NCBI RefSeq assembly: GCF_021295345.1
Contig: NZ_JAIMJB010000002.1
Span: forward strand, 62,001 to 126,000
DNA: 64,000 nucleotides
Source: Motilimonas eburnea
Lineage (GTDB): Bacteria; Pseudomonadota; Gammaproteobacteria; Enterobacterales; CBDFNC01
Direction of reading: 5' to 3'
The notes below the pieces were generated by a model. The model was not told the DNA's origin. It did no database searches and worked only from the letters and a program-made list of their open reading frames with translations. Positions 1 to 64,000 of the stretch are shown piece by piece. Numbering within the stretch: position 1 is the stretch's first letter; every line of letters starts with the position of its first letter. A program made the position numbers and the translations under genes.

Positions 1-1
1 T

Positions 2-1387
2 GAAAAGATATGGGACAGTCATTTAGTTCATGAGCCAGAAGGCGGCACGCCTCTGCTATACGTGGACCGACAGCTCATGCACGAAGTCACAAGCCCACAA
101 GCCTTTGAAGGCATGAAGCTTAAGAATCGTAAAATCCGTAACCCACACAGTGTGCTTGCTACCATGGATCACTGTGTGCCAACCAAGAAAGAAGCCCGTG
201 CGGTATTAACTGATCCGATTGCCAAAAAGCAAATCGAGACCATGGCTGCCAACTGTAAAGAGCACGGTTTAAATCTATACGATATGGAAAGCCCAAATAA
301 CGGCGTAATCCACATTGTTGTACCTGAGCATGGCTTTGTTCATCCAGGTATGGTGGCATGTTGTGGTGATAGCCATACAGCTACCCATGGTGCATTCGGC
401 GCGCTAGCATTTGGTATCGGTACGTCTGAAGTTGAACACGTAATGGCAACCCAAACGTTACAACAGAAGAAATCTAAAACCATGCTGGTTAAGGTTGACG
501 GCAAGCTATCTAAATTTGCTACCGCCAAAGATATCGCACTGGCTGTTATCGGCAAAATTGGTACAGCGGGTGGTACAGGTTATGTTATTGAATTTGCTGG
601 TGAAGCAGTTCGTAATCTAACCATGGAAGGGCGTATGACCCTGTGTAACATGGCGATTGAAGGCGGTGCGCGTGCGGGTCTAATAGCACCTGACCAAACG
701 ACCTTTGATTACCTAGAAGGTAAAGAGTTTGCACCTAAAGGTGAAGACTGGGATGCAGCGGTAGCGTACTGGAAGTCGCTAGTGAGCGATGAAGGCGCAC
801 AATTTGATGCCGTTGTAGAACTAAAAGCCGAAGACATTGCACCACAAGTCACTTGGGGTACGTCGCCAGAGCAAGTGATCAATGTGAATGCGCCGATTCC
901 TGGTCCTAATGATTTTAGCGACAAGATCAAATCGCAAGCTGCGGCTTCAGCACTTAAGTACATGGGCCTTGAAGCGGGTCAGTCGCTGACCGATGTTAAG
1001 TTAGACATCATCTTTATCGGCTCTTGTACTAACGGTCGTATTGAAGATTTTCGTGCGGCAGCAGAGCTGTTAAAAGGTAAAAAGGTTGCACCTGGTGTAC
1101 AAGCGATTGCAGTACCGGGTTCATACTTAGTGAAAAACCAAGCAGAAGAAGAAGGCTTAGATAAAATCTTTATCGAAGCCGGTTGGGAATGGCGTGAGCC
1201 AAGTTGTTCTATGTGTCTAGCGATGAATGGTGACCAATTGGCACCAGGTCAACGTAGTGCATCGACTTCTAACCGTAACTTTGAAGGACGTCAAGGTAAG
1301 GGTGGTCGTACGCACCTACTTTCACCAGCGATGGCGGCTGCTGCTTCGGTAGCGGGTACTTTTGTTGACATCCGTGATTGGGACTAA
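2..1387 (+). CDS. leuC: 3-isopropylmalate dehydratase large subunit LeuC (5' end cut by window edge)
   Basis: Large subunit of isopropylmalate isomerase, which interconverts 2- and 3-isopropylmalate in cytoplasmic leucine synthesis together with LeuD. The reading frame is open from base 2, and the codons before the GTG at 62 encode the usual LeuC N-terminal block ([20 protein letters not shown]). The GTG at 62 is therefore internal and the true start lies left of the window, only a few codons away. Aconitase-type 4Fe-4S ligands are visible: a Cys in the SCTNGR motif near 1024 and the CSMC pair near 1207. About 460 residues would be the normal full length. leuD follows after 36 bp, so the two subunits are cotranscribed; leuA and leuB presumably lie upstream, outside the window. 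Confidence 0.97.
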
Positions 1388-1423
1388 TCCTTAATCGCTT
1401 CACTAAGTTGTTTGGAGTTATAA

Positions 1424-2038
1424 ATGCAACCATATAAAAAACACACTAGTATTGCGGCATTAATGGATCGCAGTAACGTAGACACAGACCAAATCATCCC
1501 AAAGCAGTTCTTGAAAAAAGTTGAGCGTACCGGTTTTGGTATTCACTTATTTCACGACTGGCGTTTCTTGGATGACGGTATTACGCCAAATCCTGAGTTT
1601 GAACTTAACAAGCCGGCTTTCCAAGGTGCGAAAATCTTGGTTGCGGGTGACAACTTCGGTTGTGGTTCATCTCGTGAACATGCCCCTTGGGCGATTGAAG
1701 ATTACGGTTTTAACACCGTTATCTCGACCAGCTTTGCTGACATTTTTTTCAGCAACTGTTTCAAAAACGGCATCATTCCAATCAAGGTTACCCCAGCTGA
1801 ATTGGATGCTTTGATGGATGAAATTCGCGCCAACGAAGGCGTTGAGTTTACCGTTGATCTAGAAGCAGAGAAATTGACCACACCGGGCGGTATCGAGATC
1901 AAGATTGAGATCGATGCGTTCCGTAAGCAAAGTCTATTAGAAGGTTTAGATGACATCGCTTGGTCACTTAAACACGAAGATAAGATCACAGCTTTCGAAG
2001 AAAAGCACAAGCAACAACTACCTTGGCTTTGGAAATAA
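1424..2038 (+). CDS. leuD: 3-isopropylmalate dehydratase small subunit LeuD
   Basis: Small (swivelling-domain) subunit of isopropylmalate isomerase, pairing with LeuC. At 204 aa it has the usual length for the bacterial LeuD type. Family blocks visible are DTDQIIPKQFLK near residue 21 and the substrate-loop segment GCGSSREHAPWA near residue 80. The ATG at 1424 follows a GGAG-type ribosome site (ttggagttataa). It is the last gene of the leu transcript: an 18-bp palindrome covers its stop codon and a strong hairpin plus T-tract follows about 45 bp downstream. The call is secure. Confidence 0.97.
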   Translation: MQPYKKHTSIAALMDRSNVDTDQIIPKQFLKKVERTGFGIHLFHDWRFLDDGITPNPEFELNKPAFQGAKILVAGDNFGCGSSREHAPWAIEDYGFNTVISTSFADIFFSNCFKNGIIPIKVTPAELDALMDEIRANEGVEFTVDLEAEKLTTPGGIEIKIEIDAFRKQSLLEGLDDIAWSLKHEDKITAFEEKHKQQLPWLWK

Positions 2039-2050
2039 CCTAGGTTATTT
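2033..2050. other. Perfect 18-bp palindrome over the leuD stop codon
   Basis: AAATAACCTAGGTTATTT is perfectly self-complementary and contains the leuD TAA stop. It lies about 30 bp before the main terminator hairpin. It could be part of the 3' RNA structure or a protein-binding site; the sequence does not decide which. Confidence 0.5.
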
Positions 2051-2081
2051 GCTGACCTTACCTAAGGTAGCTTGGATCAAG

Positions 2082-2107
2082 GCGCGGCATTCGCCGCGCT
2101 TTTTTTT
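2082..2107 (+). terminator. Rho-independent terminator after leuCD
   Basis: Stem GCGCGGC / GCCGCGC with a 4-nt loop (ATTC), followed directly by eight T residues. It ends the leu transcript 45 bp before the next gene on the same strand. Confidence 0.9.
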
Positions 2108-2152
2108 ACGCATGATTTGCGTAAGTTTTACGTGAGACAAGGATAATTCAGC

Positions 2153-3694
2153 ATGGGACAGTCAAAACGCCGTGTGCTATTAATGGACACGACCCTACGT
2201 GATGGTGAGCAGACCCAGTCTGTGTCATTTCCACCGACAGAAAAAGTCAGTATTGCTAAGGCATTATTGCAAAAATTAAAAATTGACCGCTTGGAAGTGG
2301 CTTCTGCACGGGTGTCCGATGGTGAAAAAGAAGCGGTTAAAAAACTTAATGACTGGGCACGAGCCGAAGGCTTAGTCGATCGCATTGAAGTGCTGGGTTT
2401 TGTTGATCACACCTTAAGTGTTGACTGGATCAAAGATACCGGCGGCCAAGTGTTAAACCTACTGGCCAAAGGCAGTTTAAAACATTGCAGTGAACAATTA
2501 AAAAAGACATTGGATCAACATGTTGCTGATGTTATCCAAACCGTTGACTATGCTTTAAGCCAAGGTTTAAGGGTCAATCTCTACCTTGAAGATTGGTCAA
2601 ATGGTTACCTAGATAGCCCAGCATATGTTTACGAAATGGTCGATAAACTGCGCCACACAGGTATTGAGCATTTTATGTTGCCCGATACGCTCGGAGTGAT
2701 GTCACCTGATGAGGTGTTTGACAGTCTTTCGGACATGATTGCGCGCTTCCCTGATACCAAATTTGATTTCCATCCCCACAACGATTACGGCCTAGCCACG
2801 GCCAATGCCATGTTTGCAGCTAAAGCGGGCATAAGCGCTATTCACTGTACCGTTAACTGTTTAGGTGAGCGCGCAGGTAATGCGTCGCTCGCGGAAGTCG
2901 CCGTGGTGCTTAAAGATAAGCTCGGCTTTGAGGTGGGCATTGACGAAGGCCAAGTGCATCATATTAGCCAATTAGTTGAAAACTTCTCTGGCAAACGCAT
3001 TGCCGATAATACGCCGATCGTTGGCGCCGATGTGTTTACCCAAACTAGTGGTATTCACGCCGATGGCGATAAAAAAGGCGGGTTATACATGTCTGCCTTG
3101 ACGCCTGAACGCTTTAACCGTTTACGTAGTTATGCCTTAGGTAAAATGAGTGGCAAAGCTTCTCTTGCTAAAAACTTGGAAGCCATGGACATCGAGCTTA
3201 GTGAAGAGCAGCAGCGTATGCTACTTAAGCGCATTGTTAAGCTAGGCGATCAAAAGGCGACCATTACGCCCGAAGACTTACCTTTCTTAGTGGCGGATTT
3301 ATTAGAGCGCAAAGACTACAACCATGTTGAGTTATTAAACTGCTCGATCACTTCCGGGATGGATTTAGAATCCGTTGTCAGTATTCGGGTTTCAGTTAAC
3401 GGCACTATTCACAAAGCCGCAGGCAGTGGTAACGGTGGCTTTGACGCCTTTATTGGCGCAATGAAACAAGTGCTGGGCGAGGACGATTTTGCGTTCCCTG
3501 AGCTGGTGGATTATGAGCTTAGGATCCCCCCTGGCGGCCAAACCAGCGCATTGACGGAATGTATTGTCACCTGGCGAGATGAAGGCAAGCTGCTGCGCAC
3601 CCGAGGCGTAAACACGAACCAAGTTCTTGCCGGTATCGGAGCCACGTTACGCATGATCAATATTAAGCTGCATAACAAACAGGCATTAAACTAA
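2153..3694 (+). CDS. 2-isopropylmalate synthase / citramalate synthase family protein with C-terminal regulatory domain
   Basis: Claisen-type condensing enzyme of the DRE-TIM metallolyase superfamily, joining acetyl-CoA to a 2-oxoacid. The N-terminal catalytic barrel shows DTTLRDGEQ near residue 12 (substrate Arg and metal Asp) and the metal-binding HPHNDYGLA near residue 208. A GERAGNA block follows, and about 130 C-terminal residues look like the LeuA allosteric domain. At 513 aa it is as long as LeuA or CimA, but the sequence after DTTLRDGEQ (TQSVSF) is not the standard LeuA SPGAS form, so it is a paralogue rather than the leu-operon LeuA. It starts at ATG 2153 after AAGGA and has its own terminator. 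(R)-citramalate synthesis for isoleucine or a second isopropylmalate synthase are both possible, and sequence alone does not separate them. The family call is firm. Confidence 0.85.
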   Translation: MGQSKRRVLLMDTTLRDGEQTQSVSFPPTEKVSIAKALLQKLKIDRLEVASARVSDGEKEAVKKLNDWARAEGLVDRIEVLGFVDHTLSVDWIKDTGGQVLNLLAKGSLKHCSEQLKKTLDQHVADVIQTVDYALSQGLRVNLYLEDWSNGYLDSPAYVYEMVDKLRHTGIEHFMLPDTLGVMSPDEVFDSLSDMIARFPDTKFDFHPHNDYGLATANAMFAAKAGISAIHCTVNCLGERAGNASLAEVAVVLKDKLGFEVGIDEGQVHHISQLVENFSGKRIADNTPIVGADVFTQTSGIHADGDKKGGLYMSALTPERFNRLRSYALGKMSGKASLAKNLEAMDIELSEEQQRMLLKRIVKLGDQKATITPEDLPFLVADLLERKDYNHVELLNCSITSGMDLESVVSIRVSVNGTIHKAAGSGNGGFDAFIGAMKQVLGEDDFAFPELVDYELRIPPGGQTSALTECIVTWRDEGKLLRTRGVNTNQVLAGIGATLRMINIKLHNKQALN

Positions 3695-3732
3695 GTTTGT
3701 TAATGGGTTTAATTCAGGTTATAGGATCAGCT

Positions 3733-3758
3733 AAAATCGCCTACGGGCGATTTTTTTT
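3733..3758 (+). terminator. Rho-independent terminator after the condensing enzyme gene
   Basis: Stem AAAATCGCC / GGCGATTTT with a 4-nt loop, running into a T-tract to 3758. It separates the gene ending at 3694 from the small ORF at 3773. Confidence 0.9.
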
Positions 3759-3772
3759 GGAATAAATACTAA

Positions 3773-3973
3773 ATGACCAGTTACAACTTAGCTTTATTAC
3801 CCAGCGACGAGAAACAAGCTATCGAGATAGATAAGCAGGCTGCCTATGACGTATGGAAAGTGAAAAATGGTCAAGAGCCGGATTTTTATCTTGAACAACA
3901 AAAGGCTAAATTTAGCGACGCAGATCAATTGGCGATATATACCGAATCTGTTGAGCGATATAAAGGGATATAA
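3773..3973 (+). CDS. Small conserved-looking cytoplasmic protein, function unknown
   Basis: 66 residues, acidic and Lys/Gln-rich, with no signal peptide, membrane segment or cysteine. The layout LALLPSDEKQAIEIDKQAAY followed by a VWKVKNGQEP segment resembles the short vibrio/shewanella DUF3283 proteins as I remember them, but I could not check this. The gene starts 14 bp after a terminator T-tract and has only a weak GGAA ribosome site, so its promoter would have to overlap the terminator region. It is convergent with the PP-loop gene, whose stop lies 15 bp beyond its own. Coding is likely because the frame is clean and protein-like. Confidence 0.6.
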   Translation: MTSYNLALLPSDEKQAIEIDKQAAYDVWKVKNGQEPDFYLEQQKAKFSDADQLAIYTESVERYKGI

Positions 3974-3988
3974 TAGGTGTAGCAGGCC

Positions 3989-5263
3989 CTAGCCTTTACC
4001 CGAGATATTGTCGATGGACTCCAACAATGTTTCGCTTTTTTTACTGGGTTTAAGCCAAGCCAAAAGCTTATTTTTGGTTTTTAGTAAACGGTGATCCAAA
4101 TGGCGTTGATCCCATTGCAGTAACTTGTGCTTGAACCGCAGGCGCCAGGCTTTGGTCAACTTAGCGCGAATGATCTTAGCCAGTTCATCATATTGCTGCG
4201 CCGTGAGCGCGGTTTCGATAGCTTGGTAATACTCTAGCTCGAGTATATTGCTTAATTGGATCTGCTGAAGGTGTTGTACCGTGATGGCTTGATCGGCAAA
4301 GTTTGTACCTTGCTCCAAATAGCCATTAACCAATAATTCCAGTTTCGTTCTTACGCACTTTTCACATTGGCCACAGTTGGTGTATTGACTGTTAGTTGGC
4401 GGACTATGACAGACGCGTAAGTAACCAATGGCATCCGGGACCCCTTCAAAGAAAGCGTATTTTTCAAGGCGAGTATAAGCTTCTAATAGGCCCTGACTGG
4501 TCAAAAAGCTGCTGCTGAAGTATTTATTCAGTAAAGGGTGTGAGCCGCGTGGCACATAGTTTTGAATTTGGTTATCTAACGCAATGGTAAATTCACTGGT
4601 TTTTGCCGACAAGGCGTGAGCGATCCCTGCCATTAAAGGGCCAAAATGGTAGTCAGCGTAGAATCGCCAGTGCCCGTAAAGCTGTCGAACATTGGTGGTC
4701 ACGGGGACTAAGGTACAACCGTAGGGTTGTAAAAACTGGGTTAAGGCATGAACAGTTTGCTGATAGGTTTTCCGAGCATCAGGCTTATTGGGATCGCCCA
4801 GATCCATCCCATAAACAAAAAAGGCGTGAGCAAAACGGCGTGGGTGGTCAGCGGGGTAAGTCTGGACGCTGCGACAAAAGCTGGCCATCGAGTCGACCCC
4901 TCCAGATAGAAAAAGCCCGGCTTTAGTCGAAGTAGGCTGTTGCACTTGATATGATTGTGCCGTTATCTTTGGCAGGTGCGGGTGTTGATACCAGAGTTGA
5001 AATAGTTTCAATATGGAGGTCGCGTTAGCTAGGCTGTCAGGGCAAAGTGCGCCCTCTATATGAAGGTGTTGTTCTTGTTTAACGAGGGCAATAGGCAACA
5101 GCGAAAATAAAAATGGCTCGAAGCAAAGGCGAATATGATGGCTAAATGCAAGGGGAACACGAAAGTAGACCTGATGTGCTTGTTGTTGGTTTTCAAAGCT
5201 TACCTTTGCACTTAATTGGCAGTACTGGGTGTGCGTGGTTTGTTGCAATTGACTGATTTGCAT
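3989..5263 (-). CDS. PP-loop ATP pyrophosphatase superfamily protein (QueC-like), substrate unknown
   Basis: 424-aa cytoplasmic protein of the N-type ATP pyrophosphatase group, enzymes that adenylate a substrate before amidation, thiolation or similar chemistry. The signature SGGVDS lies at residues 120-125. Further on, C285, C297, C300 and C303 (CGQCEKC) form a likely zinc site like that of QueC, and KCVRTKLELL follows it. About 110 N-terminal residues before the PP-loop and a long basic C-terminal tail (residues 345-424) are not part of QueC, which is about 230 aa. No queuosine, asparagine or tRNA-thiolation partner lies nearby. It is divergent from the small Cys-rich gene at 5344. Fold and ATP chemistry are well supported; the substrate is not known. 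Confidence 0.8.
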   Translation of the reverse strand: MQISQLQQTTHTQYCQLSAKVSFENQQQAHQVYFRVPLAFSHHIRLCFEPFLFSLLPIALVKQEQHLHIEGALCPDSLANATSILKLFQLWYQHPHLPKITAQSYQVQQPTSTKAGLFLSGGVDSMASFCRSVQTYPADHPRRFAHAFFVYGMDLGDPNKPDARKTYQQTVHALTQFLQPYGCTLVPVTTNVRQLYGHWRFYADYHFGPLMAGIAHALSAKTSEFTIALDNQIQNYVPRGSHPLLNKYFSSSFLTSQGLLEAYTRLEKYAFFEGVPDAIGYLRVCHSPPTNSQYTNCGQCEKCVRTKLELLVNGYLEQGTNFADQAITVQHLQQIQLSNILELEYYQAIETALTAQQYDELAKIIRAKLTKAWRLRFKHKLLQWDQRHLDHRLLKTKNKLLAWLKPSKKSETLLESIDNISGKG

Positions 5264-5343
5264 ACTATGCCCGTATGATAGTGTTACAAGTAGTATAGCT
5301 AACTCGAGTCAGTACCGGGCTTTAAATTCAGACAAGAGGATCT

Positions 5344-5610
5344 ATGAATCTATCAGAACTAAATGACATGACGGATTGTGAATACGATAAAGAACATCGT
5401 TGCAGTGCGAATACGTATCCAAAATTTGACCGCATTCTTCATTGTGTTGCGAGCCAAGACGAGCCCGTTGATGCTTGGCAGCTTCACGGTATTCACTATG
5501 CCGACGAGGAAGAAGTGGCAATGGGCGAGGCAGAAGAAGTGGGTGAGATCATTTATCACAGTATGATTTTGATTCACTACTGTCCATTTTGTGGTGAGAA
5601 ACTTGCCTAA
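5344..5610 (+). CDS. Small acidic Cys-containing protein with C-terminal CPxCG motif
   Basis: 88 residues, strongly acidic, not recognised as a named family. Cysteines occur at 12, 20 and 34, and a C-terminal CPFCG (C80, C83) resembles one knuckle of a zinc ribbon, so metal binding is plausible. The ATG has a good ribosome site (AGAGGATCT). It is divergent from the PP-loop ATPase gene (80-bp gap), and its stop overlaps the 3' end of the convergent 180-aa gene by 4 bp. No function is assigned. Confidence 0.75.
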   Translation: MNLSELNDMTDCEYDKEHRCSANTYPKFDRILHCVASQDEPVDAWQLHGIHYADEEEVAMGEAEEVGEIIYHSMILIHYCPFCGEKLA

Positions 5611-6149
5611 GCGGGGAGACGTTTGTCCATGGCGTGAATTATTTCCACTAACCGAGCCAGCTTGGCATTGCTCAACTGACGGTAATCAAAGTAGGGGCAA
5701 ACAATGAGTCGCTGCTTGGGCAATAGAGCAAGGTAGGGCTCAACCCAAACCAGCTGGTCGAATAGGTTGGCTTGACGGAGTAGCTGGTTTGCATAGGTTT
5801 TACCCATGATTAAATGCGTCACATTGGGGGCTAAGGGAAAGGACGGAGCACTAAATAATAACGCTGTTTTTGAATGGCGTTGAAGCAAGTGGCTATCGCG
5901 ATAATCTTGCCAGGTGGCTGGCTTGGGATGAGCAGATTGGTATGGCTCACCCAAGGCTGCTACGAGTTTTGCGTAGACATTAAACACCTTACGCCAGCCA
6001 TTACCACATGCCAGATTAATGGCTGCAATATCACCTTTTTGCAGGGCTCGAAACTCTGTCATCTGCTGGTAATCTGCGGTATCAGGGCGATTGGCAATAT
6101 AAACGGCCAGTTTCATATGAGTACAACCCAAGCCGATGTGCTGCTGCAT
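5607..6149 (-). CDS. Unrecognised 180-aa protein
   Basis: I do not recognise this protein. It has no signal peptide, transmembrane segment or obvious catalytic motif, and is rich in aromatic residues, with a globular-looking composition (blocks NLACGNGWRKVF near residue 45 and LIVCPYFDYRQL near 149). The start at 6149 is supported by AGGAG five bases upstream on the minus strand, which decides against the internal Met at residue 12. It is transcribed towards, and just overlaps, the small gene at 5344. A terminator separates it from the protease gene upstream, so it probably has its own promoter. Confidence 0.7.
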   Translation of the reverse strand: MQQHIGLGCTHMKLAVYIANRPDTADYQQMTEFRALQKGDIAAINLACGNGWRKVFNVYAKLVAALGEPYQSAHPKPATWQDYRDSHLLQRHSKTALLFSAPSFPLAPNVTHLIMGKTYANQLLRQANLFDQLVWVEPYLALLPKQRLIVCPYFDYRQLSNAKLARLVEIIHAMDKRLPA

Positions 6150-6180
6150 GTGAGCTCCTAACTAAAAAACCAAAAGCTGA

Positions 6181-6209
6181 AAAGCAAAAAGCCGGCCAAA
6201 CGGCCGGCA
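6181..6209 (-). terminator. Rho-independent terminator of the M48 protease gene
   Basis: On the minus strand the stem GCCGGCC / GGCCGGC is followed by TTTTTGCTTTT. It lies 45 bp after the protease stop codon. Confidence 0.9.
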
Positions 6210-6253
6210 AACGCTTAGATTGCAGTCTTTTGCGTTAAAGGGGTGGTAAGACG

Positions 6254-6994
6254 TTATAGCGTCTCTTCTATTCGTTTGGCTCGCTTAGATGGTGCAGGGT
6301 GAGTGGATGTAATACTGTCCACATCACCAAGGGTTGCCAGCTTTTTGAAACTCGAAACTAAGGCCTTGGGATCATAACCATGCTTTTTCATAAATTTAAT
6401 TGAATAGTCATCAGAGCCTAATTCATCAGATTGCGAGAATTGTGCTTTGAGCACTTGGTCAGCTAAATCGGCAAGTTGTGACTTCGCTAAACTGCCCGCC
6501 ACACCGCCTTGAGAGGCAACACCTTTTCGTGCTGCGCTAGTGGCATAGGCTTTTTGAAATTGGGACTTACTGTGTTGCAACTTTACGTGACCAATTTCAT
6601 GACCGATCACCGCAATGAGCTCTTGATCTGTCATCATGTCCATCAAGCCAGCATAAACACGAATGCTACCATCGGGTAGGGCAAAGGCATTGACGTTATC
6701 ATCCAAGTAAACTTTAAAGTTGAGGTTTAAACCATCTTCTTTTAGGTGTTTTTGGGTAAGTTTTGTTAAGCGTTTAGCATAGTCAGAACTGGGTGCAGCT
6801 ACTTTGTTTTGGGCGTCATAGGCATTGGCTGACTCGCGACCCATTTTAATAATGTCGTCATCACTTAAGGTGGCTGCTTTACCCGCGTCTTTGGCTGCAT
6901 CAACTAGGTCGTTATTAATGCTTAAATCAAAGGCCCAAGCCGGCGTGGTAGCCAAGGCTAAGGTTAGCAGAGATAATGAAAAAAACTTATGCAT
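6254..6994 (-). CDS. Periplasmic M48-family zinc metalloprotease (LoiP/YggG-like)
   Basis: 246-aa secreted metallopeptidase. Residues 1-21 form a signal peptide (hydrophobic core, AWA before F22) with no lipobox Cys, unlike E. coli LoiP, which is a lipoprotein. The zinc site is complete: HEIGH at 132-136 and a third ligand E191 in the DELGSDDYS block. The conserved NAFALPDGS and RVYAGL segments precede the active site, as in M48C proteases. The known role of this group is quality control of outer-membrane or periplasmic proteins; here that is inferred. It is single-gene, with its own terminator. Family assignment is firm. Confidence 0.88.
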   Translation of the reverse strand: MHKFFSLSLLTLALATTPAWAFDLSINNDLVDAAKDAGKAATLSDDDIIKMGRESANAYDAQNKVAAPSSDYAKRLTKLTQKHLKEDGLNLNFKVYLDDNVNAFALPDGSIRVYAGLMDMMTDQELIAVIGHEIGHVKLQHSKSQFQKAYATSAARKGVASQGGVAGSLAKSQLADLADQVLKAQFSQSDELGSDDYSIKFMKKHGYDPKALVSSFKKLATLGDVDSITSTHPAPSKRAKRIEETL

Positions 6995-7240
6995 ATCAGA
7001 AACTCAAATAAAAAATCTACCTCACATTAACAGCGTGGTAACACATGTGCAATATCAAAAATGCTAATTTTTTTACTTTTCATTATTTATGGTGAGAAAA
7101 AGGTTTATTGTTTTCAAAACTTAGCTTTAGCATCAAATTAATGTGACTTTAGTGATGCTATTTTTTAGGTAACTCAATACACTTAGTTGTTTAACGTTCA
7201 GGTTACCACTTGGTTGCAAGCCTTAGTAAAAGGGTGAGAT

Positions 7241-10200
7241 ATGAAACAAATATGGCGCTACGCTGGAGCTTTGCCTTATCTTCTGGCAGTTTTTCTCAAT
7301 TCATTCGTGGATTTAGGGCATAAAATCATCATTCAAAATACGGTTTTCAAGGTATACGATGGCCAGCAGCAAATTATCCTGACAGCGATAGTGAATGCAC
7401 TGATCTTGCTTCCTTTTATCTTACTTTTGTCACCCGCTGGCTTCTTATCGGACCGCTATCCGAAAAACAGAGTGATGAAAGGGGCGGCGTGGGCCGCTGT
7501 ATTTTTAACGGTTGCCATTACAGCCTGTTATTACCTCGGCTTATTTTGGCCCGCATTTGCCATGACCTTCCTACTCGCGGTGCAATCTGCTTTGTATTCT
7601 CCAGCCAAGTTTGGCTACATTAAGCCCTTGTTTGGTAAAGAGCAATTGGCACATGCCAATGGTATTGTGCAAGCCGTATCCATCGTTGCCATTTTGGCCG
7701 GTACCTTAGTGTATTCCCTGTTGTTTGAGACGTTTTATCAAGAGCAAGCGACCACGCCCGCAGACATCTTACTACTCATTGCGCCTTTGGGCTGGATCCT
7801 AATTGCCAATTCATTGATTGAGTTAGTCATGGTGTATCGATTACCTGAGCTTGAAAAAGACAATAATAAGCAAGATTTTGATTGGGCAGCCTACCGCACG
7901 GGGCGGTTAATGAAAGCCAGCCTTGAGCCATTAAAGTCGCGTAAGGTGATCAGGCTCTCCATTATTGGCCTAGCGATGTTTTGGGCTATAGGCCAAATGC
8001 TGCTAGCGGCATTTCCGGCTTATGCCAAAGCCTATTTTGATGTTACCAATACCTTAGTGATCCAAGGTACCATCGCCACAACAGGGTTAGGCATTGCGCT
8101 GGGCTCATGGTTAGCTGGGCGTTGGTCTAAAGCCCATATCGAAACGGGCTTAGTGCCGCTAGGGGCTATTGGTATAGCGCTATCCTTGTGGCTATTGCCA
8201 CAAATGTCGTCCTCGTTGAGCCAAGCGCTGTGTTTTCTGGTGGTCGGCACCATGGGCGGTATCTTTATTGTCCCCTTAAACGCGTTGATCCAATTTCATG
8301 CGGGTGAGCATGAGATGGGTAAGATCTTAGCGGTCAATAACTGGGTACAGAATGTGGCCATGGCCAGCTTTTTGTTGATCACGGCTTTGGCGGCGGTGTA
8401 TGGCTTAGACAGTCGTTTTCTGTTGGGATTCACCGCTGTAGTTGCGGTGATTGGCGGTCTCTATACCATCTTTAAATTACCACAAAGTTTGCTGCGTATC
8501 TTGGTGCGCTGGGTGTTGTCACAACGCTACAATATCTCGGTGCAAGGCATGAAGAATATTCCGGGTGAAGGCGGGGTGTTGCTACTGGGCAACCATATTA
8601 GCTGGATTGACTGGGCCATATTGCAAATTGCCTGCCCGCGGCCGATCCGCTTTGTCATGCTTAAAGCGATTTATCAACGGTGGTATTTAAAATGGTTTTT
8701 CGATTTAGTCGGCTGTGTGCCCATTGAATCAGGGGCGTCGAGTGTCAAGTCATTAAATATCATTGCGCAGTTATTGGATGCCGGTGAAACCGTCGCGCTA
8801 TTTCCTGAGGGGACGATTAGTCGCACTGGCCATTTGGCAGAATTTAGGCGAGGGTTTGAAAAGGCATGCGCAAGTTGTGAAACGGACGTTAAGATAGTGC
8901 CATTTTATTTAAGAGGTTTGTGGGGCAGCGAATTTAGCCGGTCCTCCGATCATCTTAAGAAAACATCGAATCAGGGGATCTCGCGCGAGTTGATTGTGGC
9001 ATTTGGCCCAACCTTAGCAAAATCGACCTCAGCTGATTTAGTCAAACGTCGTGTGTTTGACCTGTCAATTAGCTCATGGCAAAGCTATGCCGACACCCTG
9101 CCTAGTTTAAGTCATGCTTGGGTCAATACGGTTAAACGCATAGGCAATCAAACCATTATGAACGATGCTTTGAGTGGTGAACTATCGGCCTATCGGGCGC
9201 TAACTGGCGCTGTTTGCATGTCTCGGCGGATCCGCAAACAGGTTAAGGGTGCCAATGTGGGGGTGTTGATGCCAACCAGTGCACCGGGTGTGCTGGTCAA
9301 TATGGCCACCTTATTGGCAGGCAAGTGCATTGTTAATCTAAATTACACCAGTAGCAAAGAAGCGCTTAAAGCGGCTTTAGAACAAGCCGAGATTGATACG
9401 GTTTATACTTCTAAGCGGTTTTTGAAGAAGCTAGAGCAGCGTGGTATTAGCATCAGTGACGTGTTAGCCCCTTGCCAAGTTATTCTCCTTGAGGACATGA
9501 GTCGAGGTATTTCAAAACGTGAAAAAATGGCCACTTTAACCTTGGTTAAATGGTTACCCAAGTGGCTCCTACGTAGGTGGGTTTGTGTAAATACCTCAGC
9601 GCAAGATACCGCTGCGATCATGTTTTCAAGTGGCAGCGAAGGTCAACCTAAGGGTGTGATGCTCAGTCATCAAAATATCATGGCCAACTTAAAGCAGATT
9701 GCAGAGGTACTGAACACACAAGACACCGATGTGGTTATGGCTTCATTACCTTTGTTCCATGCATTTGGTCTAACCGTCACACAATTTATGCCTTTGATTG
9801 AAGGGCTACCTTTAGTGTGTCACAGCGATCCTACTGATGCCGTCGGGGTGGGAAAAGCCGTTGCAAAACACAGAGCGACCATCATGTTTGGTACTTCCAC
9901 CTTTTTGAGTATGTATACTCGCAGTAAAAAAGTCCATCCGTTGATGTTTAGCTCACTTCGCATCGTGGTGGCTGGCGCCGAGCGACTCAGTAGCGAAGTA
10001 AGACAAAGCTTTGAGGCGAAATTTAAGTTACAGCTTTTGGAAGGCTATGGCACCACGGAGACGACGCCAGTGGCGAGTGTTAATTTGCCTGATCAACTTG
10101 ATACCCAATGGTGGCAGGTGCAATTAGGTGGCAAATTAGGGACGGTGGGCATGCCTTTGCCTGGCACCAGTTTTAAGGTGGTTGATCCGGTTACCTTTGA

Positions 10201-10717
10201 GGAGCTAGAAACGGAGCAGGCGGGCATGGTGCTGATTGGTGGGGCTCAGGTAATGTTAGGTTATTTAGCTAATCCGGACAAAACAGCCGAAGTGATAAAA
10301 CACATTGACGGCGTTCGTTGGTATGTTACGGGCGATAAAGGACAATTAGATAAAGACGGCTTTTTAACCATCATCGATCGCTACTCCCGTTTCGCTAAAT
10401 TAGGCGGCGAAATGGTCAGTTTGAGTGCAGTTGAGCAAGGGGTCGCCCCTCATCTTGACGTCGAGGAGCCTGCCTATGTTGCGGTTGCTATTCCTGACGC
10501 GAAAAAAGGGGAAAAAGTCGCTATCTTGTATCAAGGTGATTGGGATCTGGATGGCCTAAAAGCCAAGTTACGAAGTGCAGCTATCAACCCTTTGATGATG
10601 CCGTCATTATGGTTGCAGGTTGAGAGTATTCCGAAATTAGGCTCGGGTAAGACCGATTTTAATCAGGTGAAAAAGCTTGCCATTGAACGTTTAAGTTCGC
10701 TGAATGAGGTGAAATAG
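7241..10717 (+). CDS. aas: Lysophospholipid transporter / acyltransferase / acyl-ACP synthetase fusion (LplT-Aas type)
   Basis: 1158-residue inner-membrane protein joining three modules. Residues 1 to about 410 are an MFS transporter like LplT, with about 12 hydrophobic segments. Residues about 430-640 are a PlsC-type acyltransferase with NHISWID (HX4D) near 451 and FPEGTIS near 521. Residues about 650-1150 are an AMP-binding acyl-ACP synthetase with the P-loop-like SSGSEGQPKG near 795, YGTTET near 947 and TGDKGQLDKDG. In E. coli, LplT and Aas are separate neighbouring genes that together flip lysophosphatidylethanolamine inwards and re-acylate it; the fusion puts all steps in one chain. The ATG at 7241 follows AAGGGTGAG. 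It is alone on its strand between long intergenic stretches. Confidence 0.92.
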   Translation: MKQIWRYAGALPYLLAVFLNSFVDLGHKIIIQNTVFKVYDGQQQIILTAIVNALILLPFILLLSPAGFLSDRYPKNRVMKGAAWAAVFLTVAITACYYLGLFWPAFAMTFLLAVQSALYSPAKFGYIKPLFGKEQLAHANGIVQAVSIVAILAGTLVYSLLFETFYQEQATTPADILLLIAPLGWILIANSLIELVMVYRLPELEKDNNKQDFDWAAYRTGRLMKASLEPLKSRKVIRLSIIGLAMFWAIGQMLLAAFPAYAKAYFDVTNTLVIQGTIATTGLGIALGSWLAGRWSKAHIETGLVPLGAIGIALSLWLLPQMSSSLSQALCFLVVGTMGGIFIVPLNALIQFHAGEHEMGKILAVNNWVQNVAMASFLLITALAAVYGLDSRFLLGFTAVVAVIGGLYTIFKLPQSLLRILVRWVLSQRYNISVQGMKNIPGEGGVLLLGNHISWIDWAILQIACPRPIRFVMLKAIYQRWYLKWFFDLVGCVPIESGASSVKSLNIIAQLLDAGETVALFPEGTISRTGHLAEFRRGFEKACASCETDVKIVPFYLRGLWGSEFSRSSDHLKKTSNQGISRELIVAFGPTLAKSTSADLVKRRVFDLSISSWQSYADTLPSLSHAWVNTVKRIGNQTIMNDALSGELSAYRALTGAVCMSRRIRKQVKGANVGVLMPTSAPGVLVNMATLLAGKCIVNLNYTSSKEALKAALEQAEIDTVYTSKRFLKKLEQRGISISDVLAPCQVILLEDMSRGISKREKMATLTLVKWLPKWLLRRWVCVNTSAQDTAAIMFSSGSEGQPKGVMLSHQNIMANLKQIAEVLNTQDTDVVMASLPLFHAFGLTVTQFMPLIEGLPLVCHSDPTDAVGVGKAVAKHRATIMFGTSTFLSMYTRSKKVHPLMFSSLRIVVAGAERLSSEVRQSFEAKFKLQLLEGYGTTETTPVASVNLPDQLDTQWWQVQLGGKLGTVGMPLPGTSFKVVDPVTFEELETEQAGMVLIGGAQVMLGYLANPDKTAEVIKHIDGVRWYVTGDKGQLDKDGFLTIIDRYSRFAKLGGEMVSLSAVEQGVAPHLDVEEPAYVAVAIPDAKKGEKVAILYQGDWDLDGLKAKLRSAAINPLMMPSLWLQVESIPKLGSGKTDFNQVKKLAIERLSSLNEVK

Positions 10718-10721
10718 AGAT

Positions 10722-10770
10722 AAAAAAATGCAACGCGATTTTTGGGTAAGGAGCCAAAAGTTGCGTTGCA
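10722..10770 (-). terminator. Long hairpin with T-tract on the minus strand
   Basis: Arms at 10729-10745 and 10754-10770 pair over 17 bp with two mismatches. On the minus strand the hairpin is followed by seven T residues, so it would terminate transcripts coming from the gene at 11048-11674. Lying only 11 bp after the aas stop, it may also shape the 3' end of the plus-strand transcript. Confidence 0.65.
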
Positions 10771-11047
10771 GTTTGCGGTGTAGATGGCGTTTAACTCACT
10801 ATCACAGCCATTGAATTAGGCATGATAACAACAAGAGCCCATACTTTTTATTGTTATTAACATGGAACGCTTTAAAGCAGATTAATGCTCAAGTTGCGTT
10901 AAATCAATTTTTCGGTAATAAAACCGTTAACTGGGCCTTGTTTCGTGTTGCTATCTGTGACTTGGCTAACGGATAGCGTGACGGAAAAAGTGATCAAGCT
11001 CATGCCTGCTTTGGCGCTTATCGTCAGCTAGGGTTGGCATGGCTCGT
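10771..11047. other. Intergenic stretch with no recognisable gene
   Basis: About 280 bp between the hairpin and the phosphatidyltransferase gene. Only very short open frames are present on either strand, and I see no RNA gene, repeat or remnant of a known protein. It would be the 3' untranslated region of the minus-strand gene if that transcript ends at the hairpin. Confidence 0.5.
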
Positions 11048-11674
11048 TTAGTCGCCAATGTTCGCCAAGGGTTTTAATGTCAGGTAGCCTGAATACAGGC
11101 GAATTAGCCCGGTTATAAAGCATAAGCTGGCGAAAATAGCAGCAAGAAGGTAAAACGCGTCGGGAAATAAGCAACATAACACTAAAAAGGCAATGGTTTC
11201 GGTGCCTTCGGTGATGCCCCCTAAATAGTAAAAGCCTTTATTTGGGTAGTGAAGCTTGGTTAACTGATGTTTTTCCGCCAAAATAGCAAAGGCCAAAAAA
11301 GTGGAGCCCGTGGTCATAAAACTTAAGATTAATACGCAGCTAATCAAGGCATTTTGCTCTGGCGCTGAAAATGCAAATCCCACTACCATGGCTGAGTAGA
11401 AAATAAAATCACAACAAATGTCCAGGTAAGCTCCTGCACTTGTGCTGCCTTTTACCCGTGCGAGGGCGCCGTCTAAGCCGTCACAAAGGCGATTAATTAA
11501 TAACAGCGCTAAGGCGCCCTGATACTGGTTAAAGGCGACCAAAATAGCGGCCCCCAGTCCACAGCCAAAGCCAAACAGAGTGACTTGATTGGCGCTTAAT
11601 GGCGTTTTTGCCAGTTGTCTGGCACTCCACTGGCTCGGCTTTGACAGACACTTCAGTGCCCATTTGTCTAACAT
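11048..11674 (-). CDS. CDP-alcohol phosphatidyltransferase family membrane protein
   Basis: 208-aa integral membrane enzyme that transfers a phosphatidyl group from a CDP-linked donor to an alcohol acceptor. The family signature is intact around residues 65-90: DGLDGALAR, seven residues, then GAYLDICCD, giving the Asp residues that bind two metal ions. Several hydrophobic helices follow. It is longer than PgsA and lacks features pointing to PssA; the acceptor alcohol cannot be read from the sequence. With the phospholipid-repair fusion next door, a role in membrane lipid synthesis is a reasonable inference. It is divergent from the small membrane-protein gene at 11828. Confidence 0.85.
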   Translation of the reverse strand: MLDKWALKCLSKPSQWSARQLAKTPLSANQVTLFGFGCGLGAAILVAFNQYQGALALLLINRLCDGLDGALARVKGSTSAGAYLDICCDFIFYSAMVVGFAFSAPEQNALISCVLILSFMTTGSTFLAFAILAEKHQLTKLHYPNKGFYYLGGITEGTETIAFLVLCCLFPDAFYLLAAIFASLCFITGLIRLYSGYLTLKPLANIGD

Positions 11675-11827
11675 GACTTATTCCTTTTTACATGACCTAT
11701 TAGCCCTTGATTGTCATACAAAACCTTCTACCTCTTTAGGGATGTTTGCCAGTTAGTTTGACTTACTACAAGCTTTTCTCGTGTCGCCTGCATATACTGA
11801 GAATTGCACAAGATTAGGAGAGTGGCA

Positions 11828-11977
11828 ATGAGCACATTAGAGTCCATCATTTGGCATATATTGGGTTATGGCGTCATGCCGGTTATTTTTGCGCTAGGGT
11901 TTATTGGTGTGTTTTTCGTTTCATTATGGATCTTAAAGCTGACCGGTGCGAAAACATTACCGCGTGAAACGAATTAA
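11828..11977 (+). CDS. 49-aa single-span membrane protein (TIGR02808-like)
   Basis: Short gene encoding MSTLESIIWHILGYGVMPVI followed by a hydrophobic helix to about residue 38 and a short charged tail (KLTGAKTLPRETN). A good ribosome site (AGGAGAG) lies before ATG 11828. The N-terminal pattern agrees with the very short TIGR02808 proteins of vibrios and shewanellas as I remember them; no function is known. A 23-bp inverted repeat begins within its stop codon. It is convergent with rlmI. Confidence 0.75.
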   Translation: MSTLESIIWHILGYGVMPVIFALGFIGVFFVSLWILKLTGAKTLPRETN

Positions 11978-11996
11978 GGCCCATGTTGGGCCTTAA
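11974..11996. terminator. Perfect hairpin between convergent genes
   Basis: TTAAGGCCCA / TGGGCCTTAA with a 3-nt loop, starting in the stop codon of the 49-aa gene and ending 9 bp before the rlmI stop. There is no real T-tract on either strand, so it may be a weak bidirectional terminator or only an RNA-stabilising stem. Confidence 0.55.
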
Positions 11997-12005
11997 TGGA
12001 TTGGC

Positions 12006-13199
12006 TTAATAGACCTTAACGACTAAACCTTTCAGGTAGAACCCCTCGGGGTAATTCGTTTTGATAGGGTGGTCTCCGGCTTGAGATAAACGCTCGACGA
12101 TGTAAGCGTCTTTGTCGGCATCGACGGCGGCATCAGCAATGACCTTTTGAAACAGTTCACTTGAAATTAATCCCGAACAAGAGAAAGTCAGTAGGGTTCC
12201 ACCTGGGTTGAGTAATTGCATGGCAATCATATTGATGTCTTTGTAACCGCGGCATGCCTTGACGACTTGTGATTTGTTTTCTGCAAACTTAGGTGGATCT
12301 AAGATAATGGTATCAAATTTAACTTGTTGATCCCGGTACCTACGCAGTAAGGCAAACACGTCTTCGTTGATGAATTCGGCCTTAGTCAAATCTAAGTTAT
12401 TGAGTTCGGCGTTTTCCTTTGCTGTGGCCAATGCCATATCAGACACATCCACATTTTGTACCTGTTTAGCACCGCCTTTTAGGGCATAGACACCAAAGGT
12501 GCCGGTGTAGCAAAAACAGTTAAGCACGCTTTTATCTTTGACGTATTTTGCGGCAATGGCGCGATTGTCTCTTTGGTCTAAATAAAAACCGGTTTTGTGG
12601 CCATTCACCACATCAACCTTGATCTTGACGCCATTGTTTTCGCTGATCACGATATCGTCTGTGGGTAACTCTCCGGCCAATAAGCCTTGGCTTAGAGGCA
12701 GCCCTTCTTTTTTACGCACAGCGACATCTGAGCGCTCATAGATAGCACAGTCAGGATAAAGGGCTTGCAGCGCTTTTACGATATTCTCTTTTTGGTACTC
12801 GGCGCCAGCCGATAGCAGTTGGCACACCATGACGTGATTGTAACGGTCGATGGTGATCCCAGGTAAGTTATCAGCTTCACCCGCCACTAACCGATAACCG
12901 GTTAGGTTTTGGCGCTCAATTAATTCGTCACGAAGCTGCTGAGCTTGGCTGATCTTGTCGATGAAAAATTTCACATCGATGGCTTGGTCCGGATCAAAAC
13001 TCCACACACGAGCACGGATCTGGGAATGATTAGACCAAGCCGCTTTGGCGAGCCAGTTGCCGTTTGCGTCAAGGATATCTACGGTTGCGCCGGTTTCCGC
13101 TTTTCCTTGAGTGGATTTGATGGCACCAGAAAACACCCATGGATGACGGCGTTTGAGGGACTTTTCTTTGCCCTTGGCAAGGGTAATTGTTAATGACAT
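12006..13199 (-). CDS. rlmI: 23S rRNA (cytosine-1962-C5)-methyltransferase RlmI
   Basis: SAM-dependent methyltransferase that modifies C1962 of 23S rRNA. From the chosen start it is 397 aa, matching E. coli RlmI (396). It has an N-terminal PUA-like RNA-binding segment ([11 protein letters not shown]), a central domain with [12 protein letters not shown], the SAM-binding [12 protein letters not shown], and the catalytic-loop regions [10 protein letters not shown] and TFSCSG. The frame is open to 13259, but the upstream 20 residues are not family sequence, and the Met at 13199 has a GAGG site before it, so that start is preferred. It is convergent with the 49-aa gene. Confidence 0.93.
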
Positions 13200-13335
13200 G
13201 AGATGGCCTCGAAAAAATTTGCCCAATTTTACGACTTGGCTAACCTTTTTAATAGGCAAATTGGCAATAAACTGTGTTCAAGGTGCAGGAAATTACCGCG
13301 TTAATTGCATAAACTAAAACAAAAGAGGAGGGTGT

Positions 13336-13608
13336 ATGACTAAAATCGGTGTGCATGTGTTGGTCTCGGGTGTGGTACAAGACGTGGGTTTTCGTTTTTT
13401 TACTGTGCGAGAGGCAGAACGCTTAGGCGTGGTGGGCCATGTTCGTAACTTGACATCGGGTGATGTAGAGGTGGAAGCTTATGGTGAGCCTGAAGCAATA
13501 AAAAGTTTATTGGCTTGGCTTGAGCACGGGCCGAAAACAGCTCAAGTAGAGCATCTTGTTGCCAAAGAAATACCGGTAAAACATCTCATTTCGTTTACCT
13601 CAGACTAA
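13336..13608 (+). CDS. acyP: Acylphosphatase
   Basis: 90-aa cytoplasmic enzyme hydrolysing the carboxyl-phosphate bond of acylphosphates. Catalytic residues are visible as R20 in the VGFRFF block and N38 in HVRNL, with the family-typical SGVVQDVGFR loop (usually VQGVGFR, here Asp for Gly). A strong AAGAGGAGGG ribosome site precedes ATG 13336. Monocistronic; a hairpin follows the stop. Confidence 0.93.
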   Translation: MTKIGVHVLVSGVVQDVGFRFFTVREAERLGVVGHVRNLTSGDVEVEAYGEPEAIKSLLAWLEHGPKTAQVEHLVAKEIPVKHLISFTSD

Positions 13609-13610
13609 TC

Positions 13611-13630
13611 AAGCCAGCATGAGCTGGCTT
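13611..13630. terminator. Hairpin between convergent acyP and metG
   Basis: AAGCCAGC / GCTGGCTT with a 4-nt loop, placed between the two stop codons. No strong T-tract follows on either strand; bidirectional use is inferred from position. Confidence 0.6.
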
Positions 13631-13664
13631 GTTCGTCGTTCTAGCAAGGTTAACGCTTATGTTG

Positions 13665-15725
13665 TTACATAATACGCATGCCGGGTACAGCACCTTGGTC
13701 GGGATTAAGGATGTAGATTTCTTCTCCTCCTGGCCCTGCTGCTAGCACCATGCCTTCAGACATGCCAAATTTCATCTTTCTCGGTGCTAAGTTGGCAACC
13801 ATCACCGTTAATTTACCTTCGAGTTGTTCTGGCTCGTAGGCGGATTTAATACCAGCAAACACTTGGCGTGTCTCTCCGCCTAGATCTAAGGTGAGTTTAA
13901 GCAGCTTTTTGGCTTCTTTGATGGCCTCTGCTTTGACAATTTTAGCAACCCGTAAATCCACCTTAGCAAAATCATCAAAGCTTATTTGCTCGGCAATCGG
14001 CTCTTTGTCCAGCTCAGATTGGCTTGCTTTTTCTGCTTTGGCTTGTGCCGATTGTTTTGCTTTGTTTGCCGCTTCAAAGCTGGCCTTTTCTTCGGCAATC
14101 ATGGCTTCAACTTGTTTTGGATCAACGCGTTGGAATAGTGCCTTAAACTTAGCAATTTGATGGCCAGTTAACGGTGTTTGAATACCATCCCACGTTAACG
14201 TTTCGTTTAAAAAACCTTCGGCACGTTCGGCTAATTGTGGCATAACCGGTTTGAGGTAACCCATCAAAATACGGAACAAGTTGATGCCCACCGAGCAAAC
14301 TGATTGTACTTGTTGCTCCGCGCCTTCTTGTTTTGCCAGTACCCATGGGGCTTTTTCATCAACATAGCGGTTGGCGACGTCTGCTAATGCCATAATTTCA
14401 CGTATTGCTTTACCAAACTCACGGGTTTCGTAGGCGTTGGCGATGGTGTCAGCCTTATCTGTAAATTGCTGATATAGCTCAGGCTCAGCAAACTCTTCGG
14501 CCAACATGCCGTCGAACTTCTTGCTGATAAAGCCCGCGTTACGAGAGGCTAGGTTAACCAGTTTGTTTACCACATCAGCGTTAACACGTTGGACAAAATC
14601 ATCAAGGTTAAGGTCTAAATCATCGACGCGGCTTGATAATTTAGCTGTGTAGTAATAACGCAAACATTCAGGCTCAAGGTATTTCAGATAAGTGGCGGCG
14701 TTAATAAAGGTGCCTTTCGATTTAGACATTTTTTCGCCGTTAACGGTCACATAGCCATGAACGTTCACTGCGGTTGGTTTTCTAAAGCCTGCGCCCTCTA
14801 ACATGCCCGGCCAAAACAGACAGTGGAAGTTTACGATGTCTTTACCGATAAAGTGATATAACTCGGCATCGCTCTTGGTGCCCCAGTATTCATCAAAGTT
14901 AAGGCCCGGCGTACGATCACACAGGTTTTTAAAGGAGCCCATGTAACCAATAGGCGCATCTAGCCATACGTAGAAGAATTTGCCTGCTTCGCCGGGAATT
15001 TCAAAACCGAAATATGGCGCATCTCGGGTGATATCCCATTGCTTAAGGCCCGTTTCAAACCATTCTTCTAATTTATTGGCTACTTCGTCTTGCACCGCAT
15101 CAGAGCGCACCCAAGTTTGTAGCATTTCGGTAAATTGGGGTAAGTCGAAGAAAAAGTGCTCGGTGTCCTTCATAACAGGTGTGGCACCCGATACGGTCGA
15201 GCGAGGGTCGATCAACTCGGTCGAACCATAGGTCGCGCCACATGAATCACAGTTGTCGCCGTATTGATCTGGCGCTTTACATTTAGGACAAGTACCCCGA
15301 ACAAAACGCTCAGGCAGGAACATTTCTTTTTCAGGATCGAATAGCTGTGAAATAGTGCGGCTGCTGATGTAGCCTTTACTTTTTAGCTGCTGGTAAATGT
15401 AAGCCGATAATTCACGGTTCTCTTCACTGTGCGTACTGTGATAGTTATCAAAACTGATGTTAAAGCCTGCGAAATCACGTTGGTGATCTTCGCTTACTTG
15501 CGCAATCATGGCTTCTGGCTCAATACCTAGCTCTTGCGCCTTTAGCATTACTGGGGTGCCATGGGCATCATCGGCGCAAATAAAGTGCACTTTGTTATCA
15601 CGCATTCGTTGGTAACGTACCCAAACATCCGCTTGGATATGCTCTAGCATGTGACCGAGGTGAATGGAGCCGTTTGCATAAGGCAAGGCGCAGGTGACTA
15701 AAATTTTGCGAGCTTGATTGGCCAT
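13665..15725 (-). CDS. metG: Methionyl-tRNA synthetase MetG
   Basis: Class I aminoacyl-tRNA synthetase charging tRNA-Met, 686 aa. It shows the HIGH-type motif (SIHLGHML, residues about 20-27), a zinc insert with CPKC and CDSC pairs near residues 145-161, and KMSKSKG near residue 335. The C-terminal tRNA-binding (EMAP/Trbp111-like) domain begins at about residue 585 ([11 protein letters not shown]), so it is the long, dimer-forming type. An alanine/lysine-rich linker precedes it. It is divergent from apbC with about 125 bp between, the same pairing as in many gammaproteobacteria. Confidence 0.98.
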
Positions 15726-15851
15726 ATTTTCCAGTTCTTTTTAACAATGATAATTCTGGGGCGAATGTTACCTAATAGCGCCTGTAAATCCCAGTGGTGA
15801 CATGAAAATAGCCAGAATTTTGCTACACTGGCGCAAAATTTCAGTTAGGTA

Positions 15852-16949
15852 ATGAGCATGGATACGAACAAAAGAAAACAACAGGTAAATGTTGAGATGA
15901 CTAAATTAGACAAAGCTATCGCCATCCTTGCCGCCGCCGAAACCACAGGGGTGATTAACACTTTAGTTGAGCGCAGCGCCATTAGCTGTCAACAGAACGC
16001 GCTTCTTTTGCATTTGCCCTTTTATGCCCCTAGTTGGTTGGCTAAGTTAAAACAAAAGTGCCAAGTCAAATTGGCCATGTTGGGCTTAACCCTCAGCGTC
16101 AATACCCAAGTGGCGACAATGGCGGCAAAGCAGGCGCAAACCATAACTGGGGTAAAAAATGTATTAGTGGTGGCTTCAGGAAAAGGCGGTGTGGGCAAGT
16201 CTACCGTGGCGGTGAATTTGGCGTTAGCGCTGGCTAAAAATGGAGCCAAGATAGGCATGCTAGATGCCGATATCTATGGGCCTTCGGTGCCATTAATGCT
16301 GGGACAACAAGATACGCGCCCACAAAGTATTGATGGCAAGACCATGACCCCGATTTCCGCTCATGGTTTAGTGGCCAATAGCATCGGTTTTTTGGTGCCT
16401 AAAGATGACGCGACCGTTTGGCGCGGCCCCATGGCCAGCAAAGCGCTGGCTCAAATTATCCGTGAGACACGTTGGGGCGAACTTGATTATTTGGTGGTGG
16501 ACATGCCGCCGGGGACAGGGGATATTCAATTAACGCTGGCACAACAAGTGCCTGTCACCTCGGCCTTGATTGTTACCACACCGCAAAATGTGGCCTTAGC
16601 CGATGCCAGCAAAGGCATCAATATGTTTCGTAAGGTGAACGTGCCCGTGGTGGGCGTGGTGGAAAACATGAGTATGCACGTGTGCAGTGAATGCGGTCAT
16701 CAAGAAGCCATCTTTAGCCATGGTGGCGCTGCTGAATTGGCCGAGCAATACGAGGCACCTTTGCTTGCTCAGCTGCCACTGCATCGCCATTTTTGCCAAG
16801 ACACCGACCAAGGTACACCAACTGTGGTGGCGCGACCTGATTCGGCGTTGACCCTAGCGTATCGAGATCTTGCCGAGCAAGTGGCGATAAATCTGTATCA
16901 GACAGGTCAGCTTGGGCTGCAAAGTATTCCTGTGATGGCAGTAGATTAA
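15852..16949 (+). CDS. apbC: Iron-sulfur cluster carrier ApbC/Mrp
   Basis: 365-aa P-loop ATPase of the Mrp/NBP35 group that carries 4Fe-4S clusters to target proteins. About 90 N-terminal residues precede the ATPase domain. The deviant Walker A (SGKGGVGKST) lies near residues 113-122, the Walker B region reads VVDMPPGTGD, and a C-terminal CSECGH pair supplies the cluster ligands. ATG 15852 was taken as start, with a second in-frame ATG two codons later. It is divergent from metG. Confidence 0.95.
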   Translation: MSMDTNKRKQQVNVEMTKLDKAIAILAAAETTGVINTLVERSAISCQQNALLLHLPFYAPSWLAKLKQKCQVKLAMLGLTLSVNTQVATMAAKQAQTITGVKNVLVVASGKGGVGKSTVAVNLALALAKNGAKIGMLDADIYGPSVPLMLGQQDTRPQSIDGKTMTPISAHGLVANSIGFLVPKDDATVWRGPMASKALAQIIRETRWGELDYLVVDMPPGTGDIQLTLAQQVPVTSALIVTTPQNVALADASKGINMFRKVNVPVVGVVENMSMHVCSECGHQEAIFSHGGAAELAEQYEAPLLAQLPLHRHFCQDTDQGTPTVVARPDSALTLAYRDLAEQVAINLYQTGQLGLQSIPVMAVD

Positions 16950-16969
16950 GCGCTACATATATTCTTGAC

Positions 16970-16999
16970 TTGCTGATGAAATATCTAGCTACCTATAAT
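16970..16999 (+). promoter_or_regulatory. Candidate sigma-70 promoter for udk
   Basis: TTGCTG, 18-bp spacer, TATAAT, ending 44 bp before the udk ATG. The -10 box is perfect and the -35 box is fair. Read by eye only. Confidence 0.45.
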
Positions 17000-17043
17000 A
17001 TTAGAAATATTTTCAACTGAAAAATGATCACAACAAGGCCACT

Positions 17044-17688
17044 ATGTCTCAATCTCAAAATGAAGCCGTCATCATCGCCATAGCGGGTGCATCGGCATCA
17101 GGTAAAAGCTTAATTGCACAATCTATTTATCGAAAACTGCGAAAAGATTTTAGCTCGCAAGAAATCGGGGTGATTTCAGAAGACAGGTACTATCGTGATC
17201 AGAGCCATTTACCGATGGAGCAGCGGGTATTGACCAATTATGATCACCCTAATGCCATGGAGCATGAGCTTTTAGTCGAGCACCTCAAAGCGCTAAAAGC
17301 TGGTGAAGTGGTTCAGTTGCCAAACTACTCTTACACCGAACATACCCGTATGGATGAAACCACGGAGTTTAAACCGAAAAAGGTCATCATTCTTGAAGGG
17401 ATTTTGCTATTGAATGTACCTGAACTTCGTGAATTAATGCACACTAGCGTATTTATGGATACGCCCCTTGATATTTGTTTATTGCGTCGGTTAAAAAGAG
17501 ACGTTGAAGAGCGCGGTCGCTCGATGGAATCTGTACTGCAACAGTATCAAGCCACAGTGCGTCCTATGTTTTTGCAATTCATTGAACCATCAAAGCAATA
17601 TGCTGATATTATTGTTCCTAGAGGCGGTAAAAACACCATCGCAATCGATGTGTTGACGGCTCGAATTCGTCAGTTTTTAAAAAATTAG
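17044..17688 (+). CDS. udk: Uridine/cytidine kinase
   Basis: 214-aa pyrimidine salvage kinase making UMP or CMP from the nucleoside with GTP or ATP. The P-loop GASASGKS lies at residues 15-22. The conserved SEDRYYRDQ and [10 protein letters not shown] blocks follow, with [13 protein letters not shown] in the lid region. Its length equals that of E. coli Udk. It is followed after 82 bp by the AsmA-family gene on the same strand. Confidence 0.96.
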
Positions 17689-17770
17689 GCTTGCTCCTTT
17701 ACCCGATAGTGTTGGTTGGTGACCCTGTTAAGGGAGCAGGCATTCATGCGAAAGACACATAGGAATCATC

Positions 17771-19708
17771 ATGAAAAAGCTATTATATGCTGGGGTGGCG
17801 CTGCTGATATTGGCTATTATTGGCCTCGTTTTGATCACATCAATGATCGACACCGATAAGATCAAAGCCTTAGTTGCAGAGCAGGTAAAAGCTAAAACGG
17901 GTACTGAGTTGGTGATATCGGGTGATCTCAGCTGGCAGTTTTTTCCTCGCTTGGGATTTACCTTAGGTAAAACCGAGCTGCGCAACCCAAGTGGTTATAG
18001 TCAAGCAAATTTGGTTGAATTTACCAGTGCTAGCATGGATTTAGCAGTCAAACCCTTGTTTGATAGAAAGGTTGAGATCGGGCAAGTCACGCTGTCAGGG
18101 TTAACATTAAACTTAATCACCAACAGTGCCGGTAAAAACAACCTAGATGAATTAACCCAAACCATGGCCAAACAAGGTGCGACGGCACAAGCCAATACCG
18201 AAAATGTGCCTTCTGAGCCATCGCCGGAGCCTTCGCCAAAATCTAAACCAGCCAGCGATTATGTCATCAGTATTGCTGGTATCAGTATTGAAAACGGTCA
18301 AGTCGAGATCACCGATGAGCAAACTGGTAAACAGCAAAAAGTATCCAATATTAATGTGAGCCTGGATGGTTTAGCGCTGGCTAATGCTATACCTACTCGT
18401 TTGTCAGCCGATTTTATTGCGGAGGGACTGGTGGCCCGAGCCAACACTGAGTTTGCCCTGACGCTTAGTCAAGATTTTAATACCTTCTCGTTAGATCGGC
18501 TATCAGCAAGATTTGAGCTGGCAGGTGATGCGGTGCCTAATGGGGATCAGGTTGTGCAGTTAGCGGCCGACGTGGTTTATCAGGTGAGCAGTAAAAAGGC
18601 GCAGATAAAGCAAATCGAACTTGACGCACTTGCCCATCGTATAACGGGTGAGGCTTCATTTTTGCAAGCCAAGGTCCCATCTATACGCTTTAATTTTGCC
18701 ACTGAAAAACTTGATCTGAACAAGTTGCAAGGGCAGTTAGGGCAGGCGCAGCAAGCAAGCGCGGCTAAATCGACCTCAGATGATAGCGAGTCAACATCTG
18801 TATCGAGCGCCCCTGAGTCAAGCACAGATTTGAGTGGGTTAGCGGCTGTTGATGTGAAAGGTGAGCTAAGTGCCGCTCAAGTTACCCTAGATCAGGTCTT
18901 AATTGAACACGTTAAGATGACAGCGAATATTGGCAATGGCAAAGCATCGTTAACGGATATCCAAGCTCAATTATACCAAGGCAAGTTAACGGGACAGCTG
19001 AGTCTGAACGGCCAAGGTAAACAGCCTAGTTTTAGAATCAAACAAACCTTAACCGGCGTGCAGGTGAGGCCACTGCTGACGGCCATGGCGCAGTTAGATA
19101 AGCTATCGGGCAGCATGAATGCGCAACTGGATTTAACAGGTCGAGGGTTAACCGATGCCGAGATCCGTCAAAGTTTAGCTGGCACCGCGGGGCTTAAATT
19201 TAGCGATGGCGCTTTACATGGCATCAATATTGCGCAAATGGTGCGACAGGCTAAGGCGCAACTGAAAGGGCAGTCTCCTGATAAAGTCGTGGAGAAAAAA
19301 ACAGATTTCACGGCCCTTACCGGCAGTTTTCAGGTTGCTAATGGGGTGGCTAAAACCCAAGACCTAGACATGGATTCACCGGCACTACGGATATCCGGTA
19401 AAGGGCAAACGAGTTTAATCAAGGAAACCTTAGATTTTTCCCTTAATGTTGCCGTAGTGGGCAGTCTGAAGGGGCAAGGCGGCAAGTCAGAAGATGAACT
19501 AAAAGGATTTAACGTGCCATTAAAAATAGCAGGCACATGGCAACAACCTAATTTTGCCTTGGATATGGAGGCCTTGTTGAAGCAAGAGATGCAGCAACAT
19601 GGACAAAAACTAAAGGAAAAAATCGATAAGCAAATCGATGACAAAATCAAAGATGAAGGCACTAAGGAGCTGTTAAAAAAATTGCCCCTTGATGGTTTGT
19701 TTAATTAA
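17771..19708 (+). CDS. AsmA family envelope protein
   Basis: 645 aa, with one N-terminal membrane anchor (residues about 5-25) and a large periplasmic part. The AsmA N-terminal block (GDLSWQFFPRLGFTLGKTEL near residue 50) and the C-terminal AsmA_2 region (from about residue 490, FSDGALHGINIAQM) are both present. Two Ser/Pro-rich linkers (about 140-160 and 335-355) are probably disordered. The family consists of bridge-like proteins thought to move phospholipid between inner and outer membranes; E. coli AsmA is 617 aa. The upstream neighbour udk is close, as in several relatives. Confidence 0.88.
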   Translation: MKKLLYAGVALLILAIIGLVLITSMIDTDKIKALVAEQVKAKTGTELVISGDLSWQFFPRLGFTLGKTELRNPSGYSQANLVEFTSASMDLAVKPLFDRKVEIGQVTLSGLTLNLITNSAGKNNLDELTQTMAKQGATAQANTENVPSEPSPEPSPKSKPASDYVISIAGISIENGQVEITDEQTGKQQKVSNINVSLDGLALANAIPTRLSADFIAEGLVARANTEFALTLSQDFNTFSLDRLSARFELAGDAVPNGDQVVQLAADVVYQVSSKKAQIKQIELDALAHRITGEASFLQAKVPSIRFNFATEKLDLNKLQGQLGQAQQASAAKSTSDDSESTSVSSAPESSTDLSGLAAVDVKGELSAAQVTLDQVLIEHVKMTANIGNGKASLTDIQAQLYQGKLTGQLSLNGQGKQPSFRIKQTLTGVQVRPLLTAMAQLDKLSGSMNAQLDLTGRGLTDAEIRQSLAGTAGLKFSDGALHGINIAQMVRQAKAQLKGQSPDKVVEKKTDFTALTGSFQVANGVAKTQDLDMDSPALRISGKGQTSLIKETLDFSLNVAVVGSLKGQGGKSEDELKGFNVPLKIAGTWQQPNFALDMEALLKQEMQQHGQKLKEKIDKQIDDKIKDEGTKELLKKLPLDGLFN

Positions 19709-19760
19709 GCTGTAAATGGCTCATTAGCGTGTGGGCCATATTTTTAGCTAGAAAATAGAG

Positions 19761-20216
19761 ATGGATATGAAAATTTTGCTTGTGTGTTTAGGCAACATTT
19801 GCCGCTCACCGACGGCTGAAGCAGTGCTGAGACACAAAGCCGCGGCCAGAGGACAGGAGCTTGTGGTGGATTCAGCGGGTACGATCGCGGCTCATGCAGG
19901 TGAAGCTCCTGACCGCCGCTCAATTGCCGCAGGAGAGGCAAGGGGGTACGATTTTACGGGGATCTATTCGCGTAAAGTTCGGGCTGATGATTTTATTAAT
20001 TTCGACTTGATTTTAGCTGCGGACAATCAAAATGTACGCGACCTAAAAGCCATTGCGCCGCAACAGTATCAAAACAAAATTAGGTTACTGCTCAGCTATG
20101 CCGCCTTAGACACAGATGAAATCCCCGATCCCTATTACGGTGGAACGGGTGGCTTTAATCATGTCATTGATTTGATAGAGCGAGCCAGTGATGCGCTGCT
20201 AGAGGAACTAAGTTAA
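19761..20216 (+). CDS. Low-molecular-weight protein-tyrosine phosphatase
   Basis: 151-aa cytoplasmic cysteine phosphatase. The P-loop CLGNICRS (C9-x5-R15) and the general-acid motif DPYYGG near residue 119 are both intact. Such enzymes often dephosphorylate a tyrosine kinase of capsule or exopolysaccharide export, but no kinase or polysaccharide gene is nearby, so the partner is unknown. Two Met codons lie two residues apart at the start (19761 or 19767). Confidence 0.92.
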   Translation: MDMKILLVCLGNICRSPTAEAVLRHKAAARGQELVVDSAGTIAAHAGEAPDRRSIAAGEARGYDFTGIYSRKVRADDFINFDLILAADNQNVRDLKAIAPQQYQNKIRLLLSYAALDTDEIPDPYYGGTGGFNHVIDLIERASDALLEELS

Positions 20217-20299
20217 GGGCTAATCACCTTAAGGCTTAATGATAGGTATTCGCTAGCAAAGGTGTTGCCAAGTATTGAGCAAATCGATAGTAGAGTAAA

Positions 20300-20330
20300 C
20301 CTTGGTGGCTTGATCTTAGTGCCACCAAGG
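20300..20330. terminator. Hairpin between convergent phosphatase and maeA genes
   Basis: CCTTGGTGGC / GCCACCAAGG, a perfect 10-bp stem with an 11-nt loop. Short T/A flanks only; likely serves both converging transcripts. Confidence 0.55.
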
Positions 20331-20344
20331 CAAAACTTAGGGTG

Positions 20345-22063
20345 CTAGAAAGATGTTCGTCGGTATTTACGATAAACAGGTTGCCAAAATTGGCTGATAA
20401 GCTCCTGATCGAGTACTTCTTCTGCAACGGGTAAAGCGAGCCCATCTTCGATGGCTTGCATGGCCACGGCCTTGGCGATTTGCTTACTCACACCTTGGAT
20501 CTGTGATAGCGGTGGTAACAGCCCGTGTTGTTCAGACTTAAACTCCATCGCCGCATCCGCAAGGGCTTGGCTGGCCGCCATTAACATATTGTCGCTGATA
20601 GATTTAGCGCTAACAGCAAGCACGCCAAGGCCAATACCCGGGAAAATGTAACTGTTATTACACTGGGAAATCTCGATTGTTTCACCATTAAAACTGACCG
20701 GTGCAAACGGGCTGCCAGTGGCGACAATGGCTTTTCCTTGACTCCAATTTATAATATCCGCTGGTGCACCCTCAACGCGCGAGGTTGGATTAGAAAGAGG
20801 CAATACAATAGGTTGTGCAGTATTGTGGCACAGTTGATTGATGATCTCTTGGGTAAACAGGCCGGGTTGTCCGCTCACCCCAATCAGCACTGTGATGTTA
20901 GCCTGTTCCACAACTTGTTGTAAGCCGATAGGTGCAGGAGTTGGCCAACGGTGGATAGCCGATTTAGGTTGAACTAAAGCTTGCTGAAAAGGCTGTAAGT
21001 TTGGCATATCGTCAGTGAGCAGACCATATCGGTCAACCATAAACACTTGTTGTCTGGCTTGTTGTTCGGATAAGCCCTCACGCTGCATTTGTTTAATGAT
21101 GTGCTCCGCGATGCCGCAGCCGGCTGATCCAGCCCCTAAAAACGCGATTTTTTGTTGGCTTAATTTTTCCCCTTTATTTTGACAAGCTGCGATCAAGGTG
21201 CCCACAGAGACAGCGGCGGTTCCTTGAATATCGTCATTGAAGCAACACAGTTGATGACGATACTTGTTTAGCAGGGGAGTGGCATTGGCTTGAGCGAAAT
21301 CTTCAAATTGCAATAACACCTCTGGCCAGCGACGTTTGACCGCCTGAATAAATTGTTCAACAAATTCTGCGTATTGGTCGCCAGTAATGCGGGGATGACG
21401 CCAACCCATGTACATAGGATCGTTAAGCAGTTGGGTATTGTTGGTGCCCACATCGAGTACAATAGGTAAACAATAAGCAGGGCTGATGCCGCCACAGGCA
21501 GTGTATAGAGCCAGTTTACCAATCGGGATCCCCATGCCGCCAATGCCTTGATCACCAAGGCCTAAAATACGTTCACCATCGGTCACCACGATCACTTTTA
21601 CATTTTGCTTGGTGGCGTTTTGTAACATGTCATCAATTTTGTCACGCTCGGGGTAAGAAACAAATAAGCCCCGCTTACGGCGATAGATCTTGGAAAACTT
21701 TTGACAAGCCTGGCCGACGGTTGGCGTGTAGATAAGAGGCATGATTTCTTCAAGATGATCATTGATCAAGCGATGAAATAGGGTTTCATTGGTATCTTGA
21801 ATGTTGCGCAAATAGATGTGCTTGTCTAGATCGGTTTTGAATGAACTAAATTGCTGATAACATCGTGCGGCTTGCTCCTCGATGGTTTCAATATTATGGG
21901 GCAATAAACCGGTTAAATTAAAACTGTCGCGCTCCTCTTGTGAGAAGGCACTGCCTTTGTTGAGCAGTGAGGTTTCCAATAAAGCAGGGCCCGCAAAGGG
22001 AATGTATAAGGGACGTTGAAATGGCATAACGGTGAACTCAATCAAGTGGTTATCAAATGGCAT
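20345..22063 (-). CDS. maeA: NAD-dependent malic enzyme MaeA
   Basis: Oxidatively decarboxylates malate to pyruvate and CO2 with NAD. It is 572 aa and aligns by eye along its whole length with E. coli SfcA/MaeA (565 aa). Visible are the catalytic [10 protein letters not shown] region, the [16 protein letters not shown] block, the metal-binding FNDDIQGTA and the Rossmann [13 protein letters not shown]. Starts at residue 1 or 13 are possible; neither has a strong ribosome site, and E. coli homology begins near residue 14 ([12 protein letters not shown]). Its upstream side faces the first MITE-like element. Confidence 0.95.
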
Positions 22064-22194
22064 TTTTATTGTGACCTATAAACATATATTTACAACTGGT
22101 TTTAATGTGAACTAAAGCTATTTCAGAACAATTAAAACAAGTCAAAAATTGCCTTATGTTATGGTTTTACTCGGATCATGGAATGAGTGTAATA

Positions 22195-22471
22195 GGGCCT
22201 GTTGACCTTTTGAGCTTGTTTTTGCAGCGATTTGTTGGGTATTTATACCAGGCAGTGGCTTTGTGGCATAGTATCCTACGCGAAAAGGCGCTAACGCAGT
22301 AGAAATGCCCAACAAACGCTGTCCTATGGATTCGGCTAAATGCGTTTTGTGCGTCGTTGAGCAGTGTTCACTTAGAATGCTAAGCTACACACTGCTCGCC
22401 TTGCCCAAAACGCTTTTAGACAAGGTGTCTCCCACTCCAACAAAAATTAACCACGAAAGGCCAATAGGCCC
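22195..22471 (+). mobile_element. MITE-like element, copy 1 (277 bp, TA-flanked, terminal inverted repeats)
   Basis: Non-coding element ending in inverted repeats GGGCCTGTTGACCTTT (left) and AAAGGCCAATAGGCCC (right, two mismatches), with TA on both sides (22193-22194 and 22472-22473), as expected for insertion at TA by Tc1/mariner or IS630-type transposases. Inside are further self-complementary arms, for example GCAGCGATTTGTTGGG with CCCAACAAACGCTGTC and GAGCAGTGT with ACACTGCTC. The RNA or single strand would therefore fold into several stems. It carries no ORF of its own. A second copy in the same orientation lies at 23042-23303. It fills most of the 420-bp gap between maeA and yaiI. Confidence 0.85.
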
Positions 22472-22483
22472 TAAGGAACCAAT

Positions 22484-22957
22484 ATGAATATTTGGGTTGA
22501 TGCGGATGCTTGTCCGGTCGTGATCAAGGAAATCCTGTTTCGTGCTGCGCAGCGAGTCGGTGTACATACCACCTTGATTGCCAATATGTCGATCCCAGTT
22601 CCTCCATCTGCGTATCTACATAGTGTTCAAGTCTCCTCTGGCTTTGATGTGGCGGATCAAGAGATTGTAAAGCGCTGTGATGCAGGGGATATCGTGATCA
22701 CCAGTGATATCCCTCTCGCTGATGAAGCCATTAGCAAAGGAGCACATGTGTTAAGTCCAAGGGGGGAGGTGATGACAAAAGACAACATACGTCAACGACT
22801 TAACATGCGTGACTTTATGGATACGCTGCGCGCGAGCGGGGTGCAATCAGGTGGGCCAGCGCCGTTAGGCAATCGTGATAAAATGAACTTTGCTAATGAG
22901 TTGGATAAGTTACTTACTGTTTATCAACGCAAACAAAAAGCGAAAGGGACGAAATAA
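22484..22957 (+). CDS. yaiI: YaiI/YqxD family protein (UPF0178)
   Basis: 157-aa protein of the YaiI/YqxD family, which has a PIN-like fold by family knowledge. The N-terminus [18 protein letters not shown] and the block [19 protein letters not shown] near residue 70 are characteristic. No activity is established for the family; a nuclease role is only suggested by fold. The ribosome site AAGGAA (22473-22478) starts right at the edge of MITE copy 1, so the leader and promoter come from or cross that element. The gene is bracketed by the two element copies. Confidence 0.92.
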
Positions 22958-23005
22958 GCAAAGGCACTTGGCGTGACTATTAGATAGCAGCAGACAAGTG
23001 CCCAA

Positions 23006-23038
23006 TACCCAATCAACCTGGACAGGCTTGATTGGGTA
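23006..23038. repeat. Extended palindrome between yaiI and MITE copy 2
   Basis: TACCCAATCAA pairs with TTGATTGGGTA, and the loop itself contains CCT/AGG pairing, giving a hairpin of up to 14 bp. No T-tract follows. A related but less perfect sequence occurs at 53202-53229, so this may be a small dispersed repeat and not just the yaiI terminator. Apart from this and the MITE copy, the 356-bp gap after yaiI holds nothing recognisable. Confidence 0.55.
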
Positions 23039-23041
23039 GTA

Positions 23042-23303
23042 GGGCCTGTTGATCTTTGGAGCTTGTTTTTGCAGCGATTTGTTGGGTATTTATACAAGGA
23101 AGCGACTTTGTGGCATAGTCACCTACGCGAAAAGGCGCTAACGCAGTAGAAATGACCAACAAACGCTGTCCTGTGGATTCGGCTAAAAGCGTTTTGCGCG
23201 TCGTTGAGCAGTATTTACTTAGATTGCTAAGCTACACACCGCTCGCCTTGCCCAAAACGCTTTTATCTCGAACAAAAATTAACCACGAAAGGTCAACAGG
23301 CCC
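23042..23303 (+). mobile_element. MITE-like element, copy 2 (262 bp, TA-flanked)
   Basis: Second copy of the element at 22195-22471 in the same orientation, roughly 90 percent identical by eye and about 15 bp shorter because of one gap near its right end. Termini are GGGCCTGTTGATCTTT and AAAGGTCAACAGGCCC, with TA on each side (23040-23041, 23304-23305). Its right end comes within 11 bp of the stop codon of the convergent SulP gene, so it probably forms that gene's 3' untranslated region. Confidence 0.85.
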
Positions 23304-23313
23304 TAATGACGTC

Positions 23314-24885
23314 TTAGCCTAGGCTGTCGGTCATGACTTTATAGTTAGGGTCCTCAATCAGGTTCACTTCAACCAAATCGCCGGCTCTGGTTAGCAGCTG
23401 ACGACACTCGGGGCTTAAATGCTTTAAGTGCAGGGTTTTACCTTGGTTTATGTAGCGTTCGGCCAAAGTATCAATGGCTTCGAGTGCCGAATGGTCTACC
23501 ACGCGTGAACCAGCAAAATCGATGATCACGTCTTTGGGATCATTTTTAACATCGAACAAGGCTAAAAAGTGACTTACTGATCCAAAGAATAGAGGGCCAT
23601 GGAGTTGATAGACTTTATGATCTTCATCAACTTGGGTACTGTCAGCATATATGTGCTTAGCGTGTTGCCAAGCAAACACCAGCGCAGACACGATGACACC
23701 AACAAATACGGCCACGGCTAAATCGGTGAATACGGTTACCACGGTCACGAGTACAATAACAAAGGCATCATGTTTAGGCACCTTACGCATTACCTTAAAC
23801 GAGGCCCATTCAAACGTGCCCAGTACCACGATAAACATAACCCCAACCAAGGCTGCCAGCGGTACCACTTCGATGATACTTGAAGCAAATAAAATAAACG
23901 CGAGTAAACCAAGGGCCGCAGTGATCCCAGATAAACGGCCACGGCCACCTGAGTTTATGTTGATCATGGATTGACCTATCATGGCACAACCGCCCATGCC
24001 ACCAAACACACCGTTGGTCATATTAGCCACGCCCTGAGCTACACATTCTTTATTACTATTACCGTGGCTTTCTGTCATTTCATCAATCACGGTAAGTGTA
24101 AGTAAAGATTCGATTAAACCAACGGCGGCCAAAATAAGTGAATAAGGCAATATTATCTGCAAGGTTTCCCATGACAGCGGCACCTCAGGCAGGGCAAAGC
24201 TGGGCAGCGATCCTTGAACGGTTGCGTTGATGTCGCCTGTCATGTTGACGAGGTAATCTTGTACATTGCGTGTATCAAGATCGAGCCCGATAGCCAACAG
24301 GGTGACCGTCGCTATCGCGACTAAGGATGACGGTACCGCGGTGGTTAATTTAGGTAAAAAGTGAATGATTGCCATAGTGAGTAAAATCAGGCCGCCCATG
24401 ATAGTCAGCTGATCAGCTGGCAACCATTGGTATAGATTGTTACCCAGCTCATCAACGCCCACTTTTTCTTTAAACTGACCAAATTGGGCAAGAAAAATCA
24501 CGATGGCCAAGCCGTTGACGAAACCTATCATCACGGAGTGGGGCACGATTCGGATAAATTTACCAAGGCGGAATACGCCTGCTAACACTTGGATAAGGCC
24601 AGTAAGTAATACGGCTGCAAACAGATATTGTACACCGTGTGTGGCTACGAGGGAGACCATGACCACAGCCATGGCGCCAGTGGCACCAGAAATCATTCCC
24701 GGTCGCCCACCAAATACGGCCGTGATCAAGCCAACCATGAAGGCGGCATAGAGGCCTATCATGGGCTCTACGCCGGCGACAAAGGCAAATGCCACCGCTT
24801 CCGGTACTAACGCGAGGGCCACGGTAAGGCCGGATAAAACGTCATTTTTGACGCTGACTTTGGTAAATTTGGGAAACTCAAACAT
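23314..24885 (-). CDS. SulP family inorganic anion transporter with STAS domain
   Basis: 523-aa inner-membrane protein. The N-terminal 400 residues contain the SLC26/SulP core of multiple hydrophobic helices (start: [20 protein letters not shown], the family entry motif). Residues about 415-520 form a cytoplasmic STAS domain ([19 protein letters not shown]). SulP members carry sulfate, bicarbonate or other anions; the substrate cannot be assigned here. No carbonic anhydrase or sulfate-assimilation gene is adjacent. It is monocistronic, with its 3' end against MITE copy 2. Confidence 0.9.
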
Positions 24886-25048
24886 CAGTTAACTTCTTAT
24901 TCCTTTAATGGCTATTTTTTCAGCCTAGTTGAGTTGGCTGATTAACGACAGCATATTTAAACCATGCTGGTCATGATGACGCGTAGTTGGCTGCTATTGG
25001 GTTATAAACACGATTGATATAACCAAAAACGAGCGGCCTTACACATGA

Positions 25049-25070
25049 AAAAAGACCGCCAAGGCGGTCC
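25049..25070 (-). terminator. Rho-independent terminator after rne
   Basis: Stem GACCGCC / GGCGGTC with a 2-nt AA centre on the plus strand; on the minus strand it is followed by six T residues. It lies 26 bp beyond the rne stop. Confidence 0.9.
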
Positions 25071-25096
25071 TTTTAATTTCTGGGCAAATTAACACA

Positions 25097-28000
25097 TTAA
25101 GATTGTGCTGGTCTGCTCATCTCGCTACTGGCACTGCTGGTGGCATGTAAGCTACCCGCTTGTTTAGCCGATTTGCTGATCAACGCACGCTCAGTGGCTA
25201 TTTTTGTTTGCACCTTAGGCGCATTTGACGGCGCAAAATTTGGCTTAGTCATGGCTGCAGTCGCGTGGCCTTTTGGTACCAATACTTTTGCTGTATTGCT
25301 TGACGGGGCGTCATCCTTTTTGGTCACTTGCGGTAAACTGTTCACGTCAACGTCCTGTGCATCCGTGGTTATTACGGCAGGCTCTGATACAACAATCTCC
25401 TTAGCTTGATTAGCCGAAGGGACATCTTGCACGTGTGTGTCTTGTGCAGCATTATCCAAGCTGTTAGGCGTTTTGGCGTCAGCAGCTGAACTTGCTTGGT
25501 TATCCATTACTTCAGCAGGCGCTTTTGCCGCTGGTGCTTGTTCGCTATTTAGCTGGCTATCCTCGTTCACTTTCACTTGTTCACTACTATCAGAAGATGC
25601 TTCTTCAGGGTAGCGAGAAGTAACGGCATCATTTGCCTGTGGGGCAGACGATTCAGCGTCTTTGGATTCTTGATTACGTTGATCACTAAAACGCTTACGA
25701 CGATAGTTCCCCGTACGTAAGTGTCTTGGCATACGGCGTGAGCGTTTCTGATCTTCTTCCTGCTCGGCATTCGCCTCTTTGGTCTGCTCGTTTGCCGGTG
25801 TTGGTTCACCTTTATCTACTGCTTCAAGCTCAGTTTTCGCTTCTAGCTCGGGTTGAGCTGGGGTCTGTGAGCTTGATTGCTCGGCGTCAGGCTGCTTTTT
25901 GCTCGCAGCTGGCGCTTCGCCCTGATGGGTACTGGCAAGTGAAGTCTCGGGTTTACTTTCTGCTCCAGGCTCCTGCGTTGAGGTCGTTTCGGCCACCGTT
26001 TGTTCAACCGGTTTTTTCTTCGCAGGCTTACGACGTGGCTTTTTCTCCGCTGTTTCCACAGGCGCGCTTTCCACCACTTTTTGCTCATTGTTTTGAGCCT
26101 GAGCTGGTTGAGAGGCGGCTTGTTGATCTTCAGCGGTTATGTCCACAGCGTTATCTTGTTTAACGCGCACTTTTTTACGTAAGTTGCGGCGTTGACGGCG
26201 CTCAGCCACGACTTGCTCTTTGTTGTGGTTGTCGCTGTTGTCTTGGCGTTTACGGTTTGGCTTTTCTTGACGCTCACCTTTAGCCTGGTTTGACTTGTTT
26301 TCTTGATCTGGGTTGTCCGCTTTGGCTTTGGTGCGACGTTTTGGTCGCTCATTGCGTTCATTTCGGTCATTGCGCTCGTTACTGCGCCCATTACGATCAC
26401 TATTTTCACCACGGCGGTTGTTACGGCGGCGATTATCTTTATTGTTACGGCGTGCTTTCTTTGGCTTTTCTTCCTGCGCAGGCTCTTGAGCCTCAGGCGT
26501 TGAAGCTGGCGCAAAGAAACGGCCAATAGCATCAAAGAATCGACTGAGTAAAGAAGGCGATTTAGCGGCTGCTACGGGAGTTGGCGCTTGCGGTGCCCCT
26601 TGAGTCGATTCGGTGATAAAGCCATGCACAGCAGGCTCTTCCGTTGCGCGCTGGCTCGTGATTTGACCTGGCTGGTAGACCTCGGCCGTGCGCTCTAAGC
26701 TCTCATAATCAATGGCTTCAACTTCGTCATTTTTTCGTAAACGAGACACTTCAAAATGCGGCGACTGTAAGTTCTCATTAGGAATAATATACGCTTCAAC
26801 ATTGTGGCGTTTTTCTATTTTGGCTACAGCTCGGCGTTTTTCGTTAAGTAGGTACGCCGCTACTGGAACGGGCACCATGGCTTGAATTTGTTGCGTATTT
26901 TCTTTGATGGCTTCTTCTTCAATCAAACGCAAAATGGCCAGCGCTAATGATTCATTATCACGTATGGTGCCTTGCCCGTTACAGCGCGGACAGACATGAG
27001 AGGCCGACTCACCTAGAGAAGGGCGCAAGCGTTGACGCGACATTTCCATCAAACCAAAACGCGAGATACGCCCTAGCTGTACTCTTGCACGATCTTGGCG
27101 AACGGCATCACGCATGCGGTTTTCAACCTCACGTTGATGACGTACTGGAGACATGTCGATAAAATCAATAACAACCAAGCCACCAAGGTCACGTAATCGT
27201 AATTGACGAGCAATTTCATCTGCTGCTTCAAGGTTGGTATTTAATGCCGTTTCTTCGATATCACCGCCGCGTGTTGAGCGCGCTGAGTTGATGTCGATTG
27301 AAGTCAAGGCTTCGGTTGGATCGATAACAATTGAGCCGCCAGAAGGTAACCGAACTTCACGTTGAAAAGCAGACTGGATCTGGCTTTCGACTTGGTAGTG
27401 GGTGAACATAGGTGACTCTAGCTGATACAGTTTTACTCGGCTCAGGAAGTCAGGTCGAACCATGGAAATGTGCTGTTTAGCTAATTCATAGGTTTTGGCA
27501 TGGTCAATCAGGATCTCGCCAATATCACGACGTAAGTAGTCACGGATGGCGCGAACGATGACATTGGATTCACGGTGAAGTAGACATGGAGCGTTGCGCT
27601 TATCGGCCTCCTCAGTGATATGAGACCAATGATTGATCAACATTTTAAGATCGTGTTCAAGTTCTTCTGCCGATTTGCCAACCCCCGCGGTGCGGACAAT
27701 CAAGCCCATGCCATCGGGCAATGAAATATTACTAAGGGCTTCCTTAAGTTGGGTGCGTTCATCACCTTCGATACGACGGGAAATACCTCCAGCGCGAGGG
27801 TTATTTGGCATCAGCACTAAGTACGAGCCTGCTAAACTGATAAAGGTCGTCAGGGCTGCGCCCTTGTTGCCACGCTCTTCTTTGTCAACTTGGATGATGA
27901 CTTCTTGGTTTTCTTTTAACACCTCACGGATGTTTGGGCGACCTTTGAAAGAATAGTCTTTGGGGAAGTAATTTTTGGCAATTTCTTTGAGGGGGAGGAA

Positions 28001-28198
28001 ACCGTGACGCTCTGCACCGTAGTCAACAAAAGCGGCTTCTAGGCTGGGTTCAATGCGAGTGATTTTACCTTTGTAGATGTTGGCTTTCTTTTGGTCGTGT
28101 CCAGGGCTTTCAATATCCAGATCGTACAGGGTTTGCCCATCAACAAGGGCAACGCGCAACTCTTCTGCTTGAGTTGCGTTAATTAACATTCTCTTCAT
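25097..28198 (-). CDS. rne: Ribonuclease E
   Basis: Essential endoribonuclease for mRNA decay and rRNA/tRNA processing, and the degradosome scaffold. The N-terminal catalytic half is complete: S1 domain from about residue 35, catalytic D302 and D345, and the zinc-link CPRC at 403-406 (E. coli numbering one higher). Residues 549-564 ([16 protein letters not shown]) are an amphipathic membrane-targeting helix. The remaining 470 residues are low-complexity, first Arg/Lys/Asn-rich (RNA binding), then acidic Glu/Ala/Gln-rich, then a short C-terminal segment where PNPase would dock. At 1033 aa it is typical for the group. It has a long leader upstream and is divergent from rluC. Confidence 0.98.
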
Positions 28199-28480
28199 TT
28201 TTTACTCTATATAAATTCGGTTCTTAAATCGCCACATTCTGCGACTGCTTGGCCCCGGGTCGTTAGCATGAATGCAGCCTCACGGCTGGAATGCATGGGG
28301 CGCTGTTTCGGCATGCATAAAACCTTTTTACTATTTTATGGTGGTTTTATACCGTATTTACCTAGCAGGCTCTGTTTTGCTCGGAATGTAACGTACTAGC
28401 AGCTGCTTTATTACAACTTAAAATTAGTTCAGTCTGCTTAATTGTGTTTTGCTTTTTACCGTTTTGGCGGGAAAAACCTG
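28199..28480 (-). promoter_or_regulatory. rne 5' leader with conserved autoregulatory hairpin
   Basis: The leader between the candidate promoter and the rne start is nearly 280 nt. On the minus strand it contains a CAGCC-GUGA-GGCUG hairpin (28275-28288) whose GNRA loop and flank (ending in ACGACCCGGGG) recall the CCGUGAGG hairpin of the E. coli rne leader, the element through which RNase E cleaves its own mRNA. It also has a T-rich unstructured stretch. Equivalence to the Rfam rne5 element is inferred. Confidence 0.6.
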
Positions 28481-28483
28481 CCG

Positions 28484-28513
28484 ATTATCCCATTTTATTT
28501 GGAACAATAGCAA
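28484..28513 (-). promoter_or_regulatory. Candidate rne promoter
   Basis: On the minus strand: TTGCTA, 18-bp spacer, GATAAT. Start of transcription would fall near 28477, giving the long leader expected for rne. Confidence 0.45.
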
Positions 28514-28526
28514 GGCATAATTTTTA

Positions 28527-28554
28527 TTTGATTACGCTGCGCATCTGGTAGAAT
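28527..28554 (+). promoter_or_regulatory. Candidate rluC promoter with -10 box 6 bp before the ATG
   Basis: TTTGAT, 16-bp spacer, TAGAAT at 28549-28554. Transcription starting about 7 nt later would begin at or next to the A of the rluC ATG (28561). No Shine-Dalgarno sequence is present. Confidence 0.5.
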
Positions 28555-28560
28555 GCGGCC

Positions 28561-29499
28561 ATGAATGAATTATATAAACAAGTGCAGCTACTCGATATTG
28601 ATCAGGAATATCAAGGACAGCGCATTGACAACTATTTAATCGCCCGCCTTAAAGGGGTGCCGAAAAGCCTTGTCTATCGAATCGTGCGAAAAGGCGAAGT
28701 TCGGGTCAACAAAAAGCGGGTTAAACCTGAATACAAGTTGCAATCGGGTGATCAAGTTCGCGTTCCCCCTTTGCGCTTAGCGGAGCCCGATGCCCCGCCT
28801 TCGGTAAAACTAAATAAAGTGGCCGCGTTAGAATCACAAATTCTACATGAAGATGAATGGCTCATTGTGCTTAATAAACCCTCGGGGTTAGCCGTTCATG
28901 GCGGCAGCGGCCTCAGTTTTGGCGTAATCGAAGGGTTACGGGCATTAAGGCCACAATGTCGGTTCTTAGAATTGGTTCACCGAATTGATAGAGACACGTC
29001 TGGGTGTTTACTGATTGCCAAAAAACGTAGTGCATTAAGGCATCTGCATGAGCAGCTTAGAACTAAGACAATGCGTAAACGCTATCAGGCGTTGGTGCAA
29101 GGGGCTTGGCCAAAGTCGATCAGAGTAGTGCGTGAACCGCTATTAAAAAAAGCTGAGCAATCCATTGTTCAGGTGCACCCCGAGGGTAAAGCCAGTGAAA
29201 CGCGCTTTAAAATTTTGCAGCGCTATCAAGGCTGTACCTTAGTTGAAGCGAGTCCCGTAACGGGGCGAACCCACCAAATAAGGGTGCACAGTGCTTGTCA
29301 TGGCCATCCTATCGCAGGGGACGACAAGTATGGTGATGAAGTCTTTGCGAAAACCATGAAACAGCAAGGTTTACATCGCTTATTTTTGCACGCCGCTGAA
29401 TTGGACTTTTATCATCCAGGCTTAGAGAAGGACATGTCGGTAACGGCGCCTTTGAGCCCAGAGCTGATTAACGTTTTAGACCAGTTACAGCGCACATAA
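28561..29499 (+). CDS. rluC: 23S rRNA pseudouridine(955/2504/2580) synthase RluC
   Basis: 312 aa, an RluA-family enzyme making three pseudouridines in 23S rRNA. An N-terminal S4 RNA-binding domain (residues about 19-75, [20 protein letters not shown]) is followed by the catalytic domain with HRIDRDTSG and catalytic D143. Blocks [18 protein letters not shown] and [13 protein letters not shown] match E. coli RluC almost word for word. An in-frame TAG four codons upstream fixes ATG 28561 as the earliest start. It faces away from rne, the standard arrangement. Confidence 0.97.
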
Positions 29500-29520
29500 T
29501 ATCTCATTGTAAGCCACTTT

Positions 29521-29545
29521 CAGCCCCGAGGTTCTGACGGGGCTG
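29521..29545. terminator. GC-rich hairpin between convergent rluC and yceF
   Basis: CAGCCCCG / CGGGGCTG with a 9-nt loop, 21 bp after the rluC stop. Neither side has a T-tract, so it is a weak or rho-assisted terminator at best. Confidence 0.45.
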
Positions 29546-29581
29546 GAATAGGCATATTCAAGTAGATTAGGGGTAGCTTGT

Positions 29582-30163
29582 TTAAATCACATCAACGCCT
29601 TGCTCGGCTAGCATCGCGATTAATGATATTAAGGGGAGGCCGATTAAACTATTTGGGTCTCTGCCTTCAAGTCGGCTAAACAAACTTATGCCTAAGCCTT
29701 CACTCTTAAAGCTGCCTGCACAGTCTAATGGTTGCTCTAACCGAATGTAATTATCAATCATCTGATCCGTGAGTTCTCGAAAATGGACCGTATAGGGTTC
29801 CACTAAGGAGCTAATGTTACCTGTATCGCTGTTGATCAGGGCTAAGCCTGTATAAAAGGTTATTTTTTTGCCACTGGCAGCCTTGAGTTGCGCAGCCGCA
29901 TTCTCTAATGTGCCAGGCTTGCCTAAAATCTGATTGCCATTCATACAAACTTGATCTGAGCCGATGATTAATGCGCCGGGAGTGTGCGTTGCAATGGCTT
30001 GGGCTTTTGCAATGGCTAAACGTTCAACTAATTCAACGGCCGATTCTCCGGCTAACGGCGTTTCATCGGTCTGCGGTTTGGCGGTGGTAAAGTCAAGGTG
30101 GAGCTTTTCCAATAGGGCTTTACGGTAAGGAGAAGTGGACGCTAAGACTATTTTTTTGTTCAT
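29582..30163 (-). CDS. yceF: Maf-family nucleotide pyrophosphatase YceF (7-methyl-GTP type)
   Basis: 193-aa house-cleaning enzyme of the Maf fold that hydrolyses modified nucleoside triphosphates. Visible are [15 protein letters not shown] at the N-terminus, the TDE block, IGSDQV near residue 67, and [20 protein letters not shown] with NSLIGLPL. These, and the position divergent from yceD, fit the YceF branch (7-methyl-GTP) and not YhdE (dTTP/UTP). Substrate choice is from family knowledge. Confidence 0.93.
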
Positions 30164-30253
30164 TTTAGTTTCATTCTCATGGTCTGTTTTAGGCTATTGT
30201 ATTTTAAGCGAGTAACATAAAGCGAGTTAAAGCGGAAAAAATAGGTTTTTCCT

Positions 30254-30282
30254 TTGACTCTAATACCCTGAATCTATATTAT
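30254..30282 (+). promoter_or_regulatory. Candidate promoter for yceD-rpmF-plsX with -10 box next to the ATG
   Basis: TTGACT, 17-bp spacer, TATTAT (30277-30282). The expected start of transcription, about 30289, is only a few bases before ATG 30292. No Shine-Dalgarno sequence lies between. Confidence 0.55.
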
Positions 30283-30291
30283 GCGCGCCTT

Positions 30292-30816
30292 ATGCAAAGA
30301 CTGAAGATTCAAATTAGCGTTGATCCTGTTCGCGCTGCCCAAAAACGGTTGGATGTCCAAGGGATAGTCCCAGCGGCAAATTTGGGTAGATTGGCAGAGT
30401 CGACTAAAGGTATTTGCAAAGATATTGAAACAAACTTGAGTTTCGATTTCGATCTGCAGAAGCTTCCGATTATAAAAGGAACAGCTGAAGTAGACGTTAT
30501 GCTTGAGTGTCAGAGGTGCTCAGACGCATTTCAGTATACTTGTAAAGCCGAGTTTATATACACCCCTGTGCGCTTTGGCGCAGAGGATACCGATTTACCT
30601 AGCGCTTACGACGTTATTGAGCGGGATGAAGAAGGTGAAATAAACCTTCATCAGCTTGTGGAAGACGAATTGATCATCAACTTACCACTGATTGCAATGC
30701 ATGAGGTGGAAGATTGTGGCATTAAAGAGTTTGACACCTCGTTCGGTGAAATCGTAGAAGAAGAGCGCGTTAACCCATTTGCAGTTTTAGAGTCTCTAAA
30801 ACGCAAAAGTAAGTAA
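30292..30816 (+). CDS. yceD: YceD (DUF177), 23S rRNA accumulation protein
   Basis: 174 aa. In E. coli YceD is needed for normal 23S rRNA levels and is encoded just before rpmF, as here. The N-terminus ([18 protein letters not shown]) and the CQRC pair near residue 75 match the family, as does the C-terminal [12 protein letters not shown]. No other start is plausible, yet there is no ribosome-binding site and a strong promoter ends 9 bp upstream. rpmF follows after 10 bp in the same transcript. Confidence 0.95.
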
Positions 30817-30826
30817 GGAGTCAGCC

Positions 30827-30997
30827 ATGGCTGTTCAAAAGAGCAAAAAATCTCGTTCTAAGCGCGGTATGCGTCGTTCACATGATGCACTAGTTTCTAC
30901 ACAACTATCTGTAGATGCAACTTCAGGTGAGCAACACTTACGTCACCATGTAACTGCTGATGGTTACTACCGTGGCCAAAAAGTAGTTAACCTGTAA
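30827..30997 (+). CDS. rpmF: 50S ribosomal protein L32
   Basis: 56 aa, highly basic. The sequence begins [20 protein letters not shown] and ends [11 protein letters not shown], which is diagnostic for gammaproteobacterial L32. A TAAGGAG ribosome site precedes ATG 30827. No CxxC zinc motif is present, as in E. coli L32. Its stop codon overlaps the ribosome site of plsX, linking ribosome and membrane-lipid synthesis in one operon. Confidence 0.98.
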
Positions 30998-31008
30998 GGT
31001 TCTCTGCA

Positions 31009-32037
31009 TTGCACGATCTGACGATCGCGCTAGATGCCATGGGGGGCGACTTCGGCCCCCAGGTCTCGGTGCCTGCAGTCCAGCAGGCACTCAATCTTTT
31101 CCCTCAATTACATATCATATTGGTTGGTGCAACCTGTGATGTGATGCCTTACTTAAAGCAACATCAGCTGGACTGTCACCCGAGATTTCGTTTTGTCCAT
31201 GCAAGCGAAACAGTCGGGATGAATGACACGCCTTTGCAAGCTTTACGTGGTTTGAAAGATTCTTCTATGCGTGTTGCACTCAATTTAGTACAAGCAGGTG
31301 AAGCTCAAGCTTGCGTGAGTGGAGGCAACACAGGTGCGCTCATGGCCCTATCTAAGATGATTTTAAAATCATTACCCGGGATAGACAGGCCTGCGTTGAT
31401 TACGGCAATGCCCAACACCCGAGGGACGCACACCTATTTACTCGATATTGGTGCCAATGTGAGTTGTGAAGCGGACACGTTATTCCAGTTTGCCTTGATG
31501 GGATCGGTGTTAGCGGAAAAGGTAGAAGGGCTCAGCCACCCAAAAGTAGCGTTGCTCAATGTGGGTGAAGAAGAAATCAAGGGCAACGATCAAGTAAAGC
31601 GGGCGGCGCAGCTGCTTGCGAATTGCGCACAAGTGAATTACGCAGGGTTTATTGAAGGCCATGATGTGTTCACGGGCAAGGCCGATGTCATCGTAGCTGA
31701 TGGTTTTGTCGGCAATATCACCCTAAAAACCAGTGAAGGTCTAGCAAAACTCTTTAAACAACAGCTTATTTCAAGTATAAATCACAATTGGTTTACCCGC
31801 TGTTTGGGTTATTTATTGAAGCCTTCGCTGAAGCCGCAACTGGCTCACTTAAATCCAGATTTATATAATGGGGCGAGTTTAATTGGTTTACGTGGCATAG
31901 TGATCAAAAGCCACGGCAGTGCTCAAAGTCGGGCTTTTTTAAATGCAATTAAAGCCGCAGTGAAGGAAGTTGAGCGACAAGTCCCAGCGCAAATAACGGA
32001 TAAATTAGAAGCAGTACTACTAGAAAGAGATTCGTGA
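31009..32037 (+). CDS. plsX: Phosphate acyltransferase PlsX (TTG start)
   Basis: 342 aa. Makes acyl-phosphate from acyl-ACP, the first committed step of phosphatidic acid synthesis in the PlsX/PlsY route. Conserved blocks are [12 protein letters not shown] at the N-terminus, [12 protein letters not shown] near residue 105, and [16 protein letters not shown] near 232. The only start that preserves the N-terminal block is TTG 31009, served by an AAGG site lying in the rpmF stop. The sequence is typical of the family, which is about 350 aa. fabH follows after 6 bp. Confidence 0.96.
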
Positions 32038-32043
32038 CTCCTT

Positions 32044-33003
32044 ATGTATACAAAAATTATTGGAACCGGAAGTTATTTGCCAACAGCTGTTCGCACTAAC
32101 GAAGATTTAGAAAAAATGGTTGATACCAGCGATGAATGGATCACCGCACGCACAGGTATCAAAGAGCGCCGTATTGCTAATCAAGAAGAAACGGTCTCTT
32201 ACATGGCCTATAAAGCAGCAGAAAATGCCCTTGATGCTGCCCAATTAAATGCTGATAAGCTCGACCTGATTATTTTAGCGACCACGTCAGCAAACAATGC
32301 TTTTCCTGCTGCCGCCTGTGAGGTTCAGGCATTACTGGGCTTAACCGATGTCCCTGCGTTTGACCTAGGTGCGGCGTGTGCGGGCTTCACTTATGCCTTA
32401 AGTGTTGCCGACAACTTCATCCGCAGTGGGATGTACAAAACCATTATGGTGATTGGCGCGGATGCCTTATCTCATACCTGTGATCCTGATGATCGCAGCA
32501 CCATTATCCTGTTCGGTGATGGCGCTGGTGCTGCTGTGGTACAAGCGAGTGAAGAGCAGGGGATCCTGTCAACCCAAATCAATGCCGATGGCCGTTTTGG
32601 CGAAATGCTAAAATTACCCAATCCGAAACGTGGTATGTCAGGCAGTGAACTTGAATCTTATATGTTCATGAAAGGCAATGATGTCTTTAAAGTTGCGGTA
32701 ACGAAATTAAGTGAGTTGGTGACGCAAACATTAGCGGCCAACAACATAGATAAATCAGAGTTAGATTGGTTGGTGCCTCACCAAGCCAACTACAGGATCA
32801 TTAATGCAACGGCAAAAAAACTTAACATGCCCCTTGAGCAAGTTATTCTGACTTTAGAAAAACACGGTAATACCTCGGCAGCCTCGGTGCCAATCGCTTT
32901 AGATGAAGGCGTGCGTGATGGTCGAATAAAAGCGGGTGATCTTGTTCTGTTAGAAGCTTTTGGCGGTGGATTCGCTTGGGGCTCTGCACTGATTCGAATG
33001 TAG
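32044..33003 (+). CDS. fabH: 3-oxoacyl-ACP synthase III FabH
   Basis: 319 aa. Condenses acetyl-CoA with malonyl-ACP to start fatty acid synthesis. The triad is visible: C112 (DLGAACAGF), the His of the VPHQAN motif and the Asn of [11 protein letters not shown]. Substrate-pocket residues follow the E. coli pattern, and nothing suggests a branched-chain primer enzyme. It sits between plsX and fabD with short gaps (6 and 13 bp). Confidence 0.97.
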
Positions 33004-33016
33004 TAAAGGAAACAAC

Positions 33017-33958
33017 ATGACAACATTTACACTGGCCTTTCCAGGTCAAGGCTCTCAAGCCGTAGGCATGCTAGCCGAACTGGCTGCGCAATACTCAAGT
33101 GTTGAAGCCACTTTTGCTCAAGCGAGTGAAGTCCTTGGCTATGACTTATGGCAACTGGTACAACAAGGCCCAGTAGAAGAGTTAAATAAAACATTTAAAA
33201 CTCAGCCTGCGCTATTAGCGTCTTCCGTGGCGATCTGGCGCGTGTGGCAAGAGCAAGGTGGCGCTGCGCCAGCAGTCATGGCTGGCCATAGCTTAGGTGA
33301 GTATTCTGCATTGGTTTGTGCGGGTGTCATTGATTTTCAAGATGCTATCAAGCTGGTTGAACTGCGTGGCCAATTAATGCAACAAGCCGTACCTGAAGGT
33401 GTGGGTGCCATGGCGGCGGTGATCGGGTTAGATGATCAAGCCATTAGTGATGCCTGTGCTGAAGGGGCGGGAGAAGAAGTGGTTTCGCCAGTTAATTACA
33501 ACTCGCCTGGCCAAGTTGTGATTGCAGGTAATAAGGCTGCGGTTGAGCGCGCGGGTGCTTTGTGTAAAGAAGCCGGTGCAAAGCGTGTGTTACCTTTACC
33601 TGTGAGCGTACCTTCCCATTGTGCCCTAATGAAGCCAGCCGCCGATGAGCTTGCTAAGGCGCTGACAAATATTGAGTTTAATACGCCTGTCATACCTGTG
33701 ATCAACAATGTCGACGTGGCTCAAGAAACCGATCCAAGTGCAATTAAAGATGCACTCGTTCGCCAATTGTATATGCCAGTGAGATGGACAGAAGTGGTTC
33801 AACAAATGGCGAACATGGGCGTAAGCTTAGAAATCGAAGCGGGTCCAGGTAAAGTTTTATCTGGGCTAGTAAAAAGAATTAATAAAACCATCGCTGCACA
33901 AGCGATAAATGATGTTGCAGGTCTTGAACAAGCACTTGCTGCAACTAATGAGGGATAA
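33017..33958 (+). CDS. fabD: Malonyl-CoA:ACP transacylase FabD
   Basis: 313 aa. Loads malonyl groups onto ACP. The nucleophile S92 sits in GHSLGE, the N-terminal PGQGSQ is present, and the PSHCALM block holds the catalytic His region. A good AAAGGAAA site precedes ATG 33017. fabG begins 3 bp after the stop, so the two are translationally close. Confidence 0.97.
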   Translation: MTTFTLAFPGQGSQAVGMLAELAAQYSSVEATFAQASEVLGYDLWQLVQQGPVEELNKTFKTQPALLASSVAIWRVWQEQGGAAPAVMAGHSLGEYSALVCAGVIDFQDAIKLVELRGQLMQQAVPEGVGAMAAVIGLDDQAISDACAEGAGEEVVSPVNYNSPGQVVIAGNKAAVERAGALCKEAGAKRVLPLPVSVPSHCALMKPAADELAKALTNIEFNTPVIPVINNVDVAQETDPSAIKDALVRQLYMPVRWTEVVQQMANMGVSLEIEAGPGKVLSGLVKRINKTIAAQAINDVAGLEQALAATNEG

Positions 33959-33961
33959 AAC

Positions 33962-34696
33962 ATGAACTTTGAAGGCAAAATCGTTCTGGTAACGGGTGCA
34001 AGCCGAGGTATTGGCCGCTCCGTTGCTGAGAGTTTTGTTGCTAAAGGTGCCACTGTTGTCGGTACTGCGACCAGTGAAAAAGGGGCTGCTGCCATCAGCG
34101 AGTATTTAGGTGAACATGGTAAAGGCCTGGTACTTAACGTCACTGATGCGGCTTCAATCGATCAATTATTTGCTGATATCAAAGCTAATTTTGGTGAAAT
34201 CGATGTGCTGGTGAATAATGCCGGTATTACCCGCGATAATTTGATGATGCGCATGAAAGATGACGAGTGGCAAGATATAATCGACACCAACTTAACGTCT
34301 ATTTTCCGCTTAAGTAAGGCCGTGTTACGTGCGATGATGAAAAAGCGCAATGGCCGTATTATCAGCATCGGCTCGGTGGTCGGTACCATGGGTAACGCAG
34401 GCCAAGCCAATTATGCGGCAGCGAAGGCCGGTGTGATTGGTTTTACTAAGTCACTTGCCCGTGAAGTTGCATCACGCGGCATCACAGTGAACGCCATTGC
34501 ACCTGGGTTTATTGAAACGGACATGACGAAGGCGCTTAATGAAGAGCAGCGCGCAGGTATTTTAAGTCAGGTTCCTGCGGGCCGATTAGGCGATCCGAAA
34601 GAAATTGCGGAAACTGTGTGCTTTTTAGCGTCTGACAGTGCTGCATATATCACCGGCGAAACGTTACACGTTAACGGCGGGATGTATATGGTTTGA
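33962..34696 (+). CDS. fabG: 3-oxoacyl-ACP reductase FabG
   Basis: 244-aa NADPH-dependent short-chain dehydrogenase for the first reduction in each elongation cycle. Motifs are TGASRGIG at residues 11-18, NNAG at 86-89, S138, and Y151-x3-K155. It is last before a 159-bp gap that carries the candidate acpP promoter. A second SDR of the same kind is encoded at 56758-57483 in the separate type II cluster. Confidence 0.97.
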   Translation: MNFEGKIVLVTGASRGIGRSVAESFVAKGATVVGTATSEKGAAAISEYLGEHGKGLVLNVTDAASIDQLFADIKANFGEIDVLVNNAGITRDNLMMRMKDDEWQDIIDTNLTSIFRLSKAVLRAMMKKRNGRIISIGSVVGTMGNAGQANYAAAKAGVIGFTKSLAREVASRGITVNAIAPGFIETDMTKALNEEQRAGILSQVPAGRLGDPKEIAETVCFLASDSAAYITGETLHVNGGMYMV

Positions 34697-34780
34697 TGCC
34701 ATATTGTTGCCGAGATGTGGTTTAAGCCCGTTTTTTCGATAAAAATCACGAAAAAATTGGTTAGACCAGTCATCTCGGGG

Positions 34781-34808
34781 TTGAAACTTTCGAGCGATGG
34801 AATACACT
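34781..34808 (+). promoter_or_regulatory. Candidate internal promoter for acpP
   Basis: TTGAAA, 16-bp spacer, TACACT, 47 bp before the acpP ATG. An additional promoter here would explain the high ACP output normally needed compared with the other fab products. Confidence 0.4.
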
Positions 34809-34855
34809 ATCGCGACTAACGCAATTAGCGTATTTTCTAAAGGAAAAAATTGATC

Positions 34856-35092
34856 ATGAGTAATATTGAAGAACGCGTAAAGAAGATCATCATTGAGCAG
34901 CTTGGTGTTAAAGAAGAAGAAGTAAAAAATGAAGCTTCTTTTGTTGATGACTTAGGCGCAGATTCACTTGATACAGTTGAACTTGTTATGGCTCTTGAAG
35001 AAGAATTCGACACAGAGATCCCAGATGAGGAAGCTGAGAAAATTACTACAGTTCAAGCAGCTATCGATTACGTAGTAAACAACGCTGAATAA
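34856..35092 (+). CDS. acpP: Acyl carrier protein
   Basis: 78 aa, very acidic. The phosphopantetheine attachment site is S37 in [12 protein letters not shown]. The sequence follows E. coli AcpP nearly throughout ([20 protein letters not shown]). An in-frame TTG two codons upstream is not the start: ATG 34856 gives the universal MSNIEE and has AAAGGAA at proper distance. This is the primary-metabolism carrier protein; none is visible inside the 55-64 kb cluster. Confidence 0.98.
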
Positions 35093-35121
35093 TTGCAGCT
35101 TAGCTAAAAGTTAATTTTTGG

Positions 35122-35147
35122 GGCGGTCTTTTGACCGCCTTTAATTT
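35122..35147 (+). terminator. Terminator/attenuator between acpP and fabF
   Basis: GGCGGTC / GACCGCC with a TTTT loop, followed by TTTAATTT. The imperfect T-tract suggests partial termination, allowing more acpP than fabF mRNA. Confidence 0.75.
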
Positions 35148-35170
35148 ATCTACCATCCGGAGATTTTGAC

Positions 35171-36409
35171 GTGTCAAAGCGCAGAGTAGTTGTGACTGGT
35201 ATGGGAATGTTATCCCCTGTCGGTAATTCCGTTGATGCATCGTGGCAGGCTTTATTAGCTGGTCAAAGTGGTATCAGCAACATTGAACATTTTGATACCG
35301 AAGCGTATTCAACTAAATTTGCTGGCCTTATCCGCGACTTAAACGTTGAAGATTACATGAGCCGCAAAGATGCCCGTAAAATGGACTTATTCATTCAATA
35401 CGGTGTCATTGCAGCAGAGCAAGCCTTGCAAGACAGCCAACTGGAAGTTAATGAATCAAATGCACGCCGCGTTGGTGTTGCTATTGGCTCAGGCATCGGT
35501 GGTTTGGGCTTGATTGAATCTAATGCGAAAAACTTACAAAAGTCTGGCCCACGCAAGATCAGCCCGTTTTTTGTGCCTTCAACTATCATCAATATGGTTT
35601 CTGGCCATGTTTCTATTAATAAAGGCTTGAAGGGCCCCAATATTGCCGTGACAACCGCGTGTACAACCGGCTCTCACTGTATCGGCTTAGCGGCACGCAT
35701 GATCCAATACGGAGATGCCGATGTGATGTTAGCCGGCGGTGCAGAAAAAGCGTCAACCGAATTAGGCATGGGCGGTTTTGGTGCAGCTAAAGCATTATCT
35801 ACACGTAATGACGACCCGACTAAGGCAAGCCGCCCATGGGATCAAGATCGTGACGGTTTTGTATTAGGCGATGGTGCTGGTGTGATGGTACTCGAAGAAT
35901 ACGAGCATGCGGTTGCACGCGGTGCCAAAATTTACGCCGAGCTAGTTGGCTTTGGTATGAGTGGCGATGCTTATCACATGACGTCACCCCCTGCAGATGG
36001 TGAAGGTGCGGCAGCATCGATGCAAAACGCCATCGAAGATGCCAAGATAGCACCAAGCCAAATCGGCTACATTAATGCTCATGGTACATCTACACCTGCC
36101 GGGGATATTGCCGAGACGCAAGCGGTAAAAGCCGTATTTGGTGAAGCGGCTAATAACTTATTGGTGAGTTCAACTAAATCTATGACGGGCCATTTACTTG
36201 GCGCAGCAGGGGCCATTGAAGCCATCATTACTGTGTTAGCATTACGTGACCAAATCGCGCCTCCAACCATTAACTTAGAAAACCCATCTGAAGGGTGTGA
36301 TTTAGACTATGTGGTCGGTACGGCACGTAAAGCCGAGCTAGAATACGCACTTTCTAACTCATTTGGCTTTGGCGGGACAAATGGTTCGTTGATTTTCAAA
36401 CGCGTTTAA
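35171..36409 (+). CDS. fabF: 3-oxoacyl-ACP synthase II FabF
   Basis: 412-aa elongating ketosynthase. Active site C164 (TTACTTG), the His of INAHGTST, and Lys/His of [14 protein letters not shown] are all present. It is the housekeeping enzyme that controls chain elongation and temperature-dependent unsaturation. It provides an internal comparison for the cluster ketosynthase at 62064-63401, which shares the C-H-H set. A terminator follows 26 bp after the stop. Confidence 0.97.
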
Positions 36410-36435
36410 TGCCTTAATCCCTTATTTCTGGTATA

Positions 36436-36465
36436 AAGCCTGATATGTTTGTATCAGGCTTTTTT
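36436..36465 (+). terminator. Rho-independent terminator after fabF
   Basis: AAGCCTGATA / TATCAGGCTT with a 6-nt loop and a T-run to 36465, only 8 bp before the pabC start codon. Confidence 0.9.
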
Positions 36466-36473
36466 ATTCCCTT

Positions 36474-37280
36474 ATGATTTTAATAAACGGCAGCGAGCAG
36501 TTGACCCTTAGCCATGCCGATCGCGGCTTATCCTATGGGGACGGTTTTTTTACAACGGCTAAAGTCGTCGATGGGCAAGTGGAATTTTGGCGTGATCATC
36601 TTGAGCGATTAATGCTTTCGGCAAAGCGCTTTAAGATTGAATTACCCAGTGTGCTGACGCTTTTTAGCGAAGTGCAACAAATGATCCAAGGCGTTGAGTC
36701 AGGGTGCCTTAAGATAACCATCACCCGTGGTGCTGGCGGCAGGGGCTACAGCCCGCAAGGGTGTACGCAGACGACAAGGATCTTACAACTGAGTCCTTGG
36801 CCCAGTCATTATCAGCAGTGGCAACAGCATGGTGTTCATCTTGATACAGCGACTTTTACCCTTGGCATGCAACCGGCGCTGGCGGGTTATAAAACCCTTA
36901 ATCGGCTAGAGCAGGTGTTGATAAAACAAGAATTAGCCGAGCTTGATTGCGACGATGTGGCGGTCACCGACTTACAGGGCAATTTAGTCGAAGCCAGTGC
37001 TGGCAACCTATTTTGGCGTCAAGGTGATACCCTTTACACGCCATGTTTATCTCACTCTGGTGTGAAAGGGGTGATGCGAAAACAAGTTTTAAATTGTGCC
37101 CAGCGGCTTGATTTGCCTTGTCAATTAGGCATGTTTCCAGTGAGCGCATTGGACAGTGCTGATGAGATCTTCATTACCAATGCGTTGATGGGCATAGTGC
37201 CCATAAAACAGTTCCAACAAAAACAGTTAAGTGATTTTTCACTTGCTGAAAAAATCAGAAAAGAACTCACCGATGATTAA
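36474..37280 (+). CDS. pabC: Aminodeoxychorismate lyase PabC
   Basis: 268-aa PLP enzyme releasing 4-aminobenzoate from aminodeoxychorismate for folate synthesis. Fold-type IV signatures are SHADRGLSYGDGFFTTAKV near the N-terminus, the PLP-binding Lys in LAGYKTLNRLEQV near residue 140, and DLQGNLVEASAGNLFW. The start is fixed by homology, although the ATG comes directly after a terminator T-tract without any purine-rich ribosome site. mltG overlaps its 3' end by 8 bp. Confidence 0.95.
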   Translation: MILINGSEQLTLSHADRGLSYGDGFFTTAKVVDGQVEFWRDHLERLMLSAKRFKIELPSVLTLFSEVQQMIQGVESGCLKITITRGAGGRGYSPQGCTQTTRILQLSPWPSHYQQWQQHGVHLDTATFTLGMQPALAGYKTLNRLEQVLIKQELAELDCDDVAVTDLQGNLVEASAGNLFWRQGDTLYTPCLSHSGVKGVMRKQVLNCAQRLDLPCQLGMFPVSALDSADEIFITNALMGIVPIKQFQQKQLSDFSLAEKIRKELTDD

Positions 37281-38274
37281 AAAAATATTTTTCACTTTAC
37301 TCTTGTTAGGGTTAATGGCTGCTGCAACCGCAGCCTATCTTTGGCAACAACTTCAAGATTATAAGACCGAGCCTCGAGTGAACGCCGAGACGGTATTCAC
37401 GGTGACCAGCGGCAGCCACTTTCGCCAGCTTGAAAGCCAGTTAATCGAGCAAGGGCTGTTACCAACGTCACCTTACTTTGTTTGGCTAGGTCGACTACAT
37501 CCAGAATTAACGCCACTAAAAAGTGGAACCTACTTGTTGCAGCCAGGTTGGAGCCTCGAGCAAATATTGCAACATTTTGTGGCTGGCGAGACTTATCAGT
37601 TTAAGGTGACCTTGATAGAAGGCATGACCTTTAAACAATGGAAATCTCAGATAGAGCAAGTCGAAGGGGTGGTGCTCACCGGCGCCCTAGAAGATGAAGC
37701 GGCACTGGCAAATAAACTCGGTATAGAGCAGACTAAGTTGGAAGGGTACTTACAGCCTCAAACGTACTTGTTCCCTTATAATAGTACGGATTATCAAGTG
37801 GTTGAGCGCGCTTTTTTAGCCCAAAAAGCAGAGCTTCAAGCCGCATGGGAAGCAAGAGCGAAAGACTTACCTCTGGCATCACCTTATGAAGCGCTTATTC
37901 TCGCCTCTATCATTGAGAAAGAAAGTGGTCATGCACCAGAGCGCACCACCATCGCCTCTGTGTTTATCAATCGATTAAACGCCAACATGCGCCTGCAAAC
38001 GGATCCTACTGTGATTTACGGCATGGGAGACAGGTTTGATGGTAATATTCGCCGCAAGGATTTACGAGAAGCAACACCTTACAATACCTATGTCATAGAT
38101 GGTTTGCCACCGACCCCCATTGCCATGCCAGGTAAAGACGCAATTTGGGCTGCACTTAACCCAGCAGACACTAAATACTATTACTTTGTCAGTAAAGGGA
38201 ATGGCGAGCACTATTTCTCGAAAAACTTAGCCGAGCACAATCGTGCCGTTAGAAAATACATATTAAAAAAGTAG
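37273..38274 (+). CDS. mltG: Endolytic peptidoglycan transglycosylase MltG
   Basis: 333 aa from the chosen start. One N-terminal membrane segment (residues about 3-25), a LysM-like region, then the YceG domain with catalytic Glu in [10 protein letters not shown]. The enzyme cuts nascent glycan and sets strand length. The frame extends upstream to 37231, but that part overlaps pabC further and lacks family sequence; ATG 37273, overlapping the pabC stop by 8 bp, gives the expected [11 protein letters not shown] start. tmk follows after 4 bp. Confidence 0.95.
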
Positions 38275-38278
38275 TATT

Positions 38279-38911
38279 ATGAATCTTGGTAAATTTATCG
38301 TCATCGAAGGCCTAGAAGGAGCTGGAAAAAGCAGCGCGGTCGCAGGTGTTAAGCAATGGCTATTGGCCAATGGCGTGAAAGAAGTGGTGTGTACTCGTGA
38401 GCCCGGTGGCACCCCCCTAGCTGAAAAAATGCGTGCCTTAGTAAAAGAGCCCGGTGATGAGCCATTAAGTGATAAGGCTGAATTGTTGCTCATGTATGCG
38501 GCGCGGGTGCAATTGGTTGAGCATGTGATTAAGCCGGCTTTAAAGCGAGGCGCCTATGTGATAGGTGATCGTCATGATTTATCGTCGCAAGCTTATCAAG
38601 GTGGAGGCAGGGGCATTGATCTTGATTTAATAAAGCAAATCAAACGCGCTGTTTTGGCTGACTTTAATCCAGATCTTACCTTGTATATGGATATCGATCC
38701 GGCACAGGGCTTAGCTCGGGCAGGTCGCCGTGGTGAGTTAGATAGAATTGAACAACAAGCGCTGGATTTTTTCGAACGTACGCGCACCGCTTATTTATCT
38801 TTGGTTGCTCAAGACCCCCAAGCCTATATTATAGATGCAGGGCAAAATATGGAACAAGTGGGCGCTCAAATCCTTTCGCAACTTGACCAGGTGAGAGAGC
38901 ATTTATTGTGA
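38279..38911 (+). CDS. tmk: Thymidylate kinase
   Basis: 210 aa. Phosphorylates dTMP to dTDP. P-loop EGLEGAGKS at residues 10-18, [11 protein letters not shown] with the dTMP-binding segment, [16 protein letters not shown], and the lid region [12 protein letters not shown], which matches the E. coli-type enzyme with Arg in the lid. Its stop overlaps the GTG start of holB. Confidence 0.97.
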
Positions 38912-39882
38912 GCTATCCTTGGTTTGAGGCTCTGCAAAGCCAGCTTTATCGCCAAGTTGGCGAGCAAACCTTACACCATGCTTTATTAATCAGTGGTATC
39001 GCTGGTTTAGGCAAGGTTGAGCTGGCGCAGCTGTTGGCGAAGCAGTTACTCTGCCAACGACCTATTCAGGAGGGGCCTTGTGGCCAGTGTCATGCTTGTG
39101 CTTTATTCCATGCCGGTAACCATCCAGACTTTCACCCAATAAAACCCGAAAGCCGCCATATTTCGGTGGATTCGGTACGCCAATTAAATGCAAAACTTGC
39201 TGAGCGCTCGCAACAAGGTGGCGCAAAAGTCGCGTTATTTTATGATGCGCAAATGTTTAATGAATCGTCTGCTAATGCGTTACTTAAATCACTGGAAGAG
39301 CCCAGTGATAATACCTTTTTTATCTTAGTTTGCGAGAGTGTTGGGCGCTTAATGCCGACCATCACCAGTCGCTGCCAAAAGTTACTGATCAAAGCGCCTC
39401 CTGATTGCCGCCCTTGGTTGGCAGAGCAAGGCTTTAGCCATGTGCATTCGGGTATTTTACAGCTATATCAGGGGGCACCATTAGTTATTTTAGGGTTACT
39501 GCAACAAGGTCGAAGCAATGAGCATGAACAGATTGCCGATGGGTTTAACCAGTTCTTAGATGATCCTAGTCATTGCTTTGAGCTAGCGGATTTTATTGCT
39601 AAAGATCTAACCACACGGATGCGTTGGTTTAGTTATCTATTACATGATGTGCAAAAAGTGGCCTTAGGCGTTAAGGATGATCAATGGGTTTTTGTTAACC
39701 ACAAAGGGCTGCTTGAGCGCTGCGCACGGCTATGGCCGCCTACCGTCGGCTATCATCTGATCCAGCGCTGGTTAGGGTTAACCAATGAATTTCAACAACA
39801 TTCTGGCTTAAAAAAAGAGTTACTGTTAGGCCAGTATTTTATCGATCTTAAAAATCAAATTGGAGGAAAGGGTGCTAGTTGA
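38908..39882 (+). CDS. holB: DNA polymerase III subunit delta' HolB (GTG start)
   Basis: 324-aa non-catalytic clamp-loader subunit. The degenerate P-loop [11 protein letters not shown] lies near residue 30. A zinc module is formed by C49, C58, C61 and C64, and [17 protein letters not shown] is the sensor block. The GTG start at 38908 overlaps the tmk TGA in a 4-bp GTGA. The 3' end overlaps the tatD-family gene. E. coli HolB is 334 aa. Confidence 0.96.
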
Positions 39883-40660
39883 TTCCCATTGCCATTTAGA
39901 CAAACTTGATTATCAAGGTAAGCATATCGATGTCGCTGATGTGATCAACAAAGCGCGTCAACGCGGTGTTACCCACATGCTGGCGGTGGCTGTCGAATTG
40001 GCAGAGTTTGAGCCTCTGCAAGCGCTAGTTGCGCCATTTGACAATGTTTTCTTGTCATGTGGCATTCATCCGTTGCATCAAAATTCAGATCAAGATGAAG
40101 CCAAATTATTGGCTTATTGTCAGCAAGATAACGTGGTTGCTGTGGGAGAAACCGGTTTAGACTACTTTTACTCACCGGATAATAAAGCGTTGCAACAGGA
40201 TTGTTTTCGACGTCATATTCGTGTGGCAAAAGCGCTAAAAAAGCCCCTTATTGTCCATACTCGTGATGCCAGAGAAGATACCTTAGCCTTGTTAGTAGAA
40301 GAAGGCAAAGGTGAAGTTACGGGGGTGTTGCACTGTTTTACCGAGTCCCTTGAGATGGCTAAGGCCGCCATCGAGATGGGATTTTATATTTCTATATCAG
40401 GAATAGTGACGTTTAAAAATGCACAGGAATTGCGCGAGGTGGTTAAAGAGATCCCGCTAGACAGGTTACTCGTGGAAACAGACTCTCCCTATTTGGCGCC
40501 GGTACCGTATCGAGGTGAGCAAAATGAGCCCGCCTATACCAGAGCGGTGGCCGAATTTATAGCTCAGCTCAAAGGCGTCAGTACGGCGGAGCTTGCCGAG
40601 CAAACCACGACTAACTTTTTTAACTTGTTCCGCCATGCGCGTCCGGTAACTTCTAGGTAA
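39872..40660 (+). CDS. ycfH: TatD-family metal-dependent hydrolase YcfH (GTG start)
   Basis: 262 aa, a TIM-barrel phosphodiesterase/DNase-type hydrolase. Metal ligands show in DSHCHLD at the start, GETGLDYFY near residue 90, LIVHTRDA, LHCFT and ETDSPYLAP. The frame is open from a TTG at 39860, but GGAGG lies between, six bases before GTG 39872, and that start gives [10 protein letters not shown], which fits the family. It overlaps holB by 11 bp and ends the operon that begins with yceD; the pilZ gene found here in some relatives is absent. Confidence 0.94.
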   Translation: MLVDSHCHLDKLDYQGKHIDVADVINKARQRGVTHMLAVAVELAEFEPLQALVAPFDNVFLSCGIHPLHQNSDQDEAKLLAYCQQDNVVAVGETGLDYFYSPDNKALQQDCFRRHIRVAKALKKPLIVHTRDAREDTLALLVEEGKGEVTGVLHCFTESLEMAKAAIEMGFYISISGIVTFKNAQELREVVKEIPLDRLLVETDSPYLAPVPYRGEQNEPAYTRAVAEFIAQLKGVSTAELAEQTTTNFFNLFRHARPVTSR

Positions 40661-40676
40661 CGAAGTGAAATAATTT

Positions 40677-41294
40677 GTGAGTATGTGGTACTTTTTTGGC
40701 TTGGCCGCCGTGTTTACATTTGCCGCAACGGGAGTGCTTGCGGCAAGCCGTAAACGGGTTGATTTGATCAGTGTGCTATTAACGGGGATGATCACCGCCT
40801 TAGGTGGCGGTACGTTAAGGGACTTGTTGATTGGGCAACCTGTTTTTTGGTTAGTGGATGAAACTTATCTATGGGTAGCATTACTTGGCTCCCTTATCAC
40901 TTTTATTACTGAGCCCAGTATGCGTAAGCGTTATCATTGGGTGTTGTATCTTGATGGCTTGGGCATTGCCTTGTTTTCAATTCAAGCCATTGACAAGGTG
41001 CAAGGTGTTGGCTTCTCGGCAACCGTTGCCGTACTGATGTCGGTGATCACCGCTATTATGGGCGGGGTGATGCGCGATGTGGTGACCGGGCATACCACCT
41101 TATTATCCACCAAAGAACTGTACGCGACTCCGGTTTTATTTGGGAGCATACTCTATGTGACCCTAAAAGCCATTGAGCTCGACCCTAACCTGGCTGCCGT
41201 GATCGGGTTTTTAGTCGTGTTTGTGGTTCGTTTTATCGCGATCCGGTTTAATGTGACTTACCCAGAGCGGTTAATGATTGGCCCGAGGGAGTAA
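40677..41294 (+). CDS. Trimeric intracellular cation channel (TRIC)-family membrane protein, YicG/YadS type
   Basis: 205 aa with about seven hydrophobic helices. It is an inverted duplication, each half carrying a glycine-rich GGxxRD signature (ALGGGTLRDLL near residue 42, IMGGVMRDVV near 126), the mark of the UPF0126/TRIC family. Prokaryotic members conduct K+ or other small cations. The start is GTG 40677 or ATG 40683, and neither has a strong ribosome site. It lies 16 bp after ycfH, so it may be the last cistron of that operon. Confidence 0.88.
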   Translation: MSMWYFFGLAAVFTFAATGVLAASRKRVDLISVLLTGMITALGGGTLRDLLIGQPVFWLVDETYLWVALLGSLITFITEPSMRKRYHWVLYLDGLGIALFSIQAIDKVQGVGFSATVAVLMSVITAIMGGVMRDVVTGHTTLLSTKELYATPVLFGSILYVTLKAIELDPNLAAVIGFLVVFVVRFIAIRFNVTYPERLMIGPRE

Positions 41295-41329
41295 AAAAAT
41301 GCTCGGGACGGATTCCAAGTATCCCGAGC
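41293..41329 (-). terminator. Rho-independent terminator of the letA-letB-rsmF transcript
   Basis: Arms GCTCGGGA and TCCCGAGC (13-nt loop). On the minus strand the hairpin is followed by ATTTTTTTAC. It lies about 100 bp after the rsmF stop and immediately after the stop of the convergent channel gene, so it may act both ways. Confidence 0.8.
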
Positions 41330-41429
41330 TAGGGGAAGTGAATAACTGAAGTTAATAAATCTAGTTTAGAACAGTACCGACAAGCTGCCAGTTTTTTGTC
41401 AATAAGAATCACTCCAATTAAATCTTGCG

Positions 41430-42875
41430 TTATTCCACAAACAGATGGTTGTCTCTCACTAACTCTCTTGGGTAATTGTTTTTGATCCTTGGCCCAACCC
41501 ATTTACCAAGGCCAATAGGGCTGCCTTTGTAATGCACAATCAGCTCCCCCTTCTTACTTGGATCAACTTGCTCTAAGAAAATATCGCGGCCCATGTAATA
41601 TTCACGGGCTTGTTCAGCCGTTAATTCATAAACATTGTTTTGAGCCAGCCTTCCGATACTCATCGCGAGTTCATGGCTAATTCGAAACGACTTTTTGATA
41701 GCGTCAGCTAACTTGATACCGACGCGATCAAACTTCACTTTACCTTGTACTTGAGAAAATGCGGTTGGAAAAAGCCAAAATTCGGCATCACGGATGTAGA
41801 CATCGCCTGGCAAATGGTCAGGTGTGATGGCAAATTGCTGGTTAAGGTAGCTAAATAAACCATTGGCTTGTTTCGCGCTGGCTAAGCGAAAAGGAAATTG
41901 TCCTCGATGGCGTTGTTGCTTATCGGGGACAGCCGATTGTTTTTTACGAAAACCTGCCACAAAGAAACCTTCACTGTCGTATACTTGTGGCCAAACATGT
42001 AAATAGCCTTCTGGGGTGGCTACGCCTTTCGCTTTAGCAAAAAGATCTGTTAATGGCACAGGTTCAACCGCGTCACCAAAGGTGGTGAGAAGATGTTCAC
42101 ACACACCTTGGTTCTCATATTGATTCAATGTACATGTTGAGTAAATCAAAATCCCGTTGGGTTTTAAGGCATAAAATGCGCTTTGAATGAGTTCTTTTTG
42201 GCACGCAGCTATGTCATGAACCGATTCTAAGGTCCAGTTTTTCATGGCTAAATCATCTTTACGAATGGCGCCTTCTCCTGAGCAGGGAGCGTCAAGTAAG
42301 ATGGCATCAACACTTTCTGTTAGCCAAGTGCCAAACACCCGCGCGTCGAAATGAGTCAGTGCTACATTGGTGGCAGCACAGCGTACTAGGTTTGCATGTA
42401 ACACTTTCACGCGACTGGAAGAGAATTCATTGGCAATCAATAAACCTTGATTATTAAGGTGCGCGGCAATTTGGGTGGTTTTTGAACCGGGTGCGGCGGC
42501 TGCATCCAGCACAACTTGGTTATTATCCTGGTGCTTCCATAAGTGAAATAGTGCACTCACAGGCATCATAGAGCTGGCTTCTTGGATATAAAAAAGTCCG
42601 GCTAAATGCTCTGCGGTATTGCCTAGAGGCGTGCTTTCGTCATCACGCGTCAGCCAAAAACCCTCTTCACACCATGGGATAGGGGTGAGCTGCCATTGGA
42701 GTGGGGCGATGCGAGTTAAAAAATCCGCCACTGAAATTTTAAGTGTGTTAACCCGAATGCTCTTTCTCAATGGCTGCTGGCAGCTAGTGATAAAGTCATT
42801 GAGATCTAAATGACTGGGTAAGGTTTGCTGAATACAGTTTAAAAATGAGTCAGGTAAATGTATTGAATTAGCCAC
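41430..42875 (-). CDS. rsmF: 16S rRNA (cytosine-1407-C5)-methyltransferase RsmF
   Basis: 481 aa (E. coli YebU/RsmF 479). SAM-binding domain with AAAPGSKTTQIA. Two cysteines of the m5C mechanism are in DAPCSGEGAIRKDD and YSTCTLNQYENQGVC. The C-terminal half is an RsmF-specific RNA-binding extension with PUA-like end. It lies 39 bp downstream of letB in the same direction; the letA-letB-rsmF arrangement (yebS-yebT-yebU) is known from E. coli. Confidence 0.96.
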   Translation of the reverse strand: MANSIHLPDSFLNCIQQTLPSHLDLNDFITSCQQPLRKSIRVNTLKISVADFLTRIAPLQWQLTPIPWCEEGFWLTRDDESTPLGNTAEHLAGLFYIQEASSMMPVSALFHLWKHQDNNQVVLDAAAAPGSKTTQIAAHLNNQGLLIANEFSSSRVKVLHANLVRCAATNVALTHFDARVFGTWLTESVDAILLDAPCSGEGAIRKDDLAMKNWTLESVHDIAACQKELIQSAFYALKPNGILIYSTCTLNQYENQGVCEHLLTTFGDAVEPVPLTDLFAKAKGVATPEGYLHVWPQVYDSEGFFVAGFRKKQSAVPDKQQRHRGQFPFRLASAKQANGLFSYLNQQFAITPDHLPGDVYIRDAEFWLFPTAFSQVQGKVKFDRVGIKLADAIKKSFRISHELAMSIGRLAQNNVYELTAEQAREYYMGRDIFLEQVDPSKKGELIVHYKGSPIGLGKWVGPRIKNNYPRELVRDNHLFVE

Positions 42876-42914
42876 ATGTCGCCCCTTATTACTTGAGGCG
42901 ACATAGTAGCATGA

Positions 42915-45548
42915 TTAGCGCGGAATTTTAGGCTGCCATGATAGCCATTTATCATCGAATTCCTGTTCAAGTTTAAACGTTTGTCCAGGCTTGGCTTTGC
43001 CTTGCACTCTGCCATCAGGGGTGGCAAAGGAAATACCGCCACTGAGTATCGCTTCAAGCGACTCGGCTTTTAAACTGGCCCCCGTGATGCCAATATCCAT
43101 ATTAAAGCCTGATGCCTGCCAAAATACGGTATTGGTGCGCACTAAGTGCTGAAACTTCGGCTCAATATTGATATGGACTTCAACCGCATCCCCGCCATAA
43201 GCTATGTTAAAGTCCGTCACCTTGCCAACTTCAACCTGTCTAAAATAGACCGGACTCCCTAAGCTTAATGATCCTGCACGCGGTGCCTTTAACACGAGCG
43301 CGAGGCCAGATGCTTTGCGATCAACAATGGGCGCACTGGCATTAACGCTAAATCGAGTTTGTCTTTTACCCGAACCCGGCACCGCCTCTATGTAAGGTCC
43401 AGTGATCACCGTGTCGAGGTGCTTTGCCCCTTTTAATGAAAGGTCTGCATTCACCAGCCAAAACTCGCTGCCTTGGCGTAAAAAACGGTCAGCATATTGG
43501 CTTTTTAGCGCAACCTTGGCCGTGACATTGTCGGTTCGCTGATCTAGGCTCAACTGAGTAATTTCACCTATGGTGAGGCCTTTATATTTGACTAAAGCAT
43601 TGGTCTTGAGACCATCGGCTCGGGCGAGGGTCAACGCCAATGTATGCTTTATTTCGGTGGCCGCTTGAAAGGACTCAAACAAAGGGTAATACGCGCCTTG
43701 TTTCGTCGACTTATCGGCAATATTGTCAAAGGCAATCCCGCCGGCGGCAATGGCCATTAATGAATCTGCTTGCACTTCAACACCGCTTAAACCAGCCTTG
43801 ATATCTAATCCGCTGACATCCCAGAACACGCTATTTGATTTAATCAAATGACGATATTGACCAAGAATAGACAACTTAATTAATATCTTACCGTCTCTGG
43901 TTAAGTCATAGTGGCTTACCTTACCCACCGGCAGTTTGCGAAAGTAAACGGGTGAGCCCAAGGTGACAGACGTCATGGTATCACTGAGTAGTTTAACCGT
44001 TAACGGGGTGGCGAAAGCGGTTTGGCCCAATTGTGCCAACGATTTATCTGGGTAGAGGCGGTATTTATTAAGTGGCTTGCCGGTCGCCTTATTGTTAGTG
44101 TTATAAAAGCTGATGCCACCGGAAATAAAACTGGACAGGGGCTCTGCGTTAATTTGTAGTCCTTCCAATGAGGCTTTAACGGCAATGCCACTGGATAGAT
44201 AAAAGCGACTATTGGCGCCGATTAGATGTTTAAACCTTGGGTTGACCACGGCATTGACCATGACACCATCGGCACTGGGGTTGAGCTTAATGGAGGTGAT
44301 CTTACCGACGGTTAATCGCCGATAATAGAGGGGATCTCCCGTGCTGATCCCCGCAGCATCATCGGCAACGATGGTGATACCGAGTCCATTAGCGATGTTA
44401 AAGTCGCCATCAGACACCAGAAATGTCCGCATTGGCTCACCTGTTTCCGGTTGAAAGCCAATGTAATCCCCTTTAATTAAATTACCGAGATTTTTTATTT
44501 CACCAAGACCAATATTGGCTCGCTCAAGCCAAAATCGACTCTTGTTGCTGAGTTGATGTTTAAACATTGGCTCAATAACGGCGTTTGCCAAGAAAAGATT
44601 TTGCTCATTATCAAAATCAAGGTGAGTAATTTTACCTGCTTTAAAGCCACGGTAGATAATCGGTGTGCCTAAGCCGATACCAGAGATATTCTCAAGTTTA
44701 AGTAGAACTTTAGCGCCTCGATCAGCTGCGCTGACATCGTTGTATAACTTAAATAAAAAATTAGAAGGTGCTTTATTACCCTCTGCTGGCGAATCGAAGG
44801 ATATCGCGCCGGAGATGATAGACGCTAAACTTTCTGTGTGTACCTTAAGACCAGAGAATGAAAACTCCGCGTTGATGCCACTGACATTCCAAAAACGCGA
44901 GTTTTGTTTTACTAGGTTGGCATATTTTGATTGAATATTTAGCTGAATTTCAACTTGTTGCGCATCACGAACAAGACGGAAATTGTAAACTTCACCTACT
45001 TGGATCTTTTTATAATAGACGGGGGAGCCAATGGACACACTGCCCATGTCGTCAGCCAAGAGTTTAACTACAAGGCCGCGCTCAGGTTGGGTTAAGGGCT
45101 GCTCCTCGCTGGCAATGAAGTCACTGGCGGGCACGCCAACACCCGGGCGCATGTTAATGTAGCTTCCAGAAAATAACGTATCTAAACCTGAGATCCCACC
45201 TGTAAGAGAAGCTTTTGCTTTGACCAACCAAAACTGAGTATCACTTTTAAGCATGTGGGCGGCTTGCTTTTCGATTTCAGCTACCACGTAGACACCTGAA
45301 ATATCCTCATCAAGTTTAATGTCGGTGACTTTGCCTATATCCACCCCTTGATATTTAATCCGGGTCTTACCAACTAAAATGCTGTTGGCGTTATCAAAAT
45401 GGATACGAATTTCAGTGGCACTGTTGTTGAGGTGTTGAAATAATAACCATCCGCCTAAAAAAAGCGCGAGTAAAGGCAAAAACCAAATAGCCGATAAACG
45501 TTCTTTGTCCCTAATTACGGGTGTCGCCGGCTCAATTTGTCCAGTCAT
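42915..45548 (-). CDS. letB: LetB/YebT, seven-MCE-domain lipid transport tunnel
   Basis: 877 aa, the same length as E. coli LetB as I recall it. One N-terminal membrane helix (residues about 19-40) is followed by seven tandem MCE domains, each recognisable by a G(S/T)PVYY/F.. VGKV-type strand pair (e.g. IGSPVYYKKIQVGEV, LGTPIIYRGFKAGKI, LGSPVYFRQVEVGKV). The known protein stacks into a periplasmic tube that carries lipids between the two membranes. Its start overlaps the upstream letA half by 17 bp, so translation is probably coupled. Confidence 0.95.
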   Translation of the reverse strand: MTGQIEPATPVIRDKERLSAIWFLPLLALFLGGWLLFQHLNNSATEIRIHFDNANSILVGKTRIKYQGVDIGKVTDIKLDEDISGVYVVAEIEKQAAHMLKSDTQFWLVKAKASLTGGISGLDTLFSGSYINMRPGVGVPASDFIASEEQPLTQPERGLVVKLLADDMGSVSIGSPVYYKKIQVGEVYNFRLVRDAQQVEIQLNIQSKYANLVKQNSRFWNVSGINAEFSFSGLKVHTESLASIISGAISFDSPAEGNKAPSNFLFKLYNDVSAADRGAKVLLKLENISGIGLGTPIIYRGFKAGKITHLDFDNEQNLFLANAVIEPMFKHQLSNKSRFWLERANIGLGEIKNLGNLIKGDYIGFQPETGEPMRTFLVSDGDFNIANGLGITIVADDAAGISTGDPLYYRRLTVGKITSIKLNPSADGVMVNAVVNPRFKHLIGANSRFYLSSGIAVKASLEGLQINAEPLSSFISGGISFYNTNNKATGKPLNKYRLYPDKSLAQLGQTAFATPLTVKLLSDTMTSVTLGSPVYFRKLPVGKVSHYDLTRDGKILIKLSILGQYRHLIKSNSVFWDVSGLDIKAGLSGVEVQADSLMAIAAGGIAFDNIADKSTKQGAYYPLFESFQAATEIKHTLALTLARADGLKTNALVKYKGLTIGEITQLSLDQRTDNVTAKVALKSQYADRFLRQGSEFWLVNADLSLKGAKHLDTVITGPYIEAVPGSGKRQTRFSVNASAPIVDRKASGLALVLKAPRAGSLSLGSPVYFRQVEVGKVTDFNIAYGGDAVEVHINIEPKFQHLVRTNTVFWQASGFNMDIGITGASLKAESLEAILSGGISFATPDGRVQGKAKPGQTFKLEQEFDDKWLSWQPKIPR

Positions 45549-46149
45549 TATCTTCTTCCATGTCCCACATTAAACGTGTATCAAAATTTTTTGCTGCCAA
45601 TAAAGTCAATAATACCACCAAAGCAAATGCGGTTGCAGCAGGTCCCGGTACAATCACCAATAATTGGCCTTTATCGATAACGGCGACCATGATCGAAATA
45701 ACAAACAAGTCCAACATTGACCAGCGACCAATCCAATCAATAAATTTAAACATGAGTAAACGTAATTTGTGACTTATCTTAAGCCGAAAATGAATTGAAA
45801 CAAGAATAATCATGATGCCAACGATTTTAGCTAACGGCACCAAAATGGAAGCAACAAAAACGATGATAGCGATGCCAGTACTGCCTTCATCAATGAGGGC
45901 ATAGACACCAGACATAATGGTATCGGGTGTTGCTTTGCCTTGACTGACAAGTAGGGTGATAGGCATGAAATTAGCAGGGATCAAAAAAATGCAGGCGGTA
46001 ATTAAATATGCCCAGGTTTTTTGTATGCTATGAGGTTGGCGTAAATGTAGCTTGGCATCGCAGCGTGGACATTGACTGTTAGGCTGAAAACGACACACCA
46101 AACCACATTCGTGACAGCGCGCTAAGCCATTATTTTTAGCTGATTCCAT
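45532..46149 (-). CDS. letA: LetA C-terminal half as a separate PqiA-domain protein
   Basis: 205-aa inner-membrane protein with an N-terminal zinc-ribbon (C12, C15, C27, C30) and four hydrophobic helices. It corresponds to the second half of E. coli LetA/YebS (427 aa), which carries two such modules in one chain. Its ATG overlaps the stop of the first half by 14 bp, in a different frame. The zinc ribbon, own start and intact frame show a true two-gene version, not a sequencing frameshift. It is the presumed membrane partner of LetB. Confidence 0.88.
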   Translation of the reverse strand: MESAKNNGLARCHECGLVCRFQPNSQCPRCDAKLHLRQPHSIQKTWAYLITACIFLIPANFMPITLLVSQGKATPDTIMSGVYALIDEGSTGIAIIVFVASILVPLAKIVGIMIILVSIHFRLKISHKLRLLMFKFIDWIGRWSMLDLFVISIMVAVIDKGQLLVIVPGPAATAFALVVLLTLLAAKNFDTRLMWDMEEDNDWTN

Positions 46150-46768
46150 TGACGGTTACTCTATCCCAATAATCACTTGGATCAAATAAAGTTAAGATTA
46201 AACTGTTGGTCACCATTAAAAGGCTAAAGCAAATCAGGCCAACCCCTAATTCAATGTCAGCAATATCCACTAATTTAATTAATGCAACTAAAAAAGAAAC
46301 TAAATAGACCTCTAACATTGACCAGTGGGACAAGTGATCGACCCATTTAAGAAATAACTTTAGCCTGGGTGATTGAGTGTGAAAAATCGATAAATAACTC
46401 GCACAAGCCAATGATAGTAGCATCATGGCGGGGGCTAATGTTGAGCATATGAAGATCAGCAAGGCGATAAAAAAATTACCCTCTTGATAGAGCTTCACTG
46501 TGGCTTGGATCAAACTGACTTTTTCGGTCGTACCTATCATGGTCATGGCGAGTAGGGGGTAAGTATTAGCAGGTATCAGCAGCAATAAAGCGGTGATGGA
46601 TAAGGCTAAAATAGTGGAAGGCTGGCATTGTGCTTTGTGATACAGGTGACTGCCACAACGGGGACATTTGGCACTGTGCTTAATGTCTTGTGGACGCTGT
46701 GGTTGATAGGGAGCAATTAAGAGATCACAGTGGCTACACGCACTTAGTTGTGGTTTTGTCATGGTCAT
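46136..46768 (-). CDS. letA: LetA N-terminal half as a separate PqiA-domain protein
   Basis: 210 aa. Zinc-ribbon cysteines C11, C14, C35 and C38, then four membrane helices (first about 52-74, PANTYPLLA motif at its end). It matches the first module of LetA/PqiA. First gene of the letA-letB-rsmF operon, with its start (46768, or Met3 at 46762) just upstream of the divergent yebG region. Together with the next gene it should form the inner-membrane part of the lipid transporter. Confidence 0.88.
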   Translation of the reverse strand: MTMTKPQLSACSHCDLLIAPYQPQRPQDIKHSAKCPRCGSHLYHKAQCQPSTILALSITALLLLIPANTYPLLAMTMIGTTEKVSLIQATVKLYQEGNFFIALLIFICSTLAPAMMLLSLACASYLSIFHTQSPRLKLFLKWVDHLSHWSMLEVYLVSFLVALIKLVDIADIELGVGLICFSLLMVTNSLILTLFDPSDYWDRVTVNGIS

Positions 46769-46850
46769 AACGGCTAGTTACTTTGCATAAAGTATATCTA
46801 AACTGTGATAACAACACGAATTTTATGTTGGCGTGCAAGAGAAGAAATGG

Positions 46851-46870
46851 TACTGTATATAAAAACAGTT
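46851..46870. promoter_or_regulatory. LexA (SOS) operator upstream of yebG
   Basis: TACTGTATATAAAAACAGTT fits the LexA consensus CTGT-N8-ACAG exactly (CTGT 46853-46856, ACAG 46865-46868) with the usual A/T-rich centre and TA/TT flanks. It ends 14 bp before the yebG start codon. Confidence 0.9.
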
Positions 46871-46884
46871 ATCGGAGAAAACCT

Positions 46885-47184
46885 GTGGCCGTCGTTATAA
46901 AATACATAGTTGAAAGAAATGGTGAAGAAAAAATGACCTTTACAAGCAAGAAAGAAGCAGATGCTTACGATAAAATGCTGGACATAGCGGATAAGCTTTC
47001 TGACTTTCTTGGCACGGGTCCTGTGGGCTTAGATGACAACCAGCTGGAAGAGTTAGGCTTGTTTTTAGCTGCTAATAAAGATGACGTGATGACCATGTTA
47101 AAAGGAGGCGTGCCCGCCGCTTCAAAAAAAGCCGCTGCCAAAACGGAAAAGAAGATTAAGTTAGCCGCTGAATCGGCCGCATAA
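46885..47184 (+). CDS. yebG: YebG, SOS-induced DNA-damage protein (GTG start)
   Basis: 99 aa. Family sequence begins at MAVVIKYIVERNGEEKMTF, and TSKKEADAYDKMLD is nearly identical to E. coli YebG (96 aa). The start is GTG 46885 with CGGAGA upstream; the frame is open for a further 34 codons, but that stretch contains the LexA box and is not coding. The C-terminus is Lys/Ala-rich. The molecular role is unknown, but its SOS control is established in E. coli and the operator here supports the same control. Confidence 0.93.
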   Translation: MAVVIKYIVERNGEEKMTFTSKKEADAYDKMLDIADKLSDFLGTGPVGLDDNQLEELGLFLAANKDDVMTMLKGGVPAASKKAAAKTEKKIKLAAESAA

Positions 47185-47211
47185 GCTGAGTGTGCTGTTA
47201 AGGTAATTGAT

Positions 47212-48159
47212 TTATACATTAGCATGATGCGGGTAGACAACAGCTCGGTTACGCCCTGCATGCTTTGCTTGATACAACGCCTCATCGGCATGTGCGAGGA
47301 AATCATTGACATTGATTGGCTCGCGACTTGGATCAGCATTAATGCCGATGCTCACCGTAACGTGCCCGCTAGGCTGGATGCCATGATGGGGAATCTTGAC
47401 TGTATTCATCGAGTTAAGAATATTATCTGCAACGGCGATGGCCCCCGAGACATCGGTATTAGGAAGTAATACGCAAAATTCCTCACCACCATAACGACAG
47501 GCAAAATCAGAGCCGCGTCGGCAGGCAGATTTAAGCTGTTGTGCGATCTTTTTAAGGCAGTCGTCTCCTTCTAAGTGGCCGTGATGGTCATTGAATTTTT
47601 TAAAGTGGTCGACATCGATCAGCAAAATACTGATAGGGAGCTGCTCTCGAAATGCGCGGTTAAGCTCTGCTGGTAAGCTTTGGTCTAAGTAACGTCGATT
47701 GGCTATGCCTGTTAAACCATCACTCAAGGTTAATTGCTTTAACTCCTGATTGGCTTGCTCCAGCTGCGTTGTCGTGGCGATAAGTTGGGCACGCATTTTT
47801 GCTATGCGATCCATTGCTTGCAGTTTTGCACTTAATACTAAGGGATCGACCGGTTTAGTTAAGTAATCATCCCCCCCCGCATTGATACCCTGTGCAAGGT
47901 CTTCGGAGCTGGTTTTGCCAGAAAGAAAGATGATAGGCACCCATGGCTCATCGGACTGGCGGATCCGCTTTGCCACCTCATAGCCGTCAATTCCTGGCAT
48001 CATTACATCTAACAAAATGAGATCGGGCCGCTCGGCGTGAAAAGCCTCCACGCCTTCTTCACCTGAAGAGGCAATGATGACCTGATGCTTTTGCGGATCA
48101 AGATAGGAACTGATCACCATTTGTTCGATTTTTGAGTCGTCAACGAGCAGTATCTTCAT
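47212..48159 (-). CDS. Response regulator with GGDEF diguanylate cyclase output
   Basis: 315 aa. Receiver domain (residues 1-120) with phosphoacceptor D51 in LLDVMMPG, acidic pair D7/D8 and K102. A coiled-coil linker (about 125-145) leads to a GGDEF domain with active-site GGEEF at 224-228. The inhibitory I-site RxxD (R215-D218) sits five residues before it, so c-di-GMP synthesis is likely feedback-inhibited. No histidine kinase gene is adjacent, so its input is unknown. It resembles PleD/WspR-type cyclases. Convergent with yebG. Confidence 0.93.
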   Translation of the reverse strand: MKILLVDDSKIEQMVISSYLDPQKHQVIIASSGEEGVEAFHAERPDLILLDVMMPGIDGYEVAKRIRQSDEPWVPIIFLSGKTSSEDLAQGINAGGDDYLTKPVDPLVLSAKLQAMDRIAKMRAQLIATTTQLEQANQELKQLTLSDGLTGIANRRYLDQSLPAELNRAFREQLPISILLIDVDHFKKFNDHHGHLEGDDCLKKIAQQLKSACRRGSDFACRYGGEEFCVLLPNTDVSGAIAVADNILNSMNTVKIPHHGIQPSGHVTVSIGINADPSREPINVNDFLAHADEALYQAKHAGRNRAVVYPHHANV

Positions 48160-48378
48160 AACCAGTGGATGTGATAGGGGATTAATAAATAGTATATGCT
48201 AATGTCTATTTTCTGTTGGGAAAAATTTCAATTTTGGCTATTAAAACAAGCTTATACCCAAGACACCTCAAGATGCAGGAGCCAGAGGCGCGCCCAGCAG
48301 CTTACAAATTCTCGCTGAATAGGCAGCTTCAGCTAACTTAGGTATCAAACGCAACAGACAACAGTGAAGCAAACCGGG

Positions 48379-48621
48379 CTAGTTAACAAAGAATGTCAGA
48401 CTGATAAACCTCATGGCAACAGCGATAAAGAGAAATACGACGCCAGAGCGAATGAACTTGAATTCACCTAGGGTCAGATCGTCTACACGATTAAAGAATA
48501 TTTTCACAGGGGCGAAAAAATCAGATTTACGCTTACTATAACTAATACAACCTATGAGCACTAAGCAAATGCCAAATAGCAAAGAGACGGGCTCTGCGAT
48601 GGTTAATATTTGTTGCCACAT
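48379..48621 (-). CDS. Small two-span membrane protein, function unknown
   Basis: 80 aa from the start chosen by a strong AAGGAGG site six bases before ATG 48621; an upstream in-frame Met at 48642 would place that site inside the gene. Two hydrophobic helices (residues about 11-27 and 57-78) flank a basic loop (SKRKSDFFAPVKIFFNR). I do not recognise the family. It is a lone gene between the cyclase and asnB. Coding potential is supported by the ribosome site and clear membrane topology. Confidence 0.7.
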   Translation of the reverse strand: MWQQILTIAEPVSLLFGICLVLIGCISYSKRKSDFFAPVKIFFNRVDDLTLGEFKFIRSGVVFLFIAVAMRFISLTFFVN

Positions 48622-48765
48622 GAAAACCTCCTTTTTGATCATGATAGCAATGCAAGCAACAAACGCTATTACCCCTTAGTCTAATATCAACATGTTAAGG
48701 CCAATAATTGGCTTCGGTGATTAAGGGGGCAGGGGTTATAGACAAAGGTTTCTAGGGCCAGAAAC

Positions 48766-48799
48766 AAAAAACCTTACCCTAGCGTATTTAGGGTAAGGT
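48766..48799 (-). terminator. Rho-independent terminator after asnB
   Basis: ACCTTACCCTA / TAGGGTAAGGT, a perfect 11-bp stem with 7-nt loop; on the minus strand a T-run follows (plus-strand A residues 48766-48770). Confidence 0.9.
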
Positions 48800-48828
48800 C
48801 TTAAGGCATTATTGCTTATTAGCAGGGA

Positions 48829-50496
48829 TTACTTTTTGTAAGCGTCGTTATGTACCCCAGCCGCACGGCCAGATGGATCGGCATTGTTTTGGAATGATTC
48901 ATCCCAAAGTAGTGCTTCGGGCGTTGAACATGCCACCGATTTGCCGTGAGGTACACATTTGGCTGCAGACTCAAGGGGGAAGTGCTCCTCAAAGATGCAA
49001 CGGTAGTAGTAGGCTTCTTTCGTATCTGGGGTATTAATTGGGAAGCGGAACTCCGCGCTGGCCAATTGTTGGTCCGTCACTTGGGTATCAATGAACTCTT
49101 TAAGGCTGTCGATCCAATTGTAGCCAACGCCATCAGAGAATTGCTCTTTTTGACGCCACAACACATCGTCAATCAGTTTGCCGTCGAACGCTTCACGCAG
49201 GATATTTTTCTCAATGCGGCCATCTTTGATCATTTTAAGCTCTGGGTTAGTGCGCATTGCTACATCCATGAACTCTTTATCCAAGAAAGGCACGCGGGCC
49301 TCAATGCCCCACGCCGCCATCGATTTGTTCGCGCGTAAACAGTCAAACATGTGTAGTTTGTCTAGCTTACGGTTAAGCTCTTCGTGGAATTCTTGAGAAT
49401 TAGGCGCTTTATGGAAGTATAAGTAACCGCCAAAGATCTCATCTGCCCCTTCACCTGAAAGTACCATCTTAATGCCCATGGCTTTGATTTTTCTAGCCAT
49501 TAAATACATAGGGGTCGATGCGCGAATAGTCGTTACATCGTAGGTTTCAAGGTGATAAATTACCTCACGCAGCGCATCGATACCGTTTTGAACCGTAAAG
49601 ATAATCGGGTGGTGAATGGTACCGATAGAGTCCGCCACTTTTTGTGCCGCGGCAAGATCCGGTGAGCCTTCTAAACCCACTGAGAAAGAGTGAAGCTGAG
49701 GCCACCAAGCTGCTGATTTATCATCATCTTCAACACGCTGTTTCGCAAAACGTTGGGTGATAGCAGAAATAACCGATGAATCTAGGCCACCTGATAGCAA
49801 TACGCCGTAAGGCACGTCACACATTAGTTGGCGTTTAACCGCATCTTCAAGGGCTTGGCCGATTTCAGCCGGGCTTCCACCATTATCTTTAACGCCTTCG
49901 TAGCTCATCCAATCACGGTTGTAATAGCGGGTGATCTTACCTTCTTCACTATCTAGGTAGTGCCCCGGTGGGAATTCTTGAACCTTATTACAGATTGGCG
50001 TTAAGGCTTTCATCTCAGAGGCAACATAAAAGTTACCGTGCACATCCCAACCCATGTATAGGGGGATAATACCAATATGGTCACGGCCGATGAGGTATTT
50101 GTTTTTGTTCTCATCATAGAGACAAAAAGCGAAGATGCCGTTTAGATCATCAAGGAAGGCATTGCCTTTTTCTTCGTACAAGCCAAGGATAACTTCACAG
50201 TCAGATTTGGTTTTGAACTGATAAGCACAGGTTAGCTTAGCCGCTAAGTCTTTGTGGTTGTAAATCTCACCGTTTACAGCAAGGATATGTGTGTTGTCTT
50301 GGTTGTATAAAGGCTGAGCCCCTGTATTAACGTCAACGATAGAAAGACGCTCGTGAACTAAAATAGCATTATCGCTGCTGTAAACACCTGACCAATCTGG
50401 CCCTCTGTGGCGCAGTAATTTTGACATTTGAATCGCTTGTTCACGCAGTGTAGCGACATCGCTTTTAATGTCGAGAATACCAAAGATCGAACACAT
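48829..50496 (-). CDS. asnB: Asparagine synthase B (glutamine-hydrolysing)
   Basis: 555 aa. N-terminal glutaminase domain with catalytic C2 (MCSIFGIL), RHRGPD and NGEIYNH. The C-terminal synthetase has the PP-loop LLSGGLDSS near residue 233. Amidates aspartate using ATP and glutamine. Length and sequence match E. coli AsnB (554 aa). Monocistronic with its own terminator. It is a different PP-loop lineage from the QueC-like gene at 3989-5263. Confidence 0.97.
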   Translation of the reverse strand: MCSIFGILDIKSDVATLREQAIQMSKLLRHRGPDWSGVYSSDNAILVHERLSIVDVNTGAQPLYNQDNTHILAVNGEIYNHKDLAAKLTCAYQFKTKSDCEVILGLYEEKGNAFLDDLNGIFAFCLYDENKNKYLIGRDHIGIIPLYMGWDVHGNFYVASEMKALTPICNKVQEFPPGHYLDSEEGKITRYYNRDWMSYEGVKDNGGSPAEIGQALEDAVKRQLMCDVPYGVLLSGGLDSSVISAITQRFAKQRVEDDDKSAAWWPQLHSFSVGLEGSPDLAAAQKVADSIGTIHHPIIFTVQNGIDALREVIYHLETYDVTTIRASTPMYLMARKIKAMGIKMVLSGEGADEIFGGYLYFHKAPNSQEFHEELNRKLDKLHMFDCLRANKSMAAWGIEARVPFLDKEFMDVAMRTNPELKMIKDGRIEKNILREAFDGKLIDDVLWRQKEQFSDGVGYNWIDSLKEFIDTQVTDQQLASAEFRFPINTPDTKEAYYYRCIFEEHFPLESAAKCVPHGKSVACSTPEALLWDESFQNNADPSGRAAGVHNDAYKK

Positions 50497-50687
50497 AGAC
50501 TTCCCTTCTTAAATAAGTCTTTGAGCAATAGCTCATTTTGTTTTTGCATCTAAAGAGATCTGGAGTAAGGCAGGCTGCGATTTACAACCTGTTTCCATTA
50601 CGCTTTTATAATTAGACGTTGGTTTTAACAAATATCCAACACAAAGTCACTGCCCAATTACATCAATAATTGAGCAGTATTACAGGA

Positions 50688-52304
50688 TTAAATATTAATT
50701 CGGCTGGCTATTGGTGTTGTCATGCTTTGCATTTCATTGCAAACGTGGCGAGCAAAACCAGCCCCTGCCTCATCATACATATTAAACACTGCATCTACAC
50801 CTAAGCCTTTTAGTTCTTCGATGTCCTCGGCGAAACGTGCGATGGCGGCAATATTCATGCTGCAGTTACGATTTCTTAACTGGATAGCAGCATAATGGTT
50901 ACCATTATGATCCGGCATGGCCAGTAATATCAGCTTGATTTGATCTGTGAGTTCAAGCTTGTTCCAAAAATCGGAGTCCATCGCGTCACCGGTGATCACC
51001 CGTCGGCCCAATTCTCTGTGCTTGATGGTTTTCTCATGGCTGTTGTCGATACCGAGTACGGTATCGCCAAATACCTGTTTAAGTTCGTCATAAGCACCAG
51101 TGCCGATACGGCCCATCCCCATCACCAACACCGTGGCGTCACCCACACGTATCGGCCTATCCTCGACATGTAATCGCAGGTGCTGAAAGCGTTTCAAGCG
51201 GGGTGACATTTTTTGATAGAGTTCATCACTTTGATTGTTCAACAATGACGAGAGAACAAAACTGATGGAAAGGGCGATGGCCGCAATAATTAGCCAATCG
51301 TTGCTTAGCCAACCTTTACTGGCCGCAAGGGCCGCCACGATCAAACCAAATTCACTGTAGTTAGCTAATGAAAACGAGCCCAGCAGAGACGTTCGCGCAC
51401 GCAGTTTAAATAAGTTAAAACAGAAAAAGTACAGCATGGTCTTGATGGGCAGCAGTAAAACCAAGATTGCAGCGATGATTAAGTGGCTCTCATTGGGCAT
51501 ATCATTTAACCCAATATTCAAAAAGAAACAAACTAAAAACAGCTCTTTAAGGTTAAATAGCGCTTTTGCCATGCCACCTGCGCTGGGATGCGCTGCGACC
51601 AGCATTCCCGCAATCAAGGCGCCCAAGTCGGCTTTCATTCCTACTGCTTCAAACAGGCCGGCACCGACCACTAAGGCCAAGAAAAAACCATACAATACCA
51701 AAAGCTCACCATGGCCCACCTTGTCCATCACTTTAAACAGGACTGGGCGCAGTAAAGGCAACAAGACGAGTGCAATGGCATAATATTCCGGTAACTTACC
51801 GGTTGAAAAAGTAAGAAACAATACCGCAAATATATCTTGCATGATCAGTACGCCAATGGCGATGCGACCGTACAAGGAGTTCATTTCACTCTTTTCTTCT
51901 AAGATTTTAACAGCGAAAACGGTACTTGAGAAACTCAGGGCAAAAGCAACGATAAACAAACCTGTGTTATCTAAACTGTCTACAATAGACAGGCCTAGGG
52001 CTTTTAAAACAAACAGCACTAAGGCAAAAAACAGCACTGAGCCCGTTATGTGTAAAGTTGCAGCGCCAAATACTTCCCCTTTAAACAAGGTGCGGATATC
52101 CAACTTTAAACCAATTGAAAATAACAGCAAGGTAACACCAAGATCGGCAATTGCGGTTAATCCGGCACTGGATTCAAAACCAATTCCATTAAGCACAAAG
52201 CCCGCTAATAAAAAGCCCACCATGGGGGGTAAGCCAATGGCGTTGATGGCCATGCCGGTTGCAAAGGCGATGCCTATGAGAGTAACAAGTAATGTTGGTT
52301 CCAT
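50688..52304 (-). CDS. Monovalent cation:proton antiporter-2 family protein with RCK/TrkA-N domain
   Basis: 538 aa. About 12 membrane helices in residues 1-375 form a CPA2 exchanger core (GLPPMVGFLLAGFVLNG, DLGVTLLLFSIGL). A cytoplasmic nucleotide-binding RCK_N domain follows, with GMGRIGTGA near residue 395 and ITGDAMD. It resembles KefB/KefC and YbaL in layout but has no KefG/KefF-type partner gene nearby. K+ or Na+ exchange for protons is inferred from family. Single gene. Confidence 0.9.
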   Translation of the reverse strand: MEPTLLVTLIGIAFATGMAINAIGLPPMVGFLLAGFVLNGIGFESSAGLTAIADLGVTLLLFSIGLKLDIRTLFKGEVFGAATLHITGSVLFFALVLFVLKALGLSIVDSLDNTGLFIVAFALSFSSTVFAVKILEEKSEMNSLYGRIAIGVLIMQDIFAVLFLTFSTGKLPEYYAIALVLLPLLRPVLFKVMDKVGHGELLVLYGFFLALVVGAGLFEAVGMKADLGALIAGMLVAAHPSAGGMAKALFNLKELFLVCFFLNIGLNDMPNESHLIIAAILVLLLPIKTMLYFFCFNLFKLRARTSLLGSFSLANYSEFGLIVAALAASKGWLSNDWLIIAAIALSISFVLSSLLNNQSDELYQKMSPRLKRFQHLRLHVEDRPIRVGDATVLVMGMGRIGTGAYDELKQVFGDTVLGIDNSHEKTIKHRELGRRVITGDAMDSDFWNKLELTDQIKLILLAMPDHNGNHYAAIQLRNRNCSMNIAAIARFAEDIEELKGLGVDAVFNMYDEAGAGFARHVCNEMQSMTTPIASRINI

Positions 52305-52390
52305 TTATTTATTATCTTTATTATTTTTAGTTCTAGAGAATCTAACTTACATGATGCTAAACCAAGGTTAGCATCATGGGCTTATGTCGG

Positions 52391-53140
52391 TTATAAAAAG
52401 TCAATATCTTGAATAGAATTAACTATGTGGTTGGGTTTGAACGGGACCTTATCAATATCGGTTAATTGACTGACGCCACTTAACACCAAAATGGTTTCAA
52501 GGCCCGCCTGAAAGCCCATTAAAATATCGGTGCGAAGATTGTCGCCGATAATACAGGTATCTTTGGAATGTGCACCAATTTTATTCAATGCGGCGCGAAT
52601 AATCCAAGTGCTTGGTTTACCGACATAAAAGGGCTCTCGGCCGGTCATACGCTCAATGGGGGCACATAATGCACCGCAAGCGGGGCTCATGCCTGGACCA
52701 TGCGTGTCAGGATTAGTGGCGATAAAGCGTGCGCCCTCGGCGACAAAGCGCGCCGCTTTTTGGATCATACTCCAGTTATAGCTGGTGGTTTCCCCGACAA
52801 TTACAAAGTCGGGGTTAATATCTGTAATGGTAAAGCCAGCCTTGTAGAGTTCATGGGTCAGGGCACCTTCGCCGATAACAAATGCCTTATTGCCTTCTTG
52901 GCGCTCCATAAAGGCCGCGGTGGCCATGGCAGAAGTGTAAAAATATTCAGCGGGAACATTCAAGCCGGCAGATTTAAAGCGGTTATGCAGATCATTTTCT
53001 GTCATGGCGGGATAATTGGTGAGGATGACCAATTTATTACCTTGCTCTATGATTCGGTGGATAAAGGTATCAGCACCTGGGATCAAGGTATTGTTATGCA
53101 GTAATACGCCGTCAATATCGCAGATAATGCTTTTTTGCAT
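52391..53140 (-). CDS. nagD: HAD-IIA family phosphatase NagD
   Basis: 249 aa from Met 53140 (E. coli NagD 250). HAD motif I is CDIDGVLLHNN with nucleophile D8 and D10. Motif II lies in LTNYPAMTEND, and the C-terminal IGDNLRTDILMG holds motif IV. The typical cap segment GKPSTWIIRAAL is present. NagD is a UMP/nucleotide phosphatase. The frame continues upstream to 53260, but that part runs through a palindromic repeat and is not family sequence. No N-acetylglucosamine genes adjoin. Confidence 0.92.
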   Translation of the reverse strand: MQKSIICDIDGVLLHNNTLIPGADTFIHRIIEQGNKLVILTNYPAMTENDLHNRFKSAGLNVPAEYFYTSAMATAAFMERQEGNKAFVIGEGALTHELYKAGFTITDINPDFVIVGETTSYNWSMIQKAARFVAEGARFIATNPDTHGPGMSPACGALCAPIERMTGREPFYVGKPSTWIIRAALNKIGAHSKDTCIIGDNLRTDILMGFQAGLETILVLSGVSQLTDIDKVPFKPNHIVNSIQDIDFL

Positions 53141-53201
53141 GATAAGTTCCGTATAATGTTGAATGCCGTTTAATACTAACCAGTAACAAAACGTCTGTAT
53201 A

Positions 53202-53229
53202 TACCCAATCAAGCTGGATATGCTTGATT
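53202..53229. repeat. Imperfect hairpin related to the palindrome at 23006
   Basis: TACCCAATCAAGC pairs with GCTTGATT around a short loop. The left arm and loop (CTGGA) match the sequence at 23006-23038. It lies in the divergent gap between nagD and the DUF924 gene. Confidence 0.4.
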
Positions 53230-53302
53230 TCAGCAAGGGTTTACAGGCCCTAGTAGTCAACGTCTCGGATTGGCATCATCACACCTATTTCAAGGAGAAA
53301 AC

Positions 53303-53917
53303 ATGACACAACAACAAGGGTATGAAGCGGTCATTGCCTATTGGTTTGGTGAATTAACCGATGAGATGGCTGATGCGCAGCATCATCAATTGTGGTTTGC
53401 CGGCGGTGAGCAAGCCGATGCCGACATTAAGGAAAAATTTGGCCTCATTCACCAGCAACTTGCCAAGGGGGTACTTAAACACTGGCAAAACCATGATTTA
53501 GGCCGCTTGGCGAGTATTATCGTACTTGATCAATTCAGTCGTAATCTGTATCGCGGCACGGCTCAGGCGTTTGCCTATGATGAGCAAGCCCTTGCACTGG
53601 CGAAAGAAGCGGTGGCTCAGGGCGTTGACTTACGCTTGCCACTTGATTACCGCTTGTTTATGTATTTGCCGTTTGAACATGCCGAAGACATTAAAGAGCA
53701 AGAACACTGCTTAGCGCTATTTCAAGGTTTGCTAGAAGATGCCAAGACGGCACAGGGTCAAAAACAGGCTCAGGGTTACTTAACCTTTGCTGAGCAGCAT
53801 TACGATATTGTGCGCCAATTTGGCCGATTCCCCCACAGAAATGAAGCCTTGGGAAGATCTTCAAGACAAATTGAGTTACGCTATTTGGCTGGCGAGCACA
53901 ACCGCTTTGGCCAATAA
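53303..53917 (+). CDS. DUF924 family protein
   Basis: 204 aa, all-helical, cytoplasmic. Family marks are AYWFG at the start, WFAGGEQADADIKEKF, the strongly conserved VLDQFSRNLYRGTAQAFA near residue 75, and YLPFEHAEDIKEQE near 118. The fold is TPR-like by family knowledge and no biochemical role is settled. ATG 53303 has AAGGAG at the right distance; an upstream in-frame ATG at 53270 lacks one. Confidence 0.9.
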   Translation: MTQQQGYEAVIAYWFGELTDEMADAQHHQLWFAGGEQADADIKEKFGLIHQQLAKGVLKHWQNHDLGRLASIIVLDQFSRNLYRGTAQAFAYDEQALALAKEAVAQGVDLRLPLDYRLFMYLPFEHAEDIKEQEHCLALFQGLLEDAKTAQGQKQAQGYLTFAEQHYDIVRQFGRFPHRNEALGRSSRQIELRYLAGEHNRFGQ

Positions 53918-53963
53918 TGCGGTCTTGATACATAGGCCAGATTTCAATCAATAGGATGCTATT

Positions 53964-54398
53964 ATGCTTAAGCAATTTCTACTTACCGCTAGCCTCAGCG
54001 CAAGCATGTTTCTCACCTCAGGCTTGTTGACTGCTCAAGCTCAAACCATGGATGAATTTTATGCCGAGCCCGCTAATCAAGCCCAGTTTGATAAAGCGCT
54101 TGCTGAAGGGCATATCGTAAAAGGGCGCGTATTTTTTGTTAAAAATTGCCAAGATGCACTAGAAAAAGGGCAAACTACCGAGCAAGATTGTGATTGTATT
54201 CAGGGTCAAATAGCCAAGATATCTGACAAAGAGTTCTTTTACGAAACTATCCTAGCTTATCAAGAATACCAAGCGCGCGTCGCGGTGCATGGCGATGCAG
54301 AAAAAACGGCCGCCCTTAAGGAGCAGCAAAGCAAACGTGAAAGTTTGACCAAGCGCATTGAGCAAAGTTGTAAGCCAAGTGATGTGGCGACTAACTAA
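53964..54398 (+). CDS. Small secreted protein with four cysteines, function unknown
   Basis: 144 aa. Residues 1-26 form a Sec signal peptide (hydrophobic core, AQA cleavage before Q27). The mature part is helical and Lys/Gln-rich, with C62, C76, C78 and C136. The DCDC pair could form disulfides in the periplasm. I do not recognise the family. It lies 46 bp after the DUF924 gene, and its stop overlaps that of the convergent Lnt-like gene by 4 bp. Confidence 0.75.
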   Translation: MLKQFLLTASLSASMFLTSGLLTAQAQTMDEFYAEPANQAQFDKALAEGHIVKGRVFFVKNCQDALEKGQTTEQDCDCIQGQIAKISDKEFFYETILAYQEYQARVAVHGDAEKTAALKEQQSKRESLTKRIEQSCKPSDVATN

Positions 54399-55906
54399 GC
54401 CTTTTTACGCCTAGCGCGAATAATCAAACCTAAGGTGATAGCGCATATTAGCCACGCAAACACATCGCCATAACGACTATAAAATGGGGTGACAGTACTT
54501 AGCTGCACCTCACCTTGAATCAAAGCTCGTTGATTAATCCCACTTCTTGAAACTAACTCACCATAGGGGCTGATCACCATACTGACGCCACTGGTCGTTC
54601 CTACGCTAAAGGCAACACGGTGCTCGATTGCTCTAAAAATACTGTCGGTGGCATGAAGTAAAGGGAACTGACGGTTAGCTCTAAAATCATCATCGACGGG
54701 CATTAGGATAATTTGTGCTCCCTGCTGTTTAAGATGCCTTGTTATCCACAAGCGATGACGATCATAGCAGATCCCCAAACCGACTCGCCCAAATGAAGTC
54801 TCAACCACTTTGCTTTGTGTTAATGTTCCAGCCGTAAAACCAAATTGTTTTTCACGAAAGGTGATGGCGATTTTTGGGGTTCTGAGTATTTCATTGCCAT
54901 GGGGATCATACATGACGGCCGTGTCAAAACGTTGTCCTTGATGCTCCCAAATCATATCCACCACCAAGTAACTGGACATTGTTTTAGCCAAGTTTTTAAC
55001 TTGGTTTACCATCAAAGCATCGTCCAAGTTGGCCATTTCATTTTCGGGCCAAACAATCACATCGACAGCTGGGTTAATTGTTTGGTTCAGCCGTTTGGTT
55101 AATTGTGCATTCACATCAAAAATGGCTTGCGACATGGCAGGCGTGTCGGCCCAGTAGCCTTCACCGTCCATGGGATTGATGGCTAAGCTTTGGATTTGTG
55201 GGTCTTGATTACTTAAATCGACCGTGGCGGCGACCTTGACTTTATTGGGTGAAAGTACCTGATTTTCTAGTTCAATTTGGCCCCAAGCAAAGACTAAGAT
55301 GACAAGGAGTAAGCTGGCTATTGCACTGCGGTTAACGGGGGTACGGGTTTGTTTATTGATCACTAATTGGGTCAGGGCGGTGTTACTGAGTAGAACCAAA
55401 AAGCTCACCCCAACAAAACCCGTGATGGATAATAACTGCAATACATTCAGTTGTTGCCATTGAGTTTTGGCGATTAACACAAACCAAACATCTTCAAGGT
55501 AAGGCAATACAAAACGCAAGTATTCAATACTGCACCAAAATAAGGGCAGTGCAAAAATACGCCATTTATCAGGTACCTTAAAACTGAGCCAAATGCCCCA
55601 ATGCATCACTCGAGCAAAGAAAAAACCTGCGGCTATCATCAATGGCAAACCAATGGCAGTGCCAAATAGATCCATAAACCAAGCATGAGCGAAACATGAC
55701 CAACTTATTGTGGCGGGCAATAATAGCCGAAAGGCTTTGATGTGTGACCAATGATGAACGACATATAATGCCGGCACCAAGGCAAACCAAGCGAGCCAAC
55801 CCGGTGTGATAAACCCTAACTCATAACCTGGCGTGGCCAAGCCCATGAGTATTCCGGAACTAAGACTAAGTAAAAGGGCAAGAAATAAATTGTTTGATTG
55901 CATCAT
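54395..55906 (-). CDS. Apolipoprotein N-acyltransferase-like membrane nitrilase
   Basis: 503 aa with about six N-terminal membrane helices, a periplasmic carbon-nitrogen hydrolase domain (residues about 223-470) and one C-terminal helix, the layout of Lnt. The catalytic triad is present as E288 (VWPENEM), K345 (TPKIAITF) and C380 (GLGICYDRH). Spacings between triad residues are shorter than in E. coli Lnt (57 and 35 against about 68 and 52), and the surrounding motifs differ, so this is probably an Lnt paralogue. It reads in the same direction as, and 48 bp beyond, the phosphopantetheinyl transferase gene, so it may belong to the type II cluster. Its acyl donor and acceptor are unknown. Confidence 0.75.
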   Translation of the reverse strand: MMQSNNLFLALLLSLSSGILMGLATPGYELGFITPGWLAWFALVPALYVVHHWSHIKAFRLLLPATISWSCFAHAWFMDLFGTAIGLPLMIAAGFFFARVMHWGIWLSFKVPDKWRIFALPLFWCSIEYLRFVLPYLEDVWFVLIAKTQWQQLNVLQLLSITGFVGVSFLVLLSNTALTQLVINKQTRTPVNRSAIASLLLVILVFAWGQIELENQVLSPNKVKVAATVDLSNQDPQIQSLAINPMDGEGYWADTPAMSQAIFDVNAQLTKRLNQTINPAVDVIVWPENEMANLDDALMVNQVKNLAKTMSSYLVVDMIWEHQGQRFDTAVMYDPHGNEILRTPKIAITFREKQFGFTAGTLTQSKVVETSFGRVGLGICYDRHRLWITRHLKQQGAQIILMPVDDDFRANRQFPLLHATDSIFRAIEHRVAFSVGTTSGVSMVISPYGELVSRSGINQRALIQGEVQLSTVTPFYSRYGDVFAWLICAITLGLIIRARRKKA

Positions 55907-55954
55907 GGGCCTTACAGATTCGTCATGGCCAATGAAGCATACAACAATCGGCCG

Positions 55955-56668
55955 TCAATCCAATTGATAATTGTAATAGTTAATTTTGTCAATAAAATGA
56001 CTGTGACAAATGGCTGCAGTGATAGGTCGTTGGCAATTTTTCATCCCTAATACCTTTTTTAACGGCAAGAGTTTCGCGTAGAACCCCCGCGCCACCTCAA
56101 TACATTGGCCGTCATTAAGTGGAGTCGAAAGGGTATTGATGCGACTTGGGCTACCATGCCATCCCTCGCCAGTGGCTTTTAGCCATGCTTCCTGCAGTGC
56201 CCAGTAGCTGTAGAACCGTTTTGCTGTTACGACCTTGCCATGTTGATCAAAGCAGGCACGCCATAAGCGTTCAATTTTACTTTGCTCATGTTTGTGTAAG
56301 CAGATATCCACTCCGATCTGTCCCTTTTGGCACAAGGCCAAGATAAGATAATTGCCGCAATGTGAAAGATTAAACTGGAGAGCAGTATTGAGTAGCATCG
56401 GCTTGCCATTGACATCTGTGGTCAACGTCAACCTTTGAGGATAAAGGTACGCCCTTAAAATTCGGTTTAAAAACAAGCGCTGTTTGATAAACCTAAGTTG
56501 GTTGATTTCTTGTAACTGGTTTGCTTTTTGTTGTTGTTGCGCCGTTAGCTCTGTTAGCGCAGGCTGTATCGGGATGACTTTATTGCCAAGCTGAGCAATA
56601 TGAATATCAATGGCACCCTCAGTTAAGCCCTTTGATGGTTTTGTCATATTGTGGGTGGATGTCAACAT
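55955..56668 (-). CDS. Sfp-type 4'-phosphopantetheinyl transferase of the type II cluster
   Basis: 237 aa. Transfers phosphopantetheine from CoA to a carrier protein. Motifs are FNLSHCGNYLILAL near residue 99, GVDIC at 119-123 and WALQEAWLKATGEG at 156-169, with D121, E160 and K164 as expected catalytic residues. The usual Glu two positions after the Asp (GVDIE) is Cys123 here, which is unusual for a metal ligand. Two-domain Sfp length. Such enzymes accompany polyketide, non-ribosomal or PUFA systems needing their own carrier-protein activation; PfaE of PUFA clusters is one relative. The gene is the last or next to last of the cluster. Confidence 0.85.
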   Translation of the reverse strand: MLTSTHNMTKPSKGLTEGAIDIHIAQLGNKVIPIQPALTELTAQQQQKANQLQEINQLRFIKQRLFLNRILRAYLYPQRLTLTTDVNGKPMLLNTALQFNLSHCGNYLILALCQKGQIGVDICLHKHEQSKIERLWRACFDQHGKVVTAKRFYSYWALQEAWLKATGEGWHGSPSRINTLSTPLNDGQCIEVARGFYAKLLPLKKVLGMKNCQRPITAAICHSHFIDKINYYNYQLD

Positions 56669-56757
56669 CTTATCTAAACCTATGGTGAGTTAGGCCAGGG
56701 TAAACTGGCCATGCTGGGTTAAGTTATCAGCTAAACAAAAATATAATTCGGGTGGAC

Positions 56758-57483
56758 TTAAGCCACCTGCAAGGTCTGACTAAAACCCCCATCTAGCACC
56801 AAGTTTGACCCAGAGCGAAACATCGCTTGGTTTGCCAAACTTAACGCGACTTGGGCGATTTCCTCTGGCTGGCAAAAACGGCGCATTGGAATGCGTTTGT
56901 GAGCATTGGGCTGTTGATACCAGGGGCTGGCCTTGATCATTTCGGTGGCAACGGGCCCAGGAGAAATACTGTAACAACGTAGGCTAGGGTAGGCGTTAGC
57001 CAGTTGCTCGGTCCATGCGATGATCATGCGCTTACTGACGCTATAGGCATTTTGTCCCGCTCGTGGCCTGACGCCGGCAATGCTGGCCAAGTTGATCACT
57101 GTGCCAGCTTCCCCCGCCAATAAGGGCGTTTTTAGTTGCTCAAACAGGGCACATGCACTTTGAAAATTCGTGGTGATGATTTGTTGCCAATCGGTGAGGG
57201 GCGTATTGACTAATAAATTGTCTTTAAGCACACCCGCATTATTGATCAGCACATCGAGCTTATCGCAGCGCTGGGCAAATTGGCGGCGCTGGGTTGCATC
57301 ATTGATATCAAATAGCGCAAGGCTGGCGCTGCCGCCAAGGCGCTGGATCTCGCCGAGTAGCTTATCGACTTCCTGAGTGTTTCTGCGGACATTGATAAAC
57401 ACATGATAGCCGTGCTCGGCAAAGGTGAGGGCCATGGCTTTACCTATGCCTTGGCCTGCGCCTGTGATTAATACTTGTTTCAT
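56758..57483 (-). CDS. Short-chain dehydrogenase, FabG-like ketoreductase of the type II cluster
   Basis: 241 aa. Complete SDR: cofactor motif TGAGQGIG (residues 7-14), NNAG 81-84, S134, Y147-x3-K151, and the C-terminal LDGGFSQTL. Arg at NVRRN after the second strand favours NADPH. It resembles FabG, whose housekeeping copy is at 33962, and would reduce the 3-oxo group after each condensation. It follows the SDR-like fragment gene after 18 bp, with 89 bp before the phosphopantetheinyl transferase. Confidence 0.88.
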   Translation of the reverse strand: MKQVLITGAGQGIGKAMALTFAEHGYHVFINVRRNTQEVDKLLGEIQRLGGSASLALFDINDATQRRQFAQRCDKLDVLINNAGVLKDNLLVNTPLTDWQQIITTNFQSACALFEQLKTPLLAGEAGTVINLASIAGVRPRAGQNAYSVSKRMIIAWTEQLANAYPSLRCYSISPGPVATEMIKASPWYQQPNAHKRIPMRRFCQPEEIAQVALSLANQAMFRSGSNLVLDGGFSQTLQVA

Positions 57484-57501
57484 TCTTTGCTCCTTAATTT
57501 A

Positions 57502-58029
57502 TCAAAGCTCTGCTGCGTTGATGGGCGATAAGGCTAATGCTTGCGCCGTGCAATAATGGCCACTGGACCAAGTCAATAACGGCGTGAGCTGCTGCGTACT
57601 CACGCCTTGGCTTTGATGCAAAAAGTTAATTGCCACTTGCTTGGGTGCTAATTCCAGCGCCATGATTTGACAAAGGGCCAAGGCGCCCTCGCGCCAAATG
57701 ACTTCGTTGCTGTGTTGCCAAATAACCCAGACTTGAGCGCCCTTATTGCGCATCAAGGGGCGATAGACGTGCTGCATTAATGCAAATTGCAGATCCAGTA
57801 ACCCTTGGCATGCTTGCCTCGCATCAATAATCATCACCAGTTGCAGCTTAGGCGTTTGGCACAGCTGGGTTAACTGCGCCAGCTTGGCTTGCTGCTCATC
57901 TGCATGAAATAGCGTATCGTTAAAACTTAACTGACCAAGGAAATGAGCGGCTTGAAACACCATAAGCTCGCAGGGCGCATCTAGCGCTTGTTGAGGGATT
58001 ATCGGCTGATTAGAAATAGGATCACCCAT
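57502..58029 (-). CDS. Truncated SDR-like protein without catalytic motifs
   Basis: 175 aa from Met 58029, whose ATGGGTGA overlaps the upstream gene's stop and has AAGGA before it. No clear family. Two segments look like SDR helices: DLQFALMQHVYRPLMRNKGA near residue 80 and REGALALCQIMALELAPKQV near 114 (compare the SDR block before the last strand). The N-terminal glycine-rich cofactor motif, the NNAG block and the YxxxK pair are absent. It may be a non-catalytic partner of the ketoreductase or of a ketosynthase. The frame is intact, with normal overlaps, so it is unlikely to be debris. Confidence 0.65.
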   Translation of the reverse strand: MGDPISNQPIIPQQALDAPCELMVFQAAHFLGQLSFNDTLFHADEQQAKLAQLTQLCQTPKLQLVMIIDARQACQGLLDLQFALMQHVYRPLMRNKGAQVWVIWQHSNEVIWREGALALCQIMALELAPKQVAINFLHQSQGVSTQQLTPLLTWSSGHYCTAQALALSPINAAEL

Positions 58030-58933
58030 GTTGACATTCCTTATTGTTAAATTGGCTGGTGGCATGTTGAGGGGGTTGTTGCTGGCTATGGCGCTGAATA
58101 AATTCCGCTAGCCAAGTGTTGACCTGATTTGGCGCTTCTAAGTTGGCCACATGTGAGCTAAGGCGAAGGGCGTGATGTTCAAGGCAAGGTGATTGTTCAA
58201 GCCAAGGCGTTAGCACCTCGGGAGGAAATAATGGGTCGCCGTCGCAGCTGAGCATCATGCTCGGAATAGGGCTTAGCTTGGGTGTATGATCTTGGTTTAA
58301 GCAAGCTTGTAGAAACTGGCCAAGGCCTGCTAGATCTTGGTTGTATTCGACATAGCTATTTAACACATACGCTTTCATGCCCTTGATTTTTTGAAGGTAT
58401 AAGTCGCTAAAAAACCAAGGATAGATCTGGCTAAAGAGCAGCTCGGGCGCCAGTTTGGCCCTTAACATCAGCAGCACATTGTCAATCAAGTAATGGGCCT
58501 TTTCGCCTATGCTGGGCGCACTATTGATAAAAGTTAACGAATGGGGCGGTTGCGCCATCAATTCGCACAAACGATTGGCCACCATGCCGCCAAGGGAATA
58601 GCCGATAAAGTGTGTGGTCTGAGTTGCCCCTTGCTGTTGGACTTGCTCAATCAGCGCCAATATCGCAAAGGCAATATCATCAAAGTCAAAATGATTGATG
58701 TGTGGCGCAAGGGCAGCGTTGCCACAGCCGGGATAATCAATAAACAGCATCCGCATCTGACTCAATTTACGACAGCGCTGCTGCTTAACCCAAGACGACT
58801 CACCGTGAAATAGCCCGTTAAAAAACACCAACAAATGGGGGGAGTCTAGGTTGCCCTTTAGTTTATAGTCTAACCCTAGGTTTATCCGTTTACCTGAGTC
58901 TTGGCCGTGATCAACGGCTGGATCAAATCTCAT
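58022..58933 (-). CDS. Alpha/beta hydrolase, probable chain-releasing thioesterase of the cluster
   Basis: 303 aa, soluble. Nucleophile elbow GYSLGG with S113, acid D231 or D233 (SCDGDPLFPP) and H261 (LSSHVANLEAP) form a full triad. The oxyanion region is FFNGLFHGESSW near residue 38. In a carrier-protein pathway the natural reading is hydrolytic release of the finished acyl chain; esterase or transacylase action cannot be excluded. It overlaps the dehydratase-like gene upstream by 11 bp and the SDR-like gene downstream by 8 bp. Confidence 0.82.
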   Translation of the reverse strand: MRFDPAVDHGQDSGKRINLGLDYKLKGNLDSPHLLVFFNGLFHGESSWVKQQRCRKLSQMRMLFIDYPGCGNAALAPHINHFDFDDIAFAILALIEQVQQQGATQTTHFIGYSLGGMVANRLCELMAQPPHSLTFINSAPSIGEKAHYLIDNVLLMLRAKLAPELLFSQIYPWFFSDLYLQKIKGMKAYVLNSYVEYNQDLAGLGQFLQACLNQDHTPKLSPIPSMMLSCDGDPLFPPEVLTPWLEQSPCLEHHALRLSSHVANLEAPNQVNTWLAEFIQRHSQQQPPQHATSQFNNKECQHG

Positions 58934-60056
58934 ATAAGGTCTCCTTGGTTATCTCACACTGGCGTAACCATAGATTAAATAACGCGAGGTCAAAGTCATT
59001 GCCGCTTTGGCTTTGGGCGATGGCCTGCTCTATATCCAAAATGCGCTCATTGCAGCTATTAAACACACTGATGCGGGCACAGGTTTGGCCATGGCCTTGT
59101 TTGGTGAGCTCAATCAACGCGCGGCAGCGGCCTTGCTCTGGATGGAGGCGATAGAGTAGGAGTTTATCGATGGCGACGGGTAAGCGGGGCTGACCGTCTT
59201 GTAATATGGCTAAAAAGCACAGCAATTGTAGGCATGAATCTAGCCCCAAGGGAGACAGTAAAAAGCGATGGCCCGCTGGCTCAAGCCAAGCTCGCTCTTT
59301 TTGTTGGCAATCATATTGCGCCAAAATTTGCTGGCGTGTGTGATTAATGGCCATGTCACCCGTTAGGCTTTGCAGCAAAGGCCCGTGGGTGGTGAACACC
59401 TTGCTATAAAGCTCAGCGGGATTGGCTTGGTAGTGGGTCACCTCGCCAAATAACAGCGGCGCGCCTTTATTGGCGGTGAGTAAGGGGTCAAAGGCAATGG
59501 TGACACTGGCGTGGCGTTTCATGCCCAGAGATACACCTTGCTTGTTGTAGCGCGGGGTGAGCAGCTGCAACTGAATTTCATGCCCCTTGGGGCCAAGTAA
59601 ACGGCTCAGGACTTCGATTTCAAGTTGGACTGACTCATTGCCCGCAGGCAAGGGTAAAATTCGGTCAAGCTTAAGGCCATAAACTTGCAGTGGGCTCCAA
59701 TACAAGGTGCCTTGCCCGCGATGTTGGAGCCAAGTGGCGGCTTCGACAAAATATTCTAAGATAGCCGTGGCGGGCATTAGATCACCAAGGGGAAAGCGGT
59801 GTTGGCGTAAATAAGGACAGGTTTGCTCATTAACGTTCAGGTTAAAGCGACACAGGCCCTTATTGCCCCAGTGCACTTCTGCCATGTTCAGTAGCGGATA
59901 GTCGGCGCAATTTATCTGCTCTTGGCTGCCCGCAACTTCATAATGTAACAAGGGGTATTTAATGCCGCGCCCTTGCTGTTTAAATTTGTTTTGAATTTTG
60001 CTTTTTAGGGTATTAACTAAAAGCTGCAGCTTGCTCGGTTTGGTTTTCACTAGCAT
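58923..60056 (-). CDS. Double-hotdog dehydratase-like protein (DH-B)
   Basis: 377 aa. Looks like a stand-alone polyketide-synthase dehydratase: an N-terminal hotdog with catalytic His (H86, and P95 nine residues later as in HxxxGxxxxP, with Gly shifted one place to 91). A HGPLLQSLTG block (residues 224-233) corresponds to the YGPxFQ motif, and a C-terminal hotdog carries D273-x3-Q277 (DSCLQ). Would remove water from 3-hydroxyacyl-carrier protein. The first 30 residues are basic. It is encoded directly after a second such gene with 7 bp overlap. Confidence 0.75.
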   Translation of the reverse strand: MLVKTKPSKLQLLVNTLKSKIQNKFKQQGRGIKYPLLHYEVAGSQEQINCADYPLLNMAEVHWGNKGLCRFNLNVNEQTCPYLRQHRFPLGDLMPATAILEYFVEAATWLQHRGQGTLYWSPLQVYGLKLDRILPLPAGNESVQLEIEVLSRLLGPKGHEIQLQLLTPRYNKQGVSLGMKRHASVTIAFDPLLTANKGAPLLFGEVTHYQANPAELYSKVFTTHGPLLQSLTGDMAINHTRQQILAQYDCQQKERAWLEPAGHRFLLSPLGLDSCLQLLCFLAILQDGQPRLPVAIDKLLLYRLHPEQGRCRALIELTKQGHGQTCARISVFNSCNERILDIEQAIAQSQSGNDFDLALFNLWLRQCEITKETLYEI

Positions 60057-61099
60057 AGTGCCTCCAACACCTTGGCAAAAGGCGCTTGTTCACATCTATG
60101 GTGGCGGTAGTGATCATGGACATGACAGGCCACACGCTGCTCATTGGGGGCGCGATGTAGCTTTATCTTGTCGATATAGGCCACCAGCTGCTGCGTTTCA
60201 TCTAACACCCAAGCGCGCAGGGTTTGGGTGGTGTCATCAACGGATAGGCTTTGCACTAAGGTGCGATAGTTTTCATTTTTTCGCCACGGCTGATAGCGCT
60301 GCACTTGGCTTAAGCCCACGGGCAATTTACTAAAAAAGTGCTCGCTGGACTGACTTTCAATTTGCACGCAGCACAGCACACAGGCCTGTAGCACGCTATC
60401 AAGTGCCAGCGGCCCTAAGGCAAACGCAAATTCTTCACTAGGTAAAGCGTCGGCATAGTCAGCCTCCGTGGTTTGTAAATTAAACTCACTGATCAAGCTC
60501 AGGTTGTCAGGGGCGAGGGCAAAGCGGCCGGTTAAACTTTGAAACAAGCGGCCATGGGTTGGGTTAAATAGTTGATAATATTCTGCTTGGCTAAAGTGAT
60601 AATGATCCCAGTTTGGCGAACAGTCAGGGCCGTGGCTAGGCTTGGCTTTAACTTGGGTTAGGCTTACCTTCACCCGCGCACTTGCCACCAGCACGCCTTG
60701 GCGCAAGCATTTACCCTTGTCATCATAGTAGTTTCGCTTAAGCTCAACCTTTAGCTCGTGCGAATTATCCCCTAAGAGATCGGTCTTCGCCAACGGCGCG
60801 ACAAGCTTGGCATCAGCAAACACGGTGAGATCTGCACTGGGATCAAAGGCCAAGGGGCGGCGGATGTTAAAATCCACAAGTTCAACCCCTATGGCGTCGG
60901 TTGGTTTAAGGGCTAATGCCATGATCGCCACTTGGCTCATTAGCTCGGCGCTGATAGCAGCCGGCACCAAACATTGGCCAGAAAAGATATGGTCGCGCAA
61001 ATAGTATTGCTGCTCTGGGCTTAATTGCCATTGGCAACTCATGTCATCACCAAGGCGAGACAGATTCGATAAAAACGGTTCAAAATACCAATAATTCAT
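60050..61099 (-). CDS. Double-hotdog dehydratase-like protein (DH-A), motifs complete
   Basis: 349 aa. The N-terminal hotdog has a perfect HxxxGxxxxP motif (H37, G41, P46 in DHIFSGQCLVP). The central THGRLFQSLTG (181-191) matches YGPxFQ, and the C-terminal hotdog holds D234-x3-Q238 (LDSVLQ). This is the best-conserved of the three dehydratase-like proteins and the likeliest active 3-hydroxyacyl dehydratase. It lies 9 bp after DH-C and overlaps DH-B by 7 bp. Its nearest relatives by layout would be the PS-DH domains of type I polyketide synthases; as a free protein it is unusual. Confidence 0.8.
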   Translation of the reverse strand: MNYWYFEPFLSNLSRLGDDMSCQWQLSPEQQYYLRDHIFSGQCLVPAAISAELMSQVAIMALALKPTDAIGVELVDFNIRRPLAFDPSADLTVFADAKLVAPLAKTDLLGDNSHELKVELKRNYYDDKGKCLRQGVLVASARVKVSLTQVKAKPSHGPDCSPNWDHYHFSQAEYYQLFNPTHGRLFQSLTGRFALAPDNLSLISEFNLQTTEADYADALPSEEFAFALGPLALDSVLQACVLCCVQIESQSSEHFFSKLPVGLSQVQRYQPWRKNENYRTLVQSLSVDDTTQTLRAWVLDETQQLVAYIDKIKLHRAPNEQRVACHVHDHYRHHRCEQAPFAKVLEALC

Positions 61100-61108
61100 A
61101 GCGTTACC

Positions 61109-62071
61109 TCAGTGTAGTTGGGGTTGCAAATGGTAATGTTCAAATTGCAAGATGGGTGTTAAATCCGCTTCACGACAGACCAATACATCAACACACAGCC
61201 CTTGGTTGGTGAGGGGTGACGTCTTAGCGGGCGCGATCTGACAGACCAGCTTGCCTTGGTGGTTTAGCGAGTTTTGCCTGTCGCCATAAAAGGTGAGGCC
61301 ACCGATATGGCTAGGCAGCGCGATGGCCTTGTCTAAATAGCCATAAAAAGGCAGATGCTGCACCGCTGACATGGCTGCGAGCACAGGTGTGATAAAATCA
61401 GGCTCAATCTCGGTTTGTAAACAATATTGGCGACTGTTGCGCAGATCGGAATAACACCATAACGCTTGGGTTTTAGGGCAACGTAAGTATTTAAAGGTTA
61501 AATTGTTAAATAAAATCCCTAAGGTTGCCGGTGACTGCGCCTTAAAGTCATCAATCAAGGCTCGCTCAATCAGCTCGCCACTGGGCATGGCGTTCACTAG
61601 GTTGGGCGTTGTATTTTTCGCATCACCAACTAAGGTGGCGGTTAACACGGTCAGTTTAGGGCGGACACATTGACCTTGTTGATTTAACTTGTCGTAACTG
61701 ACCGTTAGCTGATAATCGCCCTGCTGCTGGCATGGCTGCCAATCAAAATACAAGGTTTGTTGTTCGCCACCCGTTAAATAGGCCAAGCGCGTTGCGCTGA
61801 TTTGGCGCCATTGCAGCTGGGGTTGGCTAAGCAGCCGCTCAGCCAACTTGCTGTTGGTTTTCGCTAAAACGCCATGGGCTAGCTCAAGCATAAATACCGA
61901 AGGAATGACGACTTTTTCATTGATGAGATGGGACAATAAGTAGCGATGCTCGCTGATGTTGATTTGCAGCTTGGCGCAAATAACATCCTTCGTTAAGGTG
62001 TAATCTAGCTGGCCATAACTTGCTAAGGTGCGAGGCAGCTGATCAGGGGCGACGGGTTTTAACTTATTCAT
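61109..62071 (-). CDS. Double-hotdog dehydratase-like protein (DH-C), partly degenerate
   Basis: 320 aa. The N-terminal hotdog keeps the His and Pro of the motif (H48, P57 in HLINEKVVIP) but has Glu for the Gly. The middle block GILFNNLTF is a faint YGPxFQ equivalent. In the C-terminal hotdog the catalytic Asp position appears to be Thr (FITPVLAAM near 226-234), with no DxxxQ. It may be a structural or product-binding subunit, or an isomerase-like hotdog, and not a dehydratase. It overlaps the ketosynthase gene by 8 bp. Confidence 0.65.
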   Translation of the reverse strand: MNKLKPVAPDQLPRTLASYGQLDYTLTKDVICAKLQINISEHRYLLSHLINEKVVIPSVFMLELAHGVLAKTNSKLAERLLSQPQLQWRQISATRLAYLTGGEQQTLYFDWQPCQQQGDYQLTVSYDKLNQQGQCVRPKLTVLTATLVGDAKNTTPNLVNAMPSGELIERALIDDFKAQSPATLGILFNNLTFKYLRCPKTQALWCYSDLRNSRQYCLQTEIEPDFITPVLAAMSAVQHLPFYGYLDKAIALPSHIGGLTFYGDRQNSLNHQGKLVCQIAPAKTSPLTNQGLCVDVLVCREADLTPILQFEHYHLQPQLH

Positions 62072-63401
62072 ACACTTCCCCTTTAGCCTTAAAGCGAGAG
62101 AAGATCACGCTGGCATTTTGGCCGCCAAAACCAAAGTTGTTGGACAGAGCATGATCAAAGTGCAGTTCACGTTTGGTCTCGGGCACGTAATCTAGATCTA
62201 GCTCGGGATCGGGGGTGTGGTAATTGCGGGTGCCGTGGATCATGTTATCGCGCATCGCGTAGATACAGGCGATGGCTTCGAGCGCGCCCGCCGCCATAAT
62301 GCCGTGACCTATCATGGATTTGGTTGATGAAATGGGCACGCGATAAGCATGCTCGCCAAACACCGCCTTGATGGCATTGGTTTCGGTGCGATCGTTCATC
62401 TTGGTTGAGGTGCCATGGGCATTGATATAACCAATGTGCTCTGGCTTTAGCCCTGCGCAATCAAGCGCACCTTGAAGGGTGCGCCTTGCGCCCATGCCGG
62501 AAGGATCTGGGTCGGTGGCGCGATAACCATCGGAAAAAGAGGCATAACCGCTGACTTCGGCCAAGATAGTGGTGCCGCGAGCCTTCGCGTGAGCTAGAGA
62601 TTCCAGCACTAAGATGCCACAGCCACTGCCCATCACAAAGCCACTGCGGTTTAAATCAAATGGCCGACATGCACTGTCAGCATCCTTGTGAGTGGTTAGG
62701 GCGCCAATGCGAGTAAAGCCAACCATGGAATTAACATCAAAATCGTAGGCGCCACCGACGATAGCGCAATCCAACTCGCCTTGTTGGATCTTTAAAAAGG
62801 CTTCCCCGATGGCGTTATTGCCTGACGCACAGGCGGTGCCTATGCTCAAACAAGGGCCACTGAGCTGGTAATAGCGGGCAATAAAGTGATTTAAGCTTTC
62901 TTGCTCGGGAGCTTGATAGTATTGACGCAGCGCCGTATTGCTTTGCAGCGCCTGCCAATAGCGTCCTATATCTAAATCTCCTAATTGCTTACTTGGGGCT
63001 GCCTCAATCAGACTTGGCAAGTAATGCTCCATGATGCTGGTGGGCGAAAAGGGCCGGTCGGCCACCATGCAAGCCAGTCGTTGTTGGTCGATATTGCCAA
63101 TATCTAACCCCGCTTGTGAGATGGCTTCGGCAACAGCGAGGAAAAACTTAGGGATGGAAGGGTCTAAGGTTTGCATCTCCTTTAGTTTGGCATCATCGGT
63201 TATGTTTTCGTTTACATCCGGCATAGCCCCTGCAATTGCAACAATCTCACCCGAGATGGGTAAATGGGTGATGGCCGATAAACCATTGTTGCCTTGTAAA
63301 AGGTTTTGCCACAGCTGCTCAGCGCCAGCACCAAAGGCACTGATGGCGCCAACGCCTGTGATCACCACGCGATGATGTGAGCGGTTTAAATTTGAATTCA
63401 T
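62064..63401 (-). CDS. Beta-ketoacyl synthase (KS-alpha type) of the type II cluster
   Basis: 445-aa condensing enzyme of the FabF class. Active-site C191 (GTACASGNN), H329 (INAHGTST), K361 and H366 (STKSMIGHGIMAAG) are complete, as is the C-terminal NNFGFGGQNAS. It is longer than FabF (412 aa), with an insert around residues 125-170. It starts within the stop of the ketosynthase-like gene before it (ATGA overlap), the coupling typical of KS/chain-length-factor pairs. Would extend a carrier-bound chain by malonyl units. Confidence 0.9.
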   Translation of the reverse strand: MNSNLNRSHHRVVITGVGAISAFGAGAEQLWQNLLQGNNGLSAITHLPISGEIVAIAGAMPDVNENITDDAKLKEMQTLDPSIPKFFLAVAEAISQAGLDIGNIDQQRLACMVADRPFSPTSIMEHYLPSLIEAAPSKQLGDLDIGRYWQALQSNTALRQYYQAPEQESLNHFIARYYQLSGPCLSIGTACASGNNAIGEAFLKIQQGELDCAIVGGAYDFDVNSMVGFTRIGALTTHKDADSACRPFDLNRSGFVMGSGCGILVLESLAHAKARGTTILAEVSGYASFSDGYRATDPDPSGMGARRTLQGALDCAGLKPEHIGYINAHGTSTKMNDRTETNAIKAVFGEHAYRVPISSTKSMIGHGIMAAGALEAIACIYAMRDNMIHGTRNYHTPDPELDLDYVPETKRELHFDHALSNNFGFGGQNASVIFSRFKAKGEVYE

Positions 63402-64000
63402 GGCGTGACTCCTGTGGCAGGCGTGTTGTTATGAAAGGTACTTTTTAGTAACAGTGACACTTGATTGCCTTGATGATCTTGGTGGTGACAAAGAAGAATT
63501 TGCTCACCTTGATGGCTTAGGCCTTGCTGGTTGTAGTTTGCTTGTTGGCTTTGGGGTTTGTCCTTGATATTAAGTACGGGTGCCCAATAGCCTTGACTAA
63601 GCTGTAAACAAGCATAGAAAAGATTAGTCGCTGCGCTGGCGCCTAAGGTAAAACCGCAATAATCCGTTGCCGAAAGCAGCAAGGCCCTTTCACCTAAGGT
63701 GTTGAGGGCAGCGGCCACTTCACTCTGGTCTAATGCTTTAATGCCGGCAAGCGTTAGCTGCGCAGCGCTAAGATCACTGGCCGATACGCCGGCTTTACTT
63801 AAACAAGCCTGCAGATGGGCTTGGATCATCTGCTGCCTAACCCTCGGATTTAGGCTAAGTACATTGGGAATATAGCTATTGTGATACGCCAAAATTTCAA
63901 TCAGCGGCTGATGGCTATTGCTAGTGCGAGATAGAGTTTGGTTACTTGCCTCAACAATAAAACTGACCCCGGCTTCACCTATCTCTAATCCGGCATTATT
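63398..64000 (-). CDS. Chain-length-factor-like ketosynthase, C-terminal 200 residues (5' end beyond window)
   Basis: The frame is open to the right edge; no start codon is needed inside the window, because the TTG at 63892 is internal and the 36 codons before it (NNAGLEIGEAGVSFIVEAS...) match the ketosynthase strand after the active-site domain. Where an active enzyme has NAHG and KSMxGH, this protein reads TLAG and TDYCGF, so both catalytic His positions (Ala, Phe) and the Lys (Thr) are lost. That is the pattern of a chain-length factor (KS-beta). Its active-site Cys region is outside the window. Order is CLF then KS. Confidence 0.75.
   Translation of the reverse strand, partial: NNAGLEIGEAGVSFIVEASNQTLSRTSNSHQPLIEILAYHNSYIPNVLSLNPRVRQQMIQAHLQACLSKAGVSASDLSAAQLTLAGIKALDQSEVAAALNTLGERALLLSATDYCGFTLGASAATNLFYACLQLSQGYWAPVLNIKDKPQSQQANYNQQGLSHQGEQILLCHHQDHQGNQVSLLLKSTFHNNTPATGVTP

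Follow-up and report, generated by a model that had tools for sequence, protein, structure and literature searches.

Gene Content and Organization of the Locus

The window, i.e., the whole stretch of 64,000 nucleotides of Motilimonas eburnea DNA that was analysed, contains most of an operon-like set of 12 genes that covers 11.9 kb (54395-66313 in window numbering). The gene order is ACP, KS1, CLF, KS3, DHC, DHA, DHB, an alpha/beta hydrolase, a 187-aa protein, KR, PPTase, and an Lnt-like acyltransferase (Table 1). The first-pass annotation reported nine minus-strand genes between positions 55955 and 64000, and all nine reading frames are present. Three members had been left out: KS1 and the ACP on the right and the Lnt-like gene on the left. 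The rightward extension suggested there as a check for ACP, acyltransferase, and ligase genes recovered the ACP together with KS1; an Lnt-like acyltransferase gene lies on the left, and an AMP-binding ligase is absent from the near flanks. Pfam finds KS, PS-DH/PKS_DH_N, alpha/beta hydrolase, KR-type SDR, and PPTase families, the PPTase being barely above its cut-off (26 versus 25 bits). The CLF-like frame that the window edge truncates corresponds to the C-terminus of a CLF of 423 aa.

Table 1. Genes of the operon-like set, from right to left (window numbering).
Gene or product	Position	Strand	Remarks
ACP	65915-66313		Beyond window edge
KS1	64666-65973		Beyond window edge
CLF	63398-64669 (L005:8399-9670), 63398..64000 in window	-	KS-like; Cys and both His lost
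KS3	62064..63401	-	Predicted second active-type ketosynthase; C191/H329/H366
DHC	61109..62071	-	Double-hotdog DH paralogue; H48 present, M234 at Asp position
DHA	60050..61099	-	Stand-alone double-hotdog dehydratase; H37 and D234
DHB	58923..60056	-	Stand-alone double-hotdog dehydratase; H86 and D273
Alpha/beta hydrolase	58022..58933	-	S113/D233/H261
187-aa conserved protein	57502..58065	-	Without family assignment
KR	56758..57483	-	FabG-like; S134/Y147/K151
4'-phosphopantetheinyl transferase (PPTase)	55955..56668	-	Pfam
Lnt-like membrane acyltransferase	54395..55906	-	LNT_N and CN_hydrolase; triad E288/K345/C380; arm of Lnt absent

The spacings from CLF to PPTase are, in order, -4, -8, +9, -7, -11, -44, +18, and +89 bp. 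Packing with overlaps of 4-11 bp or small gaps, as described initially, is thus found at most junctions, the exceptions being the 44-bp overlap and the 89-bp gap. The PPTase and the Lnt-like gene are separated by 48 bp in M. eburnea and by 9-48 bp across the four Motilimonas genomes. The gaps of 89 bp (KR-PPTase) and 48 bp in M. eburnea make co-transcription across them less certain. No sigma-70-like promoter was found upstream of the ACP gene. One terminator-like site was found versus 0.5 expected.

All 12 genes are collinear in the four Motilimonas genomes, M. eburnea and three others. Among these, M. pumila has the complete set, with neither flank matching within the 20 kb of surroundings compared. 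Ka/Ks values of 0.06-0.24 over all 12 genes, obtained for a close genome pair, correspond to purifying selection. From the order kept in the four genomes and from these values, the gene set is more than a chance assembly. Full-length relatives outside the genus were not found in the genomes sampled, which barely cover other phyla.

Ketosynthases, CLF, and ACP

Alignment shows that the catalytic residues of KS1 and KS3 are intact in all four genomes. The Cys and both His are gone from every CLF, the position of the Cys being occupied by Phe in M. eburnea and by Pro in the three others. In the KS tree, whose deep forks are unsettled and whose long branches were flagged, the sequences of KS1, of CLF, and of KS3 group into one clade apiece. 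Relatives of the CLF (loci L071 and L072) lie in ACP/FabA-like/KS/CLF sets that close with a lipid A-type acyltransferase. Searches of plasmids by tblastn gave 1299 records for KS3, all below 60%, the best 20 listed being FabF-like (37-40%), and 133 records for CLF, with 23-25% among the 12 listed.

Double-Hotdog Proteins

Double-hotdog dehydratases are usually domains within large synthases. DHA, DHB, and DHC are separate proteins of 320-377 aa with a double-hotdog fold, identified by Pfam and, for DHC, by Foldseek. DHA and DHB exceed the PS-DH cut-off in the PF14765/PF21089 test (36.3 and 38.8 versus 23.7 bits) and have an intact His-Asp pair in the four genomes. DHC falls under the Pfam cut-off (21.7 versus 27 bits); it retains the His but has a Met in place of the Asp, also in all four genomes. 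Every one of the 50 Foldseek rows listed for the DHC model is a PKS dehydratase domain or a PKS chain containing one, so that the description of three double-hotdog proteins stands. The initial claim of three stand-alone dehydratases is therefore right for the fold of all three and for the His-Asp pair of DHA and DHB, and does not extend to the active site of DHC. Judging from the residues present, the set probably has two dehydratases and one changed paralogue.

Sequence-profile searches of the PDB gave no match for DHA (E 0.01) or DHC (E 10). On plasmids, tblastn with DHA found a single cyanobacterial type I PKS piece, and with DHC nothing. A 410-aa PF14765 frame of another genome (G418) was considered as a stand-alone DH and rejected; it has type I PKS-like frames on either side, and the DHA, DHB, and DHC profiles all fail to match it.

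KR, Hydrolase, and 187-aa Protein

The active-site residues of the KR and the catalytic residues of the alpha/beta hydrolase (Table 1) are conserved in the four genomes. The 187-aa protein had been called an SDR fragment, a label that we abandon: neither Pfam nor NCBIfam matches it at E 0.001, its profile does not match that of the neighbouring KR (probability 0.3%), Foldseek with its model gave no convincing fold match, and the combined search for a family or fold match and a Tyr-x-x-x-Lys motif was negative. An SDR origin is possible, though there is no support for SDR membership.

Lnt-Like Acyltransferase

The last gene encodes a protein with both the LNT_N membrane domain and the CN_hydrolase domain, which scores below the cut-off of the Lnt equivalog TIGR00546 (95.8 versus 132.9 bits). 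Its E-K-C triad was located by alignment with Lnt. The mobile arm (E. coli 345-365) is missing, as seen from an 18-column gap beside the Lys in all four Lnt-like rows. The gene is a second, divergent copy, found alongside a canonical Lnt in the four genomes; the two M. eburnea proteins are 21% identical (canonical Lnt on contig C11). It seems that this gene moves together with the other eleven, since in M. pumila the surroundings differ and it is still attached. Together with the ACP and KS1, likewise overlooked earlier, it bears on the fate of the product.

Flanking Regions and Relation to pfa and Aryl Polyene Clusters

The first-pass annotation held that the locus is neither a pfa PUFA synthase nor an aryl polyene (APE) cluster, and both statements are borne out. 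Genes for pfaA that exceed the family cut-off are located elsewhere in the four genomes; in M. eburnea the distance is ~62 kb, within one contig. The KSs of the operon reach at most 85.2 bits on TIGR02813, under its cut-off, and no giant multidomain protein is encoded. On the APE models PRK09185 and PRK09116, none of KS1, KS3, and CLF scores above 253 bits, compared with 447.8 and 737.4 bits, respectively, for the two KSs of an annotated cluster used as reference, which pass. The ammonia-lyase, AMP-binding ligase, LolA, and glycosyltransferase genes of this reference have no counterpart in the operon or its near flanks. What the locus shares with these pathways is general chemistry and, for APE, the presence of two KSs and a CLF, as given in an excerpt of PMC8358021. 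The probability that the genes are the tail of either cluster is practically negligible.

A type I PKS adjoining the operon in two genomes (G001, G002) was considered as a pfaA and discarded (~320 bits, below the cut-off). It is part of a PKS-NRPS set that has a relative on other contigs in M. eburnea (C26) and in a third genome (G003, C149), so that a link between this set and the operon is without support. It had been stated that flanks showing a described cluster with a known product would overturn the initial reading; the flanks were examined and have no such cluster.

Proposed Pathway and Alternatives

ACP, KSs, CLF, KR, DHs, and PPTase are all separate proteins, which agrees with the dissociated type II organization recognized from the start. 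The parts backed by sequence are the PPTase, a dedicated ACP, and the CLF, together with two KSs, two DHs, and a KR whose active sites are all intact. We propose that the operon encodes a type II PKS, fully dissociated and highly reducing, that makes an unsaturated acyl chain, which the Lnt-like enzyme may pass to an amine. We consider this complete reading to be evenly balanced; the unsaturated-chain core taken by itself is probable, while action of the Lnt-like enzyme on the product of the core falls a little short of an even chance. KS1 would pair with CLF and KS3 would be a second elongation enzyme, malonyl units being supplied by the host FabD. DHA and DHB would carry out dehydration. DHC, having lost the catalytic Asp, might isomerize double bonds or have a structural role as a partner; the isomerase assignment is doubtful. 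The hydrolase could serve chain release or editing. The chain would probably reach the Lnt-like membrane enzyme via a phospholipid, and this enzyme, with its triad and no arm, would transfer it to an amine other than the usual lipoprotein. The predicted product is an N-acyl envelope lipid or amide bearing an unsaturated chain. An ACP-to-phospholipid route, needed if Lnt-like enzymes take phospholipid donors, was not found in the operon.

A polyene product had been deduced from the lack of an enoyl reductase. No such family is indeed found in the operon, and the polyene is only an inference. The host enoyl reductase is available to a type II set and could saturate the chain; the absence of this gene is thus weak evidence for a polyene. 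The operon is carried by M. cestriensis, for which excerpted text reports white-beige colonies and a profile without polyunsaturated fatty acid, so that the conditions used there gave no coloured polyene in major amounts. These reports would also suit a specialised long-chain fatty acid set, resembling the rhizobial acpXL-lpxXL very-long-chain fatty acid cluster, in which the host enzyme completes the cycles and the envelope chain is saturated, hydroxylated, or singly unsaturated. The plan is the same (own ACP, at least two KSs, DH, and closing acyltransferase, as outlined in part of PMC11901934), and the nearest CLF relatives lie in sets with a lipid A-type acyltransferase. However, two intact and one altered double-hotdog DH exceed the number that such a set contains, and the acyltransferase is Lnt-like, not LpxL-like. 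The operon ACP scores 33.3 bits on NF005079, which we take to be an AcpXL-type model, versus a cut-off of 83 bits. We regard the fatty acid set as rather unlikely. The plan running from an own ACP to a closing acyltransferase, also present in the sets with CLF relatives, was also counted in favour of the proposed pathway.

The core may otherwise make an unsaturated acid next to which the Lnt-like gene is a mere neighbour, encoding either a hydrolase or another acyltransferase, one that uses ordinary acyl chains. This is somewhat unlikely. The 48-bp gap in M. eburnea speaks for it, as do the best solved-structure matches of the protein, which are soluble nitrilases, and the triad, which Lnt and hydrolytic nitrilases have in common according to an extract of PMC6971011. 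Against it, the gene follows the PPTase at 9-48 bp in every genome, including M. pumila with its other surroundings, LNT_N is retained, and a search of 197 genomes of the order at E <= 1e-30 gave nothing beyond the genus. That the double-hotdog proteins are product-template-style cyclases, giving a cyclic or aromatic product, is very improbable: DHA matches the product-template model TIGR04532 weakly (26.5 bits, far under the cut-off of 168), a KR is present, and the listed fold matches of DHC are PKS dehydratases. The DH His-Asp pair of DHA and DHB is a weak argument here, because product templates also keep a His-Asp pair.

The boldest form of the proposed pathway would be a type II synthase that forms a class of its own, with type I-style double-hotdog DHs as free subunits, DHC as isomerase, and Lnt-derived N-acylation of a non-lipoprotein amine by a polyunsaturated chain, yielding an undescribed Motilimonas envelope aminolipid or amide; we hold it to be quite unlikely. 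Free-standing DHs with intact sites beside a naturally Asp-less partner would make dehydration and double-bond shifting separable for study. An armless Lnt descendant with its triad would, if the proposal is true, represent a novel type of amide formation in the biosynthesis of lipids or natural products. As it spans 11.9 kb and has no giant gene, the set is transferable to a laboratory strain and its product directly searchable.

Comparison with Known Systems

LNT_N, CN_hydrolase, and the E-K-C triad are shared with Lnt (PMC6971011, in part), from which the operon protein differs by its equivalog score, its low identity, and the absent arm stretch. Use of lipoprotein maturation for a RiPP is mentioned in an excerpt of PMC12636315. 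With APE clusters the operon shares a KS-CLF plus second KS and a FabG-like KR (PMC8358021, in part); its CLF has 423 aa versus 237 aa in the reference gene. Literature searches on stand-alone DHs, type II polyenes, isomerases, and Lnt with polyketides or gene clusters gave no account of such a set in the excerpts of the matches listed, and no paper in the collection searched combines "double hotdog" with "type II polyketide".

In the NodFE/NodA system of rhizobia, a dedicated ACP and KS make an unsaturated chain that an N-acyltransferase loads onto an amine. The likeness to the operon would lie in this overall plan; NodA is not known to be an Lnt relative. The acpXL-lpxXL cluster and the sets of L071 and L072 have in common with the operon an own ACP, two KS-type genes, a DH, and an acyltransferase at the end. 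Their DH is of the FabA/FabZ type and their acyltransferase of the LpxL type, whereas the operon has double-hotdog DHs and an Lnt-like enzyme; the hallmark product of acpXL-lpxXL is a very long hydroxy fatty acid, saturated and carried on lipid A. Highly reducing type II PKSs use KS-CLF, KR, and DH for polyenes, as described in part of PMC10698177. The two dehydratases annotated in a plasmid-borne Streptomyces comparison set are 138-150 aa long, a single-hotdog size that the operon proteins do not share. Separate ACP, KS-CLF, KR, and DH without an ER in the operon are common to these PKSs and the Motilimonas set, which differs from them by its type I-style double-hotdog DHs and its Lnt-like end gene.

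Gene Content and Organization

The nine reading frames that the first-pass annotation listed at 55955..64000 are present, and its observation is confirmed with some corrections; its interpretation is only partly supported. Extension of the sequence to the right, the check that it proposed, revealed KS1 and then the ACP gene, while a gene resembling the apolipoprotein N-acyltransferase Lnt (Lnt-like) lies to the left, beyond the phosphopantetheinyl transferase (PPTase) gene. The set thus extended has twelve genes. From ACP to Lnt-like, they are spaced by −59, −4, −4, −8, +9, −7, −11, −44, +18, +89 and +48 bp, the first value resting on an upstream TTG chosen as KS1 start. We infer from this spacing that the twelve genes form an operon. 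It is followed on the left by a convergent gene; 0.7 kb to the right lies a gene for a glutamate symporter, also on the minus strand. No promoter-like site was found upstream of ACP. A frame resembling by eye a group II intron-type reverse transcriptase is found ~12 kb to the right of ACP.

Features of the operon and of related or neighboring loci (window numbering, the window being G000:C22:62001-126000, unless a contig or fetched stretch, L, is named)
Feature	Position	Strand	Length	Remark
Twelve-gene set	54395-66313	minus	11,919 bp
ACP		minus	132 aa	1st in transcription order
KS1 (ketosynthase)		minus	435 aa	2nd
CLF (KS-like chain-length factor)		minus	423 aa	3rd
KS3 (ketosynthase)		minus	445 aa	4th
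DHC (double-hotdog)		minus	320 aa	5th
DHA (double-hotdog)		minus	349 aa	6th
DHB (double-hotdog)		minus	377 aa	7th
Alpha/beta hydrolase		minus	303 aa	8th
187-aa protein		minus	187 aa	9th
KR (ketoreductase)		minus	241 aa	10th
PPTase		minus	237 aa	11th
Lnt-like		minus	503 aa	12th, last
Stretch with common left neighbors	48829-56668
Reverse transcriptase-like frame	L006:2991-4163		390 aa
Type I PKS-NRPS set	L015:1-2793, L016:1-3786, L053, L055			E26 and M. cestriensis
pfaA	G000:C22:190313-202117			outside the window
Dedicated acyl-chain sets (apparent)	L071:8236-13017, L072:7648-12367			two gammaproteobacteria, G422 and G434

Catalytic Residues and the Double-Hotdog Proteins

By sequence, the operon encodes ACP, KS, CLF, KR and DH as a complete set, together with a dedicated PPTase; the family search of the operon proteins identified no ER. 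In alignments of the four Motilimonas genomes, KS1 and KS3 keep the Cys-His-His residues. The Cys column of CLF holds Phe in M. eburnea and Pro in the other three, and its His columns hold Thr and Phe. KR retains Ser134, Tyr147 and Lys151 in all four genomes with a spacing that we take to be of KR rather than FabI type, and the hydrolase retains Ser-Asp-His (4/4). The 187-aa protein, previously called an SDR fragment, does not bear out that label: it has no family match at E 0.001, hhalign gives 0.3% for its relation to KR, and Foldseek gives none at E ≤ 0.001, the best rows being mostly AAA+ proteins. Its model alternates strands with helices (mean pLDDT 68.9), and its five matches among PDB profiles are all SDRs (E 0.2-2.1), in whose weak alignment no Tyr-x-x-x-Lys was seen. 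We therefore assign it to no family, although it may be an inactive, SDR-like protein that partners KR.

DHA and DHB retain His and Asp in the four genomes. In DHC, His48 is retained, as is the Pro nine positions later, and Met occupies the Asp column (4/4), an assignment identical in three MAFFT modes. Profile kinship is clear between DHA and DHB (99.5%, E 4e-22), lower between DHC and DHA (83.5%, E 8e-6) and hardly present between DHC and DHB (7.2%). The AlphaFold model of DHC is weak (mean pLDDT 54.5), and has 94 Foldseek matches at E ≤ 0.001 (best E 6e-11), the best 50 of which each correspond to a PKS dehydratase domain or to a PKS chain containing one. TM-scores by query length are 0.31-0.37 and rmsd exceeds 14 Å among the matches listed, which support the predicted fold type but not its detail. 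Two variants of GphF DH1 are among them, and the title of one calls it isomerase-inactive. Relatives of PKS DHs that lack the Asp can function as isomerases of double bonds. Integral enoyl isomerase domains are mentioned in PMC5331325.

The Lnt-Like Gene

The product has LNT_N and CN_hydrolase domains above cut-off and scores below that of the lnt equivalog (95.8 against 132.9). A canonical Lnt above cut-off is encoded elsewhere in all four genomes, the M. eburnea copy being 21% identical to the Lnt-like protein. The E. coli triad E267-K335-C387 (PMC6971011) aligns with E288, K345 and C380. The stretch beside the Lys that covers the mobile 345-365 arm of E. coli Lnt is missing; this arm could help to direct the incoming apolipoprotein, for which that paper calls for more experiments. 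The NDAWFG of canonical copies is replaced by DDDF, and E352 may stand in for the essential E343. Because the triad is matched and the arm stretch is missing, acyl-transfer chemistry may persist with a different acceptor. Matches at E ≤ 1e-30 in 197 genomes of the order are the four Motilimonas copies only.

Conservation and Distribution

The eleven-gene ACP-to-PPTase block is collinear in the three congeners (Motilimonas sp. E26, M. cestriensis MKS20 and M. pumila PLHSC7-2), each with the Lnt-like gene next after PPTase. Operon proteins of M. eburnea and E26 are 32-68% identical; three farther flanking genes reach 89-94%, but the two nearest only 48% and 63%, so that no sharp divergence step separates the operon from its closest neighbors. 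The left chromosomal neighbors are common to M. eburnea, E26 and M. cestriensis (48-94% identity) while the right ones differ, and the slot thus looks variable on one side: 22 right-flank frames of M. eburnea have no match within the 20 kb fetched from any congener. In M. pumila neither flank matches over the ~4 kb visible on each side. The twelve genes therefore keep together in differing surroundings. Ka/Ks between E26 and M. cestriensis, calculated with an in-house Nei-Gojobori script, is 0.06-0.24 for all twelve genes (DHC 0.13; 187-aa protein 0.18) and 0.012 for the single flanking control; Ks between M. eburnea and E26 is saturated or nearly so. Operon G+C is 0.458-0.491 versus 0.384-0.448 in the measured flanks of the four genomes (M. 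eburnea value without the last 605 bp). In E26 and M. cestriensis the operon is adjoined divergently by a type I PKS-NRPS set that includes a PPTase, and related PKS and NRPS frames occur on contigs C26 of M. eburnea and C149 of M. pumila.

Profile sampling was within the phylum, in partly overlapping samples. DHA was found in 4/59 genomes of relatives and in 4/369 of the class, namely M. eburnea and three ~80-residue matches inside 1947-2931-aa frames. DHB matched in 4/394 genomes of the order, all Motilimonas, and in 2/398 of the phylum (M. eburnea and a second genome where a 1333-aa frame matches in part). DHC at E ≤ 0.01 gave 4/274 in the class, three being short weak matches besides M. 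eburnea itself. PF14765 occurs in 22 of 143 class genomes, as 388- and 352-aa frames in M. eburnea; the one other frame below 600 aa over cut-off (genome G418) lies between type I PKS-like frames. CLF matched in 53/143 of the class at E ≤ 1e-15, the best score outside the genus being 103.6 bits versus 793.1 for M. eburnea. Two CLF peptide patterns, narrow enough to miss distant relatives, gave 307 matches in genomes of 84,980 species, of which three are relatives, all Motilimonas. The set is an orphan, restricted to one genus within what was searched. A term search of the main text of the Motilimonas genomics paper PMC13182010 yielded no prior description.

Putative Pathway and Comparison with Known Systems

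KS1 would pair with CLF, host FabD would supply malonyl, and the product would be unsaturated; the DHC function, chain release and N-acylation are likewise putative steps. M. cestriensis colonies are described as white-beige with a fatty acid profile lacking polyunsaturated acid (PMC8375427). A coloured polyene is thus unlikely to be a major product under those conditions; a product that is minor or silent would be compatible with the description. The three unidentified aminolipids said there to distinguish this species from the others are no evidence for the operon, because M. pumila also carries it and the trait does not track it. A pfaA over the TIGR02813 cut-off, ~62 kb to the right of the operon in M. 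eburnea, is found in all four genomes although the fatty acid table for three species shows no polyunsaturated acid (PMC8375427).

The CLF-like proteins scoring best outside the genus belong to G422 and G434; they lack the Cys and retain both His residues. Each is part of a set, apparently dedicated to acyl chains, that also comprises ACP, a FabA-like DH (294-298 aa), KS and an acyltransferase of lipid A type. The rhizobial VLCFA cluster, as outlined in PMC11901934, has a similar plan. In APE systems, throughput is described as being raised by a second KS present beside the KS-CLF pair (PMC8358021), which by analogy suggests such a role for KS3. The Motilimonas operon differs from these plans in its three double-hotdog proteins and in the Lnt-like gene at its end, and we regard it as a variant of highly reducing type II PKS not seen before in what was searched.
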